Origin: Methanoregulaceae archaeon
Lineage (GTDB): Bacteria; Armatimonadota; Fimbriimonadia; Fimbriimonadales; Fimbriimonadaceae
DNA: 64,000 bases
NCBI GenBank assembly: GCA_020850325.1
Contig: JADZEW010000028.1
Span: 1 to 64,000, forward strand
Reading direction: 5' to 3'
This document shows, one piece after another, positions 1 through 64,000 of the stretch (its first letter is position 1; every line of letters starts with the position of its first letter). A program made the position numbers and the translations under genes. The notes under the pieces are model-generated. The model was not told the DNA's origin and made no database searches. It saw only the letters and a list, made by a program, of their open reading frames with translations.

Positions 1-1
1 A

Positions 2-109
2 CACCATCTCACCATCATCTGCGCCGTGATGCACAAACTCGCACGAAGAGCCATCTCCGTCGTGCAGAGAAACACCCCTTGGGAGAAGAACATCGAACTG
101 AGCGCTTGA
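2..109 (+). CDS. 3' end of a probable IS110-type transposase (partial)
   Basis: An open frame enters from the left edge and ends at TGA 107-109, giving 35 residues. It contains ICAVMHKLARRAISVV followed by QRNTPWEK. This resembles the C-terminus of IS110/IS116-family DEDD transposases, where a helix of the type A(V)xRKLLxxxxAVL is followed by a short T-P-W/F segment. The catalytic Ser domain would lie outside the window, so family membership rests on one short stretch. A chance open frame cannot be excluded. The REP-like palindrome just downstream fits a mobile-element neighbourhood. Confidence 0.4.
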   Translation, partial: HHLTIICAVMHKLARRAISVVQRNTPWEKNIELSA

Positions 110-130
110 CTTCCTCTTACGCTATCTTGC

Positions 131-169
131 AGGGGAGGACGTTCGCGCGCAGCGCGAACAGGTGGGGTG
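131..169. repeat. Degenerate half-copy of the REP-like element
   Basis: This stretch resembles the right half of the palindrome at 189-268: a gggga-ggac block, then gcgcagcg, then gaacagg and a gggtg end. It contains its own 8-bp inverted repeat GTTCGCGC/GCGCGAAC at 141-159. I read it as an older or partial copy of the same repeat family. Confidence 0.4.
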
Positions 170-188
170 TTTCGGAGTTCCTCACAGC

Positions 189-268
189 CACCCCATCCCT
201 GTTCGCGTTCGCTCACAGCCTTCCCCTGGCTGGGGAAGGACTGTGAGCGCAGCGAACAGGGACGGGTG
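189..268. repeat. REP-like palindromic element
   Basis: This is an 80-bp imperfect palindrome. The outer ends CACCCCATCCCTGTTCGC and GCGAACAGGGACGGGTG are inverted copies of each other. The inner arms (CTCACAG-CCTTCCCC and GGGGAAGGA-CTGTGAG) pair round a short loop near 228-231. There is no T-run, so it is a poor terminator. A copy of its left half lies inside a coding sequence at 48812-48862, which shows that it is a dispersed repeat. Confidence 0.75.
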
Positions 269-308
269 ATATCGGTACGGCTAAGTGCCTTAGCCTCGTC
301 GTCCAAGT

Positions 309-335
309 TCCCTCAAGGCGGCGCGTCTTGAGGGA
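309..335 (-). terminator. Hairpin downstream of the minus-strand gene ending at 356
   Basis: A perfect 9-bp stem, TCCCTCAAG/CTTGAGGGA, encloses a 9-nt loop (318-326), 20 bp after the stop of the minus-strand gene. There is no U-tract, so it is either a weak terminator or a 3'-end stabilising hairpin. Confidence 0.4.
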
Positions 336-355
336 GAGCGGAACCCGCCTCGTGT

Positions 356-841
356 TCACTCCACCAGGTCAGAGGCCTGGTTCAGGAACTGACTCATCGG
401 GTGCTCAGTTGGGGCATACGATAACACCAGTTCGCGGAAGCGCGCGTAGTCCTCGAGGTAGATCGGAACCGTAAGTTCGCGCGACGGCTTATCGACGCTG
501 ATGACCAGATAGGGCAAGCGAGGAAGTAGGCACTCGCGACGGCACGCTGTGATCTCGCCCCATTCCACTCTCGAATAGGCTCCGCCCCGATTGTAGGCCC
601 GCAGCCCCCGTGGGCCGACACCCACCCAAAAGAACCATCGAGCAACCTCGAACGCGATCCAGTGCAGGGCAAAAATGGACGCAAAGAGTTCGGCAATCAT
701 TCGCCCGTACTCGCCGCCGAAACCAAAGATCGCCGATGCCGCCGTGCTGCCGACCGCAACCATCGACCCAACTCGCAACGCTCGAAGACTGCTGTAGAAC
801 CGATGGTCCGTGAATCCGGGACTGGGGTGTGCCGCCGCCAC
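356..841 (-). CDS. Small membrane protein with a PH-like tail
   Basis: Unidentified protein of 161 residues. It begins at a GTG (841-839) preceded by GAGAGGT. Two hydrophobic segments, about residues 25-43 and 49-73, are followed by a soluble part with the pattern VGPRGLRAYN and a tryptophan-containing strand (VEWGEITAC). That arrangement resembles small bacterial proteins with two membrane segments followed by a PH-like domain, but the match is by eye only. It is transcribed away from the next gene at 973, and I can say nothing about its role. Confidence 0.6.
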   Translation of the reverse strand: MAAAHPSPGFTDHRFYSSLRALRVGSMVAVGSTAASAIFGFGGEYGRMIAELFASIFALHWIAFEVARWFFWVGVGPRGLRAYNRGGAYSRVEWGEITACRRECLLPRLPYLVISVDKPSRELTVPIYLEDYARFRELVLSYAPTEHPMSQFLNQASDLVE

Positions 842-972
842 GTGGCGGTTTTACCTCTCGGCCCATGCCCTCTTAAGGTTTGCGGACGTTGCTACTTCGA
901 AGACCCGGGGGGAATGCGGTGCACCCGACCCGCACCCGGAGGAACGCCAGATTCTGCGTAAAATGAGGCCCG

Positions 973-1572
973 ATGGCCGCAGAGCTACTGGTCGAACTCG
1001 AACAGCTCAATCCTCGCGGTCGGGCGAAGACCGAGCGCAAACTCCGCGAGATCTACGCCGCCGGGGACGCGGACGTCCGCGTCGCGGCCGCCCATTTTCT
1101 GCTTGAGTGGCAATCCTCCCGTAGTCTCGCCGTCGCCGACGACTGGCTGGCCCAGAGCCCGGATTACCCGATCTTCGTCCGCATGGTCACATGCTATGCA
1201 ACGACCTCGTATGCCGACACCTACGACCGATTCATGGCTCTCTTCGCGAGAACGGACTTAAGCGCGGATGAAGTCGACGTGCTGGTTGATTGGTTTGGAT
1301 CGTGGGCGGAGCACCGCAACCGCGACCCGCGATACAAGAGTGTCCTGGCCCTCATCGCCACCTATCTAGACCATGAGAGCCCCGAGATCCGGTGGACCGC
1401 CGCGTTTCGGATGGGCTGCCTACGGGCTACCCCCTATCGGGATCGGCTCGTCGAGCTGGAGAAGGACAAGACCCTCACCGCTTACGGCTACGTGTCCGCG
1501 GTTGCTCGCAATGCGATTCGAGCCATCGACGGTGAACGGGACGTCGATATGCGCGATGCGCGAATCGAGTAG
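973..1572 (+). CDS. HEAT-repeat-like hypothetical protein
   Basis: Protein of 199 residues with no signal peptide or membrane segment. The sequence is a run of short amphipathic helices, with repeat-like turns such as DADVRVAAAHFLLEW and ESPEIRWTAAFRMGC. These have the P/D-x-V-R-x-x-A spacing typical of HEAT/armadillo units. It is probably a cytosolic scaffold or adaptor protein of alpha-helical solenoid type. The ATG is preceded by GAGG at a short spacing of 4 nt. No partner is visible beside it. Confidence 0.7.
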   Translation: MAAELLVELEQLNPRGRAKTERKLREIYAAGDADVRVAAAHFLLEWQSSRSLAVADDWLAQSPDYPIFVRMVTCYATTSYADTYDRFMALFARTDLSADEVDVLVDWFGSWAEHRNRDPRYKSVLALIATYLDHESPEIRWTAAFRMGCLRATPYRDRLVELEKDKTLTAYGYVSAVARNAIRAIDGERDVDMRDARIE

Positions 1573-1805
1573 CCGCCCACTGCGGTCTGGTCACAGGGCC
1601 CCAAGAAAGTGCACCTTAGGGAAGGGAGGGGCAACACAAAGATCGCACAATAGATTAGACCGTCGAGGATCGTGGAGCCTCTGTGGACCGTCGTCACATT
1701 GAGACTCGTTCCATCCTGATCACCTGTTTAGAGCTACTATAGCCGGTTCGTGCTTTCAACCTAGGCGAGCCTGTCATAATTGGGAAGTTACGAGGGCATT
1801 CGCCC

Positions 1806-3605
1806 ATGAAAAGCAGAATAAACGACTTCGCCTTTAAAATCGCGACCGCCAACGGAACCGGCTCAGCGAGCGCGAACGGCCTGATCATGCAGGCCATCTT
1901 CCGGATGGGCATCCCTGTCACCGGCAAGAACCTCTTCCCGTCGAACATCCAAGGGCTCCCCACTTGGTACGAGATCCGCGTCAGCGAGGCCGGTTACACC
2001 GCCCGTACGCCGATTTTCGACCTTATGGTCGCCCTGAACCCGGCCACCTTTGACAAGGATGTCGCCGAGGTGACGAGCGGAGGTTGGCTGCTGTACGACT
2101 CGACGTGGCCCCTCCTCGAAGAGAAGATGCGCCATGACGTCACGTACATCGGCGTGCCGATGGCCGACCTGTGCAACGAGGCGTTTGACGGGGTCCGCAA
2201 CCGGATCCTCATGAAGAACATCGTCTACGCAGGCGTGCTGGCGGCGTTGCTCGGCATCGACCGCGAAGAACTGATCAAGCTGACCCAAGAGAAGTTTGGC
2301 AAGAAGCCCGCGCTGCTGGAATCGAACCAGCAGGCGATCGAGCTTGGCTATCAGTACACGGCCCAGCACTACAAGTGCCCCCTGCCGATCCAACTCGAGC
2401 GTCGGGACGCGACCAAGGATGCGATCCTCATCGACGGCAATACTGCCGCAGGGCTCGGGTGCCTCTACGCTGGGGCCACGGTCGGAGCCTGGTATCCGAT
2501 CACGCCTTCGACCTCGCTGATGGAAGCGTTCACCGCGTTCTGCCAGAAGTACCGCGTCGATCCCGAGACTAAGGCCAATCAGTTCGCGATTCTTCAGGCC
2601 GAAGATGAACTTGCGGCGATCGGCATGGTCATCGGTGCGTCGTGGGCGGGTGCACGGGCGTTTACGCCGACTTCGGGCCCCGGCATCTCGCTGATGAACG
2701 AGTTCCTCGGCCTAGCGTATTACGCAGAAGTGCCCGCGGTGCTGTTCAACGTGCAGCGGACTGGCCCCTCCACGGGAATGCCGACCCGCACGCAACAGGC
2801 GGACTTGTTGCTGTGCGCCTATGCCTCGCACGGCGACACGAAGCACATCAACCTCTACCCGGCCGATCCGCACGAGGCGTTTGAGATGGCGGTCAACGCC
2901 TTCGACCTCGCTGAGCGGTTCCAGACGCCGGTCATCGTGCTGAGCGATCTCGATATCGGAATGAACGATTGGATGGTGCCGAAGCTGACCTGGAATGACA
3001 TGTATCAACCGGATCGGGGCAAGGTGCTGTCGGCGGAGGAACTCGAAGCCGCGGAGCGATTCTCTAGGTATCTGGACGTAGACGGCGACGGCATTCCGTA
3101 CCGCTCACTTCCGGGCGTGCATCCGAAGGGGGCTTACTTCACCCGAGGATCTGGGCACAACAAGTTTGCCAAGTACACCGAAGATGGCGACGAGTATCAA
3201 GAGGTCCTCGACCGCATCGCGCGGAAGGTGAACAGCGCGCGCGCCGCCATACCGGCTCCGTTCGTCAAGCGTCGCGAGGGAGCTCGGGTTGGGCTGATCA
3301 GCGTGGGCGGATGCCATGGAGCGTGCACGGAGGCATTGGATATCCTCGAGGCCGATGGCCTGCCGGTGGATTACCTGCGGGTGAAGGGCTTCCCGTTCGC
3401 CGACGAAGTGAGGGAGTTCTTGGACTCCCATGATCGCACGTTCGTCGTGGAGCAGAACCGCGATGGCCAGTTGCGGAGTCTGCTGATTCTCGAAACCGAG
3501 GTCGACCCCGCGAGGCTACATTCCATCCGGTCGTACGCCGGTTTCCCCATGAGCGCCCAGCCCATCGTCGACGGCGTCCTCGCCAAGGTTCAGGTGCCCG
3601 CATGA
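1806..3605 (+). CDS. korA: 2-oxoacid:ferredoxin oxidoreductase, fused gamma-alpha subunit
   Basis: Catalyses, with the beta subunit, CoA-dependent oxidative decarboxylation of a 2-oxoacid (probably 2-oxoglutarate) to acyl-CoA, reducing ferredoxin. Residues 1 to about 190 form the gamma domain (GTGSASANGLIMQAI, then FPSNIQGLPTWYEIRVS). From about 205 the alpha part begins, with AILIDGNTAAGLG, the pyrimidine-binding region YPITPSTSLMEAF and TSGPGISLM. The 599-residue length fits gamma-alpha fusions. GAGGGC lies about 9 nt before the ATG. The stop overlaps the beta-subunit start by 4 bp (ATGA), so the two are translationally coupled. No ferredoxin-like delta subunit gene is adjacent. The 2-oxoglutarate assignment is inference; related 2-oxoacids are possible. 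Confidence 0.9.
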   Translation: MKSRINDFAFKIATANGTGSASANGLIMQAIFRMGIPVTGKNLFPSNIQGLPTWYEIRVSEAGYTARTPIFDLMVALNPATFDKDVAEVTSGGWLLYDSTWPLLEEKMRHDVTYIGVPMADLCNEAFDGVRNRILMKNIVYAGVLAALLGIDREELIKLTQEKFGKKPALLESNQQAIELGYQYTAQHYKCPLPIQLERRDATKDAILIDGNTAAGLGCLYAGATVGAWYPITPSTSLMEAFTAFCQKYRVDPETKANQFAILQAEDELAAIGMVIGASWAGARAFTPTSGPGISLMNEFLGLAYYAEVPAVLFNVQRTGPSTGMPTRTQQADLLLCAYASHGDTKHINLYPADPHEAFEMAVNAFDLAERFQTPVIVLSDLDIGMNDWMVPKLTWNDMYQPDRGKVLSAEELEAAERFSRYLDVDGDGIPYRSLPGVHPKGAYFTRGSGHNKFAKYTEDGDEYQEVLDRIARKVNSARAAIPAPFVKRREGARVGLISVGGCHGACTEALDILEADGLPVDYLRVKGFPFADEVREFLDSHDRTFVVEQNRDGQLRSLLILETEVDPARLHSIRSYAGFPMSAQPIVDGVLAKVQVPA

Positions 3606-4657
3606 GCTACATCACCAAGCCGCAAGCCCATCATCCTTCACTTAAGCCCAATGCGCTCGGCCTGACGCGCCGCGACTATGAAGGCGCGATCACGACGCTC
3701 TGCGCGGGTTGCGGGCACGACAGTATCACGGCGGCGTTCATTCAGGCGTTCTGGGAACTCGACATGGAGCCGCATACCGTAGCGAAGCTTTCGGGCATCG
3801 GATGCTCGTCGAAGACGCCGGCTTACTTTCTGCGCGAAGCCCACGGCTTCAACAGCGTGCACGGACGCATGCCCGCCGTAGCCACCGGAGCGGGTGCCGC
3901 AAACTCGCAGCTCAAGTTGGTCGGTGTGTCGGGCGACGGCGACTCGCTCTCGATCGGTCTCGGGCAGCTGTGCCATGCCATCCGCCGCAATCTGAACTTG
4001 CTCTACGTGCTGGAGAACAACGGCGTGTATGGTCTGACGAAAGGCCAGTTCTCGGCCTCGGCTGATCCGGGGTCGCTGAACAAGCGAGGAACCGCGAATA
4101 CGATGCCCGCCATCGACAGCGTTCTGCTTGCGATCAACCTAGGCGCGACCTTTGTCGCGCGCAGCTTCTCGGGCGACAAGGAGCAGCTGGTCCCGTTGAT
4201 CAAGGCGGGTCTCATGCACAAGGGCTTTGCTTTCATCGACGTCATCTCGCCATGCGTGACGTTCAACGACCACGAGGGCTCGACTAAGAGCTACGCCTAC
4301 ACCAGGAGGCATCAGATCGAGGTTGTCGAGGCGGATTTCGTGCCGGGGCGTCGCGAGATTACCGTCGACTACGACCCGGGTTCGGTGAAGGAAGTGACCT
4401 TGCACAACGGGGACCGAATCATGCTGCGCAAGGTGGCCGAAGACTATGACCCCTTGGATCGGGATCAAGCGTACGCCTACATCCGCGATCGCCAGAAGGT
4501 CGGCGAGCTCGCGACAGGGCTGCTTTACATGTCCGGGATGACGAGCGACATGAATGATCAGCTTCGAACGGGTGATACGCCTTTGACCCAGGTTTCTCAC
4601 GGCGACCTGTGCCCCGGATCGGCTGAGCTCGAGAAGTTGATGAGCCGCTACCGATAA
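3602..4657 (+). CDS. korB: 2-oxoacid:ferredoxin oxidoreductase, beta (thiamine pyrophosphate) subunit
   Basis: Binds thiamine pyrophosphate and a Fe-S cluster for the 2-oxoacid:ferredoxin oxidoreductase encoded with the preceding gene. Visible landmarks are CAGCGHD (34-40), GIGCSSK (65-71) and HGRMPAVATGA (87-97). The TPP-binding GDGD (111-114) is followed by ENNGVYGLTKGQ (138-149). These cysteines and the GDG...NN motif are typical of the family. At 351 residues it is full length. A stable hairpin follows at 4663. Confidence 0.92.
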   Translation: MSYITKPQAHHPSLKPNALGLTRRDYEGAITTLCAGCGHDSITAAFIQAFWELDMEPHTVAKLSGIGCSSKTPAYFLREAHGFNSVHGRMPAVATGAGAANSQLKLVGVSGDGDSLSIGLGQLCHAIRRNLNLLYVLENNGVYGLTKGQFSASADPGSLNKRGTANTMPAIDSVLLAINLGATFVARSFSGDKEQLVPLIKAGLMHKGFAFIDVISPCVTFNDHEGSTKSYAYTRRHQIEVVEADFVPGRREITVDYDPGSVKEVTLHNGDRIMLRKVAEDYDPLDRDQAYAYIRDRQKVGELATGLLYMSGMTSDMNDQLRTGDTPLTQVSHGDLCPGSAELEKLMSRYR

Positions 4658-4662
4658 ACAAT

Positions 4663-4693
4663 GCCCCCTCCTTCCCCTTGGAAAGGAGGGGGC
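4663..4693. terminator. Hairpin between convergent genes
   Basis: A perfect 11-bp stem, GCCCCCTCCTT/AAGGAGGGGGC, encloses a 9-nt loop. It lies 5 bp after the beta-subunit stop and 17 bp before the stop of the minus-strand gene. Neither side has a real U-tract, but its placement suggests bidirectional termination or 3'-end protection. Confidence 0.55.
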
Positions 4694-4710
4694 TTGGGGT
4701 GCAGGGGATG

Positions 4711-5808
4711 TTAGAATCCCCGCATCTTCTTGCCGCCAAGCATGATGCTCAGGGTTGATTTTGCTTGGATGCGAGGCAGTGGCTGCGCCTTGTCGAGCGC
4801 TGCGCCGGGGCCGTAGCCGACCATATTCATCATCACGAAGTCGGCTTCCTTGAAGATCCCAGCCGGTACGTCCACGGCAGTCCGTTCACCCGCCATGAAG
4901 ATCGTCCGTTCTACGAAGTCGCGCACTTCGCTCATCTGCAGGAAGCCCATGTCGCCCATGAGTCCCTCGACGAACACTTCGGACGACGACCACATGATGA
5001 GGGTGTTCTTGCCCTCCATGGCCACGATCGAAGCGGATTGGCCGAGGCTATAGGGGATCGACTTCCACTGGAACTTGAGCGCCTTCGTCAAATCCACCTT
5101 CTTCTCGAGATCGGGGGCCGTGATCTCGTAGGGCGCGAGGAAGTTCACGTTCTGAGGCGCATCGATCGCCACGTTGCCGCAGTAGTTCGTGGTGAGGGTG
5201 TAGGTACCCACGAGTGATGCGGCGGCGTCGATCTGTCCTGGTTGCTTCTTGGTTGGCCAGAACGCCGTCGTCCAGTCCGGTTTGTAGAAGTAATCCGACT
5301 CGGCTTGGGCGTCGCGGGCCATTTGGCGCATGGCCGCCTTTTGCTCGGCGGTCAGTCCCTTCCACTCGATCACGCGCGGCTGGCCCTCGCGGACGGTCTC
5401 GCTTGAGCCCCAGTACATCTTGATCGTGAACTCGGGGGTTGCGTCAGGGTCGAACACGTCGCCCTTTCGCTTGCCGGGTTCGGCCGCGGTCGGTCTATAG
5501 AGCTCGAGGTCGAGCTTCTTGCCTTGCTTGAGACCGGCAGGGGGCTCAACATAAGCGAAAGCTTCTTTCGGTGCAATCGACGGTGACCAGAGCCGCATAT
5601 TGAGGATTCTGGACGGCTTGCCCGTCATCATCTCCATGCCCGCGGGCATCTTGAATCCGGGCGGCAGGTCGGGGATGTCGCGCATGAGCTCGACGCCCGC
5701 CATACGCATCATCTTCGTCTCGGCGAGGATCGCGAAGAAGGCTTGGTCGTTCGCCTGATCGGCAATGGGGGCCGAAGCTAAGAGCGGAAGTAACACGTGA
5801 ATCATCAC
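4711..5808 (-). CDS. Secreted protein of unknown function
   Basis: Protein of 365 residues beginning with a short hydrophobic signal-like segment (MMIHVLLPLLASAPIA). It is methionine-rich near the N-terminus (KMMRMAG, MPAGMEMMTG). The C-terminal region repeats hydrophobic strand patterns and ends in LGGKKMRGF. I recognise no family; the composition suggests a beta-rich extracytoplasmic protein. GAAGGAGATCC precedes the ATG, a good ribosome-binding site. It is a single gene, convergent with korB and about 60 bp upstream of the fucose genes' 3' end. Confidence 0.7.
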   Translation of the reverse strand: MMIHVLLPLLASAPIADQANDQAFFAILAETKMMRMAGVELMRDIPDLPPGFKMPAGMEMMTGKPSRILNMRLWSPSIAPKEAFAYVEPPAGLKQGKKLDLELYRPTAAEPGKRKGDVFDPDATPEFTIKMYWGSSETVREGQPRVIEWKGLTAEQKAAMRQMARDAQAESDYFYKPDWTTAFWPTKKQPGQIDAAASLVGTYTLTTNYCGNVAIDAPQNVNFLAPYEITAPDLEKKVDLTKALKFQWKSIPYSLGQSASIVAMEGKNTLIMWSSSEVFVEGLMGDMGFLQMSEVRDFVERTIFMAGERTAVDVPAGIFKEADFVMMNMVGYGPGAALDKAQPLPRIQAKSTLSIMLGGKKMRGF

Positions 5809-5874
5809 GTCGGATCTCCTTCAACCCTGCGCCCTCGTTGGTGCGAGGGTTGCGACTCCAGTATATCTCTTGGA

Positions 5875-6819
5875 TCAGCGCTCGGCAACGTGCTCGCGGT
5901 ACCAGTCATACGCTAACTGGATGCCCTGGTCGAGTTCGATGCGGTGCCGCCAGCCGAGACCGTGGAGCTTGGTGACGTCCATCGTCTTTTCGGGGAAGCC
6001 ATCGGGCATGCTGGAGTCCCACTCGATCGGCCCGGTGTGGCCGACGACGCTCTGAATCGTCTCGGCGAGCTGCCGGATCGTGACCGAGGTGCCGGTCCCT
6101 ACGTTGATCAGCCCAGAAGCCTCCGGATGCTCAATGAGGAACAGAAGGGCGTCGGCGACGTCGTCACTGTGGAGGAACTCCCGCTTGGGCTTTCCCGAAC
6201 CCCACACGGTCACCGGTCGGTCAGGCAGGGCCTCATGGAACTTGCGGATCAGCGCGGGAAGGACGTGGCTGGTCTTCAGGTCGAAGTTGTCGTTGGGCCC
6301 GTACACATTGGGGGGCATCGCGGTGAAGTAGCGGCGGCCGAACTGCTTCGTGATGGAGTCGCACAGGTAGATGCCAGCGATCTTCGCGACCGCGTAGGGC
6401 GCGTTGGTCGGCTCAAGCTTGCCTGATAAGAGTGCTTCTTCTGGAATGGGTTGGGCAGTCTCTCGGGGATAGACACAACTGCTGCCTAGAAAGAGGAGGG
6501 CCGGAACATCGGCGAGGTGGCTGCCCCAGATGAGGTTCGACTCGATCGCGAGATTCTGGGAGATGAAGTCGGCGGGGTACTCCGAGTTGGCGCGGATGCC
6601 GCCCACCTTCGCCGCGGCGACGATCACAAGATCGAACTTCTGCTCAGCGAGAAAGGCGTGGGTCGCGGCTTGGTCGAGGAGATCGAGTTCTTGGCGGGTC
6701 CGGGTCACGACCTCGTAGCCGCCTTCATACTCCAAACGCCGTGCGATGGCCGAGCCGACCAGCCCACGGTGTCCGGCAACGAAGACCTTAGTGGCTTTCT
6801 TCGGCGCTCTTGTAGACAC
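5875..6819 (-). CDS. fcl: GDP-L-fucose synthase
   Basis: NADPH-dependent 3,5-epimerase/4-reductase that turns GDP-4-keto-6-deoxymannose, the product of the gmd enzyme, into GDP-L-fucose. It shows the Rossmann motif GHRGLVG (16-22), the family signature GSSCVYP with the catalytic Ser/Cys region, and the SDR Tyr-x-x-x-Lys in NAPYAVAK. I place the start at GTG 6819-6817 because GGGAGG lies 6 nt upstream and the resulting 314 residues match the usual length. The open frame extends 19 codons further, to 6876, without a comparable ribosome-binding site. It overlaps gmd by 32 bp. Confidence 0.92.
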
Positions 6820-7885
6820 GGTAACCCTCCCGCTGAATGATCGCGTCCTTCTGGGCGGTCTCGAGGTCGGCGGCAACCATCTCCTCGATCAGCTGCTCGA
6901 ATCCGATCTTTGGTGCCCAACCAAGTTCCTGTCGCGCCTTCGTGCTGTCGCCAAGGAGGGTATCGACCTCCGTCGGGCGGAAGTAAGTCGGGTCGACTTC
7001 GACAATGCTCTCGCCGGTCTCCGCGTGACGTCCGCGCTCCTCGACGCCCGAGCCTTCCCAAACCAGCGGAATCCCGGCCAGCTTGAAGGAGAGAGTCGCA
7101 AGTTCTCGCACGGAGTGTTGTTCACCCGTCGCAATCACGTAGTCTTTCGGCGCTTCCTGTTGGAGCATCAGGTACATCGCCTCGACGTAGTCTTTCGCGT
7201 GGCCCCAGTCGCGAAGGCTGTCGAGATTGCCAAGGTACAGCTTTCGTTGCAGTCCGGTGGCGATCCGCGCCGCGGCGCGGGTGACCTTTCGGGTGACGAA
7301 CGTCTCGCCTCGGCGCGGTGACTCGTGGTTGAACAGGATGCCATTGCAGGCGTACATGCCGTACGCTTCGCGATAGTTGACGGTGATCCAGTACGCGTAC
7401 ATCTTTGCGACCGCGTACGGGCTGCGCGGATAGAACGGTGTGGTCTCGCGCTGGGGCACCTCTTGGACCTTGCCATAGAGCTCGCTCGTGGAGGCTTGAT
7501 ACACCTTGACCCGCTGCGACATTCCGAGGAGCCGGACGGCCTCGAGCACCCGCAATGTACCAACTGCGTCGGTCTGGGCGGTGTACTCGGGCTCCTCGAA
7601 CGACACCTTGACGTGGGACTGCGCTCCAAGGTTGTAAATCTCATCCGGCTCGATCTCCTGGATGAGGCGGGTGATCGACGAGCTGTCGGTGAGGTCAGCG
7701 TAGTGCAGGTGAAATGGACGGCCGGCCTCATGCCTATCGTGGAACAGGTGGTCGATCCGCTGAGTGTTGAACAGCGAAGAGCGCCGCTTGAGGCCGTGGA
7801 CCTCGTACCCATTGTCCAGCAAGAACTCGGACAGATACGAACCATCCTGCCCTGTAACTCCGGTAATGATTGCGCGCTTGGCCAC
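6788..7885 (-). CDS. gmd: GDP-mannose 4,6-dehydratase
   Basis: NADP-dependent dehydratase converting GDP-D-mannose to GDP-4-keto-6-deoxy-D-mannose, the first committed step to GDP-L-fucose. The N-terminal motif GVTGQDGSY (9-17) binds the cofactor, and [17 protein letters not shown] is the family's hallmark segment. The catalytic Thr/Ser-Glu region lies in STSELYG (132-138), and Tyr157-x-x-x-Lys161 completes the active site. At 365 residues it is full length. It is co-transcribed with fcl downstream and supplies a donor sugar for the adjacent polysaccharide cluster. Confidence 0.95.
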
Positions 7886-7927
7886 TAAGATCTCCCTATC
7901 TAACGTCGGAATTTCGGCGGCGCGAAC

Positions 7928-9145
7928 TCAGGTCCGACGCCCCGTAGATGTTGACATACAGAAGCGGAACACGTCCTCGAAGCGTTGGGCGATCCTCTCG
8001 ATGTCAAAGGTGGCTTCGGCGTAGCGCCGGCCGTTTGCGCTGCAACGCTCGCGCAAATCGGCGTCTTCATAGAGTTGCCTTGCGTGCTGAACAAAGGTTT
8101 CCGAGTCTGATGGCTCGGCGATGAGGCCCGCGTCTTGCGATTCCACAATCCGCGCCGCTAGATTCTCTTTCGGGATTGCCCCGAGCACCGGCCGGTTAGC
8201 GCAAAGGTATGCGAGAACCTTTGACGGCACGGAGAAGACCCCAGCCGCAGGTTCAAGGACTGCCACCAGCACATCAGCGGCGGCAAAAACTTCGGGCATC
8301 CGGGCAAAGGGCTGGAAGTCGAGCAGGATGAGGTTCTCAAGGTTCAGGCTTGCTTTTTGCTCCTCGAGCCAACGACGGCCAATCCCCTCGGAGATCACGA
8401 CGATCCGAACGGATGGGTCATCAGCGAAGTCCTCGGAGAGACGCACCAGCAGGGAAGGATCGTGCTTCATCCCGAGGGTCCCAGCGTAGATGAAGTTAAA
8501 GGTCTCGCTGAGGGCAAACTCCTTCGACCAACCGTTTGACCGAGGCATGAGCGGAACCTCATTCAGGGGCCCCCAGTTCTCGATCACAAAGATCTTGTCC
8601 TTGTCAGTGCCTGACGCCTCTAAGGCGGGCAGGAAGTCGTCCGCAATCGCCACGATGGCTGAACTTCGACGCAAGAGCCGCTCCTCCATCTGGGTGTAGT
8701 ACTTACCGATGGGGGCTCCCACGACGGGCAACTTCTTGCGAAGCACCGCCTCGGTAGCAAGTCCGGTCAAGTCTTGAAGCCAGAACACCGTCCGGCTGCC
8801 AACGTCCTCTGCCGCCCGCCAGAGTCCATTTTGCACGTCGAGCGGAGCGCTTCCGGAAATGACGATGTCGGGACCGAAGGACCGCACAACGTCGGCGGCG
8901 AGCTTGGCGTGCTCAATTTCCTGGGCGCGTCGTTTGATGAACTTCGCCTTTTGAATGGTCCTGGCCAGGCTGATTGGGCGAACGTCGAAGCTCTTGGGGT
9001 CGTCCATTTGCTTGGCCAAAGACCCCTGAGGCATGGGGTTGGAGGCGCAGAATACGTGCAACACATTGTGATGCAACGCGGCAAGCGCCCGGCTGAGCTG
9101 GACCGCGTACGGATGACCGGCGTAATCGTGGACGAGAATTCTCAT
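7928..9145 (-). CDS. Glycosyltransferase, GT4 type (WcaI-like)
   Basis: Cytoplasmic or peripheral GT-B glycosyltransferase of 405 residues. The N-terminal half contains HDYAGHPYAVQLSRALA and FWLQDLTGLATEA. The C-terminal donor-binding half has NFIYAGTLGMKHDPS, then FAAADVLVAVLEP and SVPSKVLAYLCANRPVLG. That last block is the E/P-K-x-x-x-Y/E-x-x-A-x-G/N-R-P-V motif of family 4. The overall pattern resembles colanic-acid WcaI transferases. It probably transfers fucose or another sugar during repeat-unit assembly, but donor and acceptor cannot be read from sequence. It is the first gene of the gmd-fcl transcript. Confidence 0.85.
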   Translation of the reverse strand: MRILVHDYAGHPYAVQLSRALAALHHNVLHVFCASNPMPQGSLAKQMDDPKSFDVRPISLARTIQKAKFIKRRAQEIEHAKLAADVVRSFGPDIVISGSAPLDVQNGLWRAAEDVGSRTVFWLQDLTGLATEAVLRKKLPVVGAPIGKYYTQMEERLLRRSSAIVAIADDFLPALEASGTDKDKIFVIENWGPLNEVPLMPRSNGWSKEFALSETFNFIYAGTLGMKHDPSLLVRLSEDFADDPSVRIVVISEGIGRRWLEEQKASLNLENLILLDFQPFARMPEVFAAADVLVAVLEPAAGVFSVPSKVLAYLCANRPVLGAIPKENLAARIVESQDAGLIAEPSDSETFVQHARQLYEDADLRERCSANGRRYAEATFDIERIAQRFEDVFRFCMSTSTGRRT

Positions 9146-9425
9146 CTTGTGTTCAGTTTTGAACCCGGATCGGCGAGTACCGGGACGGGACTGTTTTCAT
9201 CATTTTGGCGCTTCGGCCTTGTCAGAACGGGCGCAAACAGTGTATTCTCGGTTCCATAGACGGCGCAACAACGTCTTGAACGGATTTCAACCTGGCAATG
9301 TTGCGGGATTTGTCCGCTTTTTCATGAAGGATCGGTGAATGGCGGGCAAGTTGAAGGGATTTGTGTAGTACAACGTACAAGAGTCAGCTAACCAGGTTGA
9401 GTGCAGTATGGGGGAGAGTTTCATC
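9146..9425. other. Divergent intergenic region of the polysaccharide cluster
   Basis: This stretch of about 280 bp between the divergent GT4 gene and the sugar transferase must hold promoters for both directions. I see a short palindrome GTACAACGTAC near 9368-9378, but no convincing -35/-10 pair and no gene. Confidence 0.4.
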
Positions 9426-10139
9426 ATGATCACGTCGCGGCTGAATGATGCCGTCGCAAGTGAGCCGGAGGAGGTTGGGGCCGTCGCGTATCTAGACGCA
9501 ATCCCTGCAACTCCGCCTCGCGTCGAGGTACGGAGAGTTCCGTACGCATTCGCCAAGCGAATGCTCGACGTTGTCTTTTCCGCGGTCTTTCTGGCCATCT
9601 TCGCCGTGCCGCTGATTCTGATTGCTCTGTTGGTGAAGCTCACAAGCCACGGTCCGGCTTTCTACGTGTCTGAGCGGGTCGGCCTCGGCGGCAAGCGCTT
9701 CAAGTTTTACAAGTTCCGGACCATGCGGATCGACGCCGACGAACGGCTTAGGGATTTGCTTCAGCATAACGAGAAGGACGGTCCGATCTTCAAGATGGAG
9801 TCCGATCCGCGGGTCACCCCGATTGGCGCCTTCCTCCGCAAGTTCAGCCTGGACGAGATGCCGCAGATGATCCACGTGCTCACCGGCAAGATGACGCTGG
9901 TGGGTCCCCGTCCGCCTCTGCCTCGAGAGGTGAGTTTTTACTCGGAGGACGAGTGGACGCGATTGTCGGTCAAGCCGGGCCTGACGTGCTACTGGCAAAT
10001 CCAGGGCCGCAGCGACCTCGACTTCGAGACGTGGATGGAGCTCGACCGCAAGTACATCGATGACATGTCGTTCTGGACAGACCTGAAGATCCTCGCGAAG
10101 ACACCGGTCGCCGTTATCAGCGGCCGAGGCGCTTACTGA
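9426..10139 (+). CDS. Undecaprenyl-phosphate sugar phosphotransferase (initiating enzyme)
   Basis: Transfers a sugar-1-phosphate to undecaprenyl phosphate at the inner membrane, starting repeat-unit assembly. A single N-terminal membrane segment ([19 protein letters not shown]) precedes the catalytic domain. That domain has the family hallmarks: [43 protein letters not shown] and [13 protein letters not shown]. It lacks the extra membrane helices of WbaP/WcaJ-type proteins, so it is the short PglC/ExoY-like form (about 237 residues). I prefer ATG 9426 because GGGGGAG lies about 9 nt upstream; an ATG at 9408 is also in frame. Confidence 0.93.
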
Positions 10140-10146
10140 TCTCGAA

Positions 10147-10533
10147 CTACCAGCGGTGGTAGCCGGGAATTGGGACGAAGTCCTCGAGATGCTTGTCGGC
10201 AAAAAGGTCGATGCCGGCCATGGACTTAACGGTGTAAAGGCCGTAAATTGCCACCATCGCAAGTACGCAGAGGCTCAGGGCCCCCGAAAGCGCAGCAATC
10301 GCACACCGTGCCTCTTGAGCCCAGATTGCGATTCGAGACGGGCGCTTACGCGGCTTGACGTTTCTTGGTATGACCAAGTAGATGATCTCGGCGGAGCAGG
10401 CATCGTCTTGGCGCTGAGCGTGGCCCATGCCAAGGATTGTCGGCTTCCTCGGGCCACCGGACAAGGGAAGGGTGCCAATCCCCGCAGGACTGCCGGCGCG
10501 AACCCAATCAACTCGGCTGCGTCGAGGCAACAT
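10147..10533 (-). CDS. Small single-span membrane protein
   Basis: Up to 128 residues. A basic stretch (PRNVKPRKRPSRIAIW) precedes one hydrophobic segment (CAIAALSGALSLCVLAMVAIYGLYTV), and the protein ends in DFVPIPGYHRW. The ATG at 10428 would give a 93-residue version; neither start has a clear ribosome-binding site. It lies convergent to the initiating transferase, 7 bp away, and divergent from the Wzz-like gene. Function is unknown. The basic juxtamembrane stretch and single span support a real protein rather than a chance frame. Confidence 0.5.
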   Translation of the reverse strand: MLPRRSRVDWVRAGSPAGIGTLPLSGGPRKPTILGMGHAQRQDDACSAEIIYLVIPRNVKPRKRPSRIAIWAQEARCAIAALSGALSLCVLAMVAIYGLYTVKSMAGIDLFADKHLEDFVPIPGYHRW

Positions 10534-10634
10534 CGCTTGATGGAACGTTACCCCAACAACCTCGCAAAAATACGGATGGGAATCACGTAAATGGGGAAAA
10601 GTCGGGGAACTCTGGCAGAATTGCTGGATCAGAC

Positions 10635-10664
10635 TTGCGTGAACCTGTCTGAACCGACTAGAAT
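10635..10664 (+). promoter_or_regulatory. Candidate promoter of the Wzz-like operon
   Basis: TTGCGT and TAGAAT are separated by 18 bp, about 65 bp before the ATG at 10728. Four of six bases match the -35 consensus and four of six the -10. Support is moderate and by eye. Confidence 0.4.
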
Positions 10665-10727
10665 ATCGGGAGGAGAGTACGGACGAGCTCTTGTTGCTGT
10701 CCGCTGCCGAGAACTGATCCGGTCGAA

Positions 10728-12764
10728 ATGGAAATCACCTCGCAGCCATTGACCCTGAAGAACCTGCTTGACGTTTTTCGTCGGCACTGGTTCGGCATGT
10801 CCGTGGTCTTCATCCTCTGCCTGATTGCCGGGGTGGTGGCATATTTCGTGACGCCTCCGATGTTCCGTTCCCGGACGATGATTTTGGTTGACTCGCCGGT
10901 GGCGAACCTGAACGATCCGGTCAGCGAAGTCACATTGCCCAACCTCGCCACTGACTTGGTCACCCAATCCGGCGTCATCCAAAGTGAGCGCATCCTCTAC
11001 GAAGCGTTCCGCACGGCGGGCGTGTCCATCCCGGAGGGGCTGACCCCTGAACTCCTGCAGAGATTGCTGCCGCGAGTTAGCGCGGAACCGGTGCCTGGGA
11101 CAAGCATTATCGAGATCAACGTGGACACAGGTACCGCTGCCACGGCGATGCGCGTTGCTCAGATTATCCCTGAGGTGTATCTGAGTTACCAACGTTCCTC
11201 GCGCCAGGCTGAGGTCGTCAAGGCGACAACCTTTGTCGAGCAGCGCCTCAAAGAACAGACTGACGCGTATAAGAAGTCGCAGGCGGATCTGAACGACTTC
11301 AAGAAGAAGCGCACGCTGGTTCCGCTTGAGCAAGAAGGCCAGGCCAGGAGCATGATGGTTAGCAGCGCCCAGCAAGCGTTGGTCGAAGCTCAAGCCACCG
11401 TGGTTGGGGCAAAGGAGAAACTTGCCAACCTGCTCAAGGAGCTGGAGAAGATCCCAGACAGCCGCAGACTCGCATCCCGGGTCGCCAACATGGAGATGCT
11501 TGAGGGGCAGAGAGCCCAGATTGCGCAACTTGTAGCTCGTCGTGAAGAACTGCTCGAGGTGTATCTCCCGGATCGGCCCGAAGTGAAACAGGTGGACGCC
11601 CAACTCGAAGTCGCGCGCCAGCGACTTGAGGAGATCCCCAAGGAGGCGGATACCACCACAGACACTCGCCCCCAGTCGTTCTTCCAACTCGAGGAAAGCC
11701 TCATCAGTGCGCGCACCGATTTGAAGGCGGCTCAGGCTCGCGAGTCGGAAGTCCGAAAGTGGCTTGCCGGACTCGAGCGCGACCTCAAGATGTACAACGA
11801 CATCGCGATCCGGCAGGACGAGCTGGTCCGGGCGGTCGAGGAGAACCGGGTTCTTCTTGAGTCGATCACCAAGGCCTACGAAGAGCTGCGCCTGCGCCGA
11901 AACTCGGCGCGCGAACCGGTAAGCGTGCTCATGCAGGCTTCGAATCCGTCGAAGATCTCGCCTCAGACCACGCGCCCGATGGGCGCGGCGGTGCTGGTCG
12001 GCCTGTTCCTCGCGGTTGCCTTTGCTCTGCTCAAGGACGGACTCGACGAGAAGGTTGTTTCGAGTTCCGAAGCCGGGCATATCGCTGGCCTTCCGTTGCT
12101 GGGCGAGGCGCGGATTTTGCCCAATCGGTTGCCGGGGCGCGCGGCAGAGAAGTTGCGGACCGCGATGCGCGAGTCCTACCGGGTGTTGCTGTTCAACCTC
12201 CGCTATGTTGCTGGCGATGACCCCGTGCGCACGATTGCGGTGACGTCCAGCCGGGATGGGGAGTTCAGTCCCGATGTGGCGTTCAATCTTGCCGCGGTGG
12301 CGGCCTCGGCCGAACACCGGGTCATCTTGGTCGATGCGAACTTACGGAGTCCGTCCGTTCACCGGCGGATCGATCGGCTGCGGGAGATTCCTGGTTTGAC
12401 CGACGTGGTGAACGGCAAGGCCGCGCTGCTCGACTGTTTACAGGATAGCGCCATCCCCGGTCTGCGGATTTTAACGTGCGGCACGCCGGTGGAGAATCCT
12501 GCTGACCTGTTTACCTCCGCCAAGTTTCAAGATGTCCTTCGAGCGTTGCAGGACTCTTCGGAGATGGTCGTGCTGGACGCCGCTCCGACCCTCGATCTCG
12601 CCGACATGCCGGCAATAGCGCATAACGCCGATGCGATATTGTACGTGGCACGGCCCGGGGCGACACGTCGGCCCGAGCTCAGGCGAGGATTAGAGACCTT
12701 GAGGCAAGCAGGAGGAAGGGTCGTCGGCATTGTGTCCACCAGGCTGTCAAAGAGGGCTTCCTAA
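10728..12764 (+). CDS. Wzz/Wzc-like polysaccharide co-polymerase with degenerate tyrosine-kinase domain
   Basis: Inner-membrane chain-length regulator of polysaccharide export, 678 residues. Membrane segments lie near 21-43 and 417-433, enclosing a long periplasmic coiled-coil region (about 170-400). The cytoplasmic domain from about 480 has the bacterial tyrosine-kinase fold, with a Walker A'-like VILVDANLRSP (about 532-542) and Walker B-like MVVLDAAP (about 613). The Walker A loop reads SSRDGEFSPDVAFNLA (about 507-522), where active enzymes have GEGKS/T. The ATP-binding Lys is missing and there is no C-terminal tyrosine cluster, so the domain is probably not a kinase. It heads the operon that runs through the flippase and polymerase genes. 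Confidence 0.9.
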   Translation: MEITSQPLTLKNLLDVFRRHWFGMSVVFILCLIAGVVAYFVTPPMFRSRTMILVDSPVANLNDPVSEVTLPNLATDLVTQSGVIQSERILYEAFRTAGVSIPEGLTPELLQRLLPRVSAEPVPGTSIIEINVDTGTAATAMRVAQIIPEVYLSYQRSSRQAEVVKATTFVEQRLKEQTDAYKKSQADLNDFKKKRTLVPLEQEGQARSMMVSSAQQALVEAQATVVGAKEKLANLLKELEKIPDSRRLASRVANMEMLEGQRAQIAQLVARREELLEVYLPDRPEVKQVDAQLEVARQRLEEIPKEADTTTDTRPQSFFQLEESLISARTDLKAAQARESEVRKWLAGLERDLKMYNDIAIRQDELVRAVEENRVLLESITKAYEELRLRRNSAREPVSVLMQASNPSKISPQTTRPMGAAVLVGLFLAVAFALLKDGLDEKVVSSSEAGHIAGLPLLGEARILPNRLPGRAAEKLRTAMRESYRVLLFNLRYVAGDDPVRTIAVTSSRDGEFSPDVAFNLAAVAASAEHRVILVDANLRSPSVHRRIDRLREIPGLTDVVNGKAALLDCLQDSAIPGLRILTCGTPVENPADLFTSAKFQDVLRALQDSSEMVVLDAAPTLDLADMPAIAHNADAILYVARPGATRRPELRRGLETLRQAGGRVVGIVSTRLSKRAS

Positions 12765-12766
12765 CC

Positions 12767-14116
12767 TTGGGTCCGACGTCGTCGGACAATAGGACCGCGG
12801 AATCAAACCGCAGTGTTGCAAGAAACAAGCGCGTGGGAGTCACCGCTCTTGCGGCCACGGGCGCACGTGCAACGTCAGCTCTCCTCATGCTCGTGTCTGT
12901 GCCGCTCACAAGCGGATATCTCGGCGAAGAGCGCTATGCAGTCTGGCTCTCCGTCAGCTCGTTCGTGGCCCTGCTTACATTCGCAGACTTGGGAATTGGG
13001 GTCGGTCTCCTGAACGCGGTGTCTCATGCCTTTGGAAAGGACGACGTTACTGCCGCCCGCAGTCATATTGCCACGGCCCTGGCCCTCCTCATGTCGATTT
13101 GCGTCGTGCTGATCAGCGTCGCCCTCTTGCTGATGCAGACCGAAATCTGGGCCGAGGTCTTCAACGTCAAGACCCCGATTGCCCGATCAGAAGTGACCAC
13201 CGCGGCCACGTTGTTCATGATCATGACCGCCCTCAATCTGCCATTAGGAGTTGTACAGCGAGTGCAACTTGGTTTTCAGGAGGGTGCTCCTTCGTATATC
13301 TGGCAGGCTTTGGGCTCGCTACTGGGCCTGGCCTTACTAGTCCTCGCCGTGCGTTTTAGGCTGGGATTGCCCTGGCTGATCCTCGCATACATGGGTGGGC
13401 CCGCTTTGGCCAGCTTGGCGAATGGGGTCCTCTACTTCGGAGTTCGACGTCCTGAACTGCGCTTCTCCAGAAGGTGGATTCAGCGTGAGTCTGCGCGTAT
13501 CCTGCTTAGGACCGGGGTTGGCTTTGTCATTCTCCAGATCCTAGTCGCCGTAACCAACAGCATGGATTACATCATCATAGCCCAGAGGCTTTCTTCCGGC
13601 GATCTGGCTGGTTACTCGCTTACCGTCCGCCTTTTCAGCGTGATCATGCTCCTGATTGGAACTGTCACCGCTGCACTGTGGCCCGCGTTCTCAGAGGCAC
13701 ATTCGAGAGGCGATCATGGATGGCTAGCCTCCACTTATGCCAAGGCAGTAAGAATCAGCCTTGCCACCATGGCGATCGGCTCGGTTGTTGTGATTATCTC
13801 GGGACAATGGCTCGTCGATAAGTGGAGTGTCGGCTCGGTGAGCATCGGCTTGACACTGCTTGCCGCGAGGGCGTGCTATTCTCTGGTGGACTCGGTTGTT
13901 GGAGTCACGGGGACTTTGCTGTCGTCGATGAACATGATCTGGATTCAGGTAATCGCAATCGGATCGTACGTTGCCGTGTCCCTGATTGCCAAGCCGTGGG
14001 CAGCGGATGTTGCGGGCGTTGCTGGTGTCGCGGGAGTTGGCGCATTGGCGATGGGGCTGTGTGTGCTTTGGCCCCTTTGGAAGAGTGCGGCGGGAACACT
14101 ATCCAAGGTGTCTTGA
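12767..14116 (+). CDS. Wzx-like polysaccharide flippase
   Basis: Multi-spanning inner-membrane protein of 449 residues with about 12 hydrophobic segments, of the MATE/MOP superfamily. It would flip undecaprenyl-linked repeat units to the periplasm. The sequence begins ALAATGARATSALLMLVSVPLTSGYLGEE, with the YLG-x-E-x-Y/F-A/G-x-W motif of Wzx/oligosaccharide transporters (YLGEERYAVW). The start is a TTG (12767), just 2 bp after the preceding stop, with GAGGG about 11 nt upstream. An in-frame GTG near 12834 is an alternative. Confidence 0.88.
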   Translation: MGPTSSDNRTAESNRSVARNKRVGVTALAATGARATSALLMLVSVPLTSGYLGEERYAVWLSVSSFVALLTFADLGIGVGLLNAVSHAFGKDDVTAARSHIATALALLMSICVVLISVALLLMQTEIWAEVFNVKTPIARSEVTTAATLFMIMTALNLPLGVVQRVQLGFQEGAPSYIWQALGSLLGLALLVLAVRFRLGLPWLILAYMGGPALASLANGVLYFGVRRPELRFSRRWIQRESARILLRTGVGFVILQILVAVTNSMDYIIIAQRLSSGDLAGYSLTVRLFSVIMLLIGTVTAALWPAFSEAHSRGDHGWLASTYAKAVRISLATMAIGSVVVIISGQWLVDKWSVGSVSIGLTLLAARACYSLVDSVVGVTGTLLSSMNMIWIQVIAIGSYVAVSLIAKPWAADVAGVAGVAGVGALAMGLCVLWPLWKSAAGTLSKVS

Positions 14117-14120
14117 TGCT

Positions 14121-14591
14121 ATGAATCCATTACCGCTTTATCGAGTCTCGCACTGGCTATATTGCCACCGCTTGAAGCGGTTGGCGAGGATTGTTTATAG
14201 GATTAATGTTTTCTTGTCGGGCTGTAGCATTCCGCCACAGGTGGAAATGGGCGTGGGCTGCAAGTTTCCAGATTATGGCATCGGTGTGGTTCTCAACGGC
14301 AATGTTCGGCTTGGGTCAAGAGTCACAGTATTGCCCAACGTGGTCATCGGCCAGAACGTACGTCGCTTAGGCGAAGTATCGACCATCATGGTCTGTATAG
14401 ACGATGATGCCGTGATTGGGACAGGGGCAAAGATCATAGCGACGGGAACGTTGACGATCGGCGCACGGGCGGTAGTTGGGGCTAACGCGGTCGTCTTGCG
14501 CTCTGTCCCTGCGGATACAACGGTCGTCGGTGTACCGGCAAGGATTTTGTCCGAGAATGCAAGGACGTCAACCGAGGAGCCGCTATGCTGA
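14121..14591 (+). CDS. Hexapeptide-repeat acetyltransferase (serine acetyltransferase-like)
   Basis: Short left-handed beta-helix acyltransferase of 156 residues. The N-terminal helix LYRVSHWLYCHRLKRLARI resembles the substrate-side helix of CysE-like proteins. It is followed by hexapeptide turns (IPPQVEMGVGCKFPDYG, VRLGSRVTVLPNVVIGQNV, TLTIGARAVVGANAVVLRSV) and ends with VPADTTVVGVPARIL. In a polysaccharide operon it more likely O-acetylates a sugar than makes O-acetylserine. I chose ATG 14121, 4 bp after the flippase stop, over in-frame starts lying inside that gene. Confidence 0.82.
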   Translation: MNPLPLYRVSHWLYCHRLKRLARIVYRINVFLSGCSIPPQVEMGVGCKFPDYGIGVVLNGNVRLGSRVTVLPNVVIGQNVRRLGEVSTIMVCIDDDAVIGTGAKIIATGTLTIGARAVVGANAVVLRSVPADTTVVGVPARILSENARTSTEEPLC

Positions 14592-15883
14592 GCGAGAGCT
14601 TATCTCGGACGGCCCGCAGGAACGTCATCGACCTGCGGGTGCTTGTTGGATCCATCGCGATTGTTCTTCTAGGTGCAAGCACTTCGGCAGAGATCAATCT
14701 CGGAGGGCGACTCTTCTACAGCGAAGTAATGCTGCTGCTGCTGCTGCCCTTCCTATTGCTGCGAGAGCGGCCGCATCCCGCCACTGAGGTCTTTCACCGG
14801 TGGATTCTCATTTGCGGAATACTGTGGCTCTGGAGCCTGGGCTTGACCGACTTCGTCCGGGCCACGCCGTTCGAGGATTGGTCTCGCGGGATTTCGAAAG
14901 TCTCCTTCGTTTTGCTGAACTACGTTGCGCTGAGGAGACTGCTCAACACGGATCGGAAGATCTTGTTGATGGCGGTAGGCTTGGCGATTGGTACGGCAAT
15001 CAGCGTCCAATCCCAAGACTATGAGCCGGAGACTGCGTGGAAGTTTGGCCTCGGGGCCATGTATGCCGTGTTCATTGGGGTCGCATGTGCCTGGAAGCCG
15101 CTTCGCAACCTGACGCTCTTGCCCTCATTGGCCTTCGTTGCGCTCGCGGCGACCTCTGCGTTCATGGGGACGAGGAATCTCGCCGGAACCGCAATGCTAG
15201 CAGCGGGGGTGCTCGTTGTAGGAAGGGTACTTGCAGTGCTCAATGCTGAATCCACTCGAGGAAGGATTGCTGGCGTGCTCGCAGTAGCTATGATTGGAAT
15301 GGTTACCTATTCCGGTTTCGGCGTGCTGTCGGACGAAGGAGTGTTTGGTGAGAAGATCCAGCGAAAGTATAGAGATCAAGTTCGACAAGGGGGCGGAAAC
15401 TTGCTGCTAGGTGGTCGGGCTGAGTCCAGCATTGCCGTTATCGCAATCGCCGATTCACCCATTTTGGGACACGGATCATGGGCGAAAAACCGCGACTACC
15501 GTCTTCTGTACGAGAGCATCAGGTCCAAGAACACGGGCCAGCCGGTCGTTGACACCGGCCACTACCTGATTCCAACCCACTCGTTTTTCTTTTCGGGGTG
15601 GGTCGAGGCGGGGTTGCTCGGCGCCGTGTGGTGGGGGTTGGTGATCTTCATTGTCCTTCACTCTCTCTACCGGCTCCTCAACTGGACTTATCCATTGGGG
15701 CCGGTAGCTGTTTTTACAGCTTGCCAGTTGCTTTGGGATATCCCATTCTCTCCGTTTGGAGCGGATAGAAGGCTGTCCGTTGCTTTCGCTTTGGTCCTCT
15801 TACCTATCGCCGCTAGTCAAGCGACGCGCGCCTATGTTCGCCGGGACCCCGAGGGTGGCGAGATGATCGTTGGGCGAAGCTAG
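14585..15883 (+). CDS. O-antigen ligase/polymerase-like membrane protein
   Basis: Multi-span inner-membrane protein of 432 residues with around 10 hydrophobic segments and a periplasmic loop containing GGRAESSIAVIAI and PILGHGSWAKNRDY. That layout is typical of Wzy polymerases and WaaL ligases: a large loop between late membrane helices, with a following HSFFFSGWVEAGLLGAVWW segment. It probably polymerises repeat units. The start overlaps the acetyltransferase stop by 7 bp (ATGCTGA). Wzy and ligase cannot be separated by sequence alone. Confidence 0.8.
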   Translation: MLSESLSRTARRNVIDLRVLVGSIAIVLLGASTSAEINLGGRLFYSEVMLLLLLPFLLLRERPHPATEVFHRWILICGILWLWSLGLTDFVRATPFEDWSRGISKVSFVLLNYVALRRLLNTDRKILLMAVGLAIGTAISVQSQDYEPETAWKFGLGAMYAVFIGVACAWKPLRNLTLLPSLAFVALAATSAFMGTRNLAGTAMLAAGVLVVGRVLAVLNAESTRGRIAGVLAVAMIGMVTYSGFGVLSDEGVFGEKIQRKYRDQVRQGGGNLLLGGRAESSIAVIAIADSPILGHGSWAKNRDYRLLYESIRSKNTGQPVVDTGHYLIPTHSFFFSGWVEAGLLGAVWWGLVIFIVLHSLYRLLNWTYPLGPVAVFTACQLLWDIPFSPFGADRRLSVAFALVLLPIAASQATRAYVRRDPEGGEMIVGRS

Positions 15884-15908
15884 GATCCGTTGCTGCTCGG
15901 GCGAACAA

Positions 15909-16691
15909 ATGAGAGAGCCAGGCCCCATTAGAGTTGTTATCAATGCCGATGACTTTGGAAGAAGCGAGGTCGTCAATGACGCCATTATCCGGTGCTTGCA
16001 GGAGGGATTGATTTCGAGCGCGACGATCATGGCCAATGGAGAGGACTGGCTAGCAGCGTGCTGCGCCTCCGCGCAGTTTCCTACGGCCAGCTTCGGCGTC
16101 CATCTCAACCTGACCGACTATCGCCCAGTCTCGAGTGGAGCGGGTCTCGCTCGCTACTTGGAGCCCAATGGCAGCTTCAACGGTCAGTTCCGATTCCAAG
16201 CCCGCCTACGCGACTCTGAGAAGGTTGCGGACGAGTGGAGTGCACAGATTCAACGAATCCTGGATGCGGGCGTCAGGGTGAGTCATCTTGATTCACATCA
16301 CCATTCACACACTGGACTCGGGGCATTTTGGGCCCTGAAGTCTGTCCAGCGGCGGTTCGGAATTCACCGCGTCAGGCTCACGAGAAATTTGATTCCAGAT
16401 TCGGAAGAGCCGCTTCGGCGCAATCTGAAACGTGCGGCGAAAGCGGTCTGGAACGCGTCATTGAAGAATGTTCCTCCAAAGACAAGGACGGCAGATTTTT
16501 TTGGCAGCGTAGCCGACCTGTACGAGATTCTGCATGCCGGTGGCGCGATCCGACCAGGATCGATCGTCGAACTCATGTGCCATCCCGGACTTGTTTCGCC
16601 GGATTACGAGAGGGAGGTTGAGCTACTGCGGGAGCGAGCCCTCCATTCTCTTGGCCTCGATTTCGAGATGATCTCCTACCACGACTTGTAA
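15909..16691 (+). CDS. ChbG/HpnK (YdjC) family carbohydrate deacetylase
   Basis: Metal-dependent deacetylase fold, 260 residues, acting on N-acetylated sugars. Motifs are INADDFGRSEVVNDAI (catalytic and metal-binding Asp-Asp), FGVHLNLTDYRP (His) and SHLDSHHHSHTG (metal-binding His cluster). Near the C-terminus ELMCHPG supplies the last His-Pro-Gly. In this operon it could deacetylate an amino sugar of the polysaccharide; that role is inference. I place the start at ATG 15909; a TTG at 15870 lies upstream inside the previous gene. Confidence 0.87.
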   Translation: MREPGPIRVVINADDFGRSEVVNDAIIRCLQEGLISSATIMANGEDWLAACCASAQFPTASFGVHLNLTDYRPVSSGAGLARYLEPNGSFNGQFRFQARLRDSEKVADEWSAQIQRILDAGVRVSHLDSHHHSHTGLGAFWALKSVQRRFGIHRVRLTRNLIPDSEEPLRRNLKRAAKAVWNASLKNVPPKTRTADFFGSVADLYEILHAGGAIRPGSIVELMCHPGLVSPDYEREVELLRERALHSLGLDFEMISYHDL

Positions 16692-16698
16692 GGTACTA

Positions 16699-18036
16699 AT
16701 GAAGGTCCAAGCTCCAAATGAAGGCAAACTCGTGATCCAAACGCAGACCTCTCCCCCACAACATCACTTTTTTGGGTTCCACGACATCGTGGCGTGGAAC
16801 CCGCGTGGGGATCGGATGGCGGCGTTGCGGGTGCAGGTCATCGACCGGCCGCCAGTGCTGGGCGATGTGGTCGAAGCGGGATTTGTCGAAGAATCCACGG
16901 GAGAGTTCCGGCCGCTTATCGAGACCGGGGCATTCAACTTTCCCCAAGGGGCGCGGCAACTGTGGGCGGACGACGACTCGTTCTGGGTCAACATCCGTCT
17001 GGGCGATGCTTGGGGAGCGGTGCGGGTCGATGCCTCGGGAACGAGGATCGCTGAGAGCCACCAAGCGCTTTACGCGCTCGACCCGGGTCGGAGGCACGGC
17101 TATGGACTGAACTTCGCTCGCCTCCACCGTCTCGGCGGGTATGGGTACGTGGGCTATGGCGATCCGACAAGCGACCAACCACGCCCAGAACGAGACGGCA
17201 TCACGAGAGTCGATCTCGAAACAGGACGGGTCGATCTCCTGGTCTCGATCGCCGACGCGGCTGCCGGAGTGGACTCGCCGCCGGAGACGCACCACTACCT
17301 AACCCATCTCGTGCCCTCGCCTTCGGGAGCCCGGATTCTGTTCTTGCACCGTTGGTGGCTCCCCGACGGGGGCATCGGGCACAGGCTGCTCTCGGTGAAA
17401 GCTGACGGCACAGACTTGGTGTGTCATGCCGAAGGATTCCTCAGCCACTTTGACTGGTGGGATGACGACCGACTCATCATTTGGGGCCGCCTTGCCAACT
17501 CCAGCGACCGTCTGCGGCGCATGCCGGGTGCACAGCGATTCGGTGGCGCCCTGAAACTGGCGAAGCGCGCAGTTCGCGCGGTCCTGCCCGCCAAGAAGGG
17601 CGGCGGCATGTCGTTCCTGCTGATCGACATCCGAGACGGATCGGTCCAGCCCTTCTGGCCGGAGTTGCTTCCCGAAGACGGACATCCGATGTTCTGCCCG
17701 GCCAACCGAGGTTGGCTCTCGATCGATACCTACCCCGATGAGAACCGCACACGCGAGCTGAGGCTGCTTAACGCAGCGACAGGAGAGGTAGTCGAGCTTG
17801 GCCGATATCAGTACGCAAACCTGCCTTTGGACACGTCAATGCTTAACAAAGCGTACGAACACCTCGATCCTGTCGTCTTAAGAAGCGTGGACGGGGAGAA
17901 GTTCGCTTGGGCGCGCAGTGGCCTGCACTGCGATTTGCATCCGCGATGGAAGGCGGATGGCACGGCTCTTGCATTTGATTCGACTCACGAGGGGAGCCGG
18001 CAGGTGTACGTCGTCGACACCTCGCAGATGGTGTGA
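16699..18036 (+). CDS. Beta-propeller-like protein of unknown function in the polysaccharide cluster
   Basis: Soluble protein of 445 residues without a signal peptide. It has repeated propeller-like strands ending in W-N-P-x-G-D-R-M-A-A-L and W-K-A-D-G-T-A-L-A-F-D, as in TolB/oligogalacturonate-lyase-type propellers (HHYLTHLVPSPSGARILFLHRW, DLHPRWKADGTALAFDS). The conserved HHFFGFHD near the N-terminus is a distinctive block. It sits between the deacetylase and a GT2 gene, so a role in polysaccharide assembly is likely. No catalytic function can be named. Confidence 0.75.
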   Translation: MKVQAPNEGKLVIQTQTSPPQHHFFGFHDIVAWNPRGDRMAALRVQVIDRPPVLGDVVEAGFVEESTGEFRPLIETGAFNFPQGARQLWADDDSFWVNIRLGDAWGAVRVDASGTRIAESHQALYALDPGRRHGYGLNFARLHRLGGYGYVGYGDPTSDQPRPERDGITRVDLETGRVDLLVSIADAAAGVDSPPETHHYLTHLVPSPSGARILFLHRWWLPDGGIGHRLLSVKADGTDLVCHAEGFLSHFDWWDDDRLIIWGRLANSSDRLRRMPGAQRFGGALKLAKRAVRAVLPAKKGGGMSFLLIDIRDGSVQPFWPELLPEDGHPMFCPANRGWLSIDTYPDENRTRELRLLNAATGEVVELGRYQYANLPLDTSMLNKAYEHLDPVVLRSVDGEKFAWARSGLHCDLHPRWKADGTALAFDSTHEGSRQVYVVDTSQMV

Positions 18037-18047
18037 GCAGTCTAACT

Positions 18048-18881
18048 ATGAGTCAGCCCGTGCGGATCAGCGTGGTCATGCCCAGCTTCAATCAAGCGTC
18101 CTACTTGAAGGAGGCGATTGAGTCGGTCCTGGCGCAGGGTGCAAGTCTGCATGAGTTCATCATCCTCGATGGCGGGTCGACCGACGATTCGGCGGATGTC
18201 ATCCGGTCATACGAGCAGCACCTGACCTACTGGAGGAGCGCGCCGGATGGCGGCCAGACCCATGCGATCAAGGAAGGCTTCGATCGGGCTACTGGCGATG
18301 TCTTGTGCTGGCTGAACTCGGATGATCTCTTTCTGCCGGGCGCGCTAGATCGGGTCGCTGGGGCCTTCCAACAGTATCCCGACGCGGGCGTGGTTTCCGG
18401 ATATCTGTACTACATCGACGAACACAGCCGCGTGAGGGAGTGTCCTCAGGTGTTGACCGGCAACCCGTTACTGGCCAAGCTGGGAGTCGTGAACGTCAAC
18501 CAGCAGGCCACGTACTTTAAGCGAGATCTTTATCACGAGGTCGGGGGAGTCGATGCCTCACTCCACTGCGCCATGGACATGGATCTCTGGTGCCGTCTCC
18601 ACCTGTCGGGCCGTCGATGGGTTCCGATCCCGGCGTATCTTGCGGCGTTTCGTAAGCACTCGGAGCAGAAGGGAAGTGGCGGGGCTTGGTGGGATCGTTA
18701 CCAAGAGGAGAAAGCCAAGGTTCGCGCCAGATATCCTTCAATCTACGGGAGTCCGCTGAAGCAGAGGCTAGGATTGGCATGCTATCGGTTTTCGCAACTG
18801 GCTAGCGGGCGACATCTGCGGGCGACCAGGCTCTCCCGCGAGCGAGCGGGACTTGCGCTTCGGGAGGCGCTTCCCAGTTGA
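18048..18881 (+). CDS. Glycosyltransferase, family 2 (GT-A)
   Basis: Cytoplasmic glycosyltransferase of 277 residues. It has the GT2 nucleotide-binding start RISVVMPSFNQASYLKEAI, then ILDGGSTDDSADVI and the DxD-like CWLNSDDLFLPGAL. The acceptor-side segment AMDMDLWCRL follows. It would extend the lipid-linked repeat unit. A GTG at 18033 overlaps the preceding stop and is an alternative start; the ATG gives the usual short N-terminus. Confidence 0.9.
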   Translation: MSQPVRISVVMPSFNQASYLKEAIESVLAQGASLHEFIILDGGSTDDSADVIRSYEQHLTYWRSAPDGGQTHAIKEGFDRATGDVLCWLNSDDLFLPGALDRVAGAFQQYPDAGVVSGYLYYIDEHSRVRECPQVLTGNPLLAKLGVVNVNQQATYFKRDLYHEVGGVDASLHCAMDMDLWCRLHLSGRRWVPIPAYLAAFRKHSEQKGSGGAWWDRYQEEKAKVRARYPSIYGSPLKQRLGLACYRFSQLASGRHLRATRLSRERAGLALREALPS

Positions 18882-20011
18882 CGACTGTTGCGCCTGTGCC
18901 GGTTGCTACGAAGCGGCTTGAGGTTCTCATCCAGAACCCGATGTTGCCGCCGTATCGGCTGGACTTGTTTAGGGCACTGAACCGCTCGCCGGTGATCGAT
19001 CCTTCCTTCAGCTTCGGGCTCGCCCACCCAAGTACATCACTCGTGGACGTGACGGGAGACCATGGGCTCCAACTTCTCCCCGTGGAGAACGTCTTTGTCC
19101 GAGGACACACGCTGACGGTTCAGAGAGGTCTGCTGGATCACGTGCGGTCGCGCAAGTGGGACGCAATGGTGGCCAGTTTCGACCCGCGCATGGTGCTCAA
19201 CCTGATGGCCATGCGTGCCGCCAAGAAGCAGGGCACGAAGTTTGTTTGGTGGGGACATGGGATTCGTCCGCGCCAGAAGTATCAGAGCATCTACCGTCGG
19301 CTGGCCATGGGTGCGGATGCGGTAATCCTATATAGCGGGGAGGGCAAGCGCCGTCTTGAAGATCTCGGAGTGCCTTCGGAAAAGTTGTTCGTCGCATGGA
19401 ACTCGATTGATACGGACACCATCGCGCAACTTCGACGCAACGACATTGAGCGTTACCGCATCCTAACGATTGGCCGGCTGGTCGCGGGGAAGAAGATTGA
19501 ACTGCTACTTGAGGCTTTCAAGGCGGCGTTGCCCATGCTACCGCCCTCGATAAAGCTGACGATCGTGGGTGAAGGTCCGGAGGAGGGTCGACTCCGATCC
19601 CTGGCGGATCAACTGAGTATCTCGGGCCGGGTTGAGTGGTTGGGAGCAATCTACGATGAAGTAGCTCTCGCACCTTTGTTCAACAGCGCTTTGTTCACAG
19701 CGACCGGTGGCGATGCCGGACTATCAATCATCCACTCGCTAGCGTACGGGGTTCCCACCCTTGTCGGACGTGGCGAGCACCACGGCCCTGAAGTCGAGGT
19801 CTTAACTCCTGAGAACTCAGCCACCTTTGAGTCCGGCGACCGAGATGGTATTGGCAAGTTATTCGCCGACCTCTGCGAGAACAAAGAAAGGTTGGCCGTG
19901 ATGGGTGAGGCGGGAGCCAAGAAGGTGCTCGAGCAGTTCAGTGTTAGTCGGATGGTGAAGACCTTTGAGGAGGCCGTCACCTTCGCGTGCGGGGGGGGGA
20001 AGCACCGCTAA
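18878..20011 (+). CDS. Glycosyltransferase, GT4/GT1 type
   Basis: GT-B glycosyltransferase of 377 residues. The acceptor domain begins LEVLIQNPMLPPYRLDLFRAL. The donor domain carries ILTIGRLVAGKKIELLLEAF, LTIVGEGPEEGRLRSLA and ATGGDAGLSIIHSLAYGVPTLV, the last in place of the usual E-x7-E block. The start is TTG 18878, overlapping the previous stop by 4 bp, with GGGAGG 10 nt upstream. Near its 3' end a run of nine Gs (19991-19999) encodes GGG; slippage there would change the last few residues. Confidence 0.85.
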   Translation: MTTVAPVPVATKRLEVLIQNPMLPPYRLDLFRALNRSPVIDPSFSFGLAHPSTSLVDVTGDHGLQLLPVENVFVRGHTLTVQRGLLDHVRSRKWDAMVASFDPRMVLNLMAMRAAKKQGTKFVWWGHGIRPRQKYQSIYRRLAMGADAVILYSGEGKRRLEDLGVPSEKLFVAWNSIDTDTIAQLRRNDIERYRILTIGRLVAGKKIELLLEAFKAALPMLPPSIKLTIVGEGPEEGRLRSLADQLSISGRVEWLGAIYDEVALAPLFNSALFTATGGDAGLSIIHSLAYGVPTLVGRGEHHGPEVEVLTPENSATFESGDRDGIGKLFADLCENKERLAVMGEAGAKKVLEQFSVSRMVKTFEEAVTFACGGGKHR

Positions 20012-20013
20012 CG

Positions 20014-21816
20014 ATGTGTGCCATCAACGGAGCCTTAGCCTACGGCGTCTCGGCAACTCGCGTGGATGAGGCCGTCATCGTTCGGACGCGAGACCACATG
20101 GCCTCCCGAGGGCCACAGGGCGCCGGCCTTTGGATCGACGAGCGAAGGCGCATCGGCTTCGGCCACCGACGGTTGGCGATTATCGATCTCAGTTCGGAGG
20201 GCAACCAACCGATGTCGCTCCCCGATGGGTCGCTGACCATCTGCTTTAACGGCGAAATCTACAACTTCCGAGACCTTCGACACCAGCTTGAGGCGAAGGG
20301 GCGCGTCTTCCGCACGGAGTCCGATACGGAGGTACTGCTGCACCTTTATGCAGAGTATGGATCCGAGATGTTGGGCATGCTTCGCGGGATGTTCGCGCTG
20401 GCCATTTGGGAAGCACGTACCGAAACCCTCATGCTCGCGCGCGATCCGTTCGGGATCAAGCCCTTGTACTATGCAGATGATGGCCAGATTCTGCAGTTCG
20501 CCTCTCAAGTGAAGGGTTTGCTGGCAGGGGGTAAGGTTGACACGTCACCCGAGCCGGCCGGGCATGCGGGCTTTTTTCTTTGGGGCAGTGTTCCAGAACC
20601 TTATACGCTTCACCGTGGGATTCGACAGTTGCCAGCGGGGAGCTACCTGTTGGTTAAGGAAGGAAAGTGCAATACCCCCGTCGTTTACAGCAGTCCCCGA
20701 TCCTGGTTTGAAGGATCGGCAGAAGGCACCTTAGATCTCCGGGAGGCGCTGCTCGACTCGCTGGACCATCACTTCATCGCGGACGTACCTGTTAGCCTGT
20801 TTCTCTCGGCTGGACGCGACTCGACGACGCTGCTGGCGCTCGCTTCTGAGATTCGGCCGGAACCGATACGAGCCGTCACGCTCTCGTTCGAGGAGTACGC
20901 GGGTCGACACGACGATGAGACCCCGCTTGCGGCGGAAGTTGCACGGCAGTACGGCGCTGAGCATCACATCTCTTTGCTGACGCGATCACGGTTCGATGCG
21001 GAACTTGAACGAGTGCTCAATGCAATGGACCAACCGAGTATCGACGGCCTGAACACCTACTTCGTCAGTCAAGCCGCCGCGGAGGGAGATCATCGGGTAG
21101 CTCTCTCGGGCCTCGGGGCGGACGAGCTTTTGGGCGGCTACCCTTCGTTCCACCAAGTTCCTAAGCTTGCCCGATCAATGGCGATGACCCGGTTAGCGCC
21201 GGGACTCTTTGGCGGGGCGAATCGGCTCGCCGCCCGGCTTGGTGTACTAGGAAGTTCGCCGAAGTCGGCAGCTCTTGTCGAACTCGGGGGAAGCATCGAA
21301 GGAGCGTATCTCCTGCGGCGAGGGTTGTTTTTGCCGTCAGAAGTCGAGGAAATTCTCGACCGCGACCTTGCCCGGGCGGGCCTGGAGGAGCTTGCAACCA
21401 TTGAGAGGCTTCGGCAGATTACTGAAGGACTGCCGACCGTCCACGCGAAGGTTTCTGCGCTCGAGTTGTCGATGTACATGCGCAACCAACTCCTTCGCGA
21501 CAGCGATTGGGCGGGGATGGCCCATTCTCTGGAGATTCGCGTACCATTTACCGATATCGAACTGATGCACCGTGTTGGACCGTGGATCGCCTCCGGACAG
21601 CCTCCGACGAAGGTCGACATGGCCAACACTCCAAAGAACGCGTTGCCGGAAGGCATCCGGAATCGCGCAAAAACAGGGTTCACCATTCCAATCCGCGATT
21701 GGATTCTGTCGGGAGCGGATGCGAAAGCGGGCGGTGAACCCTACCGCGCATTGGCGCGCCTCGTCTACCGGCGGCTCACCGGCGGGGAAGGACTGGCTAG
21801 GGAGGCGGCAGCGTGA
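20014..21816 (+). CDS. asnB: Asparagine synthase (glutamine-hydrolysing)-like amidotransferase
   Basis: Two-domain amidotransferase, 600 residues. I place the start at ATG 20014 because it makes Cys2 the N-terminal nucleophile of the glutaminase domain (MCAINGALAYG). The fold continues with HRRLAIIDLSSEGNQPM, FNGEIYNF and SDTEVLLHLYAEYG. The synthetase domain has its ATP-pyrophosphatase loop as LSAGRDS (264-270), where the family norm is LSGGxDS. SGLGADELLGGYPSF follows. In polysaccharide clusters such proteins often amidate a uronic acid; asparagine synthesis is the alternative. Confidence 0.88.
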   Translation: MCAINGALAYGVSATRVDEAVIVRTRDHMASRGPQGAGLWIDERRRIGFGHRRLAIIDLSSEGNQPMSLPDGSLTICFNGEIYNFRDLRHQLEAKGRVFRTESDTEVLLHLYAEYGSEMLGMLRGMFALAIWEARTETLMLARDPFGIKPLYYADDGQILQFASQVKGLLAGGKVDTSPEPAGHAGFFLWGSVPEPYTLHRGIRQLPAGSYLLVKEGKCNTPVVYSSPRSWFEGSAEGTLDLREALLDSLDHHFIADVPVSLFLSAGRDSTTLLALASEIRPEPIRAVTLSFEEYAGRHDDETPLAAEVARQYGAEHHISLLTRSRFDAELERVLNAMDQPSIDGLNTYFVSQAAAEGDHRVALSGLGADELLGGYPSFHQVPKLARSMAMTRLAPGLFGGANRLAARLGVLGSSPKSAALVELGGSIEGAYLLRRGLFLPSEVEEILDRDLARAGLEELATIERLRQITEGLPTVHAKVSALELSMYMRNQLLRDSDWAGMAHSLEIRVPFTDIELMHRVGPWIASGQPPTKVDMANTPKNALPEGIRNRAKTGFTIPIRDWILSGADAKAGGEPYRALARLVYRRLTGGEGLAREAAA

Positions 21817-22994
21817 GGATTCTGCACGTCATCGCTTCGACGAACCCGGAAGGTGGCGGGCCGATCGAAGGGGTCAAGCAGCGCGGAAGGGTACTGCGCG
21901 AGATGGGTCACGAGATTGAAATCGCTTGCTTGGACGCTCCGGACGCGCCATGGCTAAGTGAAGTGGGTTGTCCCGTCCATGCGCTTGGTCCAGGGCGGGG
22001 TGGTTACGGCTACTCGCCGCGGCTTCGGCCCTGGCTACAGAACCACGCAGGCGAGTACGATGGAGTGGTGGTTAACGGGATCTGGCAGTATCACGCACTG
22101 GCGGCGCGCCAAGCGATGCAAGCTCTCGGCCGACCCTATGTGCTCTTTACGCACGGGATGCTCGACCCTTGGTTTAAGCGCACTTTTCCGCTGAAGCACC
22201 TGAAGAAGGTGGTCTATTGGCTTGTTGCCGAACATTGGAACCTCAGGCAGGCTGCCGCAGTTCTGTTCACCACGGAAGAAGAGCGTGTACTAGCCCGCCA
22301 GTCCTTCGCGTTCTATCGAGCGAAGGAACGGGTGGTGAGCTACGGGACCGCCGGGCCACCCGGGGACCTGGACCCGTGTCGCACGGCTTTCCTCGAGCGA
22401 TTTTCGGACCTTGATGGTAAGCAGTTTCTACTCTTCTTGAGTCGGATCCATCCGAAGAAGGGCTGCGACCTGCTGATTCGTGCCTTTGCCGACGTGTTTG
22501 CCGATAATCCGGACATGCGACTAGTCATGGCGGGTCCGGATCAGACTGGGTGGCGTTCCGAGCTGGAGCAGCTTGCCGAGAGTCTCGGAGGCTCCGAGCG
22601 GATCCTCTGGCCGGGCATGCTTTCGGGCGATCTCAAGTGGGGAGCGTACGCGGCGTGCGAAGCGTTCGTCTTGCCTTCCCATCAGGAAAACTTTGGGATC
22701 GTGGTGGCCGAGGCACTCGCGTGCGGGAAGCCGGTGCTGATCTCGAACAAAGTAAACATCTGGCGTGAGGTGGACGCGGCTGGTGCAGGGTTGGTGGCTG
22801 ACGATTCGCTTGAAGGAACTTGCGAACTCCTGCAGCGGTGGCAGTCCAGTTCATCTGAAGAGCGGGAGCGAAAGAGGGCCGGCGCGATGGACTGCTTCAA
22901 TGATAACTTCGAAATCGGCCAATCGGCGCGGAGTTTGCTGGAAGTCCTTAATCAGGTTGCCTCAACGCCGGGTGCGGTAACGGCGAGTTGTTGA
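21813..22994 (+). CDS. Glycosyltransferase, GT4 type
   Basis: GT-B glycosyltransferase of 393 residues starting at a GTG that overlaps the preceding TGA. The N-terminal loop [15 protein letters not shown] binds the nucleotide. The donor domain reads [21 protein letters not shown] and then [24 protein letters not shown], with the full E-x7-E motif of family 4. It very probably adds a hexose to the repeat unit. Confidence 0.92.
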
Positions 22995-22995
22995 G

Positions 22996-23562
22996 ATGTC
23001 TGAAGTTCTCCAAGGCGTCGATACCTTCACGCAACCGAGCTTTAGTTTGGGCAATCGTTTGCGGCGCCTCCTCTGGGGCGTGATATGGACCCTGTTGTTC
23101 CGCAGGTCGCCGACTCCGTGCTTCGAATGGAGAAACCTCTTGCTTCGGCTGTTTGGCGCAAAGATAGGCCGGGGTGTCCACATTTACAGCGATGCCCAGA
23201 TTTGGGCTCCCTGGAATCTGACGATGGACGAAGAGTCCGCGTTGGGGCGGGGGGTCATCTGCTACTCGATGGGCCCGATAACGCTCGGCAAACGTGTCGT
23301 GGTCTCACAGAGAGCACATCTCTGCGCAGGTACGCACGATTATGAGGACCCAGGAATGCAGCTGCTGACGAAGCCCATCCAGATTGGCGATCGAGTCTGG
23401 ATTTGTGCAGAAGCCTTCATAGGCCCGGGAGTGACCATAGGAGAGGGAGCGGTCATCGGCGCTCGAGCTGTGGTGACCAAGGATGTACCAGCGTGGGCGG
23501 TTGGGGCTGGGAATCCATTTCGTGTGCTCAAGGCGCGAGTTCTTGGGGGCACCACGCAGTGA
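22996..23562 (+). CDS. WcaF-like sugar O-acetyltransferase
   Basis: Left-handed beta-helix acetyltransferase of 188 residues, resembling colanic-acid WcaF. It shows [20 protein letters not shown], then [21 protein letters not shown] and [11 protein letters not shown] (active-site His), and the closing [20 protein letters not shown] typical of the family. It probably acetylates a polysaccharide sugar using acetyl-CoA. It starts 1 bp after the previous stop and its own stop overlaps the next start. Confidence 0.9.
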
Positions 23563-24380
23563 CAGGCATCTCCGTTCTCGTTCTGACGAAGAACGAAGAG
23601 CAGGATTTGCCGGGTTGCCTGGAGAGCTTGAGTTGGTGCGACGATGTTCATGTTCTTGACTCGTACTCGACGGATGGTACAGAACAGATTGCCGTTACGA
23701 GAGGCGTCAACTTTCATCGGCGCGTGTTTGATGGTTACGCAAGCCAGAGAAATGCGGGGCTTGAACTGCCATTCAAGCACCCTTGGGTTTTCGTACTTGA
23801 TGCGGACGAGCGCCCTACGACAGAGTTGATCGCGGAGATGAACGTGATTGTTCAACGTGCGCCTCAGGATGTTGGCGCGTATCGGATTCGAAGACGTGAC
23901 TTCTTCATGGGGCGCTGGCTAAGACATGTCCAAGCTTCACCGTATTATGTTCGTCTGCTTCGGGTGGGGCGAGCCAGGTACGAACGAGAGGTAAATGAGG
24001 TCGTCCGCGTTAACGGTGAGATAGTGGATTTGAGCGCGCCGTTTGACCATTTTCCATTCTCGAAGGGCATCCACCATTGGTTCGAGAAGCACAATGTTTA
24101 CTCGACGATGGAGGCCGCCGAGGTGTTACGTACGCGGGCCGGAGAGGTTCCTTTCTCTCCAGTGAAGGCTCTTACGGCCAAAGACTTCAACGAGCGACGC
24201 TTCCACCAAAAGGAGCTGTTCTATCGCCTGCCGGCGCGACCCTTGATCAAGTTCATGATCCTCTACATTCTCAAGCGCGGATTTCTCGACGGGCGGGCAG
24301 GTTACGCCTATGCTCGCCTACAGGCAGTCTACGAGTACATGATTGTGCTTAAGACTAGAGAAGTGGAAGTACGCTCCTAG
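23559..24380 (+). CDS. Glycosyltransferase, family 2 (WaaE/KdtX-like)
   Basis: GT-A glycosyltransferase of 273 residues. It opens [19 protein letters not shown], continues with [12 protein letters not shown] and has the DxD-bearing [11 protein letters not shown]. This is the layout of WaaE-type beta-glucosyltransferases. The start is GTG 23559, overlapping the acetyltransferase stop by 4 bp, because the preceding part of the frame has no family similarity. It is the last gene of this direction before the convergent methyltransferase. Confidence 0.88.
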
Positions 24381-24409
24381 GTGCAAAGTCGCGACCATTA
24401 TGCAAAGTA

Positions 24410-25339
24410 TCAGGCTCTGAGTATCTCCTGCTTGTATTCGGCAGGATAAGCAAGAATGTTCCCACCGACCTGGTCAAAAGCAAACGGATCAAGCACGCAA
24501 CGAGCCTTATTAAAGAGGATGAGGTAGGGACGATCGGCTACGACTTTGGCTAACTCGTAGCCTTCCGGGAACATTCCGGTCAGCTCAGTCAAGGAGGCAA
24601 AGCTGGCCCTCGTTTCCCGCGAGTACTCTAGGAAGACGAGCGGTCTGAACCTAATCAGTGTCTGTTCAAGGCCCGCAAGCACTTTACGTTCAAACCCTTC
24701 AACATCGATCTTAATGAACTCAAGGCGATCAAGCCCAAGTGTGCTGATATACGGGTCCCCACGAACGACCCTCAGCTTGCCTACTGCCATGTTTGCGTCG
24801 CCAGCGTGACCCTTGACGAAAGAGGCGGTGCCGGTATTGGCAGCTGGAGGTGCATAGAACTCTAAGTCTTCGTCTGCGTCCCCTAGGGCGATTGGATGCA
24901 CGGTCACGTTTGGGATACTGTTCTGTTGTATTCGAGCCTCCATCAATGCCCGAACCGGCTCATACGGTTCAAACGCATGAACCACTTTCACGTGGTTTGA
25001 GAGGGCGACAGCATGCTGTCCACTGTTCGCACCGACGTCTAGGATAACCGAGCCGTGCCTGCTATCGAGGAGTCGCGCAAGGTACAGTAGCTCTTGCTTT
25101 TCTTGCGCACCGAAGAAGTACGCAAGCCAGTCGACGAAGTTCTTGAGATTTCCCCGATAATGGTGGTTGAGCGCAAAAATGTCGACGTCCAGATCGCAAG
25201 TATCTGGATTATAGAAGCGGCGTATCAGGCGGCTGCGCAGGCCGAAGCGCAGCCAGTCTTGATGACCGACGTACTTCAGAACGCGCAGGAGGATTGGAGT
25301 AGGAAGTCGCTTCATTGTGATTTGTTCTAAACTGTTCAT
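24410..25339 (-). CDS. FkbM-family methyltransferase
   Basis: SAM-dependent methyltransferase of 309 residues. The SAM-binding loop is VILDVGANSGQHAVAL, followed by VVHAFEPYEPVRALMEARI and ALGDADEDLEFY. The FkbM-specific segment is LDRLEFIKIDVEGFERKVLAGL. In polysaccharide clusters FkbM enzymes O-methylate sugars. Only 38 bp separate its start from the divergent GT4 gene at 25378, so the two must share or overlap promoters. Confidence 0.9.
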   Translation of the reverse strand: MNSLEQITMKRLPTPILLRVLKYVGHQDWLRFGLRSRLIRRFYNPDTCDLDVDIFALNHHYRGNLKNFVDWLAYFFGAQEKQELLYLARLLDSRHGSVILDVGANSGQHAVALSNHVKVVHAFEPYEPVRALMEARIQQNSIPNVTVHPIALGDADEDLEFYAPPAANTGTASFVKGHAGDANMAVGKLRVVRGDPYISTLGLDRLEFIKIDVEGFERKVLAGLEQTLIRFRPLVFLEYSRETRASFASLTELTGMFPEGYELAKVVADRPYLILFNKARCVLDPFAFDQVGGNILAYPAEYKQEILRA

Positions 25340-25377
25340 GCTATCTTACCCATGCCTAATTCGTCGGATCAGGGCGT

Positions 25378-26769
25378 ATGGTACAGTTGCTGCTTAATCA
25401 TGGAGTACACAACACATGCCAGATCTCCGGTTCAGGCAATCGGGATCGGATGAGTTGCGAAGACACCAAGATGAAACCCGCATCGCCTTCAACCGAAGCT
25501 AACTCTGGAGTTGCTGAGGTGCAGCCCCTGCCGTCAGTTGTGGTCTCTGCTGGAACGAAGAACTTTCACTTGCTGATGACCGCAGAGGAGATACATGGTC
25601 GCGGAGCACTCAATGCCCTTCTTTGTGGGCCATACCCAACAGGCTTCATAAAGCGGGTGCTCTCGGGATGGGTGCCCGACGGGGCTAGGAGACTCTTGGA
25701 CCGCGAGGTTTGTTTGCCGGACGCCCTGGTCCACCCGATTTGGGGATCCGAAGTGATGCAGGCCATTGCATTCCGCGTCCGCCGTCTAAGAGGCAACCCG
25801 ACAGAGTCGACACTCTTCGACCAAACGACTCTGAATTACTATCACCGAAGTGCATCACGAATCTTGAGGCAGGTGGGCCAGCCGAGGGGCATCTATCATT
25901 ACCGCGCAGCTTTCGGCGGCGCGTCAGTCCAGACCGCCAAAGAGCTTGGAATGGTGACGATTTGTGATCACTCCTTGGCTGATCCAAGGCTGTTGCCTTC
26001 GCTTGTTCAAGACGACGAGACTCCGAATGTCATCTCGATCAGCGATCTTGACCCGGTTTCTCGAGCAATGTGCATCGACATTGAGCAGGCCGATTTAATC
26101 CTAGTCAACTCCGAGTTCGTCAGGGAGACCCTAGTCACCTGCGGTGTTTCCCCCGACAGAATCCATGTGAACTATCTCGGTGTCGACGAGGCTTTCGTGC
26201 GGCTTCTCGCGTCCTTGCCTGGTCGCTCTCCTTCGACTACCGGCATGCTGAATCTCCTATTCGCAGGGTTCTTTGGCCAACGCAAAGGAGCGGACGTGCT
26301 CCTTGACGCTTTGGCGGAGCTTGCCGACGAACCGTGGAAGTTGACTATTGCCGGCAAGATTGATCCTCGCGTAGAGGAGCAGTATGGTCGTCTATTCGAG
26401 CGCGGACGCGTCGTCAAGGAGGGAACAGTGAGCCGGTCACGGCTGACCGAACTCATGTCGCAGGCCGATCTTTTTGTGTTGCCAAGCAGAGCGGAAGGTT
26501 CAGCTCGCGTGCTCTTCGAAGCCATGGCCTGTGGCTGTCCAGTTCTGACAACGCATGAGTCTGGCACGATCGCAAGGTCAAACGTGCACGGATTTCTGGT
26601 GAGGAGAAATGCAGCTGATGAGATCGTTGACGCATTGAGGCACGCCATGCAGGATAGGCAACTCTTGCTAGAAATGGGCAACTCATCTCGCTCAGAGGTT
26701 CTTGAGAACTATCGCCAGAGCCACTACGGCGACCGGCTAATGGCCCTCTATGGGGAAGTTTGTCGATGA
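25378..26769 (+). CDS. Glycosyltransferase, GT4 type
   Basis: GT-B glycosyltransferase of up to 463 residues. The donor domain shows LNLLFAGFFGQRKGADVLLDAL and LPSRAEGSARVLFEAMACGCPVLT, with the E-x7-E signature. SYNONYMOUS start choice is uncertain: about 60 N-terminal residues (to PSTEANSGV) look unstructured, and later in-frame ATGs exist, for example at the MKPASP position. The coding sequence looks less GC-rich than the housekeeping genes at either end, common for variable polysaccharide genes. It couples to the next gene by ATGA. Confidence 0.87.
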   Translation: MVQLLLNHGVHNTCQISGSGNRDRMSCEDTKMKPASPSTEANSGVAEVQPLPSVVVSAGTKNFHLLMTAEEIHGRGALNALLCGPYPTGFIKRVLSGWVPDGARRLLDREVCLPDALVHPIWGSEVMQAIAFRVRRLRGNPTESTLFDQTTLNYYHRSASRILRQVGQPRGIYHYRAAFGGASVQTAKELGMVTICDHSLADPRLLPSLVQDDETPNVISISDLDPVSRAMCIDIEQADLILVNSEFVRETLVTCGVSPDRIHVNYLGVDEAFVRLLASLPGRSPSTTGMLNLLFAGFFGQRKGADVLLDALAELADEPWKLTIAGKIDPRVEEQYGRLFERGRVVKEGTVSRSRLTELMSQADLFVLPSRAEGSARVLFEAMACGCPVLTTHESGTIARSNVHGFLVRRNAADEIVDALRHAMQDRQLLLEMGNSSRSEVLENYRQSHYGDRLMALYGEVCR

Positions 26770-27722
26770 ATGAGCTTGTGTTCCGACGTCCTGTTCGCCC
26801 TAGGTTGGTTAGCCTGTACCAAGTCGAAGCGATGGAAGATGCACTGGTCCAACAGGGTGTCCGATGTGAGCGAGTGACTATGACCACGACCAGGGAGTTT
26901 GTCGGTCGCGTTGCAAAGCATGCAAGCCTCGTTAGGAACTTCGCGGTAATGCCGGGGAGAGCCGTCTTGGCTCCGGTACTGCGTCGATCAGAGGGTGACC
27001 TGTTTCCGTACTGTTATTGGACTCGGGTCATCCCATGGTCATTTGATGTGTGGCCGTCAGAGTATGATCATTGGGAGAGCTTTTATCGCCGGATCAGAGC
27101 CCGGCTGGCTTTTGTATCGGCTCGCGACTCAGCGACAGAGCTCCAACGACGACTTCCTAACGTACGGATTGTGTGGTCTCCCGAAGCAACTGACCCGTCA
27201 AAGTACAATCCGGAGAAGCCTCTGTCAAAACGCGGCATTGGCGTCCTAGAGCTGGGCCGACGGTCTGCTGCCTTTCATGAAAACGTGCGCCAACTTCTGG
27301 AGTCACGTGGCATCAAGCACATTTATGAGGCAGTTCCGGGTCAGAAGATTTTCGCGACACGTGAAGCGCTCGCTCTCGGCCTCGGAGACTCTGTTATGTC
27401 AGTCTGCTTTCCAGCCGCGGTCACTCACCCAGAGACCTCGCAGGGTCTTTCAACGGCAACCCATCGGTACTTTGAGTCCATGGCGTCGAAGTGCATTCTT
27501 GTAGGAGAAGCGCCAGATGAACTCATCGAGCTCTTTGGATACAATCCGGTGGTTACGCTTTCCCGCTGCAATGTTACCGACCATCTGCTTGAAATCTTGG
27601 GCGCTCCCGAGCGTTACAGGGATTTGGTTGAACAGAACTATGCAAGGCTGCAGGAAGTTGGGACTTGGCAAGCGCGGGCGAAGCAGATTGTGAGTTGTAT
27701 AAGCGAGACACTTGATGTCTAA
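26766..27722 (+). CDS. Glycosyltransferase-like protein
   Basis: Protein of 318 residues starting at ATG 26766, overlapping the previous stop by 4 bp. The C-terminal part HRYFESMASKCILVGEAPDEL, followed by a G-Y-N-P segment, resembles the donor-binding end of CgeB/DUF3880-type glycosyltransferases, where an R-x-F-E-x-x-A/M-x-x-x-x-x-L block is typical. The N-terminal half is not recognisable. It ends the 25378 transcript. Confidence 0.65.
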   Translation: MNELVFRRPVRPRLVSLYQVEAMEDALVQQGVRCERVTMTTTREFVGRVAKHASLVRNFAVMPGRAVLAPVLRRSEGDLFPYCYWTRVIPWSFDVWPSEYDHWESFYRRIRARLAFVSARDSATELQRRLPNVRIVWSPEATDPSKYNPEKPLSKRGIGVLELGRRSAAFHENVRQLLESRGIKHIYEAVPGQKIFATREALALGLGDSVMSVCFPAAVTHPETSQGLSTATHRYFESMASKCILVGEAPDELIELFGYNPVVTLSRCNVTDHLLEILGAPERYRDLVEQNYARLQEVGTWQARAKQIVSCISETLDV

Positions 27723-27747
27723 CACTGTTTCAGCACGCAAGAGTCGA

Positions 27748-27781
27748 CCACCAGTTGCGGGTGTCCTACTTCTACTGGTGG
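27748..27781. terminator. Hairpin between convergent genes
   Basis: An 8-bp perfect stem, CCACCAGT/ACTGGTGG, encloses an 18-nt loop. It lies between the stops of the GT-like gene (27722) and EpsI (27783). There is no U-tract, so termination is only suggested by position. Confidence 0.35.
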
Positions 27782-27782
27782 G

Positions 27783-28412
27783 TTAATCCAGTTTCGCCGT
27801 GTCCATATACTCGCCCACAAAAGCGAGCAGCTCCTCTTCCTCCGCACCGGGGTGCAGACCGATGAAGCGGTACATGTTGCCCTCTTGCGGCTTTGCGGTC
27901 AGCACCTCGCCGAAGAAGATCGCGCGCAGCAACTCTGACTGCGTGGCGAAGATCGTTTCGTTGTGGCGGAAGAGGTAGGCCGACGGCATCTCTTGGTTGC
28001 TGCCGCGTTTGCGAATGACGAGAGCATTCACCGGGATCTCGCCCAGCGTCTTCGTTTTTACCGTCGTGATTCGCTGGCGGACGATCTCCCAGTCCTGGGC
28101 GCGGAAACACCCGGCCGGGTCGTGGAAGGACTCGCCTCGATCGCTGTTCACGACCACCGTGTCAATCTCGCGAACACCATCGGTCATGATACGGCACACG
28201 ATGCCTGATGCCTTCAGGTCCGGGATATCCATGATGTATGACTCGTCTGGACTCTCCGTACCCGGGCGCATCTCCAGAGACCCCACCGACCGGGGCGTGT
28301 TCTCGAGCAGCCACTCCTTCGTGCGGATCGTCGACGTGCCACCGCCGCGGGCGGTGACTGCCACGCCGATGCCGAGCAAGATGCAGGCGAGGAGATAGGC
28401 GCGAAACTTCAT
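27783..28412 (-). CDS. epsI: Exosortase-associated protein EpsI
   Basis: Partner protein of exosortase, 209 residues, with one N-terminal membrane anchor (AYLLACILLGIGVAVTA) and a periplasmic EpsI/DUF3485 domain. The domain contains TPRSVGSLEMRPG and SFHDPAGCFRAQDWEIV, matching the family's H-x-P-x-x-C-x-x-x-x-G/D-W block. I place the start at ATG 28412, which overlaps the exosortase stop by 4 bp; the frame extends upstream but only within the exosortase gene. EpsI is needed for exosortase-linked polysaccharide systems, though its biochemical role is not settled. Confidence 0.88.
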   Translation of the reverse strand: MKFRAYLLACILLGIGVAVTARGGGTSTIRTKEWLLENTPRSVGSLEMRPGTESPDESYIMDIPDLKASGIVCRIMTDGVREIDTVVVNSDRGESFHDPAGCFRAQDWEIVRQRITTVKTKTLGEIPVNALVIRKRGSNQEMPSAYLFRHNETIFATQSELLRAIFFGEVLTAKPQEGNMYRFIGLHPGAEEEELLAFVGEYMDTAKLD

Positions 28413-29317
28413 ACTTTCCACCCGAGAATCTTGGTGACCTTCATCAGAATCAGGAAGCTCACCACCAGGCTGATGTAGCCGCTGTAGTCGTGAAATGCGT
28501 GGCCAGCCTCGCTCCCGTACTGGTTGCCGACGATGCCGATGAGCGTGATACGCAGCGTGTTGATGAGCACGCAGAGGGGAAGCGAGATGGCGAAGAGCAG
28601 CAGGTTCTTCCACCACTCGAGGTGTGCAACCAACACGAAGAAGGTTACGATCGCCGCCACCGCCAAAACCAGGCGCAACCCGCTGCACGCCACGCCTACG
28701 TCGACCGTGAAGTTGTTCAGGTAGATCAGCGTCAGGTCCTGCCGGAACGGGTTCATGCCCAGCATGTCGAAGAACTGGTACGCGCCGATGGCGCTGATCT
28801 TCTGGAGCGGGGCCGTGTACTTATCGATCACGTTGTCCCAGAGAGGCAACGCGAAGAGCAAATAGAACGACGGCGCGGCGAGTCGCTTGAGCCCTCCCCA
28901 GCCGAGGATGAAGAGGCTGGCAGAAAGGCAAGTGGCGATGAGAAGAAGCGAAAGCAAAATGCGGGTGCTGTTGCCAGCGGCCACCCACGTGACCCAGCAG
29001 CAACCAAGGAGGGGCAGAATCGCCCACCAGGGCCCCGGCTTGGCCTCGGCGCGGAGCTTGTCCCACCGATCCCAGACGATGAGCGCGGCGCACAACGGAA
29101 CCGCCACGCCATGGGCGTAGTAGGTCTCGTCGCCGAACCACATCTCGGGCAAACGACGCATGAGTGGCCAAAAGGCAGCGATGAGCCCCGCGACCACGGC
29201 AATGACCGGCGCCATGCTGCGCCAATCAAAAGGTGGGGTGGGTTCCTTCGCCATATCGACGCCACCAGGCGGCGTCTGGGCAGGACTGAGGACTTCGGTT
29301 ACTCCCATTGAAATCAA
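28409..29317 (-). CDS. xrt: Exosortase (EpsH family)
   Basis: Multi-span inner-membrane cysteine transpeptidase that cleaves PEP-CTERM tags and hands proteins to the cell surface. It has 302 residues and about eight hydrophobic segments. The expected catalytic residues are present: Cys211 in VGVACSGLR, Arg256 in INTLRITLIG and His276 in GHAFHDYSGY. The nine PEP-CTERM genes from 33999 to 42448 are its obvious substrates. Co-transcription with epsI and position beside the polysaccharide cluster fit the known link between exosortase and exopolysaccharide. An in-frame ATG at 29308 is an alternative start. Confidence 0.94.
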   Translation of the reverse strand: MISMGVTEVLSPAQTPPGGVDMAKEPTPPFDWRSMAPVIAVVAGLIAAFWPLMRRLPEMWFGDETYYAHGVAVPLCAALIVWDRWDKLRAEAKPGPWWAILPLLGCCWVTWVAAGNSTRILLSLLLIATCLSASLFILGWGGLKRLAAPSFYLLFALPLWDNVIDKYTAPLQKISAIGAYQFFDMLGMNPFRQDLTLIYLNNFTVDVGVACSGLRLVLAVAAIVTFFVLVAHLEWWKNLLLFAISLPLCVLINTLRITLIGIVGNQYGSEAGHAFHDYSGYISLVVSFLILMKVTKILGWKV

Positions 29318-29328
29318 GCTCTCCGCGG

Positions 29329-29359
29329 ATTGTATATCATACGCCGTGCCAAACCCGGG
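29329..29359 (-). promoter_or_regulatory. Candidate exosortase promoter with CCGGGTTT motif
   Basis: On the minus strand CCCGGGTTT (29359-29351) precedes TATGAT (29341-29336) and TACAAT (29334-29329). The motif resembles the element found upstream of the PEP-CTERM genes. Here it lies only 17 or 24 bp before a -10-like hexamer, so any shared control is doubtful. Confidence 0.3.
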
Positions 29360-29559
29360 TGGTACCGATTTTGGGAGTTTAACGTCGAGAACCGAGTGTG
29401 CGAAAGGCGTGCTCCTTCGAAGGTGCTTTATGCACAGTGCTTGGCCCTTCCGTTCACCCTAACATGGCCGAGCTGTGTTCTCGCCTGGCGAGTTTTGTAG
29501 ACAGCTTGAAGCAGTTGCAGCGATATCGGCGCAATCTTTGGAGTGTGCCCGTTTGTAGG

Positions 29560-30834
29560 TCAGGCGGCCAGAGCGTTTCTAAACGTGGGCGTGTATCCTG
29601 GAAACACCGTGCCCAAGTTCTGGTTCTTCAACCGCTTCGACACGACTTCAGCGAGAATGTCGCGGTAGTCGATGGTCACGCGCAGGTCTTGACCCTCAAA
29701 CAGCTGATCACTTCTCAAGCCGGGCCAGTCGCGGATTACTTGGCCACCGTTGACCTTGTTTCCCATGAGGAACATGGCGTTCCCCGTACCGTGGTCGCAA
29801 CCATCCGAGCCATTCTCCTTCACATTGCGTCCGAACTCAGACATGCCGACGAGGGTCCAGCTTGTGCAGTTCGAGGACATCATGTCTTGATAGAACGCGA
29901 GGAGAGCCTGGCCGACTTCCGTTAGTCGGCGATGCATGTAGCCGTCGGTCGAGCCTTGGCGATCGTGGGTGTCCCAGCCGTCAAAGTGGATCGCCACGGC
30001 CTCTAGGGGAACGCCCGCCTTCAACATGGCGGCCGTTGTTTGGAGAGATCGGCCGATTTCGCTGTTCTGGGGATAGACGGCACCGCCAGAGGGAACGTAC
30101 GGCTCAAAGACAATCGAACTTAGGACCGAGACACTGTCGATCGAGTTGAGGGCGGCCTCGCGGAAGGGGTCCTGGGAGTCGCGATAAGCCGTGGCGAGCC
30201 ACTCGACCATCTCTGATTTGTCGGGGTACTGGCCCAGGAAGCGGTGCCTATCCGGCCGAGGTAAGGGAATCGACTTGGGACCGCCGCGAAGGGCTTGGAT
30301 CGTTCCCCGAATCGAGCCGATAGCACGAATGGACGAGTTTGGGGCAGCTGTCGTCGTTGCCAAGTGGCGGCCGATCCAGCCGGTGCCCGTAGAAGGGTCG
30401 TTCGTCTTGCCTGTTTCCATCCACATGCCGGCATTGAAGTGGGAACGGGTCCAATGTGTTCTATCTGCGCCGGTCGCATGCACGAAGAGGAGGTCGCCGT
30501 CGTCGTAGGTCTCCTTAAGTAGGGCGAGAGAGGGAGGTAGACCGAAGAATCCGTCAAGGTCAGTCGCCCGGAGAGAAGAGGACCTCGACGGATCGGGAAC
30601 GGCGATGGTGGGCCGATGGTCATAGTAGGCCGACTCGGCGTGCGGGACGCAAATCGTTAGCCCATCGATCCCCCCGCCCAAGTACAGCATGATTAAGGTG
30701 TCTCGGTTTGTTCCTGCCTGGCCAAACGCCAAGCGAGGCATCCAAGCGGGAAGCAAGGAGGCGGTACCGAGGGCGACTCCCCGGCCTAACACCTCCCGTC
30801 TGGTTAACGCATTGTATTCATAGCATCCACTCAT
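29560..30834 (-). CDS. DUF1501 family secreted protein
   Basis: Protein of 424 residues with a Tat-type start (LTRREVLGRGVALGTASLLPAW). The mature part begins TNRDTLIMLYLGGGIDGLTICVP and has SFGRN-like MSEFGRNVKENGSDGCDHGTG, the family's hallmark block. DUF1501 proteins adopt a sulfatase/alkaline-phosphatase-like fold; their activity is unknown. ATG 30834 is chosen because AAGGAG lies 9 nt upstream. It follows the DUF1800 gene by 13 bp, the pairing usually seen. Confidence 0.93.
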   Translation of the reverse strand: MSGCYEYNALTRREVLGRGVALGTASLLPAWMPRLAFGQAGTNRDTLIMLYLGGGIDGLTICVPHAESAYYDHRPTIAVPDPSRSSSLRATDLDGFFGLPPSLALLKETYDDGDLLFVHATGADRTHWTRSHFNAGMWMETGKTNDPSTGTGWIGRHLATTTAAPNSSIRAIGSIRGTIQALRGGPKSIPLPRPDRHRFLGQYPDKSEMVEWLATAYRDSQDPFREAALNSIDSVSVLSSIVFEPYVPSGGAVYPQNSEIGRSLQTTAAMLKAGVPLEAVAIHFDGWDTHDRQGSTDGYMHRRLTEVGQALLAFYQDMMSSNCTSWTLVGMSEFGRNVKENGSDGCDHGTGNAMFLMGNKVNGGQVIRDWPGLRSDQLFEGQDLRVTIDYRDILAEVVSKRLKNQNLGTVFPGYTPTFRNALAA

Positions 30835-30847
30835 CGAATCGATCTCC

Positions 30848-32341
30848 TTAGTACCACTGGAACGACGGCGCGCACATTGCGAGGGCGAACGCTTCTTCGA
30901 TCCTCGCATCGGATGGCTTTCTTACCGGCGCGCCGCGGTGGTTTGGGCCGGTCCTGGACAAGAACGCGCGCAGGCGATCGTGCTCTGCTTGCGGCATCGT
31001 GCCGCCGTAGAGCACGTGGTTGATTTGGTCTGCCACCTCGTGCGGCCACTCTGCGGATCCGATAAGGGGCTTCCAGTTCACCACCACTTCACGGATTTGT
31101 CTGGACATTACATCGAAGGCGAAGTTCCATCGCGGGAGCATATGGCCGCTCCAGTGCTCAGGGTTATCGGGATATCCGTCCGGCAGGGGCCAGGCAAACT
31201 GCTCATGCCCTGCTTCGGCGAGCCGCGGGAACCGCACCGTGCCAAACACTGTCACCTGGGCCCCGAGCAGCCTCAAGATGCCGGCAAAGAGGTGAAATGG
31301 TCGCTTGAACTTTGGTTTGGACAGGGCCAACGTACCCGGTCTAAGGATCACCCGGAGCATGGATTTGATGTCGCCGTTCGTTGCGGTGTAGGTTTGGGCG
31401 ACGGCGTTCTCGAGGGTCGCGAAGTTTCCGGCACCCATAAACCAGGCGACGAGCTTCTTGGCGATGTAGCGGGCGGTGCTTGGGTGCGTGGCGAGAATCT
31501 GTAGGACCTGCTCGCCGTCCTGTTGCCCGCCGCCCGCCGGGATGGTGTGGCCGAGGACGTGCTTCACTCCGTCTTCGTGGTACATGTCGTGGTACGCAAA
31601 CTCCCTCCAGTTCGGCTGGTTCTTATGCCCCGTTGCCCACCCGGTGAGACAACGTGCCACTTCCTTGACGTCGAACTCGGTGTATCCACCACCGACGCCC
31701 ATCGTGTGGAGCTCCATCAGCTCGCGGGCATAGTTCTCGTTCGGGTTGCCGGCTCGGCTCCCCTCGTTGTCAAGGAAGGCCATCATTGCCCCGCTGTGCG
31801 CCGTGGCTGACAGCAACTCGGGAAACGTCCCTAGGGCGTGGGGGCGAATCGACTCGTTCACAAACTGGAGAGTCGGCGCGGCAGAGCATTTGTACCAGTC
31901 GAGGTTAAAGTGGTCGAACCAGAACTCGACCATTCGTTCGTAGAGTTGGCGCTCCGAGTGGATAGACCGATACATCGTCGCATCAAAATGCTCGTCACTA
32001 GTCCTCGAGTCATCGAGAATCCTCAGGTCTGCAAAGGGCATGTAGACGCGAGGATAAAGGCGAGCGACCTCGGACTCACAGACCTGGTTGTCGGCGTCCG
32101 TCATGCCTAACTGCCACTCAAGCCAGCCATGGAAACCCAACTGCTGGATGTCTTGAAGATCAGACGGTTTGACCGCATAGGTACAGCGACGCAGGAGGCG
32201 CACTTCGGGGGTTACGCTCTGGGCCGAGGTGTCTTCGGCTTCGGCACGGGACACCAGGCTAAAGAGCGTTGCGGCCGACGTAGCGGCCGCAAGCAACTCG
32301 CGTCTGCTAGACGATTTCGGCGCGGCTACGGTGGTACCCAT
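30848..32341 (-). CDS. DUF1800 family secreted protein
   Basis: Protein of about 497 residues with a Tat-like start (SSRRELLAAATSAATLFSLVSRAEA). The DUF1800 domain begins RLLRRCTYAVKPSDLQDIQQLG. It includes MVEFWFDHFNLDW, then NENYARELMELHTMGV and YTEFDVKEVARCLTGW, all typical of the family. The frame extends to a GTG at 32377; I prefer the ATG at 32341 as the usual short Tat leader. Function is unknown, but the DUF1800-DUF1501 pair is a common secreted module. Confidence 0.92.
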   Translation of the reverse strand: MGTTVAAPKSSSRRELLAAATSAATLFSLVSRAEAEDTSAQSVTPEVRLLRRCTYAVKPSDLQDIQQLGFHGWLEWQLGMTDADNQVCESEVARLYPRVYMPFADLRILDDSRTSDEHFDATMYRSIHSERQLYERMVEFWFDHFNLDWYKCSAAPTLQFVNESIRPHALGTFPELLSATAHSGAMMAFLDNEGSRAGNPNENYARELMELHTMGVGGGYTEFDVKEVARCLTGWATGHKNQPNWREFAYHDMYHEDGVKHVLGHTIPAGGGQQDGEQVLQILATHPSTARYIAKKLVAWFMGAGNFATLENAVAQTYTATNGDIKSMLRVILRPGTLALSKPKFKRPFHLFAGILRLLGAQVTVFGTVRFPRLAEAGHEQFAWPLPDGYPDNPEHWSGHMLPRWNFAFDVMSRQIREVVVNWKPLIGSAEWPHEVADQINHVLYGGTMPQAEHDRLRAFLSRTGPNHRGAPVRKPSDARIEEAFALAMCAPSFQWY

Positions 32342-32377
32342 CGGTGCGGGTTGTTCCACGCACGAGCGGTCTGCCAC

Positions 32378-32646
32378 CTGGGTTTTTTACCGGTGGGATC
32401 TAGAACATGATCAGGCCGGAGGAGGAACCGGGTCCGATCTTGGACTCGGTTTCGTGAAGCGTGTCTCACGTTTTGAGCGCGTTGCCACCAACGGGAGAAT
32501 CTGTCGAGCGGGCAAACGTGCCGGATTCCACCTGCAGACCAGACCGATGGCCCAAACCTTGACACTTCCACCGAGAAGCGCAGGCGCGGCACAGGTACCC
32601 TTGGCCCCGTCTCAATGCGCGAAAGATAGGGGAGCTCAAGAACAGC
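32378..32646. other. Divergent intergenic region
   Basis: This gap of about 270 bp separates the DUF1800 gene from UDP-glucose dehydrogenase. A TTGACA occurs near 32559 but has no matching -10 at the right distance. I see no RNA gene or repeat. Confidence 0.35.
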
Positions 32647-33954
32647 ATGCAGGTTGCAGTCATTGGTGGTGGATACGTGGGATTGGTTCAGGCGGCGATC
32701 GTCGCCGACCTCGGCCACGACGTGATGTGTTGCGAGATCGACCCCGACAAGCTCGCCGCGCTGCAGCAGGGAAAGACGCCCATCTACGAGCAGGGGCTCG
32801 ACGAGATCGTGTCGCGCAATCACGCGAAGAAGCGGCTCGTCTTCGTCTCCGACCTCGCCGAGGCCACCCGCTTCGGGGAGGTCATCTTCATCTGCGTGGC
32901 GACTCCGGCCAATGAGGACGGCTCGCCGAACATGGACGCCTACTGGGACGCGTTCGGAAAGATCCTCGAAATCCCCGCCGACAAGCCGAAGATCATCGTC
33001 AACAAGAGCACCGTTGCGGTCGGTACCGCGCGCGAGGCGCAAAAACTCGCCGACCAGAAGGGAAGCAACTACCACGTGGTCAGCAATCCGGAGTTCCTCC
33101 GCCAGGGCACGGCGGTGAGCGACGCCTACAACGCCGACCGGATCATCATCGGCGCAAAAGGTTACGCCGAGGCGGCTGCTCTGCTGGAGATCTATCGCGA
33201 CCTGAACCGGCCAACGTTCATCTGCGATACGACCTCCGCCGAGCTGATCAAGTACGCCAGCAACTGCTTCCTCGCCTCCAAGATCAGCTTCATCAACTTC
33301 ATGGCCGAGCTCTGCGAAGCCTATGGCGGCGATGTGAAGGACGTCGCACGCGGCATGGGGATGGACAAGCGGATCGGGCCGAGCTTTTTGCAGGCAGGTA
33401 TCGGCTACGGTGGCTCGTGCTTTGGCAAAGATGTCGACGCCCTGGTTCATGCAGCGCAACTGAAAGACGTGCGTCCAGAAGCGCTGCTCGCCGCCCGATC
33501 GGTCAACAACCATCAACCGGTGCGGTTCGTAGACCGCATCGAGCGGACGCTCGGTGGCTTGGAAGGCAAGACGATTGCGCTTTGGGGCCTCGCCTTCAAG
33601 CCGGAGACCGACGACATCCGTGACTCGAAGGCGATCGACATCGCCAACGAGCTGGTTCGTCGTGGAGCGGTGGTCCATGCCCACGACCCCGAGGCGATGA
33701 AGCGCGCCGCGGCGGCGGCTCCGGGAGTTTGCTTCTTCGATGCCCACCTTGACGCGGTAGTCGGGGCCGAGGCATTGGTGCTATCCACGGAGTGGAACGT
33801 GTACCGAAACACCGATCCCGAGGAGATTCGCCAGCGGCTGGTGCGTCCGGTCATCTTCGACGGACGGAACATGTTCGACCCGGTCGAGATGCGCCGAGGC
33901 GGGTGGAAGTACTACGGCGTGGGTCGCGCGGATCCGAGCTTGGACGGTCGCTGA
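32647..33954 (+). CDS. ugd: UDP-glucose/GDP-mannose dehydrogenase family protein
   Basis: NAD-dependent four-electron oxidation of UDP-glucose (or another nucleotide sugar) to the uronic acid, providing precursors for polysaccharide. Residues: NAD-binding VAVIGGGYVGLVQA, NKSTVAVGTA, VSNPEFLRQGTAV, the helix AELIKYASNCFLASKISFIN and catalytic Cys258 in GYGGSCFGKD. GLAFKPETDDIRDS and the C-terminal domain complete the 435-residue enzyme. UDP-glucose is the likeliest substrate by overall pattern; UDP-GlcNAc and GDP-mannose dehydrogenases share these motifs. Confidence 0.92.
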   Translation: MQVAVIGGGYVGLVQAAIVADLGHDVMCCEIDPDKLAALQQGKTPIYEQGLDEIVSRNHAKKRLVFVSDLAEATRFGEVIFICVATPANEDGSPNMDAYWDAFGKILEIPADKPKIIVNKSTVAVGTAREAQKLADQKGSNYHVVSNPEFLRQGTAVSDAYNADRIIIGAKGYAEAAALLEIYRDLNRPTFICDTTSAELIKYASNCFLASKISFINFMAELCEAYGGDVKDVARGMGMDKRIGPSFLQAGIGYGGSCFGKDVDALVHAAQLKDVRPEALLAARSVNNHQPVRFVDRIERTLGGLEGKTIALWGLAFKPETDDIRDSKAIDIANELVRRGAVVHAHDPEAMKRAAAAAPGVCFFDAHLDAVVGAEALVLSTEWNVYRNTDPEEIRQRLVRPVIFDGRNMFDPVEMRRGGWKYYGVGRADPSLDGR

Positions 33955-33961
33955 CTTGGAT

Positions 33962-33987
33962 CCCCCTCAGGCAAGGGCTAGAGGGGG
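33962..33987. terminator. Hairpin between convergent genes
   Basis: A 7-bp stem, CCCCCTC/GAGGGGG, encloses a 12-nt loop. It lies 8 bp after the dehydrogenase stop and 12 bp before the stop of the first PEP-CTERM gene. No U-tract is seen. Confidence 0.45.
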
Positions 33988-33998
33988 TATGAGCAGTT

Positions 33999-34607
33999 TT
34001 ACGCGCTGGCTTTCAGTCGGCGACGACCGTATGCCGCAACCGCGGCCAAGCCGAGCCCCATGGTCATCGGCTCGGGCACGGTCCCTGGCGTGCCTAATCG
34101 GACATTGTCCACGAGCCAGTAGTGTTCCGCTGTCCCATCGTTGATGAACTCCAGGCGGTCGAGTGCGCCTGCGAAGCCAGACATCGACGCGAACTGGGCC
34201 CCCAGGTTCATCGATGAACTACCAACAAGGACGTTGTTAAGATAGCCTCGTACCGTCAAGGTCGAGGAAGCGTAGGCCCAACTTGAGTTGTTCGCCGCCC
34301 AAAATGCGGCACTCAGCCCGTCAAACGTGAATAGGGTGTTGTTGGCGGCAGCGATGGTCGCCTGCCCGGTGTCGTTGAAGAGTGCCTTTGCTGCCGACGG
34401 AAACGCAATGTTGTTTCCATAGTTGGTGTTGTACCAAGCGTTATCCAAGACCGCGGCATTAGCGCTCCACGTGAATCCCTGGTAGTTCGCAGGTAACGAA
34501 ACATAGCTCGACGTAACCACATCGTCAAAGTTCAAAACCAGTGCCTGAGAACTGGAGGCCGTGGCAAGAAGCCCAAGCACGATCAACCCTCGATCAATAC
34601 TTTTCAT
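33999..34607 (-). CDS. PEP-CTERM protein 1
   Basis: Exported protein of 202 residues: a signal peptide (LIVLGLLATASSSQA), a mature region beginning NFDDVVTSSYVSLPANYQG, and a C-terminal exosortase tag. The tag has VPEPMTMGLGLAAVAA followed by GRRRLKA. The mature part matches the general plan of PEP-CTERM proteins with an N-x-F-D/E-D start; the ligand is unknown. ATG 34607 has GGAGGAG 7 nt upstream. It is the only member of the array on the minus strand and is divergent from the next. Confidence 0.9.
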   Translation of the reverse strand: MKSIDRGLIVLGLLATASSSQALVLNFDDVVTSSYVSLPANYQGFTWSANAAVLDNAWYNTNYGNNIAFPSAAKALFNDTGQATIAAANNTLFTFDGLSAAFWAANNSSWAYASSTLTVRGYLNNVLVGSSSMNLGAQFASMSGFAGALDRLEFINDGTAEHYWLVDNVRLGTPGTVPEPMTMGLGLAAVAAYGRRRLKASA

Positions 34608-34681
34608 GTTCAATCTCCTCCCTGGTGCCCCATGGGCCCCACAGTCCTGACATGACTTCCGTCAAGCAGTCCGATCACAAC

Positions 34682-34732
34682 ATTGTACGAAACAAAACTG
34701 TCATACCAAGGAATAAGGTGTAAAACCTGTTA
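34682..34732 (-). promoter_or_regulatory. Promoter of PEP-CTERM protein 1 with shared motif (43-bp class)
   Basis: On the minus strand TAACAGGTTTT (position equivalent to first C at 34730) precedes TACAAT (34687-34682) by 43 bp. The motif deviates at two positions from CCGGGTTTT. There is no -35 hexamer. Confidence 0.5.
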
Positions 34733-34846
34733 GTAATGCTAGGGGCCGTCTCCGACCTGTCCTACTGCGAGCGAAGAAAAGTAGCACTTCCGAAACTGTA
34801 GGTGGCCACCAGTGGGAACTGGCTCTGGTCAGTGAGACTGCACTTG

Positions 34847-34897
34847 TGCCGGGTTTTGACGCACAACAAGGTCTGTACCTCAGGACTGTTGTAGAGT
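34847..34897 (+). promoter_or_regulatory. Promoter of PEP-CTERM protein 2 with shared motif (43-bp class)
   Basis: TGCCGGGTTTT (34847-34857) precedes TAGAGT (34892-34897). First C to first T is 43 bp. No -35 hexamer is visible. Confidence 0.55.
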
Positions 34898-34977
34898 ATA
34901 GGGATCGCGGTACGGCTGCTTCCGAGAGCATGGCTTTTTGGGGGAGAGGAGTCAACGCGACTTTGGAGGAATCATAA

Positions 34978-35718
34978 ATGAATCATAAGATCTTCTTGGG
35001 GGTTGTGCTGGCCACGACCGCAGCAGCAGCAGAAGCTCAGTTTGTCGTAGCCGATACCACGCTGACGAGCCAGAACGCCGGCGCAAATCGATTTCGGAAC
35101 TTCGGCAACGCGGGCGGAGGCGATAACTATCTCGGTGTCAACGGTCTCGGCGATTCGAACAACCGGGTCGAGGACTCTTCTATTCACTGGACCAAACCGT
35201 ACTCGCACGCATTCTCGTTTGTGTACGATGTCGCTAACGACCGGTTGATCAGCGAAGTTACCTATCTCGCTGCCGTGCCTGACGCACCCATTACGTCAAC
35301 GTTGGTTTACAGCAACTTCTTGAGCAACGTCGCGAACCGAGTGCCCTCGGTGGCCAACCTCGATTGGAATGCGCTCCAGATTTCGCTCACGATGGCCTCC
35401 GACGGCAACAGCACGCCGGCTCAGTTCAATCTTCGGAATGTGAAGTTCAACGGGAGTAACCTCAACGTCACGGACTTCTTCGGCGTGCTCGGCCAGACCA
35501 AGGACTGGACGATCCAAGGCTACAACTTCCGAAACGGGTTCAGCCTGACCGGGACGATCGAGCTCGACGGTGCCTTTGGATCCGGCGGAGATTTGAACGC
35601 CATCAACTTGGGATTCGGCAACATCCCTGGAGCCGTCCCCGAGCCGTTCACGATGGGCCTCGGTATCGCCGCCGCGGGCGCGTTCGTCCGCCGTCGTTTG
35701 AAGTCGAAGAACCTCTAA
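34978..35718 (+). CDS. PEP-CTERM protein 2
   Basis: Exported protein of 246 residues: signal peptide (LGVVLATTAAAAEAQF), Asn/Gly-rich mature part (NAGANRFRNFGNAGGGDNY) and tag VPEPFTMGLGIAAAGAF then VRRRLKS. The mature region resembles PEP-CTERM proteins with a jelly-roll-like domain, but I cannot name it. GGAGG lies 8 nt before the ATG. A terminator follows at 35740. Confidence 0.9.
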   Translation: MNHKIFLGVVLATTAAAAEAQFVVADTTLTSQNAGANRFRNFGNAGGGDNYLGVNGLGDSNNRVEDSSIHWTKPYSHAFSFVYDVANDRLISEVTYLAAVPDAPITSTLVYSNFLSNVANRVPSVANLDWNALQISLTMASDGNSTPAQFNLRNVKFNGSNLNVTDFFGVLGQTKDWTIQGYNFRNGFSLTGTIELDGAFGSGGDLNAINLGFGNIPGAVPEPFTMGLGIAAAGAFVRRRLKSKNL

Positions 35719-35739
35719 GAGCACGAGCATCATGCTAAT

Positions 35740-35774
35740 AGCCCGGACAGAGTCGTCCGGGCTCTCGCATTTTT
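35740..35774 (+). terminator. Rho-independent terminator of PEP-CTERM protein 2
   Basis: A 9-bp stem, AGCCCGGAC/GTCCGGGCT, encloses a 6-nt loop and is followed by CTCGCATTTTT. The T-run touches the control motif of the next gene. Confidence 0.75.
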
Positions 35775-35824
35775 GCCGGGTTGTCGTCTCTAAATATGCA
35801 TATGTAGGGCGGAAGCTGTATAGT
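35774..35824 (+). promoter_or_regulatory. Promoter of PEP-CTERM protein 3 with shared motif (43-bp class)
   Basis: TGCCGGGTTG (35774-35783) precedes TATAGT (35819-35824). First C (35776) to first T is 43 bp. Confidence 0.6.
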
Positions 35825-35875
35825 AGTGGAGAGGGATGGGGCGCGGGTTAAACCGCCTCGCCCTGTGGGAGACAC

Positions 35876-36580
35876 ATGAACCGACTTGCCGTTGCCGCTA
35901 TCGCGATCGCATTCGCTGCTCAAGCCTCAGCTTTCAACTTGATTGCAGATGGCGGATTTGAAATGGGCGACTCGTCGTCACCCCAGTTTACTGGCGGCCC
36001 CTGGAGCACGCAGTACACCTATGCCACAAACAACAATGCGAACGCAAACGACCTAGGGTCGATCTGGCATGAAGGGAATCTGAGGGTCATGCAGCAGGCG
36101 AACAACGGTACGACCGGCCACAGCTCATGGAATCCTGTTACCGCGAACGAGGGAAGCTTCTTCTTGGCCGTGAACGGCGCTACGCAAACGAACCCCTCGC
36201 CGTTCGTCCTGACCCAGGTGTTCGCCAACAATGGTGCCGCCGCGCTGAGCATCTCGCTTGCCTCGGTCAATCTGTATGCACCAGGCGGGCTCGCTGGGGC
36301 GACCGTGCTCGAAGTGTTCCTTGACGGGGTCTCTCTGGGGACCACGAATACTCTGGCTGACAATGTCTGGCGGACCGCCTCTTTCACAGGGAACGTGCTG
36401 AGTGGCGGACCGAACTCGACCCTCAGGATTGTGGCTAACACCTCCCAGGCGAGCGGAAACGACTTTGGGCTTGACAATATTCAGGTGACCCAAGTCGTCC
36501 CCGAGCCCTTCACGATGGCCCTGGGGATCGCGGCTGCGGGGGCGTTTGTGCGCCGCCGGCTGAAAGCGAAGACCGCCTGA
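35876..36580 (+). CDS. PEP-CTERM protein 3 (NGGFE type)
   Basis: Exported protein of 234 residues: signal peptide (MNRLAVAAIAIAFAAQASA), then FNLIADGGFEMGD as in DUF642-like/'choice-of-anchor' carbohydrate-binding-type domains, and the tag VPEPFTMALGIAAAGAF then VRRRLKA. It is a paralogue of the next gene: signal peptides, NGGFE start, 5' untranslated region and terminator are alike. GGGAG lies 5 nt before the ATG. Confidence 0.92.
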   Translation: MNRLAVAAIAIAFAAQASAFNLIADGGFEMGDSSSPQFTGGPWSTQYTYATNNNANANDLGSIWHEGNLRVMQQANNGTTGHSSWNPVTANEGSFFLAVNGATQTNPSPFVLTQVFANNGAAALSISLASVNLYAPGGLAGATVLEVFLDGVSLGTTNTLADNVWRTASFTGNVLSGGPNSTLRIVANTSQASGNDFGLDNIQVTQVVPEPFTMALGIAAAGAFVRRRLKAKTA

Positions 36581-36600
36581 TTATCAACCATCGACCACTC

Positions 36601-36638
36601 GAGAGCCCGGACAAGATCGTCCGGGCTCTCGTATTTTT
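36601..36638 (+). terminator. Rho-independent terminator of PEP-CTERM protein 3
   Basis: A perfect 12-bp stem, GAGAGCCCGGAC/GTCCGGGCTCTC, encloses a 6-nt loop and is followed by GTATTTTT. Confidence 0.85.
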
Positions 36639-36689
36639 GCCGGGTTGTGGGTTGGCCGGGTACGCAAATCAGGACAATCGTTGTATAGT
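36638..36689 (+). promoter_or_regulatory. Promoter of PEP-CTERM protein 4 with shared motif (44 bp)
   Basis: TTGCCGGGTTG precedes TATAGT (36684-36689). First C (36640) to first T is 44 bp. A second GGCCGGGTA occurs at 36654-36662. Confidence 0.6.
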
Positions 36690-36742
36690 ATGGGGAGACG
36701 GGAGCGAGTGCGGATTCAACCGCCTCGCCCTGTGGGAGACCC

Positions 36743-37393
36743 ATGAATCGACTCTTCGTTGCCGCCATCGCGATTTCCATCGCTGCTCCAGCCTCTGCAC
36801 TGAACCTGATTCAGAACGGCGGGTTCGAGCAACACCAGATTGCCAACAACACCTGGGCGGCGGTGAATGCGACGACGAACCCCACGTTCCTACCGAGCTG
36901 GACCTACTTCGGCGCGTCCAACCACAACGTGGCACTCACCGGAGCGGGCTACTTGGGACAATCGTCACAGCAGGTCGACGTCAGCGGCGGCTCCGATACG
37001 GTGCCGAGCGGGATCTTCCAGTCCATCACAACCGTGGTGGGCCAACTATATCAGCTCACCTTCCAGGTGTTCACCGGCGGTACATCTCTCACCGGTGGCG
37101 TGAACATGAACGTGTACTCGGGGGGGATCAATGGCGCCTCCCTTCTCGGGGCTTCGAATCTTCAAGGGAACGCGGTTAATGGTCCAGGTGGGTTGAAGAC
37201 TTTTACGTACGGCTTCGTCGCGACGGGGACCACGACGACCGTCGCGTTCTCGATGTTTTCCAGGCCGGTGAGCCAGATCGACAATATCTCGGTCCAGGCC
37301 GTGCCCGAACCCATCACCATGGGCCTCGGCTTTGCCGCCGCCGGGCTGTTCGCCCGTCGACGAATGAAGGGTGCCGCTCGCCTCGCGGTTTAG
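36743..37393 (+). CDS. PEP-CTERM protein 4 (NGGFE type)
   Basis: Exported protein of 216 residues: signal peptide (MNRLFVAAIAISIAAPASA), mature start LNLIQNGGFEQHQ, then a beta-rich domain with YQLTFQVFTGG. The tag is VPEPITMGLGFAAAGLF, RRRMK and the extra end GAARLAV, shared with PEP-CTERM proteins 5 and 6. The domain is of the DUF642-like carbohydrate-binding type. Its leader is nearly identical to that of the preceding gene. Confidence 0.92.
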   Translation: MNRLFVAAIAISIAAPASALNLIQNGGFEQHQIANNTWAAVNATTNPTFLPSWTYFGASNHNVALTGAGYLGQSSQQVDVSGGSDTVPSGIFQSITTVVGQLYQLTFQVFTGGTSLTGGVNMNVYSGGINGASLLGASNLQGNAVNGPGGLKTFTYGFVATGTTTTVAFSMFSRPVSQIDNISVQAVPEPITMGLGFAAAGLFARRRMKGAARLAV

Positions 37394-37460
37394 GTAGGTG
37401 GCTCATAGGTTCAGAGCGGGCACGAGTCCATCCCGCTCCCACAAGTTTCTCAACCATGTT

Positions 37461-37492
37461 GTAGGTTCCGGATGCATCGTGCCGGAACCTAC
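37461..37492. repeat. REP-like hairpin beside the RAYT gene
   Basis: GTAGGTTCCGG (37461-37471) and CCGGAACCTAC (37482-37492) form a perfect 11-bp stem with a 10-nt loop, 34 bp before the RAYT start. It begins with GTAG, the tetranucleotide recognised next to REP hairpins by RAYT proteins, and has no T-tract. Confidence 0.5.
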
Positions 37493-37526
37493 GGCCGATG
37501 ATTAGGTCCAAAATGTGAGCTGTCAC

Positions 37527-38000
37527 ATGGGCCCTGGCCGATTGCCCCGGCACCTGTACCAAGGCGAGCGCACTTGCGCTTTCACCGCGTGCACACGCGA
37601 GCGATCTGTTGTCTTTGATCGCGAAGAGCATGTAGAGCCGTGCGTCGAGTACCTGCGCCGATCTGCCCATGAAAGCGGCTGCCTCGTTCCGATCTACTGC
37701 TTCATGCCAGACCACGTGCACATCATGTTGAAGGGACAGGACCAGTCGTCGGATGCGCTCGCGGCCATGTCGAAGTTCAAGCTGCTGAGTGGCCTTTGGA
37801 TGTGCCGGAAGAAACTCTCCGGGTGGCAGAAGAACTTCTATGATCATGGGCTCCGCGGTCACGATGACTGGCGCAACCACGTGCGCTACATCGCGAACAA
37901 TCCCGTGCGTCGAGGACTCGCACGTGAAGTGCTCGCCTATCCTTACACGGGGTCCATCGGCTGTGAACTTCTGGAGATTCTCATGCCGTGGGGTACGTAG
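37527..38000 (+). CDS. REP-associated tyrosine transposase (RAYT, Y1_Tnp)
   Basis: HUH-family single-strand nuclease related to IS200/IS605 transposases, 157 residues. Landmarks are the HUH motif in CFMPDHVHIML (His63, His65) and the catalytic Tyr in RYIANNPVRRG (Tyr121), with the family's NFYDHGLRGHDDWRNH block before it. RAYTs mobilise REP palindromes, not themselves. It interrupts the PEP-CTERM array. Imperfect direct repeats (AGAGCGGGCAC at 37413 and AGAGCAGGCAC at 38003) flank it. A GTG at 37515 is an alternative start. Confidence 0.9.
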   Translation: MGPGRLPRHLYQGERTCAFTACTRERSVVFDREEHVEPCVEYLRRSAHESGCLVPIYCFMPDHVHIMLKGQDQSSDALAAMSKFKLLSGLWMCRKKLSGWQKNFYDHGLRGHDDWRNHVRYIANNPVRRGLAREVLAYPYTGSIGCELLEILMPWGT

Positions 38001-38051
38001 TCTAGAGCAGGCACACGTCCCCCCGGCCCAACTTGAACTTCCAAGTATTTC

Positions 38052-38113
38052 TGCCGGGTTGCTCAAGAATTCCTGCTTCCTACCCGAAAGTAGGGGGAGT
38101 ATCGTGTTACACT
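38052..38113 (+). promoter_or_regulatory. Promoter of PEP-CTERM protein 5 with shared motif (54-bp class)
   Basis: TGCCGGGTTG (38052-38061) precedes TACACT (38108-38113). First C (38054) to first T is 54 bp. A competing TATCGT lies at 38100, so the -10 is less certain here. Confidence 0.4.
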
Positions 38114-38154
38114 TGCGTAGTCGCCACGACGGTGGCTGGGTTTAGGGATTTGGG

Positions 38155-38829
38155 ATGAGAAATCTTCGGTTTGCAGTATCTGCCTTGGTTCTTTCGTCGC
38201 TAGGCGCCTCGGCGACCGCGATGGTGTTCAACAGCACAGCGGTTGGGTTGCTCGGAGGAGCCGCCGATTCTAACTGGACGGTCAGCGGTCCTTCGGTCAC
38301 GGGGACTCAACAGGCGATCACGCTGAACTATGTGGGCAATCCGTTCCCTTACAATGCCTACGCCGCGAACGATGCGTTCTCGCAGTGGATCAGCTTTGCC
38401 GCCGATGGCGGAAACAGTCTGCCAGCTGCTTCGACCCAGGGCATCTATACTTACACCACAACCGTTGACTTCACCGGATCCACGGGTGTCCTGACCGGCC
38501 ATGTCTGGTCGGACAATGCGATCGTCGACGTCTTTCTGGGCAATGTGAGCCTCGGGCTTGTTCCATTGGCCACGACATACGCCGCCGGTAGCGTCGACTG
38601 GTTCAAGAAGGGAAGCGCCTTCACCCTAAGCGGATCGGGAGTACAGACGGTTTCGTTCCAGGTCAGAAACGGTTTTCCCGGTTCCGGTGGTTCGAACGAC
38701 CCCACGGCTTTCCGCGCCCGGCTGAGCATGCAGGCGGTTCCTGAGCCCTTTACGATGGGCCTCGGCCTCGCCGCCGCAGGCCTGTTTGCCCGTCGACGAC
38801 TGAAGTCCGCCGCCCGCCTCGCGGTCTAA
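38155..38829 (+). CDS. PEP-CTERM protein 5
   Basis: Exported protein of 224 residues: signal peptide (LRFAVSALVLSSLGASATA), a mature domain with SNWTVSGPSVTGTQQAITL and TGHVWSDNAIVDVFLGN, then the tag VPEPFTMGLGLAAAGLF, RRRLK and SAARLAV. The mature part resembles the jelly-roll domain of other PEP-CTERM proteins; ligand unknown. A terminator follows. Confidence 0.92.
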   Translation: MRNLRFAVSALVLSSLGASATAMVFNSTAVGLLGGAADSNWTVSGPSVTGTQQAITLNYVGNPFPYNAYAANDAFSQWISFAADGGNSLPAASTQGIYTYTTTVDFTGSTGVLTGHVWSDNAIVDVFLGNVSLGLVPLATTYAAGSVDWFKKGSAFTLSGSGVQTVSFQVRNGFPGSGGSNDPTAFRARLSMQAVPEPFTMGLGLAAAGLFARRRLKSAARLAV

Positions 38830-38848
38830 CGTTCACTTCATCAGTCTC

Positions 38849-38880
38849 AGAGTCCCGGTCGGTTCGGCCGGGACTCTTGC
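38849..38880 (+). terminator. Terminator of PEP-CTERM protein 5
   Basis: A 10-bp stem, AGAGTCCCGG/CCGGGACTCT, encloses a 9-nt loop and is followed by a weak T-tract (TGCATTT). Confidence 0.65.
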
Positions 38881-38938
38881 ATTTGGGCGGGCGACGCGAC
38901 CACGTCCAGACGCACCGCACCAAAAATACTGTCAGTCT

Positions 38939-38988
38939 TACGGGGTTTCGCGTGCGGGTCACCCGATCCAGCCAAAACGGTGTAGAAT
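38939..38988 (+). promoter_or_regulatory. Promoter of PEP-CTERM protein 6 with shared motif (42 bp)
   Basis: TACGGGGTTTC (one change from CCGGG) precedes TAGAAT (38983-38988) by 42 bp, first base to first base. Confidence 0.45.
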
Positions 38989-39019
38989 GGCGTATCGCTC
39001 GAGGGAGAGCCGGGTACTC

Positions 39020-39649
39020 ATGAAAAGAATTGTTGGTGTGATTGGAGTGGTTACGGTGGCAAGTGCCGCTAATGCCGCATTTTTCCAGAATGGTAGCTTC
39101 GAAGTTGGGCCCAATCCTGGGTCGTTTGCAACCAAGAGTGCGGGCGACACGTCGATCACCGGTTGGGTGGTCGGTGGAAACAGCATCGATTACATCGGCT
39201 CTTACTGGCAAGCTTCTCACGGCAGCCGGAGCATCGACCTGTCGGGCAACAACAACGGCAGTATCGCGCAGACCTTCGACACGGTCATCGGTACGACTTA
39301 CCGGCTGACGTTCGACCTGTCGGGCAACCCGGACCGACGACCTACGAATCCGGCCGAGTACATCGTCAACGTCTCCGCGGGCTCGCTGAACAGCAACTTC
39401 TCGTACAACGACCTCACGAATACGAAGGCGAACATGAAGTGGAAGAGCTTCACGACATCGTTCGTGGCTACGAGCACCTCGACGACGCTCTCGTTTGTCG
39501 CGATTCACCCAACGGGCGCCTTCGGCCCCGCGCTCGACAACGTGGCGGTACAGGCAGTTCCGGAACCCTTCACGATGGGCCTCGGCCTCGCTGCCGCTGG
39601 GGCGTTTGTCCGGCGTCGCATGAAGGCAGCCCCTCGTCTCGCGGTTTAG
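39020..39649 (+). CDS. PEP-CTERM protein 6 (NGSFE type)
   Basis: Exported protein of 209 residues. Signal peptide (RIVGVIGVVTVASAANA), mature start FFQNGSFEVG, then ITGWVVGGNSIDYIGSYW, GSRSIDLSGNNNGSIAQTF and YRLTFDLSGNPD. This is a clear DUF642/'choice-of-anchor C' carbohydrate-binding-like domain. The tag VPEPFTMGLGLAAAGAF is followed by VRRRMKAAPRLAV. I use ATG 39020; an ATG at 38987 overlaps the -10 region. Confidence 0.93.
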   Translation: MKRIVGVIGVVTVASAANAAFFQNGSFEVGPNPGSFATKSAGDTSITGWVVGGNSIDYIGSYWQASHGSRSIDLSGNNNGSIAQTFDTVIGTTYRLTFDLSGNPDRRPTNPAEYIVNVSAGSLNSNFSYNDLTNTKANMKWKSFTTSFVATSTSTTLSFVAIHPTGAFGPALDNVAVQAVPEPFTMGLGLAAAGAFVRRRMKAAPRLAV

Positions 39650-39663
39650 GCGTCAGTTCTCGA

Positions 39664-39705
39664 ACGAGGGCCACGGCATGATTCATTGCCGGGGCCCTCG
39701 TCTTT
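39664..39705 (+). terminator. Terminator of PEP-CTERM protein 6
   Basis: An outer 9-bp stem, ACGAGGGCC/GGCCCTCGT, continues inward with GGCA/TGCC. CTTTTG follows. Confidence 0.8.
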
Positions 39706-39826
39706 TGTACAGGCATGTCCTAAAGTGTCGGTGCCCGATTTGGATCGAATGGCTAGCCCGCGATTCAAGGTGAGGAGCGGGCGCCCGAGCTACGAGATCC
39801 TCTTTGCAGTTTCTTATCCGCATATG

Positions 39827-39888
39827 TACCGGGTTTTCGCCGATTAGCCTCAAAACGCGAGTCATGGTGCGAAAAGTGCCGTCATACT
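39827..39888 (+). promoter_or_regulatory. Promoter of PEP-CTERM protein 7 with shared motif (54-bp class)
   Basis: TACCGGGTTTTCG (39827-39839) precedes CATACT (39883-39888). First C (39829) to the -10 is 54 bp. Confidence 0.5.
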
Positions 39889-39962
39889 ATCGAGGTTGCC
39901 CAAGGCTCTCCGGAGGCTGGGCGATTGTGACAGGGTAGTACCCGATAAGGGGAGAGGATTAT

Positions 39963-40706
39963 ATGAAGCGATTTTTCTTAATAGCAGGACTGGCGGCGGT
40001 GGCTTCGGCCTCGCAGGCGACCGGGACCTTTGTTGCTTATTGGCAATACGGCCTGAACGGCCACTCGAGCGCGGTGAAAGTCAAGCTCGGGGCCACGAAC
40101 TACAACGTCAGCGCCGGTGAGTTTACGGCTCGAAGGTTGAAGGACGCGGCCGGAGGTACCAGTTTGGACCTGCCGATGTCTACGACCAACCCGAACTACG
40201 ACTTCATCGCGAAGACGTTCTGCGTCGAGTTGACCGAGTCGATCAACGTGAACACCAACCACACGCACAACGTGGTGGCGCCGCTCCTCGGTGCGACTAC
40301 TCAGAACGGCGGCGTGACGTTTGATGCAACGCGGGTTACCGCACTCTCGAGACTTTGGGCAAATGCCTCAATCACGGACAGCATCACCGCCGCGGCCTTT
40401 CAGCTCGTGCAGTGGGAGATCACCTTCGATGGCGGCTCGCTTGACCTGACGGGTGGAACCTTCCGCAACAATGGCACGGTCAACGCTGCGATCATCACCC
40501 AGGCCAACACCTGGCTTGGCCAGCTCGGGTCGTGGACCGCTCAGCGTAACCTGGTTCTACTGTCCCGAGCGGGCATCCAGGACCAGATCACCGCGCTCGA
40601 CGGCTTGCCGCCGACCAACGTGGTTCCTGAGCCTTTCACCATGGGCTTGGGCGTTGCCGCGGCCGGAGCGTTTGTTCGACGCCGGCTGAAGGCCCGAACG
40701 GTCTAA
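39963..40706 (+). CDS. PEP-CTERM protein 7 (paralogue of protein 8)
   Basis: Exported protein of 247 residues: signal peptide (RFFLIAGLAAVASASQA), a mature domain with FIAKTFCVELTESIN and AAAFQLVQWEITFDGGSLDL, and the tag VPEPFTMGLGVAAAGAF followed by VRRRLKA. The FC-V/A-E-L ... AAAFQL-x-QWEI pattern is shared with the next gene and recalls the Cys-Gln thioester-type domains of surface proteins: the Cys of FCVEL and Gln of AFQLVQW are conserved in both. A covalent-bond role is inference. Confidence 0.92.
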   Translation: MKRFFLIAGLAAVASASQATGTFVAYWQYGLNGHSSAVKVKLGATNYNVSAGEFTARRLKDAAGGTSLDLPMSTTNPNYDFIAKTFCVELTESINVNTNHTHNVVAPLLGATTQNGGVTFDATRVTALSRLWANASITDSITAAAFQLVQWEITFDGGSLDLTGGTFRNNGTVNAAIITQANTWLGQLGSWTAQRNLVLLSRAGIQDQITALDGLPPTNVVPEPFTMGLGVAAAGAFVRRRLKARTV

Positions 40707-40728
40707 GGTACCGACCCACAATCCGGAG

Positions 40729-40756
40729 CCCCGAGTTCACAAACTCGGGGTTTCTT
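40729..40756 (+). terminator. Terminator of PEP-CTERM protein 7
   Basis: A 9-bp stem, CCCCGAGTT/AACTCGGGG, encloses a 4-nt loop and is followed by TTTCTT. Confidence 0.75.
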
Positions 40757-40775
40757 GGTTTCAACCAAGCATATT

Positions 40776-40835
40776 TGCCGGATCGTACAAAATTCTTCCT
40801 TTTCGTGTCCACATTTTCCTGCGCGTGTGTATAAT
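40776..40835 (+). promoter_or_regulatory. Promoter of PEP-CTERM protein 8 with shared motif (52 bp)
   Basis: TTGCCGGATCG precedes a perfect TATAAT (40830-40835). First C (40778) to first T is 52 bp. The motif's TT part has changed here. Confidence 0.45.
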
Positions 40836-40909
40836 AGGACAAGCGTTCCCATGGGGAGGGCGTAACATCTCGGATTCTGAGGAGGATCTGGGGAGTGGGA
40901 GATAACTTG

Positions 40910-41671
40910 ATGAAACGATTTGCAATCATTGCGGGCCTCGCAGTTCTGAGTACTAGCGCCCTGGCCCAGGATTTCATAGGCAGTTGGAACACAGGTGGTT
41001 TTAACGGCGGCGTCAATACGAGCATGTACAACGGCTCTGCCGTGCGGTTCACAGCTTACAAAACGGGCGGCACGTTGCCTGGCGGATTGCCGGCCGAAGC
41101 GGTGAGTCATTTGAACACGGCCAACCCTGGGTTCTTCTCGTTCTGCGCAGAGCTTGGAGAGACCATCGGCGGAGGCACGCAGACTCACGAGCGCGTCGAG
41201 ATGATCGGCGTTGGGACGCAGACTTGGGCGGGCGGCATTCAGCAAGTCACGTTCAACCTCAGTCAGGTCAACAAGCTGAGCAGGTTGTGGTACGGTGCGC
41301 TCAGCGGAGCCTTTGGCGGTTGGAGCAATGACCTCGCAGCTGCTTTCCAGCTGGCACAGTGGGAGATCTTGTTTGACGGCGGTACCACGAGTTTGACGGC
41401 AGGTAACTTCTCGTTGACGAGCGGCGCTGGCAACAGTCGCTACACGGCTACGCAAACCTTGGTCAACTACGCGAACACGCTTGGCGTCGGGGCCAACCTG
41501 ATCCTCTTGTCTGATGCACTCAACAGTGGACAGCCCCTGATCCAGGACCAGATCACCGGCTATATCTCGAGCAATCCGCCGAACACGGTTCCCGAGCCCT
41601 TCACGATGGGCCTCGGTGCCGCAGCCGCGGGACTGTTCGTTCGACGCCGACTGAAGGCGAAGGCTGCTTAA
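40910..41671 (+). CDS. PEP-CTERM protein 8 (paralogue of protein 7)
   Basis: Exported protein of 253 residues: signal peptide (RFAIIAGLAVLSTSALA), mature part with FFSFCAELGETIGGG and AAAFQLAQWEILFDGGTTSL, and the tag VPEPFTMGLGAAAAGLF followed by VRRRLKA. It is homologous to the preceding protein over most of its length. ATG 40910 has GGGAG about 9 nt upstream; a GTG at 40895 is in frame. Confidence 0.92.
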   Translation: MKRFAIIAGLAVLSTSALAQDFIGSWNTGGFNGGVNTSMYNGSAVRFTAYKTGGTLPGGLPAEAVSHLNTANPGFFSFCAELGETIGGGTQTHERVEMIGVGTQTWAGGIQQVTFNLSQVNKLSRLWYGALSGAFGGWSNDLAAAFQLAQWEILFDGGTTSLTAGNFSLTSGAGNSRYTATQTLVNYANTLGVGANLILLSDALNSGQPLIQDQITGYISSNPPNTVPEPFTMGLGAAAAGLFVRRRLKAKAA

Positions 41672-41692
41672 GCCAGTTCATCGCCTCTCCCG

Positions 41693-41730
41693 AAGACCCG
41701 ACTGCCTGATACGCAGTCGGGTCTTTTTTC
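41693..41730 (+). terminator. Terminator of PEP-CTERM protein 8
   Basis: A perfect 13-bp stem, AAGACCCGACTGC/GCAGTCGGGTCTT, encloses a 7-nt loop and continues into a T-run. Confidence 0.92.
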
Positions 41731-41751
41731 GTCTTTCCTTGCTGGTATTCG

Positions 41752-41813
41752 TGCCGGGATTTCGCCAGAACTGCGCGGGAGTCACGTGCAAGCGACAGTT
41801 GCTGTGATATCAT
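41752..41813 (+). promoter_or_regulatory. Promoter of PEP-CTERM protein 9 with shared motif (54-bp class)
   Basis: TGCCGGGATTTCG (41752 onward, wait-free match to CCGGG) precedes TATCAT (41808-41813). First C (41754) to first T is 54 bp. Confidence 0.5.
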
Positions 41814-41863
41814 GTGTCGTGGAGTCCACATCTGGACTTGAGAATAGTTTGGGAGAGCAAGAA

Positions 41864-42448
41864 ATGAAAGCAAACTTTGTGTCCCGCGGGTATGTGTCGG
41901 TTGCCTTGATGACAGCTCTGGTTACTGGTGCAAGTGCACAGAACTGGAGCTCCTTCTGGCAGGCCGAGACCATCAGCGGTGTCTCGATGTCATATAACGT
42001 CGTCACCAAGGAGCTCACGGCGTCGATGTCACCCGGAGCCAAGGTGAAGATCGCCGGTGTCGAGCGTGAAATCGAGAATTTCTTCGGCTTCTATGTACTC
42101 CACGCGACGGGTGGAGGTGGCCAAGGGCCCTTGGGGGCAACCAATGACACCAGTCCCACCGGATGGAACTTCTGGGACGATAATCAGTATCTCGCGGGTT
42201 GGAGTGACAACAACAAGACGAATCTGGGCTCGCCGAAGACGGGCAAGTTCGCGACTCTGGCGTTCCCAAGCAACAACTGGTGGGGGATGCACGTGACCTA
42301 CAAAGGCACGAACGGGATGACTCAGTACATCCGCTGGAACGGCGGAACGCCTCCTTCGAACGTTGTTCCTGAGCCCTTCACCATGGGACTCGGCATCGCG
42401 GCCGCGGGTGCTTTCGTTCGTCGTCGCGTCAGGGCCAAGAAGAACTAG
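41864..42448 (+). CDS. PEP-CTERM protein 9
   Basis: Exported protein of 194 residues: signal peptide (SVALMTALVTGASAQ), a tryptophan-rich mature part (NWSSFWQAETISG, GWNFWDDNQYLAGWSDNN) and the tag VPEPFTMGLGIAAAGAF, then VRRRVRA. No family is recognised for the mature domain. ATG 41864 has GGGAG about 8 nt upstream. A terminator follows. Confidence 0.9.
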   Translation: MKANFVSRGYVSVALMTALVTGASAQNWSSFWQAETISGVSMSYNVVTKELTASMSPGAKVKIAGVEREIENFFGFYVLHATGGGGQGPLGATNDTSPTGWNFWDDNQYLAGWSDNNKTNLGSPKTGKFATLAFPSNNWWGMHVTYKGTNGMTQYIRWNGGTPPSNVVPEPFTMGLGIAAAGAFVRRRVRAKKN

Positions 42449-42471
42449 CACTCACCTTCAGCACTGCAAGT

Positions 42472-42509
42472 AGAGCTAGCCTCAAAAGGGGGTCTAGCTC
42501 TGTTTTTTT
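42472..42509 (+). terminator. Terminator of PEP-CTERM protein 9
   Basis: An 8-bp stem, AGAGCTAG/CTAGCTCT, encloses a 14-nt loop and is followed by GTTTTTTT. Confidence 0.85.
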
Positions 42510-42586
42510 GCCTGATCAAGCCGACCCAACGGCATCACGCAACATCACCAGGGGAAGGCCGTCAACGACCGTGGCATACCCTTGCC

Positions 42587-44326
42587 ATGAATCGACGCAT
42601 CTTCCGCATGTCGACCTTGTTCGTTCTCGCCGCCTCCCTGACCGGTGCGGCTGTGGCTAACCCTATGCCCACCGGAGCCAAGCCGGCGGCCGGTCGCATT
42701 CTTGTCCGGTTCACGGATGAGAGCGCGGCTCGATCGATCGAAACGAACCTGCGCGGAACCGGTTCCGCGGTGTTGCGCACGATTCCCAAGATTGGCGTTA
42801 AGGTGATTTCGGTGACGCCTGGGCAAGAGAAGAGCATGGCGGCAAACCTCGCTCGCCAGCGCGGCGTGGTGTTCGCCGCTCCCGACTACGCGGTCGCCCC
42901 TGCCGCAGTGCCGAACGATCCGCTGTACGGCAACCAATGGCACCACACCAAGATCGGTACGCCGAACGCATGGAACACGGTGATCGGCCTCGGATCCGTA
43001 ACGATCGCGATTCTCGACACCGGTTGCGACCCCCTTCATCCAGACTTGCTCTCAAAGTACGTGCACGGCTTCAACATGTTCGAAGGCAACTCGAACTTCG
43101 CCGACGTTCATGGCCATGGCACCGCAGTTGCCGGCAGCGCCGCCGCCATCACGAACAACGCGCTCGGCGTTGCCGGCGTAGCGTGGAACTGCCAAATCAT
43201 GCCGATCCGCATCAGTGATCCGAACGGCTACGGCTACTCCAGCACTGTGGCCAACGGCCTCGTGTATGCCGCGGATAACGGCGCGAAGGTTGCGAACATC
43301 AGCTACCAGTTCTCGTACGATCCGACCGTCCTCTGGGCCTGCCAGTACTTCCAGAATGCGGGCGGGGTCGTCACGATCTCCTCGGGCAACACCAGTTCGC
43401 TGAACAACGGCGCGGCGAGCCCCTACGCGCTGACGGTCGGCGCGACCGACTCGAACGATAACCGCGCCTCGTGGTCGACGTGGGGACCCGCGGTCGACAT
43501 CTCTGCCCCCGGCGTGAACATTCAGAGCACGAACCGAGGCGGAGGGTACGGTGGTTGGTCGGGTACGTCGTTCTCCGCGCCGGTTACCGCGGGTGTTGCC
43601 GCCTTGGTCATCTCCGCGAATCAGGCGCTAACGGCGACTGAAATCCAGAACGTGCTTACCCAGACGGCGGTCGATCGAGGCGCAGCCGGATGGGATCAAG
43701 AGTACGGCTGGGGCCGCGTTAATGCGGACGCTGCCGTGGCCCTCGCGCTCAGCATGGGCGGCGGTGGCGGCGACAACACGCCTCCTACCGTGTCGTTCAT
43801 CCAACCCACAAACGGGGCAACCGTATCGGGAACGACGAACGTCCTCGTGAATGCGAGCGACAACGTTGGAGTGGCCTCGGTCAGCTTCTACGTGAACGGC
43901 AATCTTGTTGCGACCGATACGACCGCGCCGTACGAGTACTCGTGGAACACGCTGACGGTTGCGAACGGTGGACATAACCTGCGGGTCGAAGCGAAAGACG
44001 CGGCAGACAACGTGGGCTCGGCCCAGATCGGCGTGACTGTCTCGAACCTCGACACGACTCCGCCGGTGACCGCGATCACTACGCCTCGGACGAACTCCCG
44101 AGTGCGAGCGAACTTCTTCGTGACCGCAACCGCCAGCGACAATGTCGAAGTGGTGAAGGTCGAGCTGTTCGTCAATGGAGTCCTCGCCAGCACCGACATG
44201 AGCGCGCCGTGGAGCTTCAGCGTCAACGGCACCGGTTGGTCGAGCGGCGTCTACACCCTCACGACGAAGGCGTATGACGCACAGAACAACAGCTCAACCT
44301 CGACGGGAGTCAGGGTCAAGAAGTAG
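42587..44326 (+). CDS. Subtilisin-like serine protease (S8) with two Ig-like C-terminal repeats
   Basis: Secreted protease of 579 residues. Signal peptide (LFVLAASLTGAAVA), inhibitor-like propeptide (about 30-105) and S8 catalytic domain with Asp144 (ILDTGCDPLHPD), His177 (GHGTAVAG) and Ser328 (GTSFSAPVTAGVAAL). From about residue 395 two Big-type Ig-like repeats follow, each with TPP..., then SDNVxVxxVxxxVNGxLxxTDxxAP. There is no PEP-CTERM tag, so it is released or held by the repeats. Position just after the array suggests action on surface proteins, but that is inference. Confidence 0.94.
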   Translation: MNRRIFRMSTLFVLAASLTGAAVANPMPTGAKPAAGRILVRFTDESAARSIETNLRGTGSAVLRTIPKIGVKVISVTPGQEKSMAANLARQRGVVFAAPDYAVAPAAVPNDPLYGNQWHHTKIGTPNAWNTVIGLGSVTIAILDTGCDPLHPDLLSKYVHGFNMFEGNSNFADVHGHGTAVAGSAAAITNNALGVAGVAWNCQIMPIRISDPNGYGYSSTVANGLVYAADNGAKVANISYQFSYDPTVLWACQYFQNAGGVVTISSGNTSSLNNGAASPYALTVGATDSNDNRASWSTWGPAVDISAPGVNIQSTNRGGGYGGWSGTSFSAPVTAGVAALVISANQALTATEIQNVLTQTAVDRGAAGWDQEYGWGRVNADAAVALALSMGGGGGDNTPPTVSFIQPTNGATVSGTTNVLVNASDNVGVASVSFYVNGNLVATDTTAPYEYSWNTLTVANGGHNLRVEAKDAADNVGSAQIGVTVSNLDTTPPVTAITTPRTNSRVRANFFVTATASDNVEVVKVELFVNGVLASTDMSAPWSFSVNGTGWSSGVYTLTTKAYDAQNNSSTSTGVRVKK

Positions 44327-44345
44327 GTCCTCGCAAAGGTCTGCT

Positions 44346-44375
44346 ACGAGCCGGGGCCCTATGGGTCCGGCTCGT
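44346..44375. terminator. Bidirectional hairpin between convergent genes
   Basis: A 9-bp stem, ACGAGCCGG/CCGGCTCGT, encloses a 12-nt loop directly before the stop of the minus-strand gene. TTTAC follows on the plus strand. Confidence 0.6.
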
Positions 44376-45521
44376 TTACTTGGTCCGGGAGAGTACGTCA
44401 CGGTACACCTGTAGCGTTTCCGCCGCGCATCGATCCCAAGAGAACTTGGCGAGTTGGGCCGGCATGGCCGCGCTTAGCCGTGCGCGCAACTCCTCATCGG
44501 CCACGATTTCGTGCATCCGCGCGGCAAGGGCACCCGCGTCGCGAGTGGGGAAGTACAGCACCGCGTCGCCTCCCACCTCGGGGAGCGAGCTGTTGTTCGC
44601 GACGATGGTCGGTGTGCCGTAGCTGAGAGCTTCCAAAACCGGCAGTCCGAATCCCTCGTACTCCGAGGGCATCACAAACGCATCCGCATGGGTGTAGAGC
44701 GCGGAAAGAAGCTCGTCGGGCACGAACCCGGGCGTGACCACGTCCGTTCGGAACGGATGCTGATCGATGGCAGCGCGAACCTCGGCAGGAGCAGCGTCCG
44801 CCTTGCCCGCCATGACAAGTTGGTGGGGGAGTCCGCTCGCACGTTTGAACTCGGCGAACGCCTCGAGCAGCGTCAGGATTCCCTTGTGCCCGCGCCACAT
44901 CGAAACGAAGAGGAAGTACGGCTGATCGGTGCCGAGAAACGCACGGAGGCGCATCTCGCTGTCTTCGGGGAGCACCTGAGTCTCAGGATGGCCTTCGTAA
45001 ACCACCGAGATCTTGGCGGGCGGGATGCCGAGTGTCGCCTGCGCGTCGGCCGCGGAGTGCTTCGAGATTGCGATGACCCGTCGCGCTCCGCGCAGCGCGT
45101 GCTCCAGCACGCGTTTGAACATCATGAACTTGATGCCCGATCCCTTACCGCTGCGCGTCGCCACGGGAAAGTGAAGGATGGTCAGATCGTGGAGCGTGGT
45201 CACGAACGGCCGGCGATAGAACAGCGGGTGGTTGAAGTTGAGGAAGTGGACCAGATCGAGGCGGTGGGCGTTCAGCGACTTCAAGAGCGTCGTCTGTTCG
45301 GCCCGGCTGTAATGCGGCGCATCGACCACGACCGGCGTGAAGTTTGCTTGCTGCAGCGTCCACTCGTCGCGGTCGGCGGGGGTCAATAAGACGAAGTAAT
45401 CGTTCTCGGGGTCGAGCCGGGCGAGGCCCTCGATCAGTTCACGGGTGTACCGTCCGATGCCTCCGGTCGAAGTTCGAAAGAAGCGCGCGTCGATGCCGAT
45501 CCGGTAGCGAGGTTGAGCCAT
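44376..45521 (-). CDS. Glycosyltransferase, GT4 type
   Basis: GT-B glycosyltransferase of 381 residues: IGIDARFFRTSTGGIGRYTREL at the N-terminus, YFLFVSMWRGHKGILTLLEAF, and FVMPSEYEGFGLPVLEALSYGTPTI with the E-x7-E motif. This pattern is typical of mannosyltransferase-like family-4 enzymes. It stands apart from the main polysaccharide cluster and is transcribed alone. Confidence 0.92.
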   Translation of the reverse strand: MAQPRYRIGIDARFFRTSTGGIGRYTRELIEGLARLDPENDYFVLLTPADRDEWTLQQANFTPVVVDAPHYSRAEQTTLLKSLNAHRLDLVHFLNFNHPLFYRRPFVTTLHDLTILHFPVATRSGKGSGIKFMMFKRVLEHALRGARRVIAISKHSAADAQATLGIPPAKISVVYEGHPETQVLPEDSEMRLRAFLGTDQPYFLFVSMWRGHKGILTLLEAFAEFKRASGLPHQLVMAGKADAAPAEVRAAIDQHPFRTDVVTPGFVPDELLSALYTHADAFVMPSEYEGFGLPVLEALSYGTPTIVANNSSLPEVGGDAVLYFPTRDAGALAARMHEIVADEELRARLSAAMPAQLAKFSWDRCAAETLQVYRDVLSRTK

Positions 45522-45626
45522 GGGCAGGGTTGCTCAGGTTACCGTACACGTTATCCCCAAGCCACAACTATCGGCGAATCTAAGTCACTGGTGAGTCGTC
45601 CCAACATAGACAGGTGGGGTGACCGC

Positions 45627-48548
45627 ATGATACATGCTCGAATCGCTGTGCTCTTGGCCGCGATCTGCGGACTGACCGGACTCTCGGCAGCGCAGTTCTT
45701 GATTGTTCCGAAGGGGGAGCGGGCGGGCAGTGTGACGCCCAAGGCGCTGAAGGCCGAGATGGACGCTTATGGAGCCTATGCCACCGCGCGGCTCGAACTC
45801 AGCTTCGCCACCGATCCGAACTGGAGCAACGAAGTCGACTTCATGATGCGCCTCCCGGAGAACACTGAGGCGACGGGCTTCGCGTATTGGTTCGGCGACG
45901 AGTACGTTGTCGCGAAGACGGTCGAGAAAGCCCGCGCCGCCCAAATCTACGAGTTCATCACCTCCCGCCAGCGCGATCCCGCGCTGGTCGAGCTGGTCGG
46001 ACGGCGACAGTTCCGCGTGCGCATTGCTCCGATCGACCGGACCAAGGATCTCCGGGTCGAGATCAAACTCGTTATCACCCAAACGAGAGGGGCTCTCGCC
46101 CTTCCGCTGACCGCGATGTTTCATCAGAAGCTGGAGTCCGCGGACCTATCCTTGAGCACTCCTGACGGGTGGCGTGAAAACTGGGGGCGCTCGGCGACAC
46201 GGCAAGGAGATCGCCAGACCATTCGCTTCGAATCGAAGCCCTGGACCGCGAAATCTGATTGGCGAGCTTCGCCGCCCCCTGCTCCGGTGGTCGCCTCGGT
46301 CGGCCGTCCCGAACGAGGGGAAGGCACGATTCTGGTCGCCTACACCGCTCGCCGGTCCGAATCGAACATTCGCCTCACCGGTCTCAAGGGGGTCCTCCGT
46401 CACATCTACCCGGCAAGGGCCAGCTTGAAAGCGGGGGAGACCGTGACTTTCTCGGCAAGAATCGCGGAGAACGCTCCCGATGAAGCCGAACTCGTGGTGG
46501 GAACGCATCGATGGCGTCAGCGATTGTCGAAGACGCCCTTTGCCGACCGCGCAGCGGTCGTCGCCTGGGGGGCGAACCACGTCGCCGCACTGAAGGACAA
46601 GAATGAGATTCGAAAGTGGGGCATGTGGCTCGGCATCCCGACCAAGGAGACCAGCTGGCTGGCCGTCCCCAAAGCGGAGGAAGCCGCACTCATGAGCGCC
46701 CGATTCGAAGTCGGGGCGCGACAGTATTGGCTGATCGTTGCCCGATATGGCCAAGACTCGAAGCAGGCTCTTGCCGAGTTAACTAAGGTGCGTAAGCTCT
46801 TTCGAGATGCCGACCCCCGGTTCAAAACTGATCAGCAGGTCGATGCCAACATGGGTTGGCGGCTTGAGAACGCCGCCTACAATGTCTTCAACTTGTTAAC
46901 TGCGCAGTACGGTAAGGCCGTCGCCCAGCTCGGTCGGTCTAGTACTTCGGCCAAGAGCTTTGCCGCTGGCGTGCGACACATCCATGCGAGTAAGAAGATC
47001 TACTGGTTCCGGCGCATGGCTGTCGAGGATGTGCTCGCCGATGCGATCAGCGGGGAGATCAACGAACGAATGGACGTCCTGCTCGGTTACTGGGGCGATC
47101 GGGACCCGGGCAAATTCAACCCGCGCGATCCCGAGTTGATTCGGCTTTGGTCAGCCTTGACTCCGGCGCAACGGAAAGAAATGGGTTTGCCCTATCGCCT
47201 GACCGAAGGGCTGCAGATCGCCGAGCGCTTGCGCCTAGGTCTTCCGGTGGAAAACGCACCTGCTGCCCGGCGCTTTGCCATCGACGCCGTCCGGCTGGCC
47301 CCCGTCTTCGGAAATGTGGCCCAGCTCCGTGGCGAGGCGCGAGCCAGCATTGCTCACTACAGTCTCACGGAAGTTGCTCGCAAGTGGTTTGGCGATCGGC
47401 AGAAACCTCGCACCCCCGCGCCCATCAGCGAGCGGGTCAACGAGCTGGACCGATGGCTTCGCAAGTTCGAGCTGACACGCTCACAGGCTAAGGACACCTT
47501 GATCGATATCGTGGGCCTCGACCAAATGAGGGCCCAGCCACACAATCCCGACCCCACGAAGCCGCTCCTCAGCGTAGATCAGCTCCGGTTTATCCGCCAC
47601 TACCGGCTCAATGCCGTCGAAGTGGTCCGTCGTCTATATGAAGACAACTACCGAAATGCGACCTATCGCTGGGCGTCCTTTGCTTACACCACCCGGAGAG
47701 ATCCCTCGGACGTCGCGGAATCTCGGAAGCAGCTAGAAGCCTGGGCCAAAGCCCTCGCAAGGAAGCCCCCCACAAGCCCGAAAGAGGTACGAAATGCGGG
47801 AACTGGGGATCCGGCCCGAGATGACTACGTGTTTAGCCTCCGCACTTATGGGCCGAACCATCCGAAGACCAAGGAAGCGCGGGAGGAGATGGAAGCTTCT
47901 GACCGAGTTAGAGGCAAACCCACCCGGATCCCGGTCCGGGCCGAGATCCTCCAGTTGGACCTCGAGATCGACCGACTCCTGTGGCGGCCGCTCACTCCGG
48001 AGGAGACGGCGAAACGAGATGAGATGGAACGCCGACGCAAGGAGCTCTTTGCCCGGATGGGTGACCCGCTCCTCATCGTCGATGCGCCCCCGACCGCCCG
48101 AGTCAGCGCGCGCCTCCCAGATGGGCGTCTGGTCAGTCTCGGGTGGAATGCGCAAGCGATGCGCTGGGAGCACCGATTCGATTTGCCGCCAGGTTCGCAG
48201 GAAGGAACCATCGACATCCCAGTCTGGATCCGCCTCGGAAGCGGGGCCACCGAGTCGAAGACGGTTCGCATCCATGTGGACCAGACCCCTCCCGCGGTGA
48301 CGGTTGAGTGGATCAAGCTCCCGAACGGCTGGCGGGTCCGCGCGACCACGGAGGCGGGCGTCGCCCGCGTGAATCTTGCCCTTGCCGATGGCCGGCGGCT
48401 GGTCCTCAGCCGAATCGCCATGCAGGGTGATGGCATCGTTTGGCAGATCGATATCGCGGGAGATGTAAGCGGGGAAGCGATCGTCATCGCGACCGATGCC
48501 GCTCACAACCGAACGGAGGTGCGGAAATCGTTTTCGCCCTCGCGCTGA
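45627..48548 (+). CDS. VIT-domain secreted protein
   Basis: Protein of 973 residues with a signal peptide (MIHARIAVLLAAICGLTGLSAAQ). An N-terminal VIT-like domain covers about residues 25-190, with AYGAYATARLELSF, AKTVEKARAAQIYEFI and RDPALVELVGRRQFRVRI. These are the blocks of inter-alpha-trypsin-inhibitor VIT domains. The von Willebrand A domain that usually follows VIT is not visible; instead a long helical region of unknown type occupies about 300-830. The C-terminal 100 residues look beta-sandwich-like. ATG 45627 is preceded by GGTGGGGTG. Its 3' end overlaps the next gene. Confidence 0.8.
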   Translation: MIHARIAVLLAAICGLTGLSAAQFLIVPKGERAGSVTPKALKAEMDAYGAYATARLELSFATDPNWSNEVDFMMRLPENTEATGFAYWFGDEYVVAKTVEKARAAQIYEFITSRQRDPALVELVGRRQFRVRIAPIDRTKDLRVEIKLVITQTRGALALPLTAMFHQKLESADLSLSTPDGWRENWGRSATRQGDRQTIRFESKPWTAKSDWRASPPPAPVVASVGRPERGEGTILVAYTARRSESNIRLTGLKGVLRHIYPARASLKAGETVTFSARIAENAPDEAELVVGTHRWRQRLSKTPFADRAAVVAWGANHVAALKDKNEIRKWGMWLGIPTKETSWLAVPKAEEAALMSARFEVGARQYWLIVARYGQDSKQALAELTKVRKLFRDADPRFKTDQQVDANMGWRLENAAYNVFNLLTAQYGKAVAQLGRSSTSAKSFAAGVRHIHASKKIYWFRRMAVEDVLADAISGEINERMDVLLGYWGDRDPGKFNPRDPELIRLWSALTPAQRKEMGLPYRLTEGLQIAERLRLGLPVENAPAARRFAIDAVRLAPVFGNVAQLRGEARASIAHYSLTEVARKWFGDRQKPRTPAPISERVNELDRWLRKFELTRSQAKDTLIDIVGLDQMRAQPHNPDPTKPLLSVDQLRFIRHYRLNAVEVVRRLYEDNYRNATYRWASFAYTTRRDPSDVAESRKQLEAWAKALARKPPTSPKEVRNAGTGDPARDDYVFSLRTYGPNHPKTKEAREEMEASDRVRGKPTRIPVRAEILQLDLEIDRLLWRPLTPEETAKRDEMERRRKELFARMGDPLLIVDAPPTARVSARLPDGRLVSLGWNAQAMRWEHRFDLPPGSQEGTIDIPVWIRLGSGATESKTVRIHVDQTPPAVTVEWIKLPNGWRVRATTEAGVARVNLALADGRRLVLSRIAMQGDGIVWQIDIAGDVSGEAIVIATDAAHNRTEVRKSFSPSR

Positions 48549-49942
48549 TTGCGCTGATCTCTCCGACGGTCGACGTTCATACGAACCTGCTCAGCGTGAC
48601 CGCCCTCGCGGTCGATGATCAAGGCTCGATTTGGGCGGGAACGTCGGGCGGACTCGTGCAATGGACGCCCGACGGCCGCGCTCGGCTCTGGACCCGCGCC
48701 GATGGCCTCCCCGGCTTGAGGGTTCGGCAGTTGCAGGCCGGGAAGGACGGCCTGCGCGTGCTCGCCGACGGAACGGCGGTGCTGCGCGGTGGGCGGTTCG
48801 ATAAGGGAGATCACCCCATCCCCGTTCGCGCTGCTCACGGCCTTCCCCTGCCAGGGGAAGGAAAGTCCTCCCTCTCCACCGTGTCGGTCGGGCTTCCTGG
48901 ACCGCCCGTCGCGCGGGCGAAAGTGGGATCGCAGTGGGTGTGGGCGGTTCCCGAATCCGGTTTGTTGACGCTGAGCCGGGGCAAGGGCACGCCCTTCGAA
49001 CCACAACCACCCACCAAGTTGTTGACCTCGCTAGCGGTTAGTCGCGAAGGTCACTTGCTCGCTGGCACCGCTGGCCAAGGCGTGCTCCGCCTGACAAAAG
49101 GCAAGTGGGAGTCGCTTCGCCTGCCCGCCGGATCGCTCGAGGGTGCCGACGCAACGGCCCTCATTCCCAATGGAGACCGTCTCTGGGTCGCTCCCCGCGA
49201 GGGGGCTTCGTTCACGCTGAACAAACAGCAATCGGCAGCCAAGGGTGCTCCCTGGCGCACGGCCGTGACCTGGAACGGACAAGACCTGGTGCGACGTGCC
49301 GACGGCCGGCTTGCCTTCATCGACGCCCAGGGGAGGGAACTCCCATCAACTCTTGTGCTTCCCCGCGTGAATGCGAATGCGATTTGGGTGGAGGGAGGCA
49401 CTCTGTTCGTTGCCCAACCCGGCGGATGGAGCGAGTTTGCTCCCGGCGAACCCCCGCGGCATCGATTCGACCTTCCCGAGCTGCAGGGCGCGCCGACGAC
49501 GACGATCTACGCCGACGAGAGGATGGTAGCGATCGGAACCCAAGACCGAGGTCTCATCCTGGTCGATCGACCGACCGGGGAGGTGCGCCACCTCCACGAG
49601 GTTCACGGGTTGACCGACGATTGGATCACCGCGCTTGCGCCTGATAATCGAGGGTTGCTGATCGGTACCTTCGTGGGGGGCCTTCTGCGTTGGGATGGCG
49701 AGCGGGTCACTCAGGTCGGCCTTAAGGGCGGCTGCATCACGCGTCTCCTCGTTGACGGCGCGCGCACATGGGTCGGCTCATTGGCCGGCATTTTCGAATG
49801 GAACGAGGGCGTTCTCTCGGCTCCCGCATGGGCAAAGCAGATCGAACCCGACGTCACCGACATCGCCGTCCACGATGGCCGGCTATGGATAGCCGCGGGT
49901 GGAGCGCTCTTCGAGATTCGCTTTGGGTTAACGCGAAGTTAA
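48527..49942 (+). CDS. Secreted two-component-type beta-propeller protein, probable AUC start
   Basis: Propeller protein of about 471 residues with a hydrophobic leader (VFALALIALISPTVDV). The repeats are of the Reg_prop type: VTALAVDDQGSIWAGTSGGLVQW and LTDDWITALAPDNRGLLIGTFVGG. No ATG/GTG/TTG lies between 48440 and the leader. GGAGGT (48515-48520) sits 6 nt before ATC 48527, so I propose an AUC start; TTG 48440 would add 29 arginine-rich residues. It overlaps the VIT gene by 22 bp. Residues encoded at 48812-48862 derive from the REP-like repeat. Confidence 0.72.
   Translation: MVFALALIALISPTVDVHTNLLSVTALAVDDQGSIWAGTSGGLVQWTPDGRARLWTRADGLPGLRVRQLQAGKDGLRVLADGTAVLRGGRFDKGDHPIPVRAAHGLPLPGEGKSSLSTVSVGLPGPPVARAKVGSQWVWAVPESGLLTLSRGKGTPFEPQPPTKLLTSLAVSREGHLLAGTAGQGVLRLTKGKWESLRLPAGSLEGADATALIPNGDRLWVAPREGASFTLNKQQSAAKGAPWRTAVTWNGQDLVRRADGRLAFIDAQGRELPSTLVLPRVNANAIWVEGGTLFVAQPGGWSEFAPGEPPRHRFDLPELQGAPTTTIYADERMVAIGTQDRGLILVDRPTGEVRHLHEVHGLTDDWITALAPDNRGLLIGTFVGGLLRWDGERVTQVGLKGGCITRLLVDGARTWVGSLAGIFEWNEGVLSAPAWAKQIEPDVTDIAVHDGRLWIAAGGALFEIRFGLTRS
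48812..48862 (+). repeat. Half REP-like element inside a coding sequence
   Basis: This 51-bp stretch matches 189-240 at about 44 of 52 positions, including CACCCCATCC, GTTCGCG, GCTCAC and CCTTCCCCT plus GGGGAAGGA. It stays in frame and is read as HPIPVRAAHGLPLPGEG within the propeller protein. The right half of the palindrome is absent. Confidence 0.75.
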
Positions 49943-49965
49943 GCGGGTGTACGCTTGCCACAGCC

Positions 49966-51933
49966 ATGGCAGAAACCCCCGAACGCGCCTATTTTGAACC
50001 TGACGAGATCGTCCGCTCCCAAAATGGAGGCGGAAAGACGTTCGCCGATATCTTGACGGGACGCCTGAGCCGCCGGGGCCTCCTGAAGGCGGGTTTCCTC
50101 GCGGGGGTTGCGGCGTCGCCGCTGGCGCGCGCGCTCGCGCGAGAGGAGTCGTTCGACGATGGCCTCGGCTTTGCGCCGATCGCACCGACAACCGTGGATC
50201 GCATCCAAGTTCCTGAAGGCTATCGCGCCCAAGTCGTGGTTCGCTGGGGAGATCCGATCAAGGCGGGAGCACCTGCCTTTGACCCTGAGAAGCAGTCGCC
50301 GGAGGCTCAGCGTCAACAGTTCGGTTACAATAACGACTTCATCGGCTTTCTGCCGCTGCCGTTCGGATCGCAAAACTCCTCGCACGGCCTCCTCGCCGTG
50401 AACCACGAGTACACGAACGCCGAGCTCATGTTCCCGGTCGCGAAGCCGACCGATATGTCCGAAGCCCAGACTCGCACCAGCATGGAGGCGGAAGGATTCG
50501 CGGTTGTCGAGATCAAGCTCGATGACCAGGGCGAGTGGCAGGTCGTCCAGGAAAGCCGCTATAACACGCGGTACTCGGCGACCTCGACGTTCGAAGTCAC
50601 CGGCCCCGCTCGCGGCCACGACCGCCTCAAGACCAAGCGCGATCCCTCTGGCCGCACGGCGGTGGGCACGTTTGCCAACTGCGCAGCTGGCAAGACCCCG
50701 TGGGGCACGGTGCTCAGCGCCGAGGAGAACTTCCAGGACTACTACGCCAACTCCGCCGCCGTAACCGATGCTCGCGAGACCCGCAGCCACGAGCGGTACG
50801 GCATTCCCAAGGAGGCCAGCGAGTACGGTTGGGAGCGGTTTTGGCCCGAACTCGACCTCAAAATCGAGCCGCACGGCCCCTACCAGCACGGATGGGTCGT
50901 CGAGTTCGATCCTTACGACCCCGACTGGACCCCGAAAAAGCGCACGAGCCTCGGCCGATTCCGCCACGAGGCCGCCACGACGTATGTGGCCAAGAACAAC
51001 CGCGTGGTGATGTACTCGGGGGATGATGCTCGGTTCGAGTACGTCTACAAGTTCGTTTGCGATCGACCTTACCAGCCGAACAACCGCGAGGCGAACCGCG
51101 ACCTCGTGGATGAGGGCACGCTGTACGTCGCCGTCTTCAACGAGGACGGAACCGGCGAGTGGCGTCCTCTGAAGCATGGCCACGGACCGCTGACCGCTGA
51201 GAATGGCTTCAAAGACCAAGGCGAGGTGATGATCGATGTGCGCATCGCCGCCGATCTTCTCGGCGCGACCAAGATGGACCGCCCGGAGGACATCGAGGTC
51301 AATCCGGTGAACAAGAAGCTCTACTTGGTCTGCACCAACAACACCGATCGAGGCAAGGAAGGGACGGCGACGACCGACAAAATGAATCCGCGGTCCGAGA
51401 ACAAGCACGGCCACATCATCGAGATCACCGAAGCCGATGACGACCACACCGCCACCACCTTTGCCTGGGAGATGTTCATGGTATGTGGCGATCCCGCCGA
51501 CGAGGCAACCTACTTCGCCGGGTTCGACCGAACGAAAGTGAGTCCGATCTCCTGCCCTGATAACGTCGCCTTCGACGCCAAGGGCAACCTATGGATCGCA
51601 ACCGACGGCATGTCCAAGACCCTCAAGGTCAACGACGCGTTCTACGCCGTGCCCGTGCAGGGTCCTAACCGGGGGCGTCTGCAGATGTTTATGGCTTCCG
51701 TTCCTGCGGCGGAAGTTTGCGGTCCCGAGTTTACGCCCGACGGTACGACGGTGTTTCTTGCCATTCAGCACCCGGCGGAGGGTTCGAAGCACGGAGAGTT
51801 CACGACGCTTTGGCCCGACGGAGCCGGATTGCCGCGGCCCTCGGTCATCGCGATTCGAGCCGAAGATGGTCGGGTGATTGGATCCAAGCCGGCCGGTGCA
51901 TCCCGTCGCGATCTGCTTGGACTCAATCGGTAG
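49966..51933 (+). CDS. PhoX-like (DUF839) secreted phosphatase-type protein
   Basis: Protein of 655 residues with a Tat signal (GRLSRRGLLKAGFLAGVAASPLARA). The mature domain has the PhoX family order: GYNNDFIGFLPL, LLAVNHEYTNAELMFP, GTFANCAAGKTPWGTVLSAEENFQDYY and, near the C-terminus, SCPDNVAFDAKGNLWIATDG. PhoX enzymes are iron- and calcium-dependent alkaline phosphatases. Acidic and Cys residues of the cofactor site appear present, but I cannot verify the full set. ATG 49966 is 23 bp after the propeller stop. Confidence 0.9.
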   Translation: MAETPERAYFEPDEIVRSQNGGGKTFADILTGRLSRRGLLKAGFLAGVAASPLARALAREESFDDGLGFAPIAPTTVDRIQVPEGYRAQVVVRWGDPIKAGAPAFDPEKQSPEAQRQQFGYNNDFIGFLPLPFGSQNSSHGLLAVNHEYTNAELMFPVAKPTDMSEAQTRTSMEAEGFAVVEIKLDDQGEWQVVQESRYNTRYSATSTFEVTGPARGHDRLKTKRDPSGRTAVGTFANCAAGKTPWGTVLSAEENFQDYYANSAAVTDARETRSHERYGIPKEASEYGWERFWPELDLKIEPHGPYQHGWVVEFDPYDPDWTPKKRTSLGRFRHEAATTYVAKNNRVVMYSGDDARFEYVYKFVCDRPYQPNNREANRDLVDEGTLYVAVFNEDGTGEWRPLKHGHGPLTAENGFKDQGEVMIDVRIAADLLGATKMDRPEDIEVNPVNKKLYLVCTNNTDRGKEGTATTDKMNPRSENKHGHIIEITEADDDHTATTFAWEMFMVCGDPADEATYFAGFDRTKVSPISCPDNVAFDAKGNLWIATDGMSKTLKVNDAFYAVPVQGPNRGRLQMFMASVPAAEVCGPEFTPDGTTVFLAIQHPAEGSKHGEFTTLWPDGAGLPRPSVIAIRAEDGRVIGSKPAGASRRDLLGLNR

Positions 51934-51978
51934 GGCTTTCTGCCCCGGATCGGGCTGATTCGGGGCAAACTAGCCGGT

Positions 51979-53394
51979 ATGGTCGCCGCGATCGCCGCTC
52001 TGCTGCTCTGTTCGTTGAGCCCGGCTGGGCTCGTCGAAGGGTTCCTCGAGGCGGTGAACTCGAAGGACAAGGCAAAGCTCTCCGCGTTCGCCAGCGAACA
52101 CTTCCACGATCCGAAGGCCGTGCCCGAGCGGGTGGATCGCCTGATGCGCATCGCCGAGCAGTCGGGGCCATGGAAGCTCATTCGGCTTGTCGATGATCTG
52201 CCGAATCTCAAGCGAGCCGAGATCGAGGACCGGATGGCGACGAGGCTCGCGCTCGTGCTGCAGCTGGAAGCGGGGAAGATCCGAGGTATTCAGTTCATGG
52301 ACAAGGAGTCCCTGAGTGAACCCGCTCCGAAGGAGTACCGCGATTGGACAAGCCTTGCCGCGTTGGTCGCCGAGATCCGTAAGGACACGCAGTCGCCAGC
52401 GCTGGGGGCCGCGGTGTGGCAAAAGGACCAGCCGCTCGAAGTCGCAGTTGACGGCCTTCGCAAGCTAGGGAAGACCGATCCGGTGAACCCCAGCGACCTC
52501 TGGCATATCGGATCGATCGGCAAGTCGATGACGGCCTCGCTCATCGGTGCGCTGATCGAGAAGGGCCACCTCAAGTGGGACTCGACGCTCGGTGAACTCT
52601 TACCGGAGACTCCCATGCGCGACAGTTATCGGAAAGTAACTCTGCTCCAGATCATGCGGCACCGCAGCGGAATCGTTCAAGACATGAACTTCACCCGCGC
52701 CGACGTCGACCGCATCGTCGGTGATGAGCGAAACCCGACGAAGATGCGCGAGCTCTATGCCCGTCACACGCTCGCTCGCGAGCCTCTTGGCCCTCCCGAC
52801 GGCCAGTTCCGGTACTCCAACGCGGGTTACACGCTTCTGGGGCACATTGCTGAAACGGTCTTGAAGCAGCCCTTTGAAGCGCTGATGCGCCAGTATGTCT
52901 TCAATCCCATCGGAATGAAGACCGCCGTGGTCGGAAATCTGGAAAGCGAGGAGGGCCGCGCAGTCGGCCACGTGAAGACCCCGCTCGGGATCCGGGCCAA
53001 CGATATGACCGATCCGCTGGGCCTTTTCATCAGCCCCGCTGGCAACATGTGGTGCTCGATGGAAGACCTGGCGCGATTCGGCCGCGCGCATCTCGACGGA
53101 TTGAACGGCGAGCCGTCCTTCCTGAAGGCGGAGACTCTCAAGATGTTGCACACGGGCATGCCCGAGGGCCCCGGCGGCGGTGACTACGCGTGCGGCTGGG
53201 TGATCGGCCCGTTGCCCGGCACTCAGATGGCGCATGGACATAACGGATCGAACGGAACGATGGTCGCCGAGCTGTATCTGTTTCCAAAGGCCGAGCTCGT
53301 CGTGGCTTCGGTCGCTAACCGCGGCGGGGAAGCCCAACCGTCGCCTCCGCTGCAGTTTGTGCTGGCCGTGGCCCAGCGATACGCTCCTCGTTAG
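51979..53394 (+). CDS. Serine hydrolase (beta-lactamase/penicillin-binding family) with N-terminal NTF2-like domain
   Basis: Exported enzyme of 471 residues. After a short signal-like start, a domain of about 100 residues (GLVEGFLEAVNSKDKAKLSAF) resembles NTF2/SnoaL-type folds. The class C beta-lactamase-like domain follows, with Ser179-x-x-Lys182 (GSIGKSMT) and Tyr279-Ser-Asn281 (YSNAGYTLLGHI); HNGSNG near the end takes the place of the K-T-G motif. It is probably a peptidase or esterase, not a true beta-lactamase. Confidence 0.88.
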   Translation: MVAAIAALLLCSLSPAGLVEGFLEAVNSKDKAKLSAFASEHFHDPKAVPERVDRLMRIAEQSGPWKLIRLVDDLPNLKRAEIEDRMATRLALVLQLEAGKIRGIQFMDKESLSEPAPKEYRDWTSLAALVAEIRKDTQSPALGAAVWQKDQPLEVAVDGLRKLGKTDPVNPSDLWHIGSIGKSMTASLIGALIEKGHLKWDSTLGELLPETPMRDSYRKVTLLQIMRHRSGIVQDMNFTRADVDRIVGDERNPTKMRELYARHTLAREPLGPPDGQFRYSNAGYTLLGHIAETVLKQPFEALMRQYVFNPIGMKTAVVGNLESEEGRAVGHVKTPLGIRANDMTDPLGLFISPAGNMWCSMEDLARFGRAHLDGLNGEPSFLKAETLKMLHTGMPEGPGGGDYACGWVIGPLPGTQMAHGHNGSNGTMVAELYLFPKAELVVASVANRGGEAQPSPPLQFVLAVAQRYAPR

Positions 53395-53404
53395 CGAAAC
53401 ATCA

Positions 53405-53419
53405 TAATAATGATTATCA
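53405..53419. promoter_or_regulatory. Fur/Zur-type operator
   Basis: TAATAATGATTATCA is a 7-1-7 inverted repeat with one mismatched pair. It agrees at 14 of 15 positions with the TGATAATNATTATCA form of Fur-superfamily (Zur) boxes. It lies 10 bp after the hydrolase stop and 40 bp before the DinB start, in a GC-rich genome where such an AT-rich palindrome is unlikely by chance. Confidence 0.6.
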
Positions 53420-53459
53420 GAACGTGTTTCTGCCGTCAGGAGGCGGTATCGTCAGCGAT

Positions 53460-53945
53460 ATGAGCGACTTCGGAGAAACCTGGAGACTGATTCGGAAGCG
53501 GTTTGATGATGCGGTGCTCGATAAGAGCAAGGAGCAGCTGAACTGGGTGCTGCACGCGGATGCCTTGACGCTCGGCGAGATGGCGATCCACGTCGCGGGC
53601 GTCGAGGTCTCTTTTTGCAGTCAGCTGATGGAGACGGCAACCGAGGGCGAAATGGACCGGGTCCGCCGTGCGGCAACCGAAGGCTCGGTCAACAATCTTC
53701 CCTTTCCCTTCTCCGCCGACGAGATCACGCCCGAACTCGTCAAGTGGGCACTTGATACCGCCCGCGAAATGACGGTGAGAGTCATCGACGACACCAGCCC
53801 GGAACTTCGGTCAAAGCAGATTCAGAGCGCGTTGGGGCCGATCGTAGACGGTACGGGAGCGCTGGCCCGGCTGGCGTACCACCCTGGGTACCACCAAGGT
53901 CAGGCGTACTTGATCGAGTCCGCGCCCGGTTTTCCGCTGGCCTAG
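53460..53945 (+). CDS. DinB-family protein
   Basis: Four-helix DinB/YfiT-type protein of 161 residues. Metal-binding histidines are in MAIHVAGVEVSF and HPGYHQGQAYLI, the spacing of the family triad. Many relatives are thiol S-transferases; others have no known activity. I use ATG 53460; a GTG at 53424 would add 12 residues. AGGAGG is 16 nt upstream of the ATG, unusually far. The Fur/Zur-type box just upstream suggests control by a metal. Confidence 0.85.
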   Translation: MSDFGETWRLIRKRFDDAVLDKSKEQLNWVLHADALTLGEMAIHVAGVEVSFCSQLMETATEGEMDRVRRAATEGSVNNLPFPFSADEITPELVKWALDTAREMTVRVIDDTSPELRSKQIQSALGPIVDGTGALARLAYHPGYHQGQAYLIESAPGFPLA

Positions 53946-53963
53946 AACTTGAATCCGAGGCTG
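53942..53963. repeat. Direct repeat copy 1 (beta-barrel gene 3' end)
   Basis: This 22-bp stretch, starting CTAGAACTTGAA, matches 56924-56945 at 21 of 22 positions. On the minus strand it encodes SLGFKF and a stop. Confidence 0.8.
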
Positions 53964-54109
53964 TTCCAGGCCCAAGCAACTTCACCCATAAGGATCATCA
54001 GGTGAACCTGTCGGCGCTGATTTGGAATCCCATGGGTAATATGAGGAAAGTGTGGGTCGGACGCAATGGGAGTACTATGGAGGCTCTCTAGCGTGTGCGA
54101 TCGCTAGTA
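53942..54109 (-). pseudogene. Relic of an outer-membrane beta-barrel gene
   Basis: On the minus strand an open stretch of about 55 codons without a start ends MGEVAWAWNSLGFKF and TAG. The end is the terminal-strand pattern of outer-membrane barrels and matches the intact barrel gene at 56924-57682 (RRTNLWMSVSLGFKF). Looser matches (LHST for LHYST, QRR for PRR) extend upstream. No N-terminal part remains. It shares bases with the DinB stop. Confidence 0.5.
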
Positions 54110-54119
54110 GGACGTCCAT

Positions 54120-56918
54120 ATGGCCTTCATTTCTGCTCTCTGCTTCTTCCTCACCGCCCAGCCAGGACTTGCTCCAAAGAACCTGCAGTCCGTACCCATC
54201 GTGGCTGCCTCGGCATTTTCCGACGGAAGGATGTCGCAACCGATGGCCGATTGGCTCGCATCGCTCCGACAGAACGAGCCACGCCAGAAGCCTGCCAGTC
54301 GCTGGAGGGCGCTGGTGTTAATCTATCCCAATCTGGACACTAAGTATATGAAGGCGAACCGTGAGGTTACGCGGCATACGGCACGCGCCGATCCCGCCTT
54401 GACGGAGACGATCAGATCGAGCATTGCCGAACTCCCCGCGATTGTGCGGCGATTGACAGGAGGAGCGTGTGAACTGCAGGTAGACATCCACGTGATCGAT
54501 CGGCCGGTCACGCTAAACAACGACGGGACACTGGAAGCTGGACACTCTTTTCCCGCTCCTGAAGATGAGGATATCAAGCCCGAGTTTGAAATGTATAACA
54601 AGCCAGGCATGTATGACTCTTATGGCTACTTCTACAATCCGGGCGATCTCCCGCAGTCGCTTGCAGGAGGTGGAGGTGGCGGAAGAAATGGTACGAGGTT
54701 TGTTGCAAACTTTGGTGATCTTAACCGATGGAAGAAGACTCCTGACTTTATCGGTGGATTTATGAGTTGGGGGCAGGGGCTTTTCCTTCATGAGTGGTGC
54801 CATGGATTGGACGGTTTCTACAAGCATAGTGGATACCAGATCATGGATCTCCACCACCTTTACCGCTACGGGAGAATGGGGCACCGTGATAAGCCGATGT
54901 ATGTCGCTCACTTTCAGGGCTTGCTCACATTCTTGGATAGCGGTCGGTACGGCTTCTCCCGATCCGTTTGGCTCTCGGGGAGCCCTCGTAACCCGGTTGA
55001 GCTCATCCCGTGCCAGTTGACGGCTCCCATGCCCGGGGTCGTACTAGGAACTGCGGGTTTTTGTCTGGAATGGGCACGAACTCCAGCTCCCGACGGTTAT
55101 GTGGTCACGTTAAGGGCCGAGGGACTGTCTGACGGCACTCCATTGGAGTTCCGAACTCGAGAAAACCGCATCCAGATTCCCAAGGGCGGCATCGCGCCGG
55201 GCAACTATCGGTGGCATGTTCAAGCGCTTAAGGGTGACAAGCGCAGCGAGGTTGGCGACACGTTCACGCTGACGATCAAGAGTCCCAACGAACTGACGCC
55301 GCCCTCGGTTACCGCCGTAGCCTTCTCGCAGCCCGTGGCCCCAGGAAATGGCGGAATGGTGCGGTTGTGGGCACGCGTGACGAGTGAGGCGGGAGTCAAG
55401 GTCGCCTACGCTGACTACTTGCAGGCAGATGGGACTCACGAACGCGTGAGGTTGCAGCGCCGGAGCGGCTGGGCGGCCGACAATCGATGGAGTGCGATGC
55501 TCTGGGTACAGCCAAATCGAACTCGTCGAGCCCAAAACCTGTCAGTTGTCCTACACGTCGAGGATAACGCCGGCATGACCTTTGACTCTAACCCGATCGC
55601 GCTTACGGTCGCCGCCCCCATGGACCAAGGTGTAGCGTCGGCGTCATGGGTGAACCCTGGCGACCGAATCGATGCCGTGAACGATGGTCGGTTGCCCACT
55701 GATTCGAACGACCATAGCATTCCTAGGTTTACTTGGTACAACCACAAGGGAACGATGGAGTGGGTACAAATGGAGTACAAGGCACCACAAACTGTGGATT
55801 CCTGCCTCGTGTATTGGTTCCAGGATACCGGGGCATGCAGGGTCCCGCAAGCTTGGAGACTACTGTACCGAGCAAACGAGGGTTCGCCGTGGCTCGAAGT
55901 CAAGGTTCAAGATGCGCCTTCGATTCGTGCGAATTCTTGGAACATCATGCGATTCGCTCCAGTTTCAGCTAGACAGTTCCGTATCGAAGCTCAGCTGAGA
56001 CCTGGTTTCTCAGCAGGTCTCCTCGAATGGCAACTCCATAACTTGTCCTCTGAATCATCGGGGCAGGTTGACGTCACAGCTCGCAAGTCGAGCATATCGA
56101 CAGAATTCGTGGCTCCAGGGCAACATTGGCGTCAAAGCCGTCACGAGGTGTTCGCGCCCTTCGCCGACTTCGACGCGCTGCATGTTCGAGTTCATTCTGC
56201 TAACGGCAAAACTCGCAGTGAGACTAGTGAATACGACGGTGGAACTTGGGCCGAAGTGAGGTGGCCGGACGGCCAAGTGCAGCACCTTGCTTTCAATGAT
56301 GCGAACATGCAGGATGGTGGATATGTGCCCAGGACGGAAAAGCCAGAGTTTGGTGGAGCCGCCACGGCATGGGTACCGCGCTTGAACCCCGCTCACCGTG
56401 ACTACGAGGTGAAGTTCTTCTACCGGCATCCCGACGGAACCGTGAGTGAGAGTCCGGTCTATCCCAGAGTGTTCGTTCCGGATTTTGTTAAGCCGGTCCC
56501 CAAAGCGAAGGCTACCGCCTCGAGTGGGCCGCCAGCCGACCCCGCCAACTCGGTCATCGATGGCCTGCTACCGTCCCGTTCATTCGACCACGCGATCCCG
56601 CGTTTCACTTGGTGGGACCAAAAGGGCACCAAGGAATGGATCCAGTTGGATTACGAGACACTCCAGTCAGTCGACTCTTGCTATGTGTATTGGTTTCAGG
56701 ATAGCGGAGGTTGCCGGACTCCTGAGTCCTGGAAACTCCTCTATCGAGAAGATGAGAAGTCGGCTTGGAGGGAGGTCGCGACGAGAGGACCTCTGGGCAC
56801 CGAAATCGATCGCTGGAACACCGTCCGATTTGCTCCGGTCAAGGCTAAGCAGTTCAGAATAGAGGCCAAGCTGAAACCAGGTTTTTCGGGAGGCATTCTG
56901 GAGTGGCGACTCTTCTAG
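54120..56918 (+). CDS. Secreted HExxH protein with two discoidin-like C-terminal domains
   Basis: Protein of 932 residues with a signal peptide (FISALCFFLTAQPGLA). A zinc-metallopeptidase motif HEWCH (224-228) is followed by GLDGFYKHSG; the third ligand is not clear. About 330-395 look fibronectin-like. Two homologous domains (about 500-640 and 790-932) share SIPRFTWYNHKGTMEWVQ / AIPRFTWWDQKGTKEWIQ and VYWFQDTGACR / VYWFQDSGGCR. This is the sandwich domain seen at the C-terminus of some GH127-type glycoside hydrolases. Base use is visibly less GC-rich than in neighbours and direct repeats flank it, suggesting transfer. Confidence 0.8.
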   Translation: MAFISALCFFLTAQPGLAPKNLQSVPIVAASAFSDGRMSQPMADWLASLRQNEPRQKPASRWRALVLIYPNLDTKYMKANREVTRHTARADPALTETIRSSIAELPAIVRRLTGGACELQVDIHVIDRPVTLNNDGTLEAGHSFPAPEDEDIKPEFEMYNKPGMYDSYGYFYNPGDLPQSLAGGGGGGRNGTRFVANFGDLNRWKKTPDFIGGFMSWGQGLFLHEWCHGLDGFYKHSGYQIMDLHHLYRYGRMGHRDKPMYVAHFQGLLTFLDSGRYGFSRSVWLSGSPRNPVELIPCQLTAPMPGVVLGTAGFCLEWARTPAPDGYVVTLRAEGLSDGTPLEFRTRENRIQIPKGGIAPGNYRWHVQALKGDKRSEVGDTFTLTIKSPNELTPPSVTAVAFSQPVAPGNGGMVRLWARVTSEAGVKVAYADYLQADGTHERVRLQRRSGWAADNRWSAMLWVQPNRTRRAQNLSVVLHVEDNAGMTFDSNPIALTVAAPMDQGVASASWVNPGDRIDAVNDGRLPTDSNDHSIPRFTWYNHKGTMEWVQMEYKAPQTVDSCLVYWFQDTGACRVPQAWRLLYRANEGSPWLEVKVQDAPSIRANSWNIMRFAPVSARQFRIEAQLRPGFSAGLLEWQLHNLSSESSGQVDVTARKSSISTEFVAPGQHWRQSRHEVFAPFADFDALHVRVHSANGKTRSETSEYDGGTWAEVRWPDGQVQHLAFNDANMQDGGYVPRTEKPEFGGAATAWVPRLNPAHRDYEVKFFYRHPDGTVSESPVYPRVFVPDFVKPVPKAKATASSGPPADPANSVIDGLLPSRSFDHAIPRFTWWDQKGTKEWIQLDYETLQSVDSCYVYWFQDSGGCRTPESWKLLYREDEKSAWREVATRGPLGTEIDRWNTVRFAPVKAKQFRIEAKLKPGFSGGILEWRLF

Positions 56919-56923
56919 GCAAG

Positions 56924-56945
56924 CTAGAACTTGAAGCCGAGGCTG
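56924..56945. repeat. Direct repeat copy 2 (beta-barrel gene 3' end)
   Basis: The partner of 53942-53963, at 21 of 22 positions. It is the 3' end of the intact barrel gene. Confidence 0.8.
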
Positions 56946-57682
56946 ACCGACATCCAGAGGTTGGTGCGCCGCGGTTGCCCGGCGAGCAGACCTCGGTCGA
57001 AGAGCGTCGAATAGTGCAGCGCGGGAGCTAAATTGAGTCGATCTCCTAGTCCAATCGACGTCGAGGCCGTCAGTTGTAGGTCGGCGAACCCGGCTTTCGA
57101 GCTCCCGAAGTAGAAGTTGTTGGATCGCGCATCCCCGTAGCTCAGTTCCGCGTTGAGTTCCACTTCGAGCAAACCGGCTAGTTGGCTCGATAAGGCATGG
57201 GTGACCCCCAACGTGACATAGGTTCCGGAGTAGGAGTTGTTGCCGGTGTACAGGTTCAAGTAGGGAGAGCCCCACACGTCGCCAAGTTCGACCGTCGCGA
57301 ACCACTCCTGATAGCGTCCTTCGCCCGTTCCCGGAAACTGGTAGTCGACGATGCCCAAGCTCCACTCAGCGGTTCCCACCGTGCGCGTGTACTCGAGGGT
57401 GAAATCGAGTTCGGTCACGCGGCCGCGTGGAGTCGACGTGTAGTTGGGCAGATTCCAGTTCGTCGGCTCGAAATTGCCCCACAGTCCAACGGAGATGGGG
57501 CCACGGGAAACCGTAACCCCCGGCTGGATCACCCAATCATTGACCAGGTTGATGCCGCGCCAGACGTACTTCGAAGCAACGGTCAACTCCGCCTCGATCT
57601 CGAACGGCTTCTGGACCTGCGCGGAAGCAAGCGCGCTCAGGAACACGACCGACGACCACGCGACGCGCAACAAGGGTGCCAT
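56924..57682 (-). CDS. Outer-membrane beta-barrel protein
   Basis: Protein of 252 residues with a signal peptide (VAWSSVVFLSALASAQ). The mature part starts FEIEAELTVASKYVWRGINL, as in barrels whose first strand has S-x-Y-x-W/F-R-G. It alternates hydrophobic and polar residues and ends in SLGFKF, with the terminal Phe needed for barrel assembly. It resembles the TIGR02001-type family of unknown function. Its presence shows a diderm envelope. Confidence 0.85.
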   Translation of the reverse strand: MAPLLRVAWSSVVFLSALASAQVQKPFEIEAELTVASKYVWRGINLVNDWVIQPGVTVSRGPISVGLWGNFEPTNWNLPNYTSTPRGRVTELDFTLEYTRTVGTAEWSLGIVDYQFPGTGEGRYQEWFATVELGDVWGSPYLNLYTGNNSYSGTYVTLGVTHALSSQLAGLLEVELNAELSYGDARSNNFYFGSSKAGFADLQLTASTSIGLGDRLNLAPALHYSTLFDRGLLAGQPRRTNLWMSVSLGFKF

Positions 57683-57801
57683 GCCCTAATCTTCGGCAAA
57701 TTTGCGGGGATCTTCAAATGCAGGCTTTATTTAGCCTTTGATGCGGGAGAGTGGCGCCGATATGGAACAAGGAGCTTCGGGAGAGGTTGGGACTTGGCGG
57801 G

Positions 57802-60303
57802 ATGAAGCTTAGAAAGCGACTGATCATCGTATCGGGCCTCTGTCTGGCCATGGGCGCCTGGGCGATATCGAGTGTTGCGCTCGACTCGTCGGCTCGTGGC
57901 TTTGCCGAGATTGAATACGACCGTGCCCAGAACGACGTGGCGCGCATCAACGAGGCGTTTCGCAACGCGATCACCGCTCTCCACACCAAGTCGGCCGACT
58001 GGGCGAATTGGGACGACACCTACAACTTCATCGGAGACCGCAACCGCGAATACGTCGAGTCCAACCTCGACATTTCCTCGCTAGAGGGAATTCGGATCGA
58101 CCTGATCATGATTCTGAGCCCCCAGGCGGAGTCAATCATTGCGGTGGGGGTTCCTGATGGCAAGGGGGCGGTTCCCGACAGCCAGGAGATCTTGCGGCAG
58201 CTTCGTACGGGCAAGAAGCTCGATCCCACCGTGGGACATTCGGGCTATGTCATTGTTCATGGGCAGCCGACTCTTGTCTCGGTCCGACCGGTCTTCCGCA
58301 CCGGGGCGGAGACAGGCAGCCGCGGCTGGATTCTCTTCGCGCAGCGGCTCGACGCCCGGTTGCAGGGAGACTTGCGGCGCCTCACCCGCTACCCCATCAA
58401 GTTTCGGGTAGCGGACGATGCCGTGGCAGCGAGTGGTTCTAGTCGCGAGAACCGCTCTCTAGTCAAGGTTCTGAGCGAGGACGAACTCCTGGGCACCTCG
58501 GTCGCCTACGACCTGTTCGGCCGCCCCTCCCTACAGCTCGACACTGTTTTCAACCGCCGAGTGTACGCCTACGGCAAAGTGGTCGGCAAGAACACGGTTG
58601 CCCAGGTGCTGGCTGTGGCCGCGTTCTTTGCCCTGGTGATCATGTTCATCTTTGAGCGCTTCGTACTGCGCCGGTTGCGAAAGCTCCACGAGCAGGTCGC
58701 CAGCATCGGTGCGGAAGTCGACGGCGCGCGGGTCAAGCTCGATGGTCAGGATGAACTCGCTTCCCTTGCCAATCAGGTGAACACGATGCTGTCGCGAATC
58801 GAAGACGGCTCCTCCGCCCTCCGCGAGAGTGAAGAGCAACTACGATCGCACAACGAGAATCTCGAGCAAATGGTGGCCGAGCGCACCGCCGAAATCGAGC
58901 GCAGCGCGGCGGCCCTGCGAGAGAGTGAGGAGCGGCTGCGGCTCCAGAATGAGAATCTTGAGCAGCTCGTCGATTCGAGAACCCGCGAGATCGAGCACCA
59001 AGCTTTCCACGACAAGCTGACGGGTTTGCCCAACCGAGCCCTCTTCATGGACCGGCTCTCCTGCGCGTTGACCAAGTCGGGGCGGTCGGGAATGAGCACG
59101 GCGGTCATGTTCATCGACCTTGACAACTTCAAGCTGATCAACGACAGCCTGGGCCACGACAAGGGTGATCTGCTGCTGATCACGGTTGCAGACCGGCTGA
59201 GCGAGTGCGTCCGCGCCGGCGATACCGTGGCTCGATTGGGGGGCGATGAATTCACCCTGCTGTTGGAAGGCGTGGAATCGACCGCGCGGGCCGAAGAAGT
59301 CGCCGATCGCATCCTGGCCACCTTGCGCAAACCGATCCCCGTCGGCACGAGCGAAATCTTCACGGGAGCGAGCATCGGTCTGGCGATTACGCACGACGGC
59401 CACGGCTCGGCTCAAGATTTGCTTAAGCACGCCGACGTGGCCATGTACCGCGCCAAGGCGACGGGCAAGTCGACCTATGTCGTGTTCGATGAGCACATGA
59501 ACGCCCATGCCGTCGAGCGGCTCGAACTCGAGACCGCGCTCCGCAAGGCGATCGACCAAGGCACGATGAGCCTGGCCTACCAGCCGATCGTCGACCTTGC
59601 CAGTGGACAGATCATCGGCGTGGAGACCCTGTCCCGTTGGGCGCATCCCACCCGAGGCGACATCTCTCCCGCGCAGTTCATCCCGATCGCGGAGGACACC
59701 GGACTCATCGTCACGTTGGGCAACTGGGTTCTCGAAGAGGCATGCCGCCAAGCGACCGAGTGGATCGAGCTGATGTCAGATCGGCCCTTTACGATCAGTG
59801 TCAACGTTTCGGGGCGCCAGTTGAAGCGCGATGACATTGTCGAGCGGGTCAGCGCCGCGCTCGAGAAGTCAGGATTGCCTGCCGAGAGATTGAAGCTCGA
59901 ACTGACGGAGACCGTCCTGCTCGACGACGGCGAGGAGATCGCCATCAAGCTGCGGTCGTTGAAGCAACTGGGGGTCAAGCTGGCCCTAGATGACTTCGGC
60001 ACCGGCTACTCTTCCCTGTCGACTTTGCGCTCCTTCCCCATCGACACACTCAAGGTCGATCAAGCGTTTATTCGGATGCTCGAGGATGAATCCGAGGCCC
60101 TGGCCATCGTCGAAGCGATCACGTCCTTGGCGAGGACGATGCGCATGGATGTCACTGCCGAGGGAGTCGAGACGGCATCCCAAGAGCGGCTGCTCAAGCA
60201 ACTCGGCGTGAGCTGTGGCCAGGGCTACTTCTTCGCCCGTCCGATGCCTGCTGCCGAGCTTCGCGCGCTGATCAGCACCGGTCCTCGTTCCCTCGCGGCC
60301 TGA
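57802..60303 (+). CDS. CHASE4-GGDEF-EAL cyclic-di-GMP protein
   Basis: Inner-membrane protein of 833 residues for cyclic-di-GMP turnover. It has an N-terminal membrane helix, a periplasmic CHASE4 domain (SADWANWDDTYNF), a second helix (VLAVAAFFALVIMFIF) and a long coiled coil. GGDEF is intact at 480-484, with an inhibitory RAGD five residues before it. The EAL domain reads ETLSRW (from 608) instead of EALxRW but keeps LDDFGTGYSSL, KVDQAFI, AEGVETASQ and QGYFFARPM. Both activities are possible. It probably tunes biofilm or polysaccharide output. A GTG at 57751 is an alternative start. Confidence 0.93.
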   Translation: MKLRKRLIIVSGLCLAMGAWAISSVALDSSARGFAEIEYDRAQNDVARINEAFRNAITALHTKSADWANWDDTYNFIGDRNREYVESNLDISSLEGIRIDLIMILSPQAESIIAVGVPDGKGAVPDSQEILRQLRTGKKLDPTVGHSGYVIVHGQPTLVSVRPVFRTGAETGSRGWILFAQRLDARLQGDLRRLTRYPIKFRVADDAVAASGSSRENRSLVKVLSEDELLGTSVAYDLFGRPSLQLDTVFNRRVYAYGKVVGKNTVAQVLAVAAFFALVIMFIFERFVLRRLRKLHEQVASIGAEVDGARVKLDGQDELASLANQVNTMLSRIEDGSSALRESEEQLRSHNENLEQMVAERTAEIERSAAALRESEERLRLQNENLEQLVDSRTREIEHQAFHDKLTGLPNRALFMDRLSCALTKSGRSGMSTAVMFIDLDNFKLINDSLGHDKGDLLLITVADRLSECVRAGDTVARLGGDEFTLLLEGVESTARAEEVADRILATLRKPIPVGTSEIFTGASIGLAITHDGHGSAQDLLKHADVAMYRAKATGKSTYVVFDEHMNAHAVERLELETALRKAIDQGTMSLAYQPIVDLASGQIIGVETLSRWAHPTRGDISPAQFIPIAEDTGLIVTLGNWVLEEACRQATEWIELMSDRPFTISVNVSGRQLKRDDIVERVSAALEKSGLPAERLKLELTETVLLDDGEEIAIKLRSLKQLGVKLALDDFGTGYSSLSTLRSFPIDTLKVDQAFIRMLEDESEALAIVEAITSLARTMRMDVTAEGVETASQERLLKQLGVSCGQGYFFARPMPAAELRALISTGPRSLAA

Positions 60304-60343
60304 ATGCACGCATAGAGTTTGCAAGCGAGCGATCAACTAGAAC

Positions 60344-60381
60344 AAAAAAAGGTCTCCCCGCGCACGGAGCGCAGGGAGACC
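60344..60381 (-). terminator. Rho-independent terminator of groEL
   Basis: On the minus strand GGTCTCCC/GGGAGACC forms an 8-bp stem with a 15-nt loop, followed by seven Ts. It lies 24 bp after the groEL stop. Confidence 0.92.
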
Positions 60382-60404
60382 CATGCAGGCATTAAGCCGA
60401 CGGC

Positions 60405-62056
<1,652 letters not shown>

Positions 62057-62173
62057 TTATGGCACTTCGATGTGCCTCCACGCCATCATTTGGGGCACAT
62101 GTTCGCGATGCCCGTGGAATGTTTCGGTCGCTGGTGTGATTGCCGAGTGGTAGTCTAAAGTGGAGGTTCAACG

Positions 62174-63070
62174 ATGATTACCGCCGTCGCCGCGATCGCG
62201 ATCTTACAGGTCAGCATCCCCGTTCAAACTCAGCTTGAGCTGATCGGCGATGTCCAGCAGATCCAAGTTGTCGCGTTCGGCAGAAACGGTGAGCCGGCGC
62301 GTGGCCGCATTGTGATCACCAATGACCACAGCTGGGCCTTCGGCAATTCGACCCTTCCTGGGCATGGGAAGTATCTTTATCGTTGGCCAGTCAAGTCCCC
62401 AGAGCGCTACCAGCAGTTCCACGTCTACTGGGCAACGGTCGGCGATCATCGACGGATTGTTGACAAGCCGGGCAAACCCTACTCCGTATCACGTGGCTCC
62501 CTCATCGCGGCCCTCTCAAAGGACACGGTGCTCTTAGGCGCAGACACCGACCAACTACCTCCGGGTGCGTTCCGTTGGGAAGTCGTTGCCCTGAATCCCA
62601 TTCCTCCTGCGAAGGTGCGCCGAGTTGCGGCGGGTGGAGAGCGGCCCAAGCCGAACTTTGGATCGGCGTGGTACGACTCGCCCTCCGGCTTGCTCAATAC
62701 AAACCGTGGTCAATTCCGCGTGGCGGCCCAGGCCAGTACGGCTTGGACGCCGAGATATAAAGTCGAACGCCGCCCAGCTAAGACGGGTTCGTTCTATGAG
62801 TTGGACACCAAGACCGGTGGGTCCGCGCTGGTTGACGATGCTGACTCCAACATGTCGTTCCGATATTGGCGAAACGCGATGTTCCGCGCCTCGCGCGACG
62901 GAAGTGGCCACGACTTCTGGGATCGTGGGGCTAAGCAGTGGGTCCGCTTAGGCTTTCATCTGATCGGCGAAAGCGCGGACCGAACCAGCCTCGTGTTCGC
63001 CGATCATAGCGGGTCCTCCGCGAAGCCGGCACCGACGTACATCGTGCGCCTCAAGAAGGAGTTGCGGTAA
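62174..63070 (+). CDS. Secreted protein of unknown function between groEL and groES
   Basis: Protein of 298 residues with a short signal-like start (MITAVAAIAILQVSIPVQTQ). The rest is beta-rich with many aromatic residues (HKYLYRWPV-like GKYLYRWPVKSPERYQQF, FRYWRNAMFRASRDG). No family is recognised. GGAGG lies 7 nt before the ATG. It is on the opposite strand to groEL and groES and has probably been inserted between them. Confidence 0.7.
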   Translation: MITAVAAIAILQVSIPVQTQLELIGDVQQIQVVAFGRNGEPARGRIVITNDHSWAFGNSTLPGHGKYLYRWPVKSPERYQQFHVYWATVGDHRRIVDKPGKPYSVSRGSLIAALSKDTVLLGADTDQLPPGAFRWEVVALNPIPPAKVRRVAAGGERPKPNFGSAWYDSPSGLLNTNRGQFRVAAQASTAWTPRYKVERRPAKTGSFYELDTKTGGSALVDDADSNMSFRYWRNAMFRASRDGSGHDFWDRGAKQWVRLGFHLIGESADRTSLVFADHSGSSAKPAPTYIVRLKKELR

Positions 63071-63169
63071 GAGTGACTAGTGGGAAGAGGGCGTTACGCG
63101 CCGACCGCTCTCCCATCACTCGTCACTCGTCACTCTTCACTCAAAACTCGTCACTCGAAAACTCGTCAG
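63071..63169. repeat. Inverted repeat and heptad tandem repeat
   Basis: GAGTGACTAGTGGGA (63071-63085) pairs imperfectly with TCCCATCACTCGTCACTC (63111-63128). The region then continues as 7-bp units (CGTCACT and variants CTTCACT, CAAAACT) to 63168. The last unit supplies the groES stop codon. Confidence 0.6.
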
Positions 63170-63477
63170 TTCTTCGCGCCGACCATCGCACCCTCAACCA
63201 CGGCGAGGATGTCCTCGGCGCGGAGGATGACGTAGTCCTTGGCATCGACATTGGCTTCGGTGCCGCTGTACTTGCCGTAGATGACGGTGTCGCCAACTTT
63301 GACGTCGACGGGCGACATCTGGCCCGAGTCGAGGCGCTTGCCGGGGCCGACCGCGAGAACCGTGCCCTTCAGCGGCTTCTCCTGCGCGGTGTCGGGGAGG
63401 ATGATGCCACCCGCCGTCTTCTCTTCCTTGGCGGCAGCTTCGACAATGATTCGATCATGAAGCGGTTTCAGGTTCAT
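63166..63477 (-). CDS. groES: Co-chaperonin GroES
   Basis: 10-kDa lid of GroEL, 103 residues. It has LKPLHDRIIVEAAAKEEKTAGGIILPD (with the mobile loop), GTVLAVGPGKR, VKVGDTVIYGKYSGTE and the C-terminal YVILRAEDILAVVEG. GGAGAAG lies about 8 nt before the ATG. Its own CIRCE operator is at 63529. Confidence 0.97.
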   Translation of the reverse strand: MNLKPLHDRIIVEAAAKEEKTAGGIILPDTAQEKPLKGTVLAVGPGKRLDSGQMSPVDVKVGDTVIYGKYSGTEANVDAKDYVILRAEDILAVVEGAMVGAKN

Positions 63478-63528
63478 TTTTTATGCTTCTCCAGTCTTAA
63501 AGGGCACGCCGATGGCGCGGCCCATTGC

Positions 63529-63555
63529 TTAGCAGTTTACCAGAGAGAGTGCTAA
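63529..63555 (-). promoter_or_regulatory. CIRCE operator of groES
   Basis: TTAGCAGTT-N9-GAGTGCTAA on the plus strand. One arm is perfect, the other has two changes. It is placed about 50 bp before the groES start. Confidence 0.85.
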
Positions 63556-63566
63556 TGGGGGCGTTT

Positions 63567-63653
63567 GGTGTGTTGGCTTGTTAGCGTGTTAGAGACGGAT
63601 CCCATGTCCGACCTCCGATCCCAACACTCCAACACACCAACAAGCCAACACGC
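63567..63653. repeat. Imperfect inverted repeat next to rsmG
   Basis: GGTGTGTTGGCTTGTTAGC and its partner CAACAAGCCAACACGCT form about 25-bp arms with 21 matching positions. The right arm ends at the rsmG stop codon. It may end the rsmG transcript; there is no U-tract. Confidence 0.5.
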
Positions 63654-64000
63654 TCAGAACGTTCTTTCCCGCATCTTCGCCCACGGCCGCGGATAGCCTG
63701 ACGGGGTGTTCTTCTTCTTCCGATAGACCGGAAACACGCGCTCGGCGTCGATCACGGGTAGGGTGCGGCGGTGGACCACCTCAAGTTCCAACCCGAGCAC
63801 CGACGCCAGCCGCTCGATCTCAGGCAGGTCGTTGGGTGTTCGCATCGGCAGGACGATGCCGCCCTTTCGGCACGGGCGGGTGCTGAGTTCGAGTTGGATT
63901 GCTAGGGGCGCGAGTGCCCGACCGGTGACCACGTCAAACACATCTGCCAGGAGTAGTTCTTCCGCTCTTTGCTGCAGCGCCGTGAGATTCGTCAACGGAT
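63654..64000 (-). CDS. rsmG: 16S rRNA (guanine-N7) methyltransferase RsmG, C-terminal part
   Basis: The C-terminal 115 or so residues of a gene that runs off the right edge. FDVVTGRALAPLAIQLELSTRPCRKGGIVLP matches the RsmG motif region V-x-x-R-A-V/L-A-x-L ... K-x-G-G. The end, KNTPSGYPRPWAKMRERTF, fits the family's YPR-x-x-G/A-x-x-x-K/R-x-x-x/F finish. The SAM-binding loop is outside the window. The internal ATG at 63995 is probably not the start. Confidence 0.8.
   Translation of the reverse strand, partial: PLTNLTALQQRAEELLLADVFDVVTGRALAPLAIQLELSTRPCRKGGIVLPMRTPNDLPEIERLASVLGLELEVVHRRTLPVIDAERVFPVYRKKKNTPSGYPRPWAKMRERTF

Follow-up and report, generated by a model that had tools for sequence, protein, structure and literature searches.

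Which regulator switches on the PEP-CTERM surface proteins of bacteria outside the Proteobacteria? The PEP-CTERM control element reported by Haft et al. in 2006 was found only in Proteobacteria, and further motifs and regulators were left to be discovered elsewhere (PMC1569441). Our literature search found no later PEP-CTERM control motif outside that phylum. The question is raised here by nine PEP-CTERM genes arrayed in a window of 64,000 nucleotides, the whole stretch of DNA that was analysed, which starts at the first base of a contig of 149.6 kb in a draft genome of 3.52 Mb. Close relatives of one regulator of this genome come from Armatimonadota, mostly Fimbriimonadales, and the organism itself is therefore most likely a member of this group. 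The nine array proteins have tails of the VPEPFTMGLG...RRRLK type, and the genome contains more than 70 PEP-CTERM genes. An exosortase of the EpsH family (28409-29317, minus strand; PF09721, 1.4e-50) is expected to be the sorting enzyme for the array proteins; its gene was checked for the operator described below, and no site of at least 12 bits was found.

A conserved palindrome upstream of PEP-CTERM genes

Form of the element: A sequence-only reading of the array had noted a TGCCGGGTTTT-like block upstream of each gene. This block turns out to be no more than the right arm of a palindrome of 20-22 bp, approximately AACCYSGYA-N4-TRCSRGGTT, whose left arm lies ~10 bp upstream of the right arm, as in CTCGCA-TTTT-TGCCGG at 35764-35779. 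A one-sided element of 9-11 bp is ruled out by the conservation of the left arm. Scanning with a matrix built from the array sites revealed full palindromes such as ACCTCGCAATGTTGCGAGGTT at PEP-CTERM genes elsewhere, and a palindromic expectation-maximisation search was therefore run on the 250-bp upstream regions of the 64 PEP-CTERM genes outside the array. The search arrived from many seeds at the de novo motif naaCCYSGYAAWWTTRCSRGGttn, which is used by 77% of the 64 genes and has a log-likelihood ratio of 216, against 46-48 in shuffled sequence. Matrices were used because exact-pattern counts are uninformative (52 versus 30 in the reversed control); the pattern CYNGYA-N4-TRCNRG has fewer matches than its own reversed control.

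Enrichment and conservation: The palindrome is real, enriched upstream of PEP-CTERM genes, placed at fixed spacings, and conserved across the order. When the matrix from the 64 outside genes is applied to the held-out array regions, eight of nine reach at least 12 bits, against 28 of 549 other genes (P = 4e-10), and the array sites score 13 to 18.5 bits with the exception of gene 34978 (9.6 bits). A site of at least 12 bits is present within 200 bp of 47 of the 73 PEP-CTERM genes and of 28 of the 549 comparison genes, all of them genes with intergenic DNA upstream. When the matrix is instead trained on the family's other genera alone, the counts become 39 of 73 and 21 of 549 (p = 1e-26, odds ratio 29), and the enrichment test is conservative, since some background stretches were chosen for holding pattern matches. 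The sequence-only reading had offered to stand or fall on the motif being commoner upstream of PEP-CTERM genes than elsewhere; at an odds ratio of about 29, it is not refuted. Roughly one-third of the PEP-CTERM genes of the genome have no site, and two of these genes look sigma54-like. Separate de novo searches recovered the motif in the family's other genera (log-likelihood ratio 182 versus 41) and in the order's other families (114 versus 40), and four further families of the phylum have single sites of 15.8-24.6 bits ahead of PEP-CTERM genes.

Operators and promoters of the array

Site by site: The nine motif and nine -10 coordinates given by the earlier reading are correct as written, each assigned to one of the nine PEP-CTERM genes, as are its distances from the first motif base to the -10 (43, 43, 43, 44, 42 and 54, 54, 52, 54). 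We describe each promoter below by how far the first -10 base lies from the centre of the palindrome. The only minus-strand gene (33999-34613) has its operator at 34723-34746 (13.9 bits by a matrix trained without this site) and a -10 TACAAT at 34687-34682, at a distance of 47; the remaining operators and -10 boxes are on the plus strand. Gene 34978-35718 has an operator with a weak left arm at 34833-34856, scoring only 9.6 bits, and TAGAGT at 34892, also at 47. The operator of gene 35876-36580 (CTCGCA-TTTT-TGCCGG, 35760-35783, 18.2 bits) overlaps the T-run of a terminator that precedes it and stands 47 from TATAGT at 35819. That of gene 36743-37393 (CTCGTA-TTTT-TGCCGG, 36624-36647, 18.5 bits), 48 from TATAGT at 36684, is a recent duplicate of it; the near-identical motifs at 35776 and 36640 are therefore not independent cases. 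A REP-associated tyrosine transposase gene (37515-38000) lies within the array, between the fourth and fifth PEP-CTERM genes. For gene 38155-38829, the operator at 38038-38061 (15.2 bits) is 58 from TACACT at 38108, with a weaker alternative -10 at a distance of 50. Gene 39020-39649 combines an operator at 38925-38948 (16.4 bits) with TAGAAT at 38983, a distance of 46. The last three genes have wider spacings: 58 for gene 39963-40706 (39813-39836, 15.4 bits; CATACT at 39883, with a better-scoring TACTAT at 60), 56 for gene 40910-41671 (40762-40785, 17.8 bits; TATAAT at 40830), and 58 for gene 41866-42448 (41738-41761, 13.4 bits; TATCAT at 41808).

Spacing classes: The two spacing classes proposed for the array fared differently across the genome. 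The 42-44 class, equivalent to a centre-to--10 distance of 46-48, is dominant, with 24 of 44 promoters of this genome (p = 6e-21) and 13 of 43 promoters of relatives (p = 4e-8), whereas the 52-54 class is prominent only in this array: the corresponding 56-58 distance, seen in three or four array genes, has p = 0.14 genome-wide and a borderline p = 0.05 in relatives. A class absent from the earlier reading has the centre 30-32 bp from the -10, so that the palindrome covers the -35 position, and accounts for eight of 44 own promoters and 11 of 43 in relatives. The proposal that a bound protein would face the same side of the DNA is only partly supported: the 47/58 pair fits one helical turn, but the 30-32 class lies 16 bp from 47; helical periodicity in relatives is weak once the main peak is removed. 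Likewise, the claim of no recognisable -35 is true of most promoters, although six of 27 main-class promoters have a weak -35 where ~6% would be expected; none was found in the 30-32 promoters.

Sigma factor: The array promoters have sigma70-type -10 boxes with the operator at fixed upstream distances. Sigma54 promoters, with their -24(GG)/-12(GC) elements, are ruled out at the nine array genes. A sigma54-like element occurs at only two other PEP-CTERM genes of the genome, neither with a palindrome above 13 bits. In relatives, near-perfect sigma54 elements of the TGGCACG-N4-TTGC type do occur at some PEP-CTERM genes (G017 L196-L203, G004 L143, G003 L138/L150, G014 L210-L215), and for three of these genes, two in G017 and one in G004, the palindrome is centred 29-31 bp upstream of the sigma54 element. 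The operator may thus also serve sigma54 promoters in relatives.

Other genes with the operator

Sites at genes other than PEP-CTERM genes were sought in 1.23 Mb of this genome. The best-scoring operator of the window (9288-9311, 21.3 bits) lies between a glycosyltransferase gene (7928-9145, minus strand) and an EPS priming sugar transferase gene (9408-10139, plus strand). A Wzz/Wzc-like chain-length and tyrosine-kinase gene (10728-12764) is preceded by two plus-strand operators, one of 18.3 bits at 10608-10631 and a weaker one of 13.2 bits at 10557-10580. A further operator (57689-57712, 16.3 bits) is located between a Gcw_chp porin gene (56924-57682, minus strand) and a CHASE4-HAMP-GGDEF-EAL gene (57751-60303, plus strand). 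Elsewhere, a flagellin gene has two overlapping palindromes ~100 and ~120 bp upstream (L098; C15:95416 and 95436), and strong sites precede an EAL-HDOD gene and genes for proteins with pilin-type N-termini (N_methyl). Two further palindromes, at flhA and at a CBS-GGDEF gene, lie inside or next to the gene; since they overlap coding sequence, they carry less weight. The palindromes beside GGDEF-EAL, EAL-HDOD, and CBS-GGDEF genes (window 57689-57712, C8:348744, and C18:101840) suggest that the regulon is linked to c-di-GMP. Only some of these additional sites have a -10 at the usual distance, and no transcription-factor gene with a strong operator was recognised among the matches at non-PEP-CTERM genes in the 1.23 Mb.

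A candidate regulator

The genome encodes six GerE-domain regulators. The one that we propose as a candidate is a stand-alone GerE protein of 92 residues (C5:33974-34249) that matches PF00196 at 2e-20 and contains no cysteine; its closer solved relatives include GerE (1fse) and VpsT (3kln). Each of the 21 genomes of the order, and part of the phylum besides, has such an orthologue, 85-92 residues long and little but a DNA-binding domain. A second small GerE protein (C26:230322, 96 aa) was set aside as species-specific: it has no site of its own and is not conserved. Records titled Berkelbacteria or Patescibacteria contain an Armatimonadota-type GerE at 70-90% identity (L303, L333, L339, L340, L341), which reflects either mislabelled or mixed genomes or transfer.

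The case for the candidate is circumstantial but consistent. First, the palindrome is found upstream of the stand-alone GerE gene in 16 of 74 species, versus 10 of 381 neighbouring genes (p = 8e-8), and the independent cases number fewer than 16 because several are from close relatives. These sites occupy varied positions, few of them with a clear -10 at the usual distance, and the GerE gene of this genome has only an 8.3-bit site. Second, outside the order, sites of about 12 bits or more occur at eight of 23 PEP-CTERM gene rows of GerE-positive genomes and at none of nine in three GerE-negative genomes, a marginal co-occurrence (one-sided p = 0.047) in a count where two loci were read twice and the threshold was picked after the scores were seen.

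Proposed mechanism and alternatives

The palindromic block is very probably the operator of an activator. The enrichment (odds ratio about 29) and the fixed class I and class II distances favour the activator-dependent surface-protein regulon suggested by the earlier reading. A homodimeric activator would bind the palindrome at ~-59.5 (class I, the main placement), at -42.5 (class II, over the -35), and occasionally at ~-70.5, positions that assume transcription to begin 12 bp beyond the first base of the -10. Once bound, it would bring in sigma70-type RNA polymerase at promoters with a good -10 but, for the most part, no -35. EPS synthesis, flagellin, pilin-like genes, and some c-di-GMP enzymes would in this way be switched on alongside the PEP-CTERM surface proteins. 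Judged from its CY-N12-RG register, its class II centre, and the score of a las-type box (see below), and despite the poor fit of the lux box, the binder is probably a protein of the LuxR/GerE type, and we give the 92-residue protein itself an even chance. Taken whole, a palindromic activator operator of class I/II geometry, most likely bound by the stand-alone GerE, is the best explanation, which we favour by a little.

The most serious alternative keeps the operator and the activator logic and assigns them to another dimeric binder, a NarL-type response regulator, a GerE-PAS protein, or a member of the CRP/FNR family. Several longer GerE proteins and two above-cut-off members of the CRP family are encoded in the genome, a CRP-family gene (C30:5726) has a PEP-CTERM gene with a site of 17.8 bits nearby, and the main distance of -59.5 is near that of CRP class I. 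However, the CRP, FNR, NarL, and DosR consensus boxes fit poorly, scoring -14 to -23 bits with the matrix; the class II centre falls at -42.5/-43.5 rather than at -41.5; and no rival regulator gene has a strong operator of its own among the matches listed. We consider this assignment possible but clearly less likely than the stand-alone GerE.

A role of the palindrome as an operator for a repressor, or as a site for a nucleoid protein, is improbable: palindromes are typical of repressors and a few sites overlap coding starts, but in most genes the site is 46-48 bp upstream of the -10, too far for a simple block of polymerase, and the promoters mostly lack a -35 and so need an activator. Inherited similarity, through tandem duplication including upstream DNA or through a repeat spread by the REP-associated transposase inside the array, is true of the near-identical 35776/36640 pair and is refuted as a general explanation by palindromes with unrelated flanks, which occur at non-PEP-CTERM genes as well as at dozens of PEP-CTERM genes spread over other contigs and other families.

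To return to the preferred reading, the palindrome shared by dozens of Armatimonadota surface-protein genes suggests that one activator, so far unrecognised, controls the surface coat. More tentatively, and at somewhat less than even probability, a phylum-wide regulon for the Armatimonadota surface coat, comprising PEP-CTERM, EPS, flagellin, and c-di-GMP enzyme genes, might be governed by the sensor-less 92-residue GerE and replace the PrsK/PrsR-sigma54 scheme of Proteobacteria. The mechanism would be of a known type; the operator is absent from the literature searched, and the candidate regulator is specific but putative. The analysis extends PEP-CTERM control elements to another phylum and supplies the consensus, the promoter geometry, the genes that share the control, and a candidate regulator by name, and coat switching in such bacteria becomes directly testable.

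Comparison with known systems

PrsK/PrsR-sigma54: In the PEP-CTERM regulon of Proteobacteria, a 17-nt motif ending in TTTACA precedes the -24/-12 sigma54 element by an average of 63 nt (Haft 2006, PMC1569441; Xia 2023, PMC9850573). Both systems have one cis-element upstream of most PEP-CTERM genes and form a single regulon tied to EPS, but here the element is a palindrome 30-58 bp before a sigma70-type -10. PrsR (TIGR02915) exceeds the curated cut-off of 502.6 in none of the 21 genomes of the order (best 386.6 bits), which together with the sigma70-type -10 boxes of the array favours a regulon outside the PrsK/PrsR-sigma54 scheme, as the sequence-only reading had supposed. The nearest relative of PrsR in each of the 21 genomes is a single NtrC-like response regulator, which matches only as far as about position 375 of 445, and in the three of these that were read, the DNA-binding helix-turn-helix end is missing entirely. 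The NtrC-like relative in this genome is at C8:268160-269269; others are L267, L268, and L269.

CRP/FNR: The consensus of this family is TGTGA-N6-TCACA or TTGAT-N4-ATCAA. Against the matrix these sequences score -22.3 and -17.7 bits. CRP/FNR promoters resemble those described here in their placement classes at ~-42 and ~-60, with a third near -70, and differ in consensus and in a class II position that here is 1-2 bp off.

LuxR/GerE: The lux-box hallmark is CT-N12-AG (PMC4074388). Lux and las boxes share with the palindrome a 20-bp dyad, an outer AGGT, the same register (here CY-N12-RG), and a class II centre at ~-42.5. The V. fischeri lux box scores -7.0 bits because its inner bases differ, and a las-type box scores 10.6 bits, within the top 0.5% of random palindromes. 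Unlike in the lux and las systems, the main placement here is class I, and the candidate has no autoinducer-binding domain. PedR of Synechocystis binds RWWTRGGYNNYY and senses redox through Cys80 (PMC13421787), whereas the candidate is free of cysteine and its proposed motif differs. In overall build, the candidate resembles PedR and the GerE of Bacillus, which are likewise small and consist of little more than a LuxR-type DNA-binding domain.
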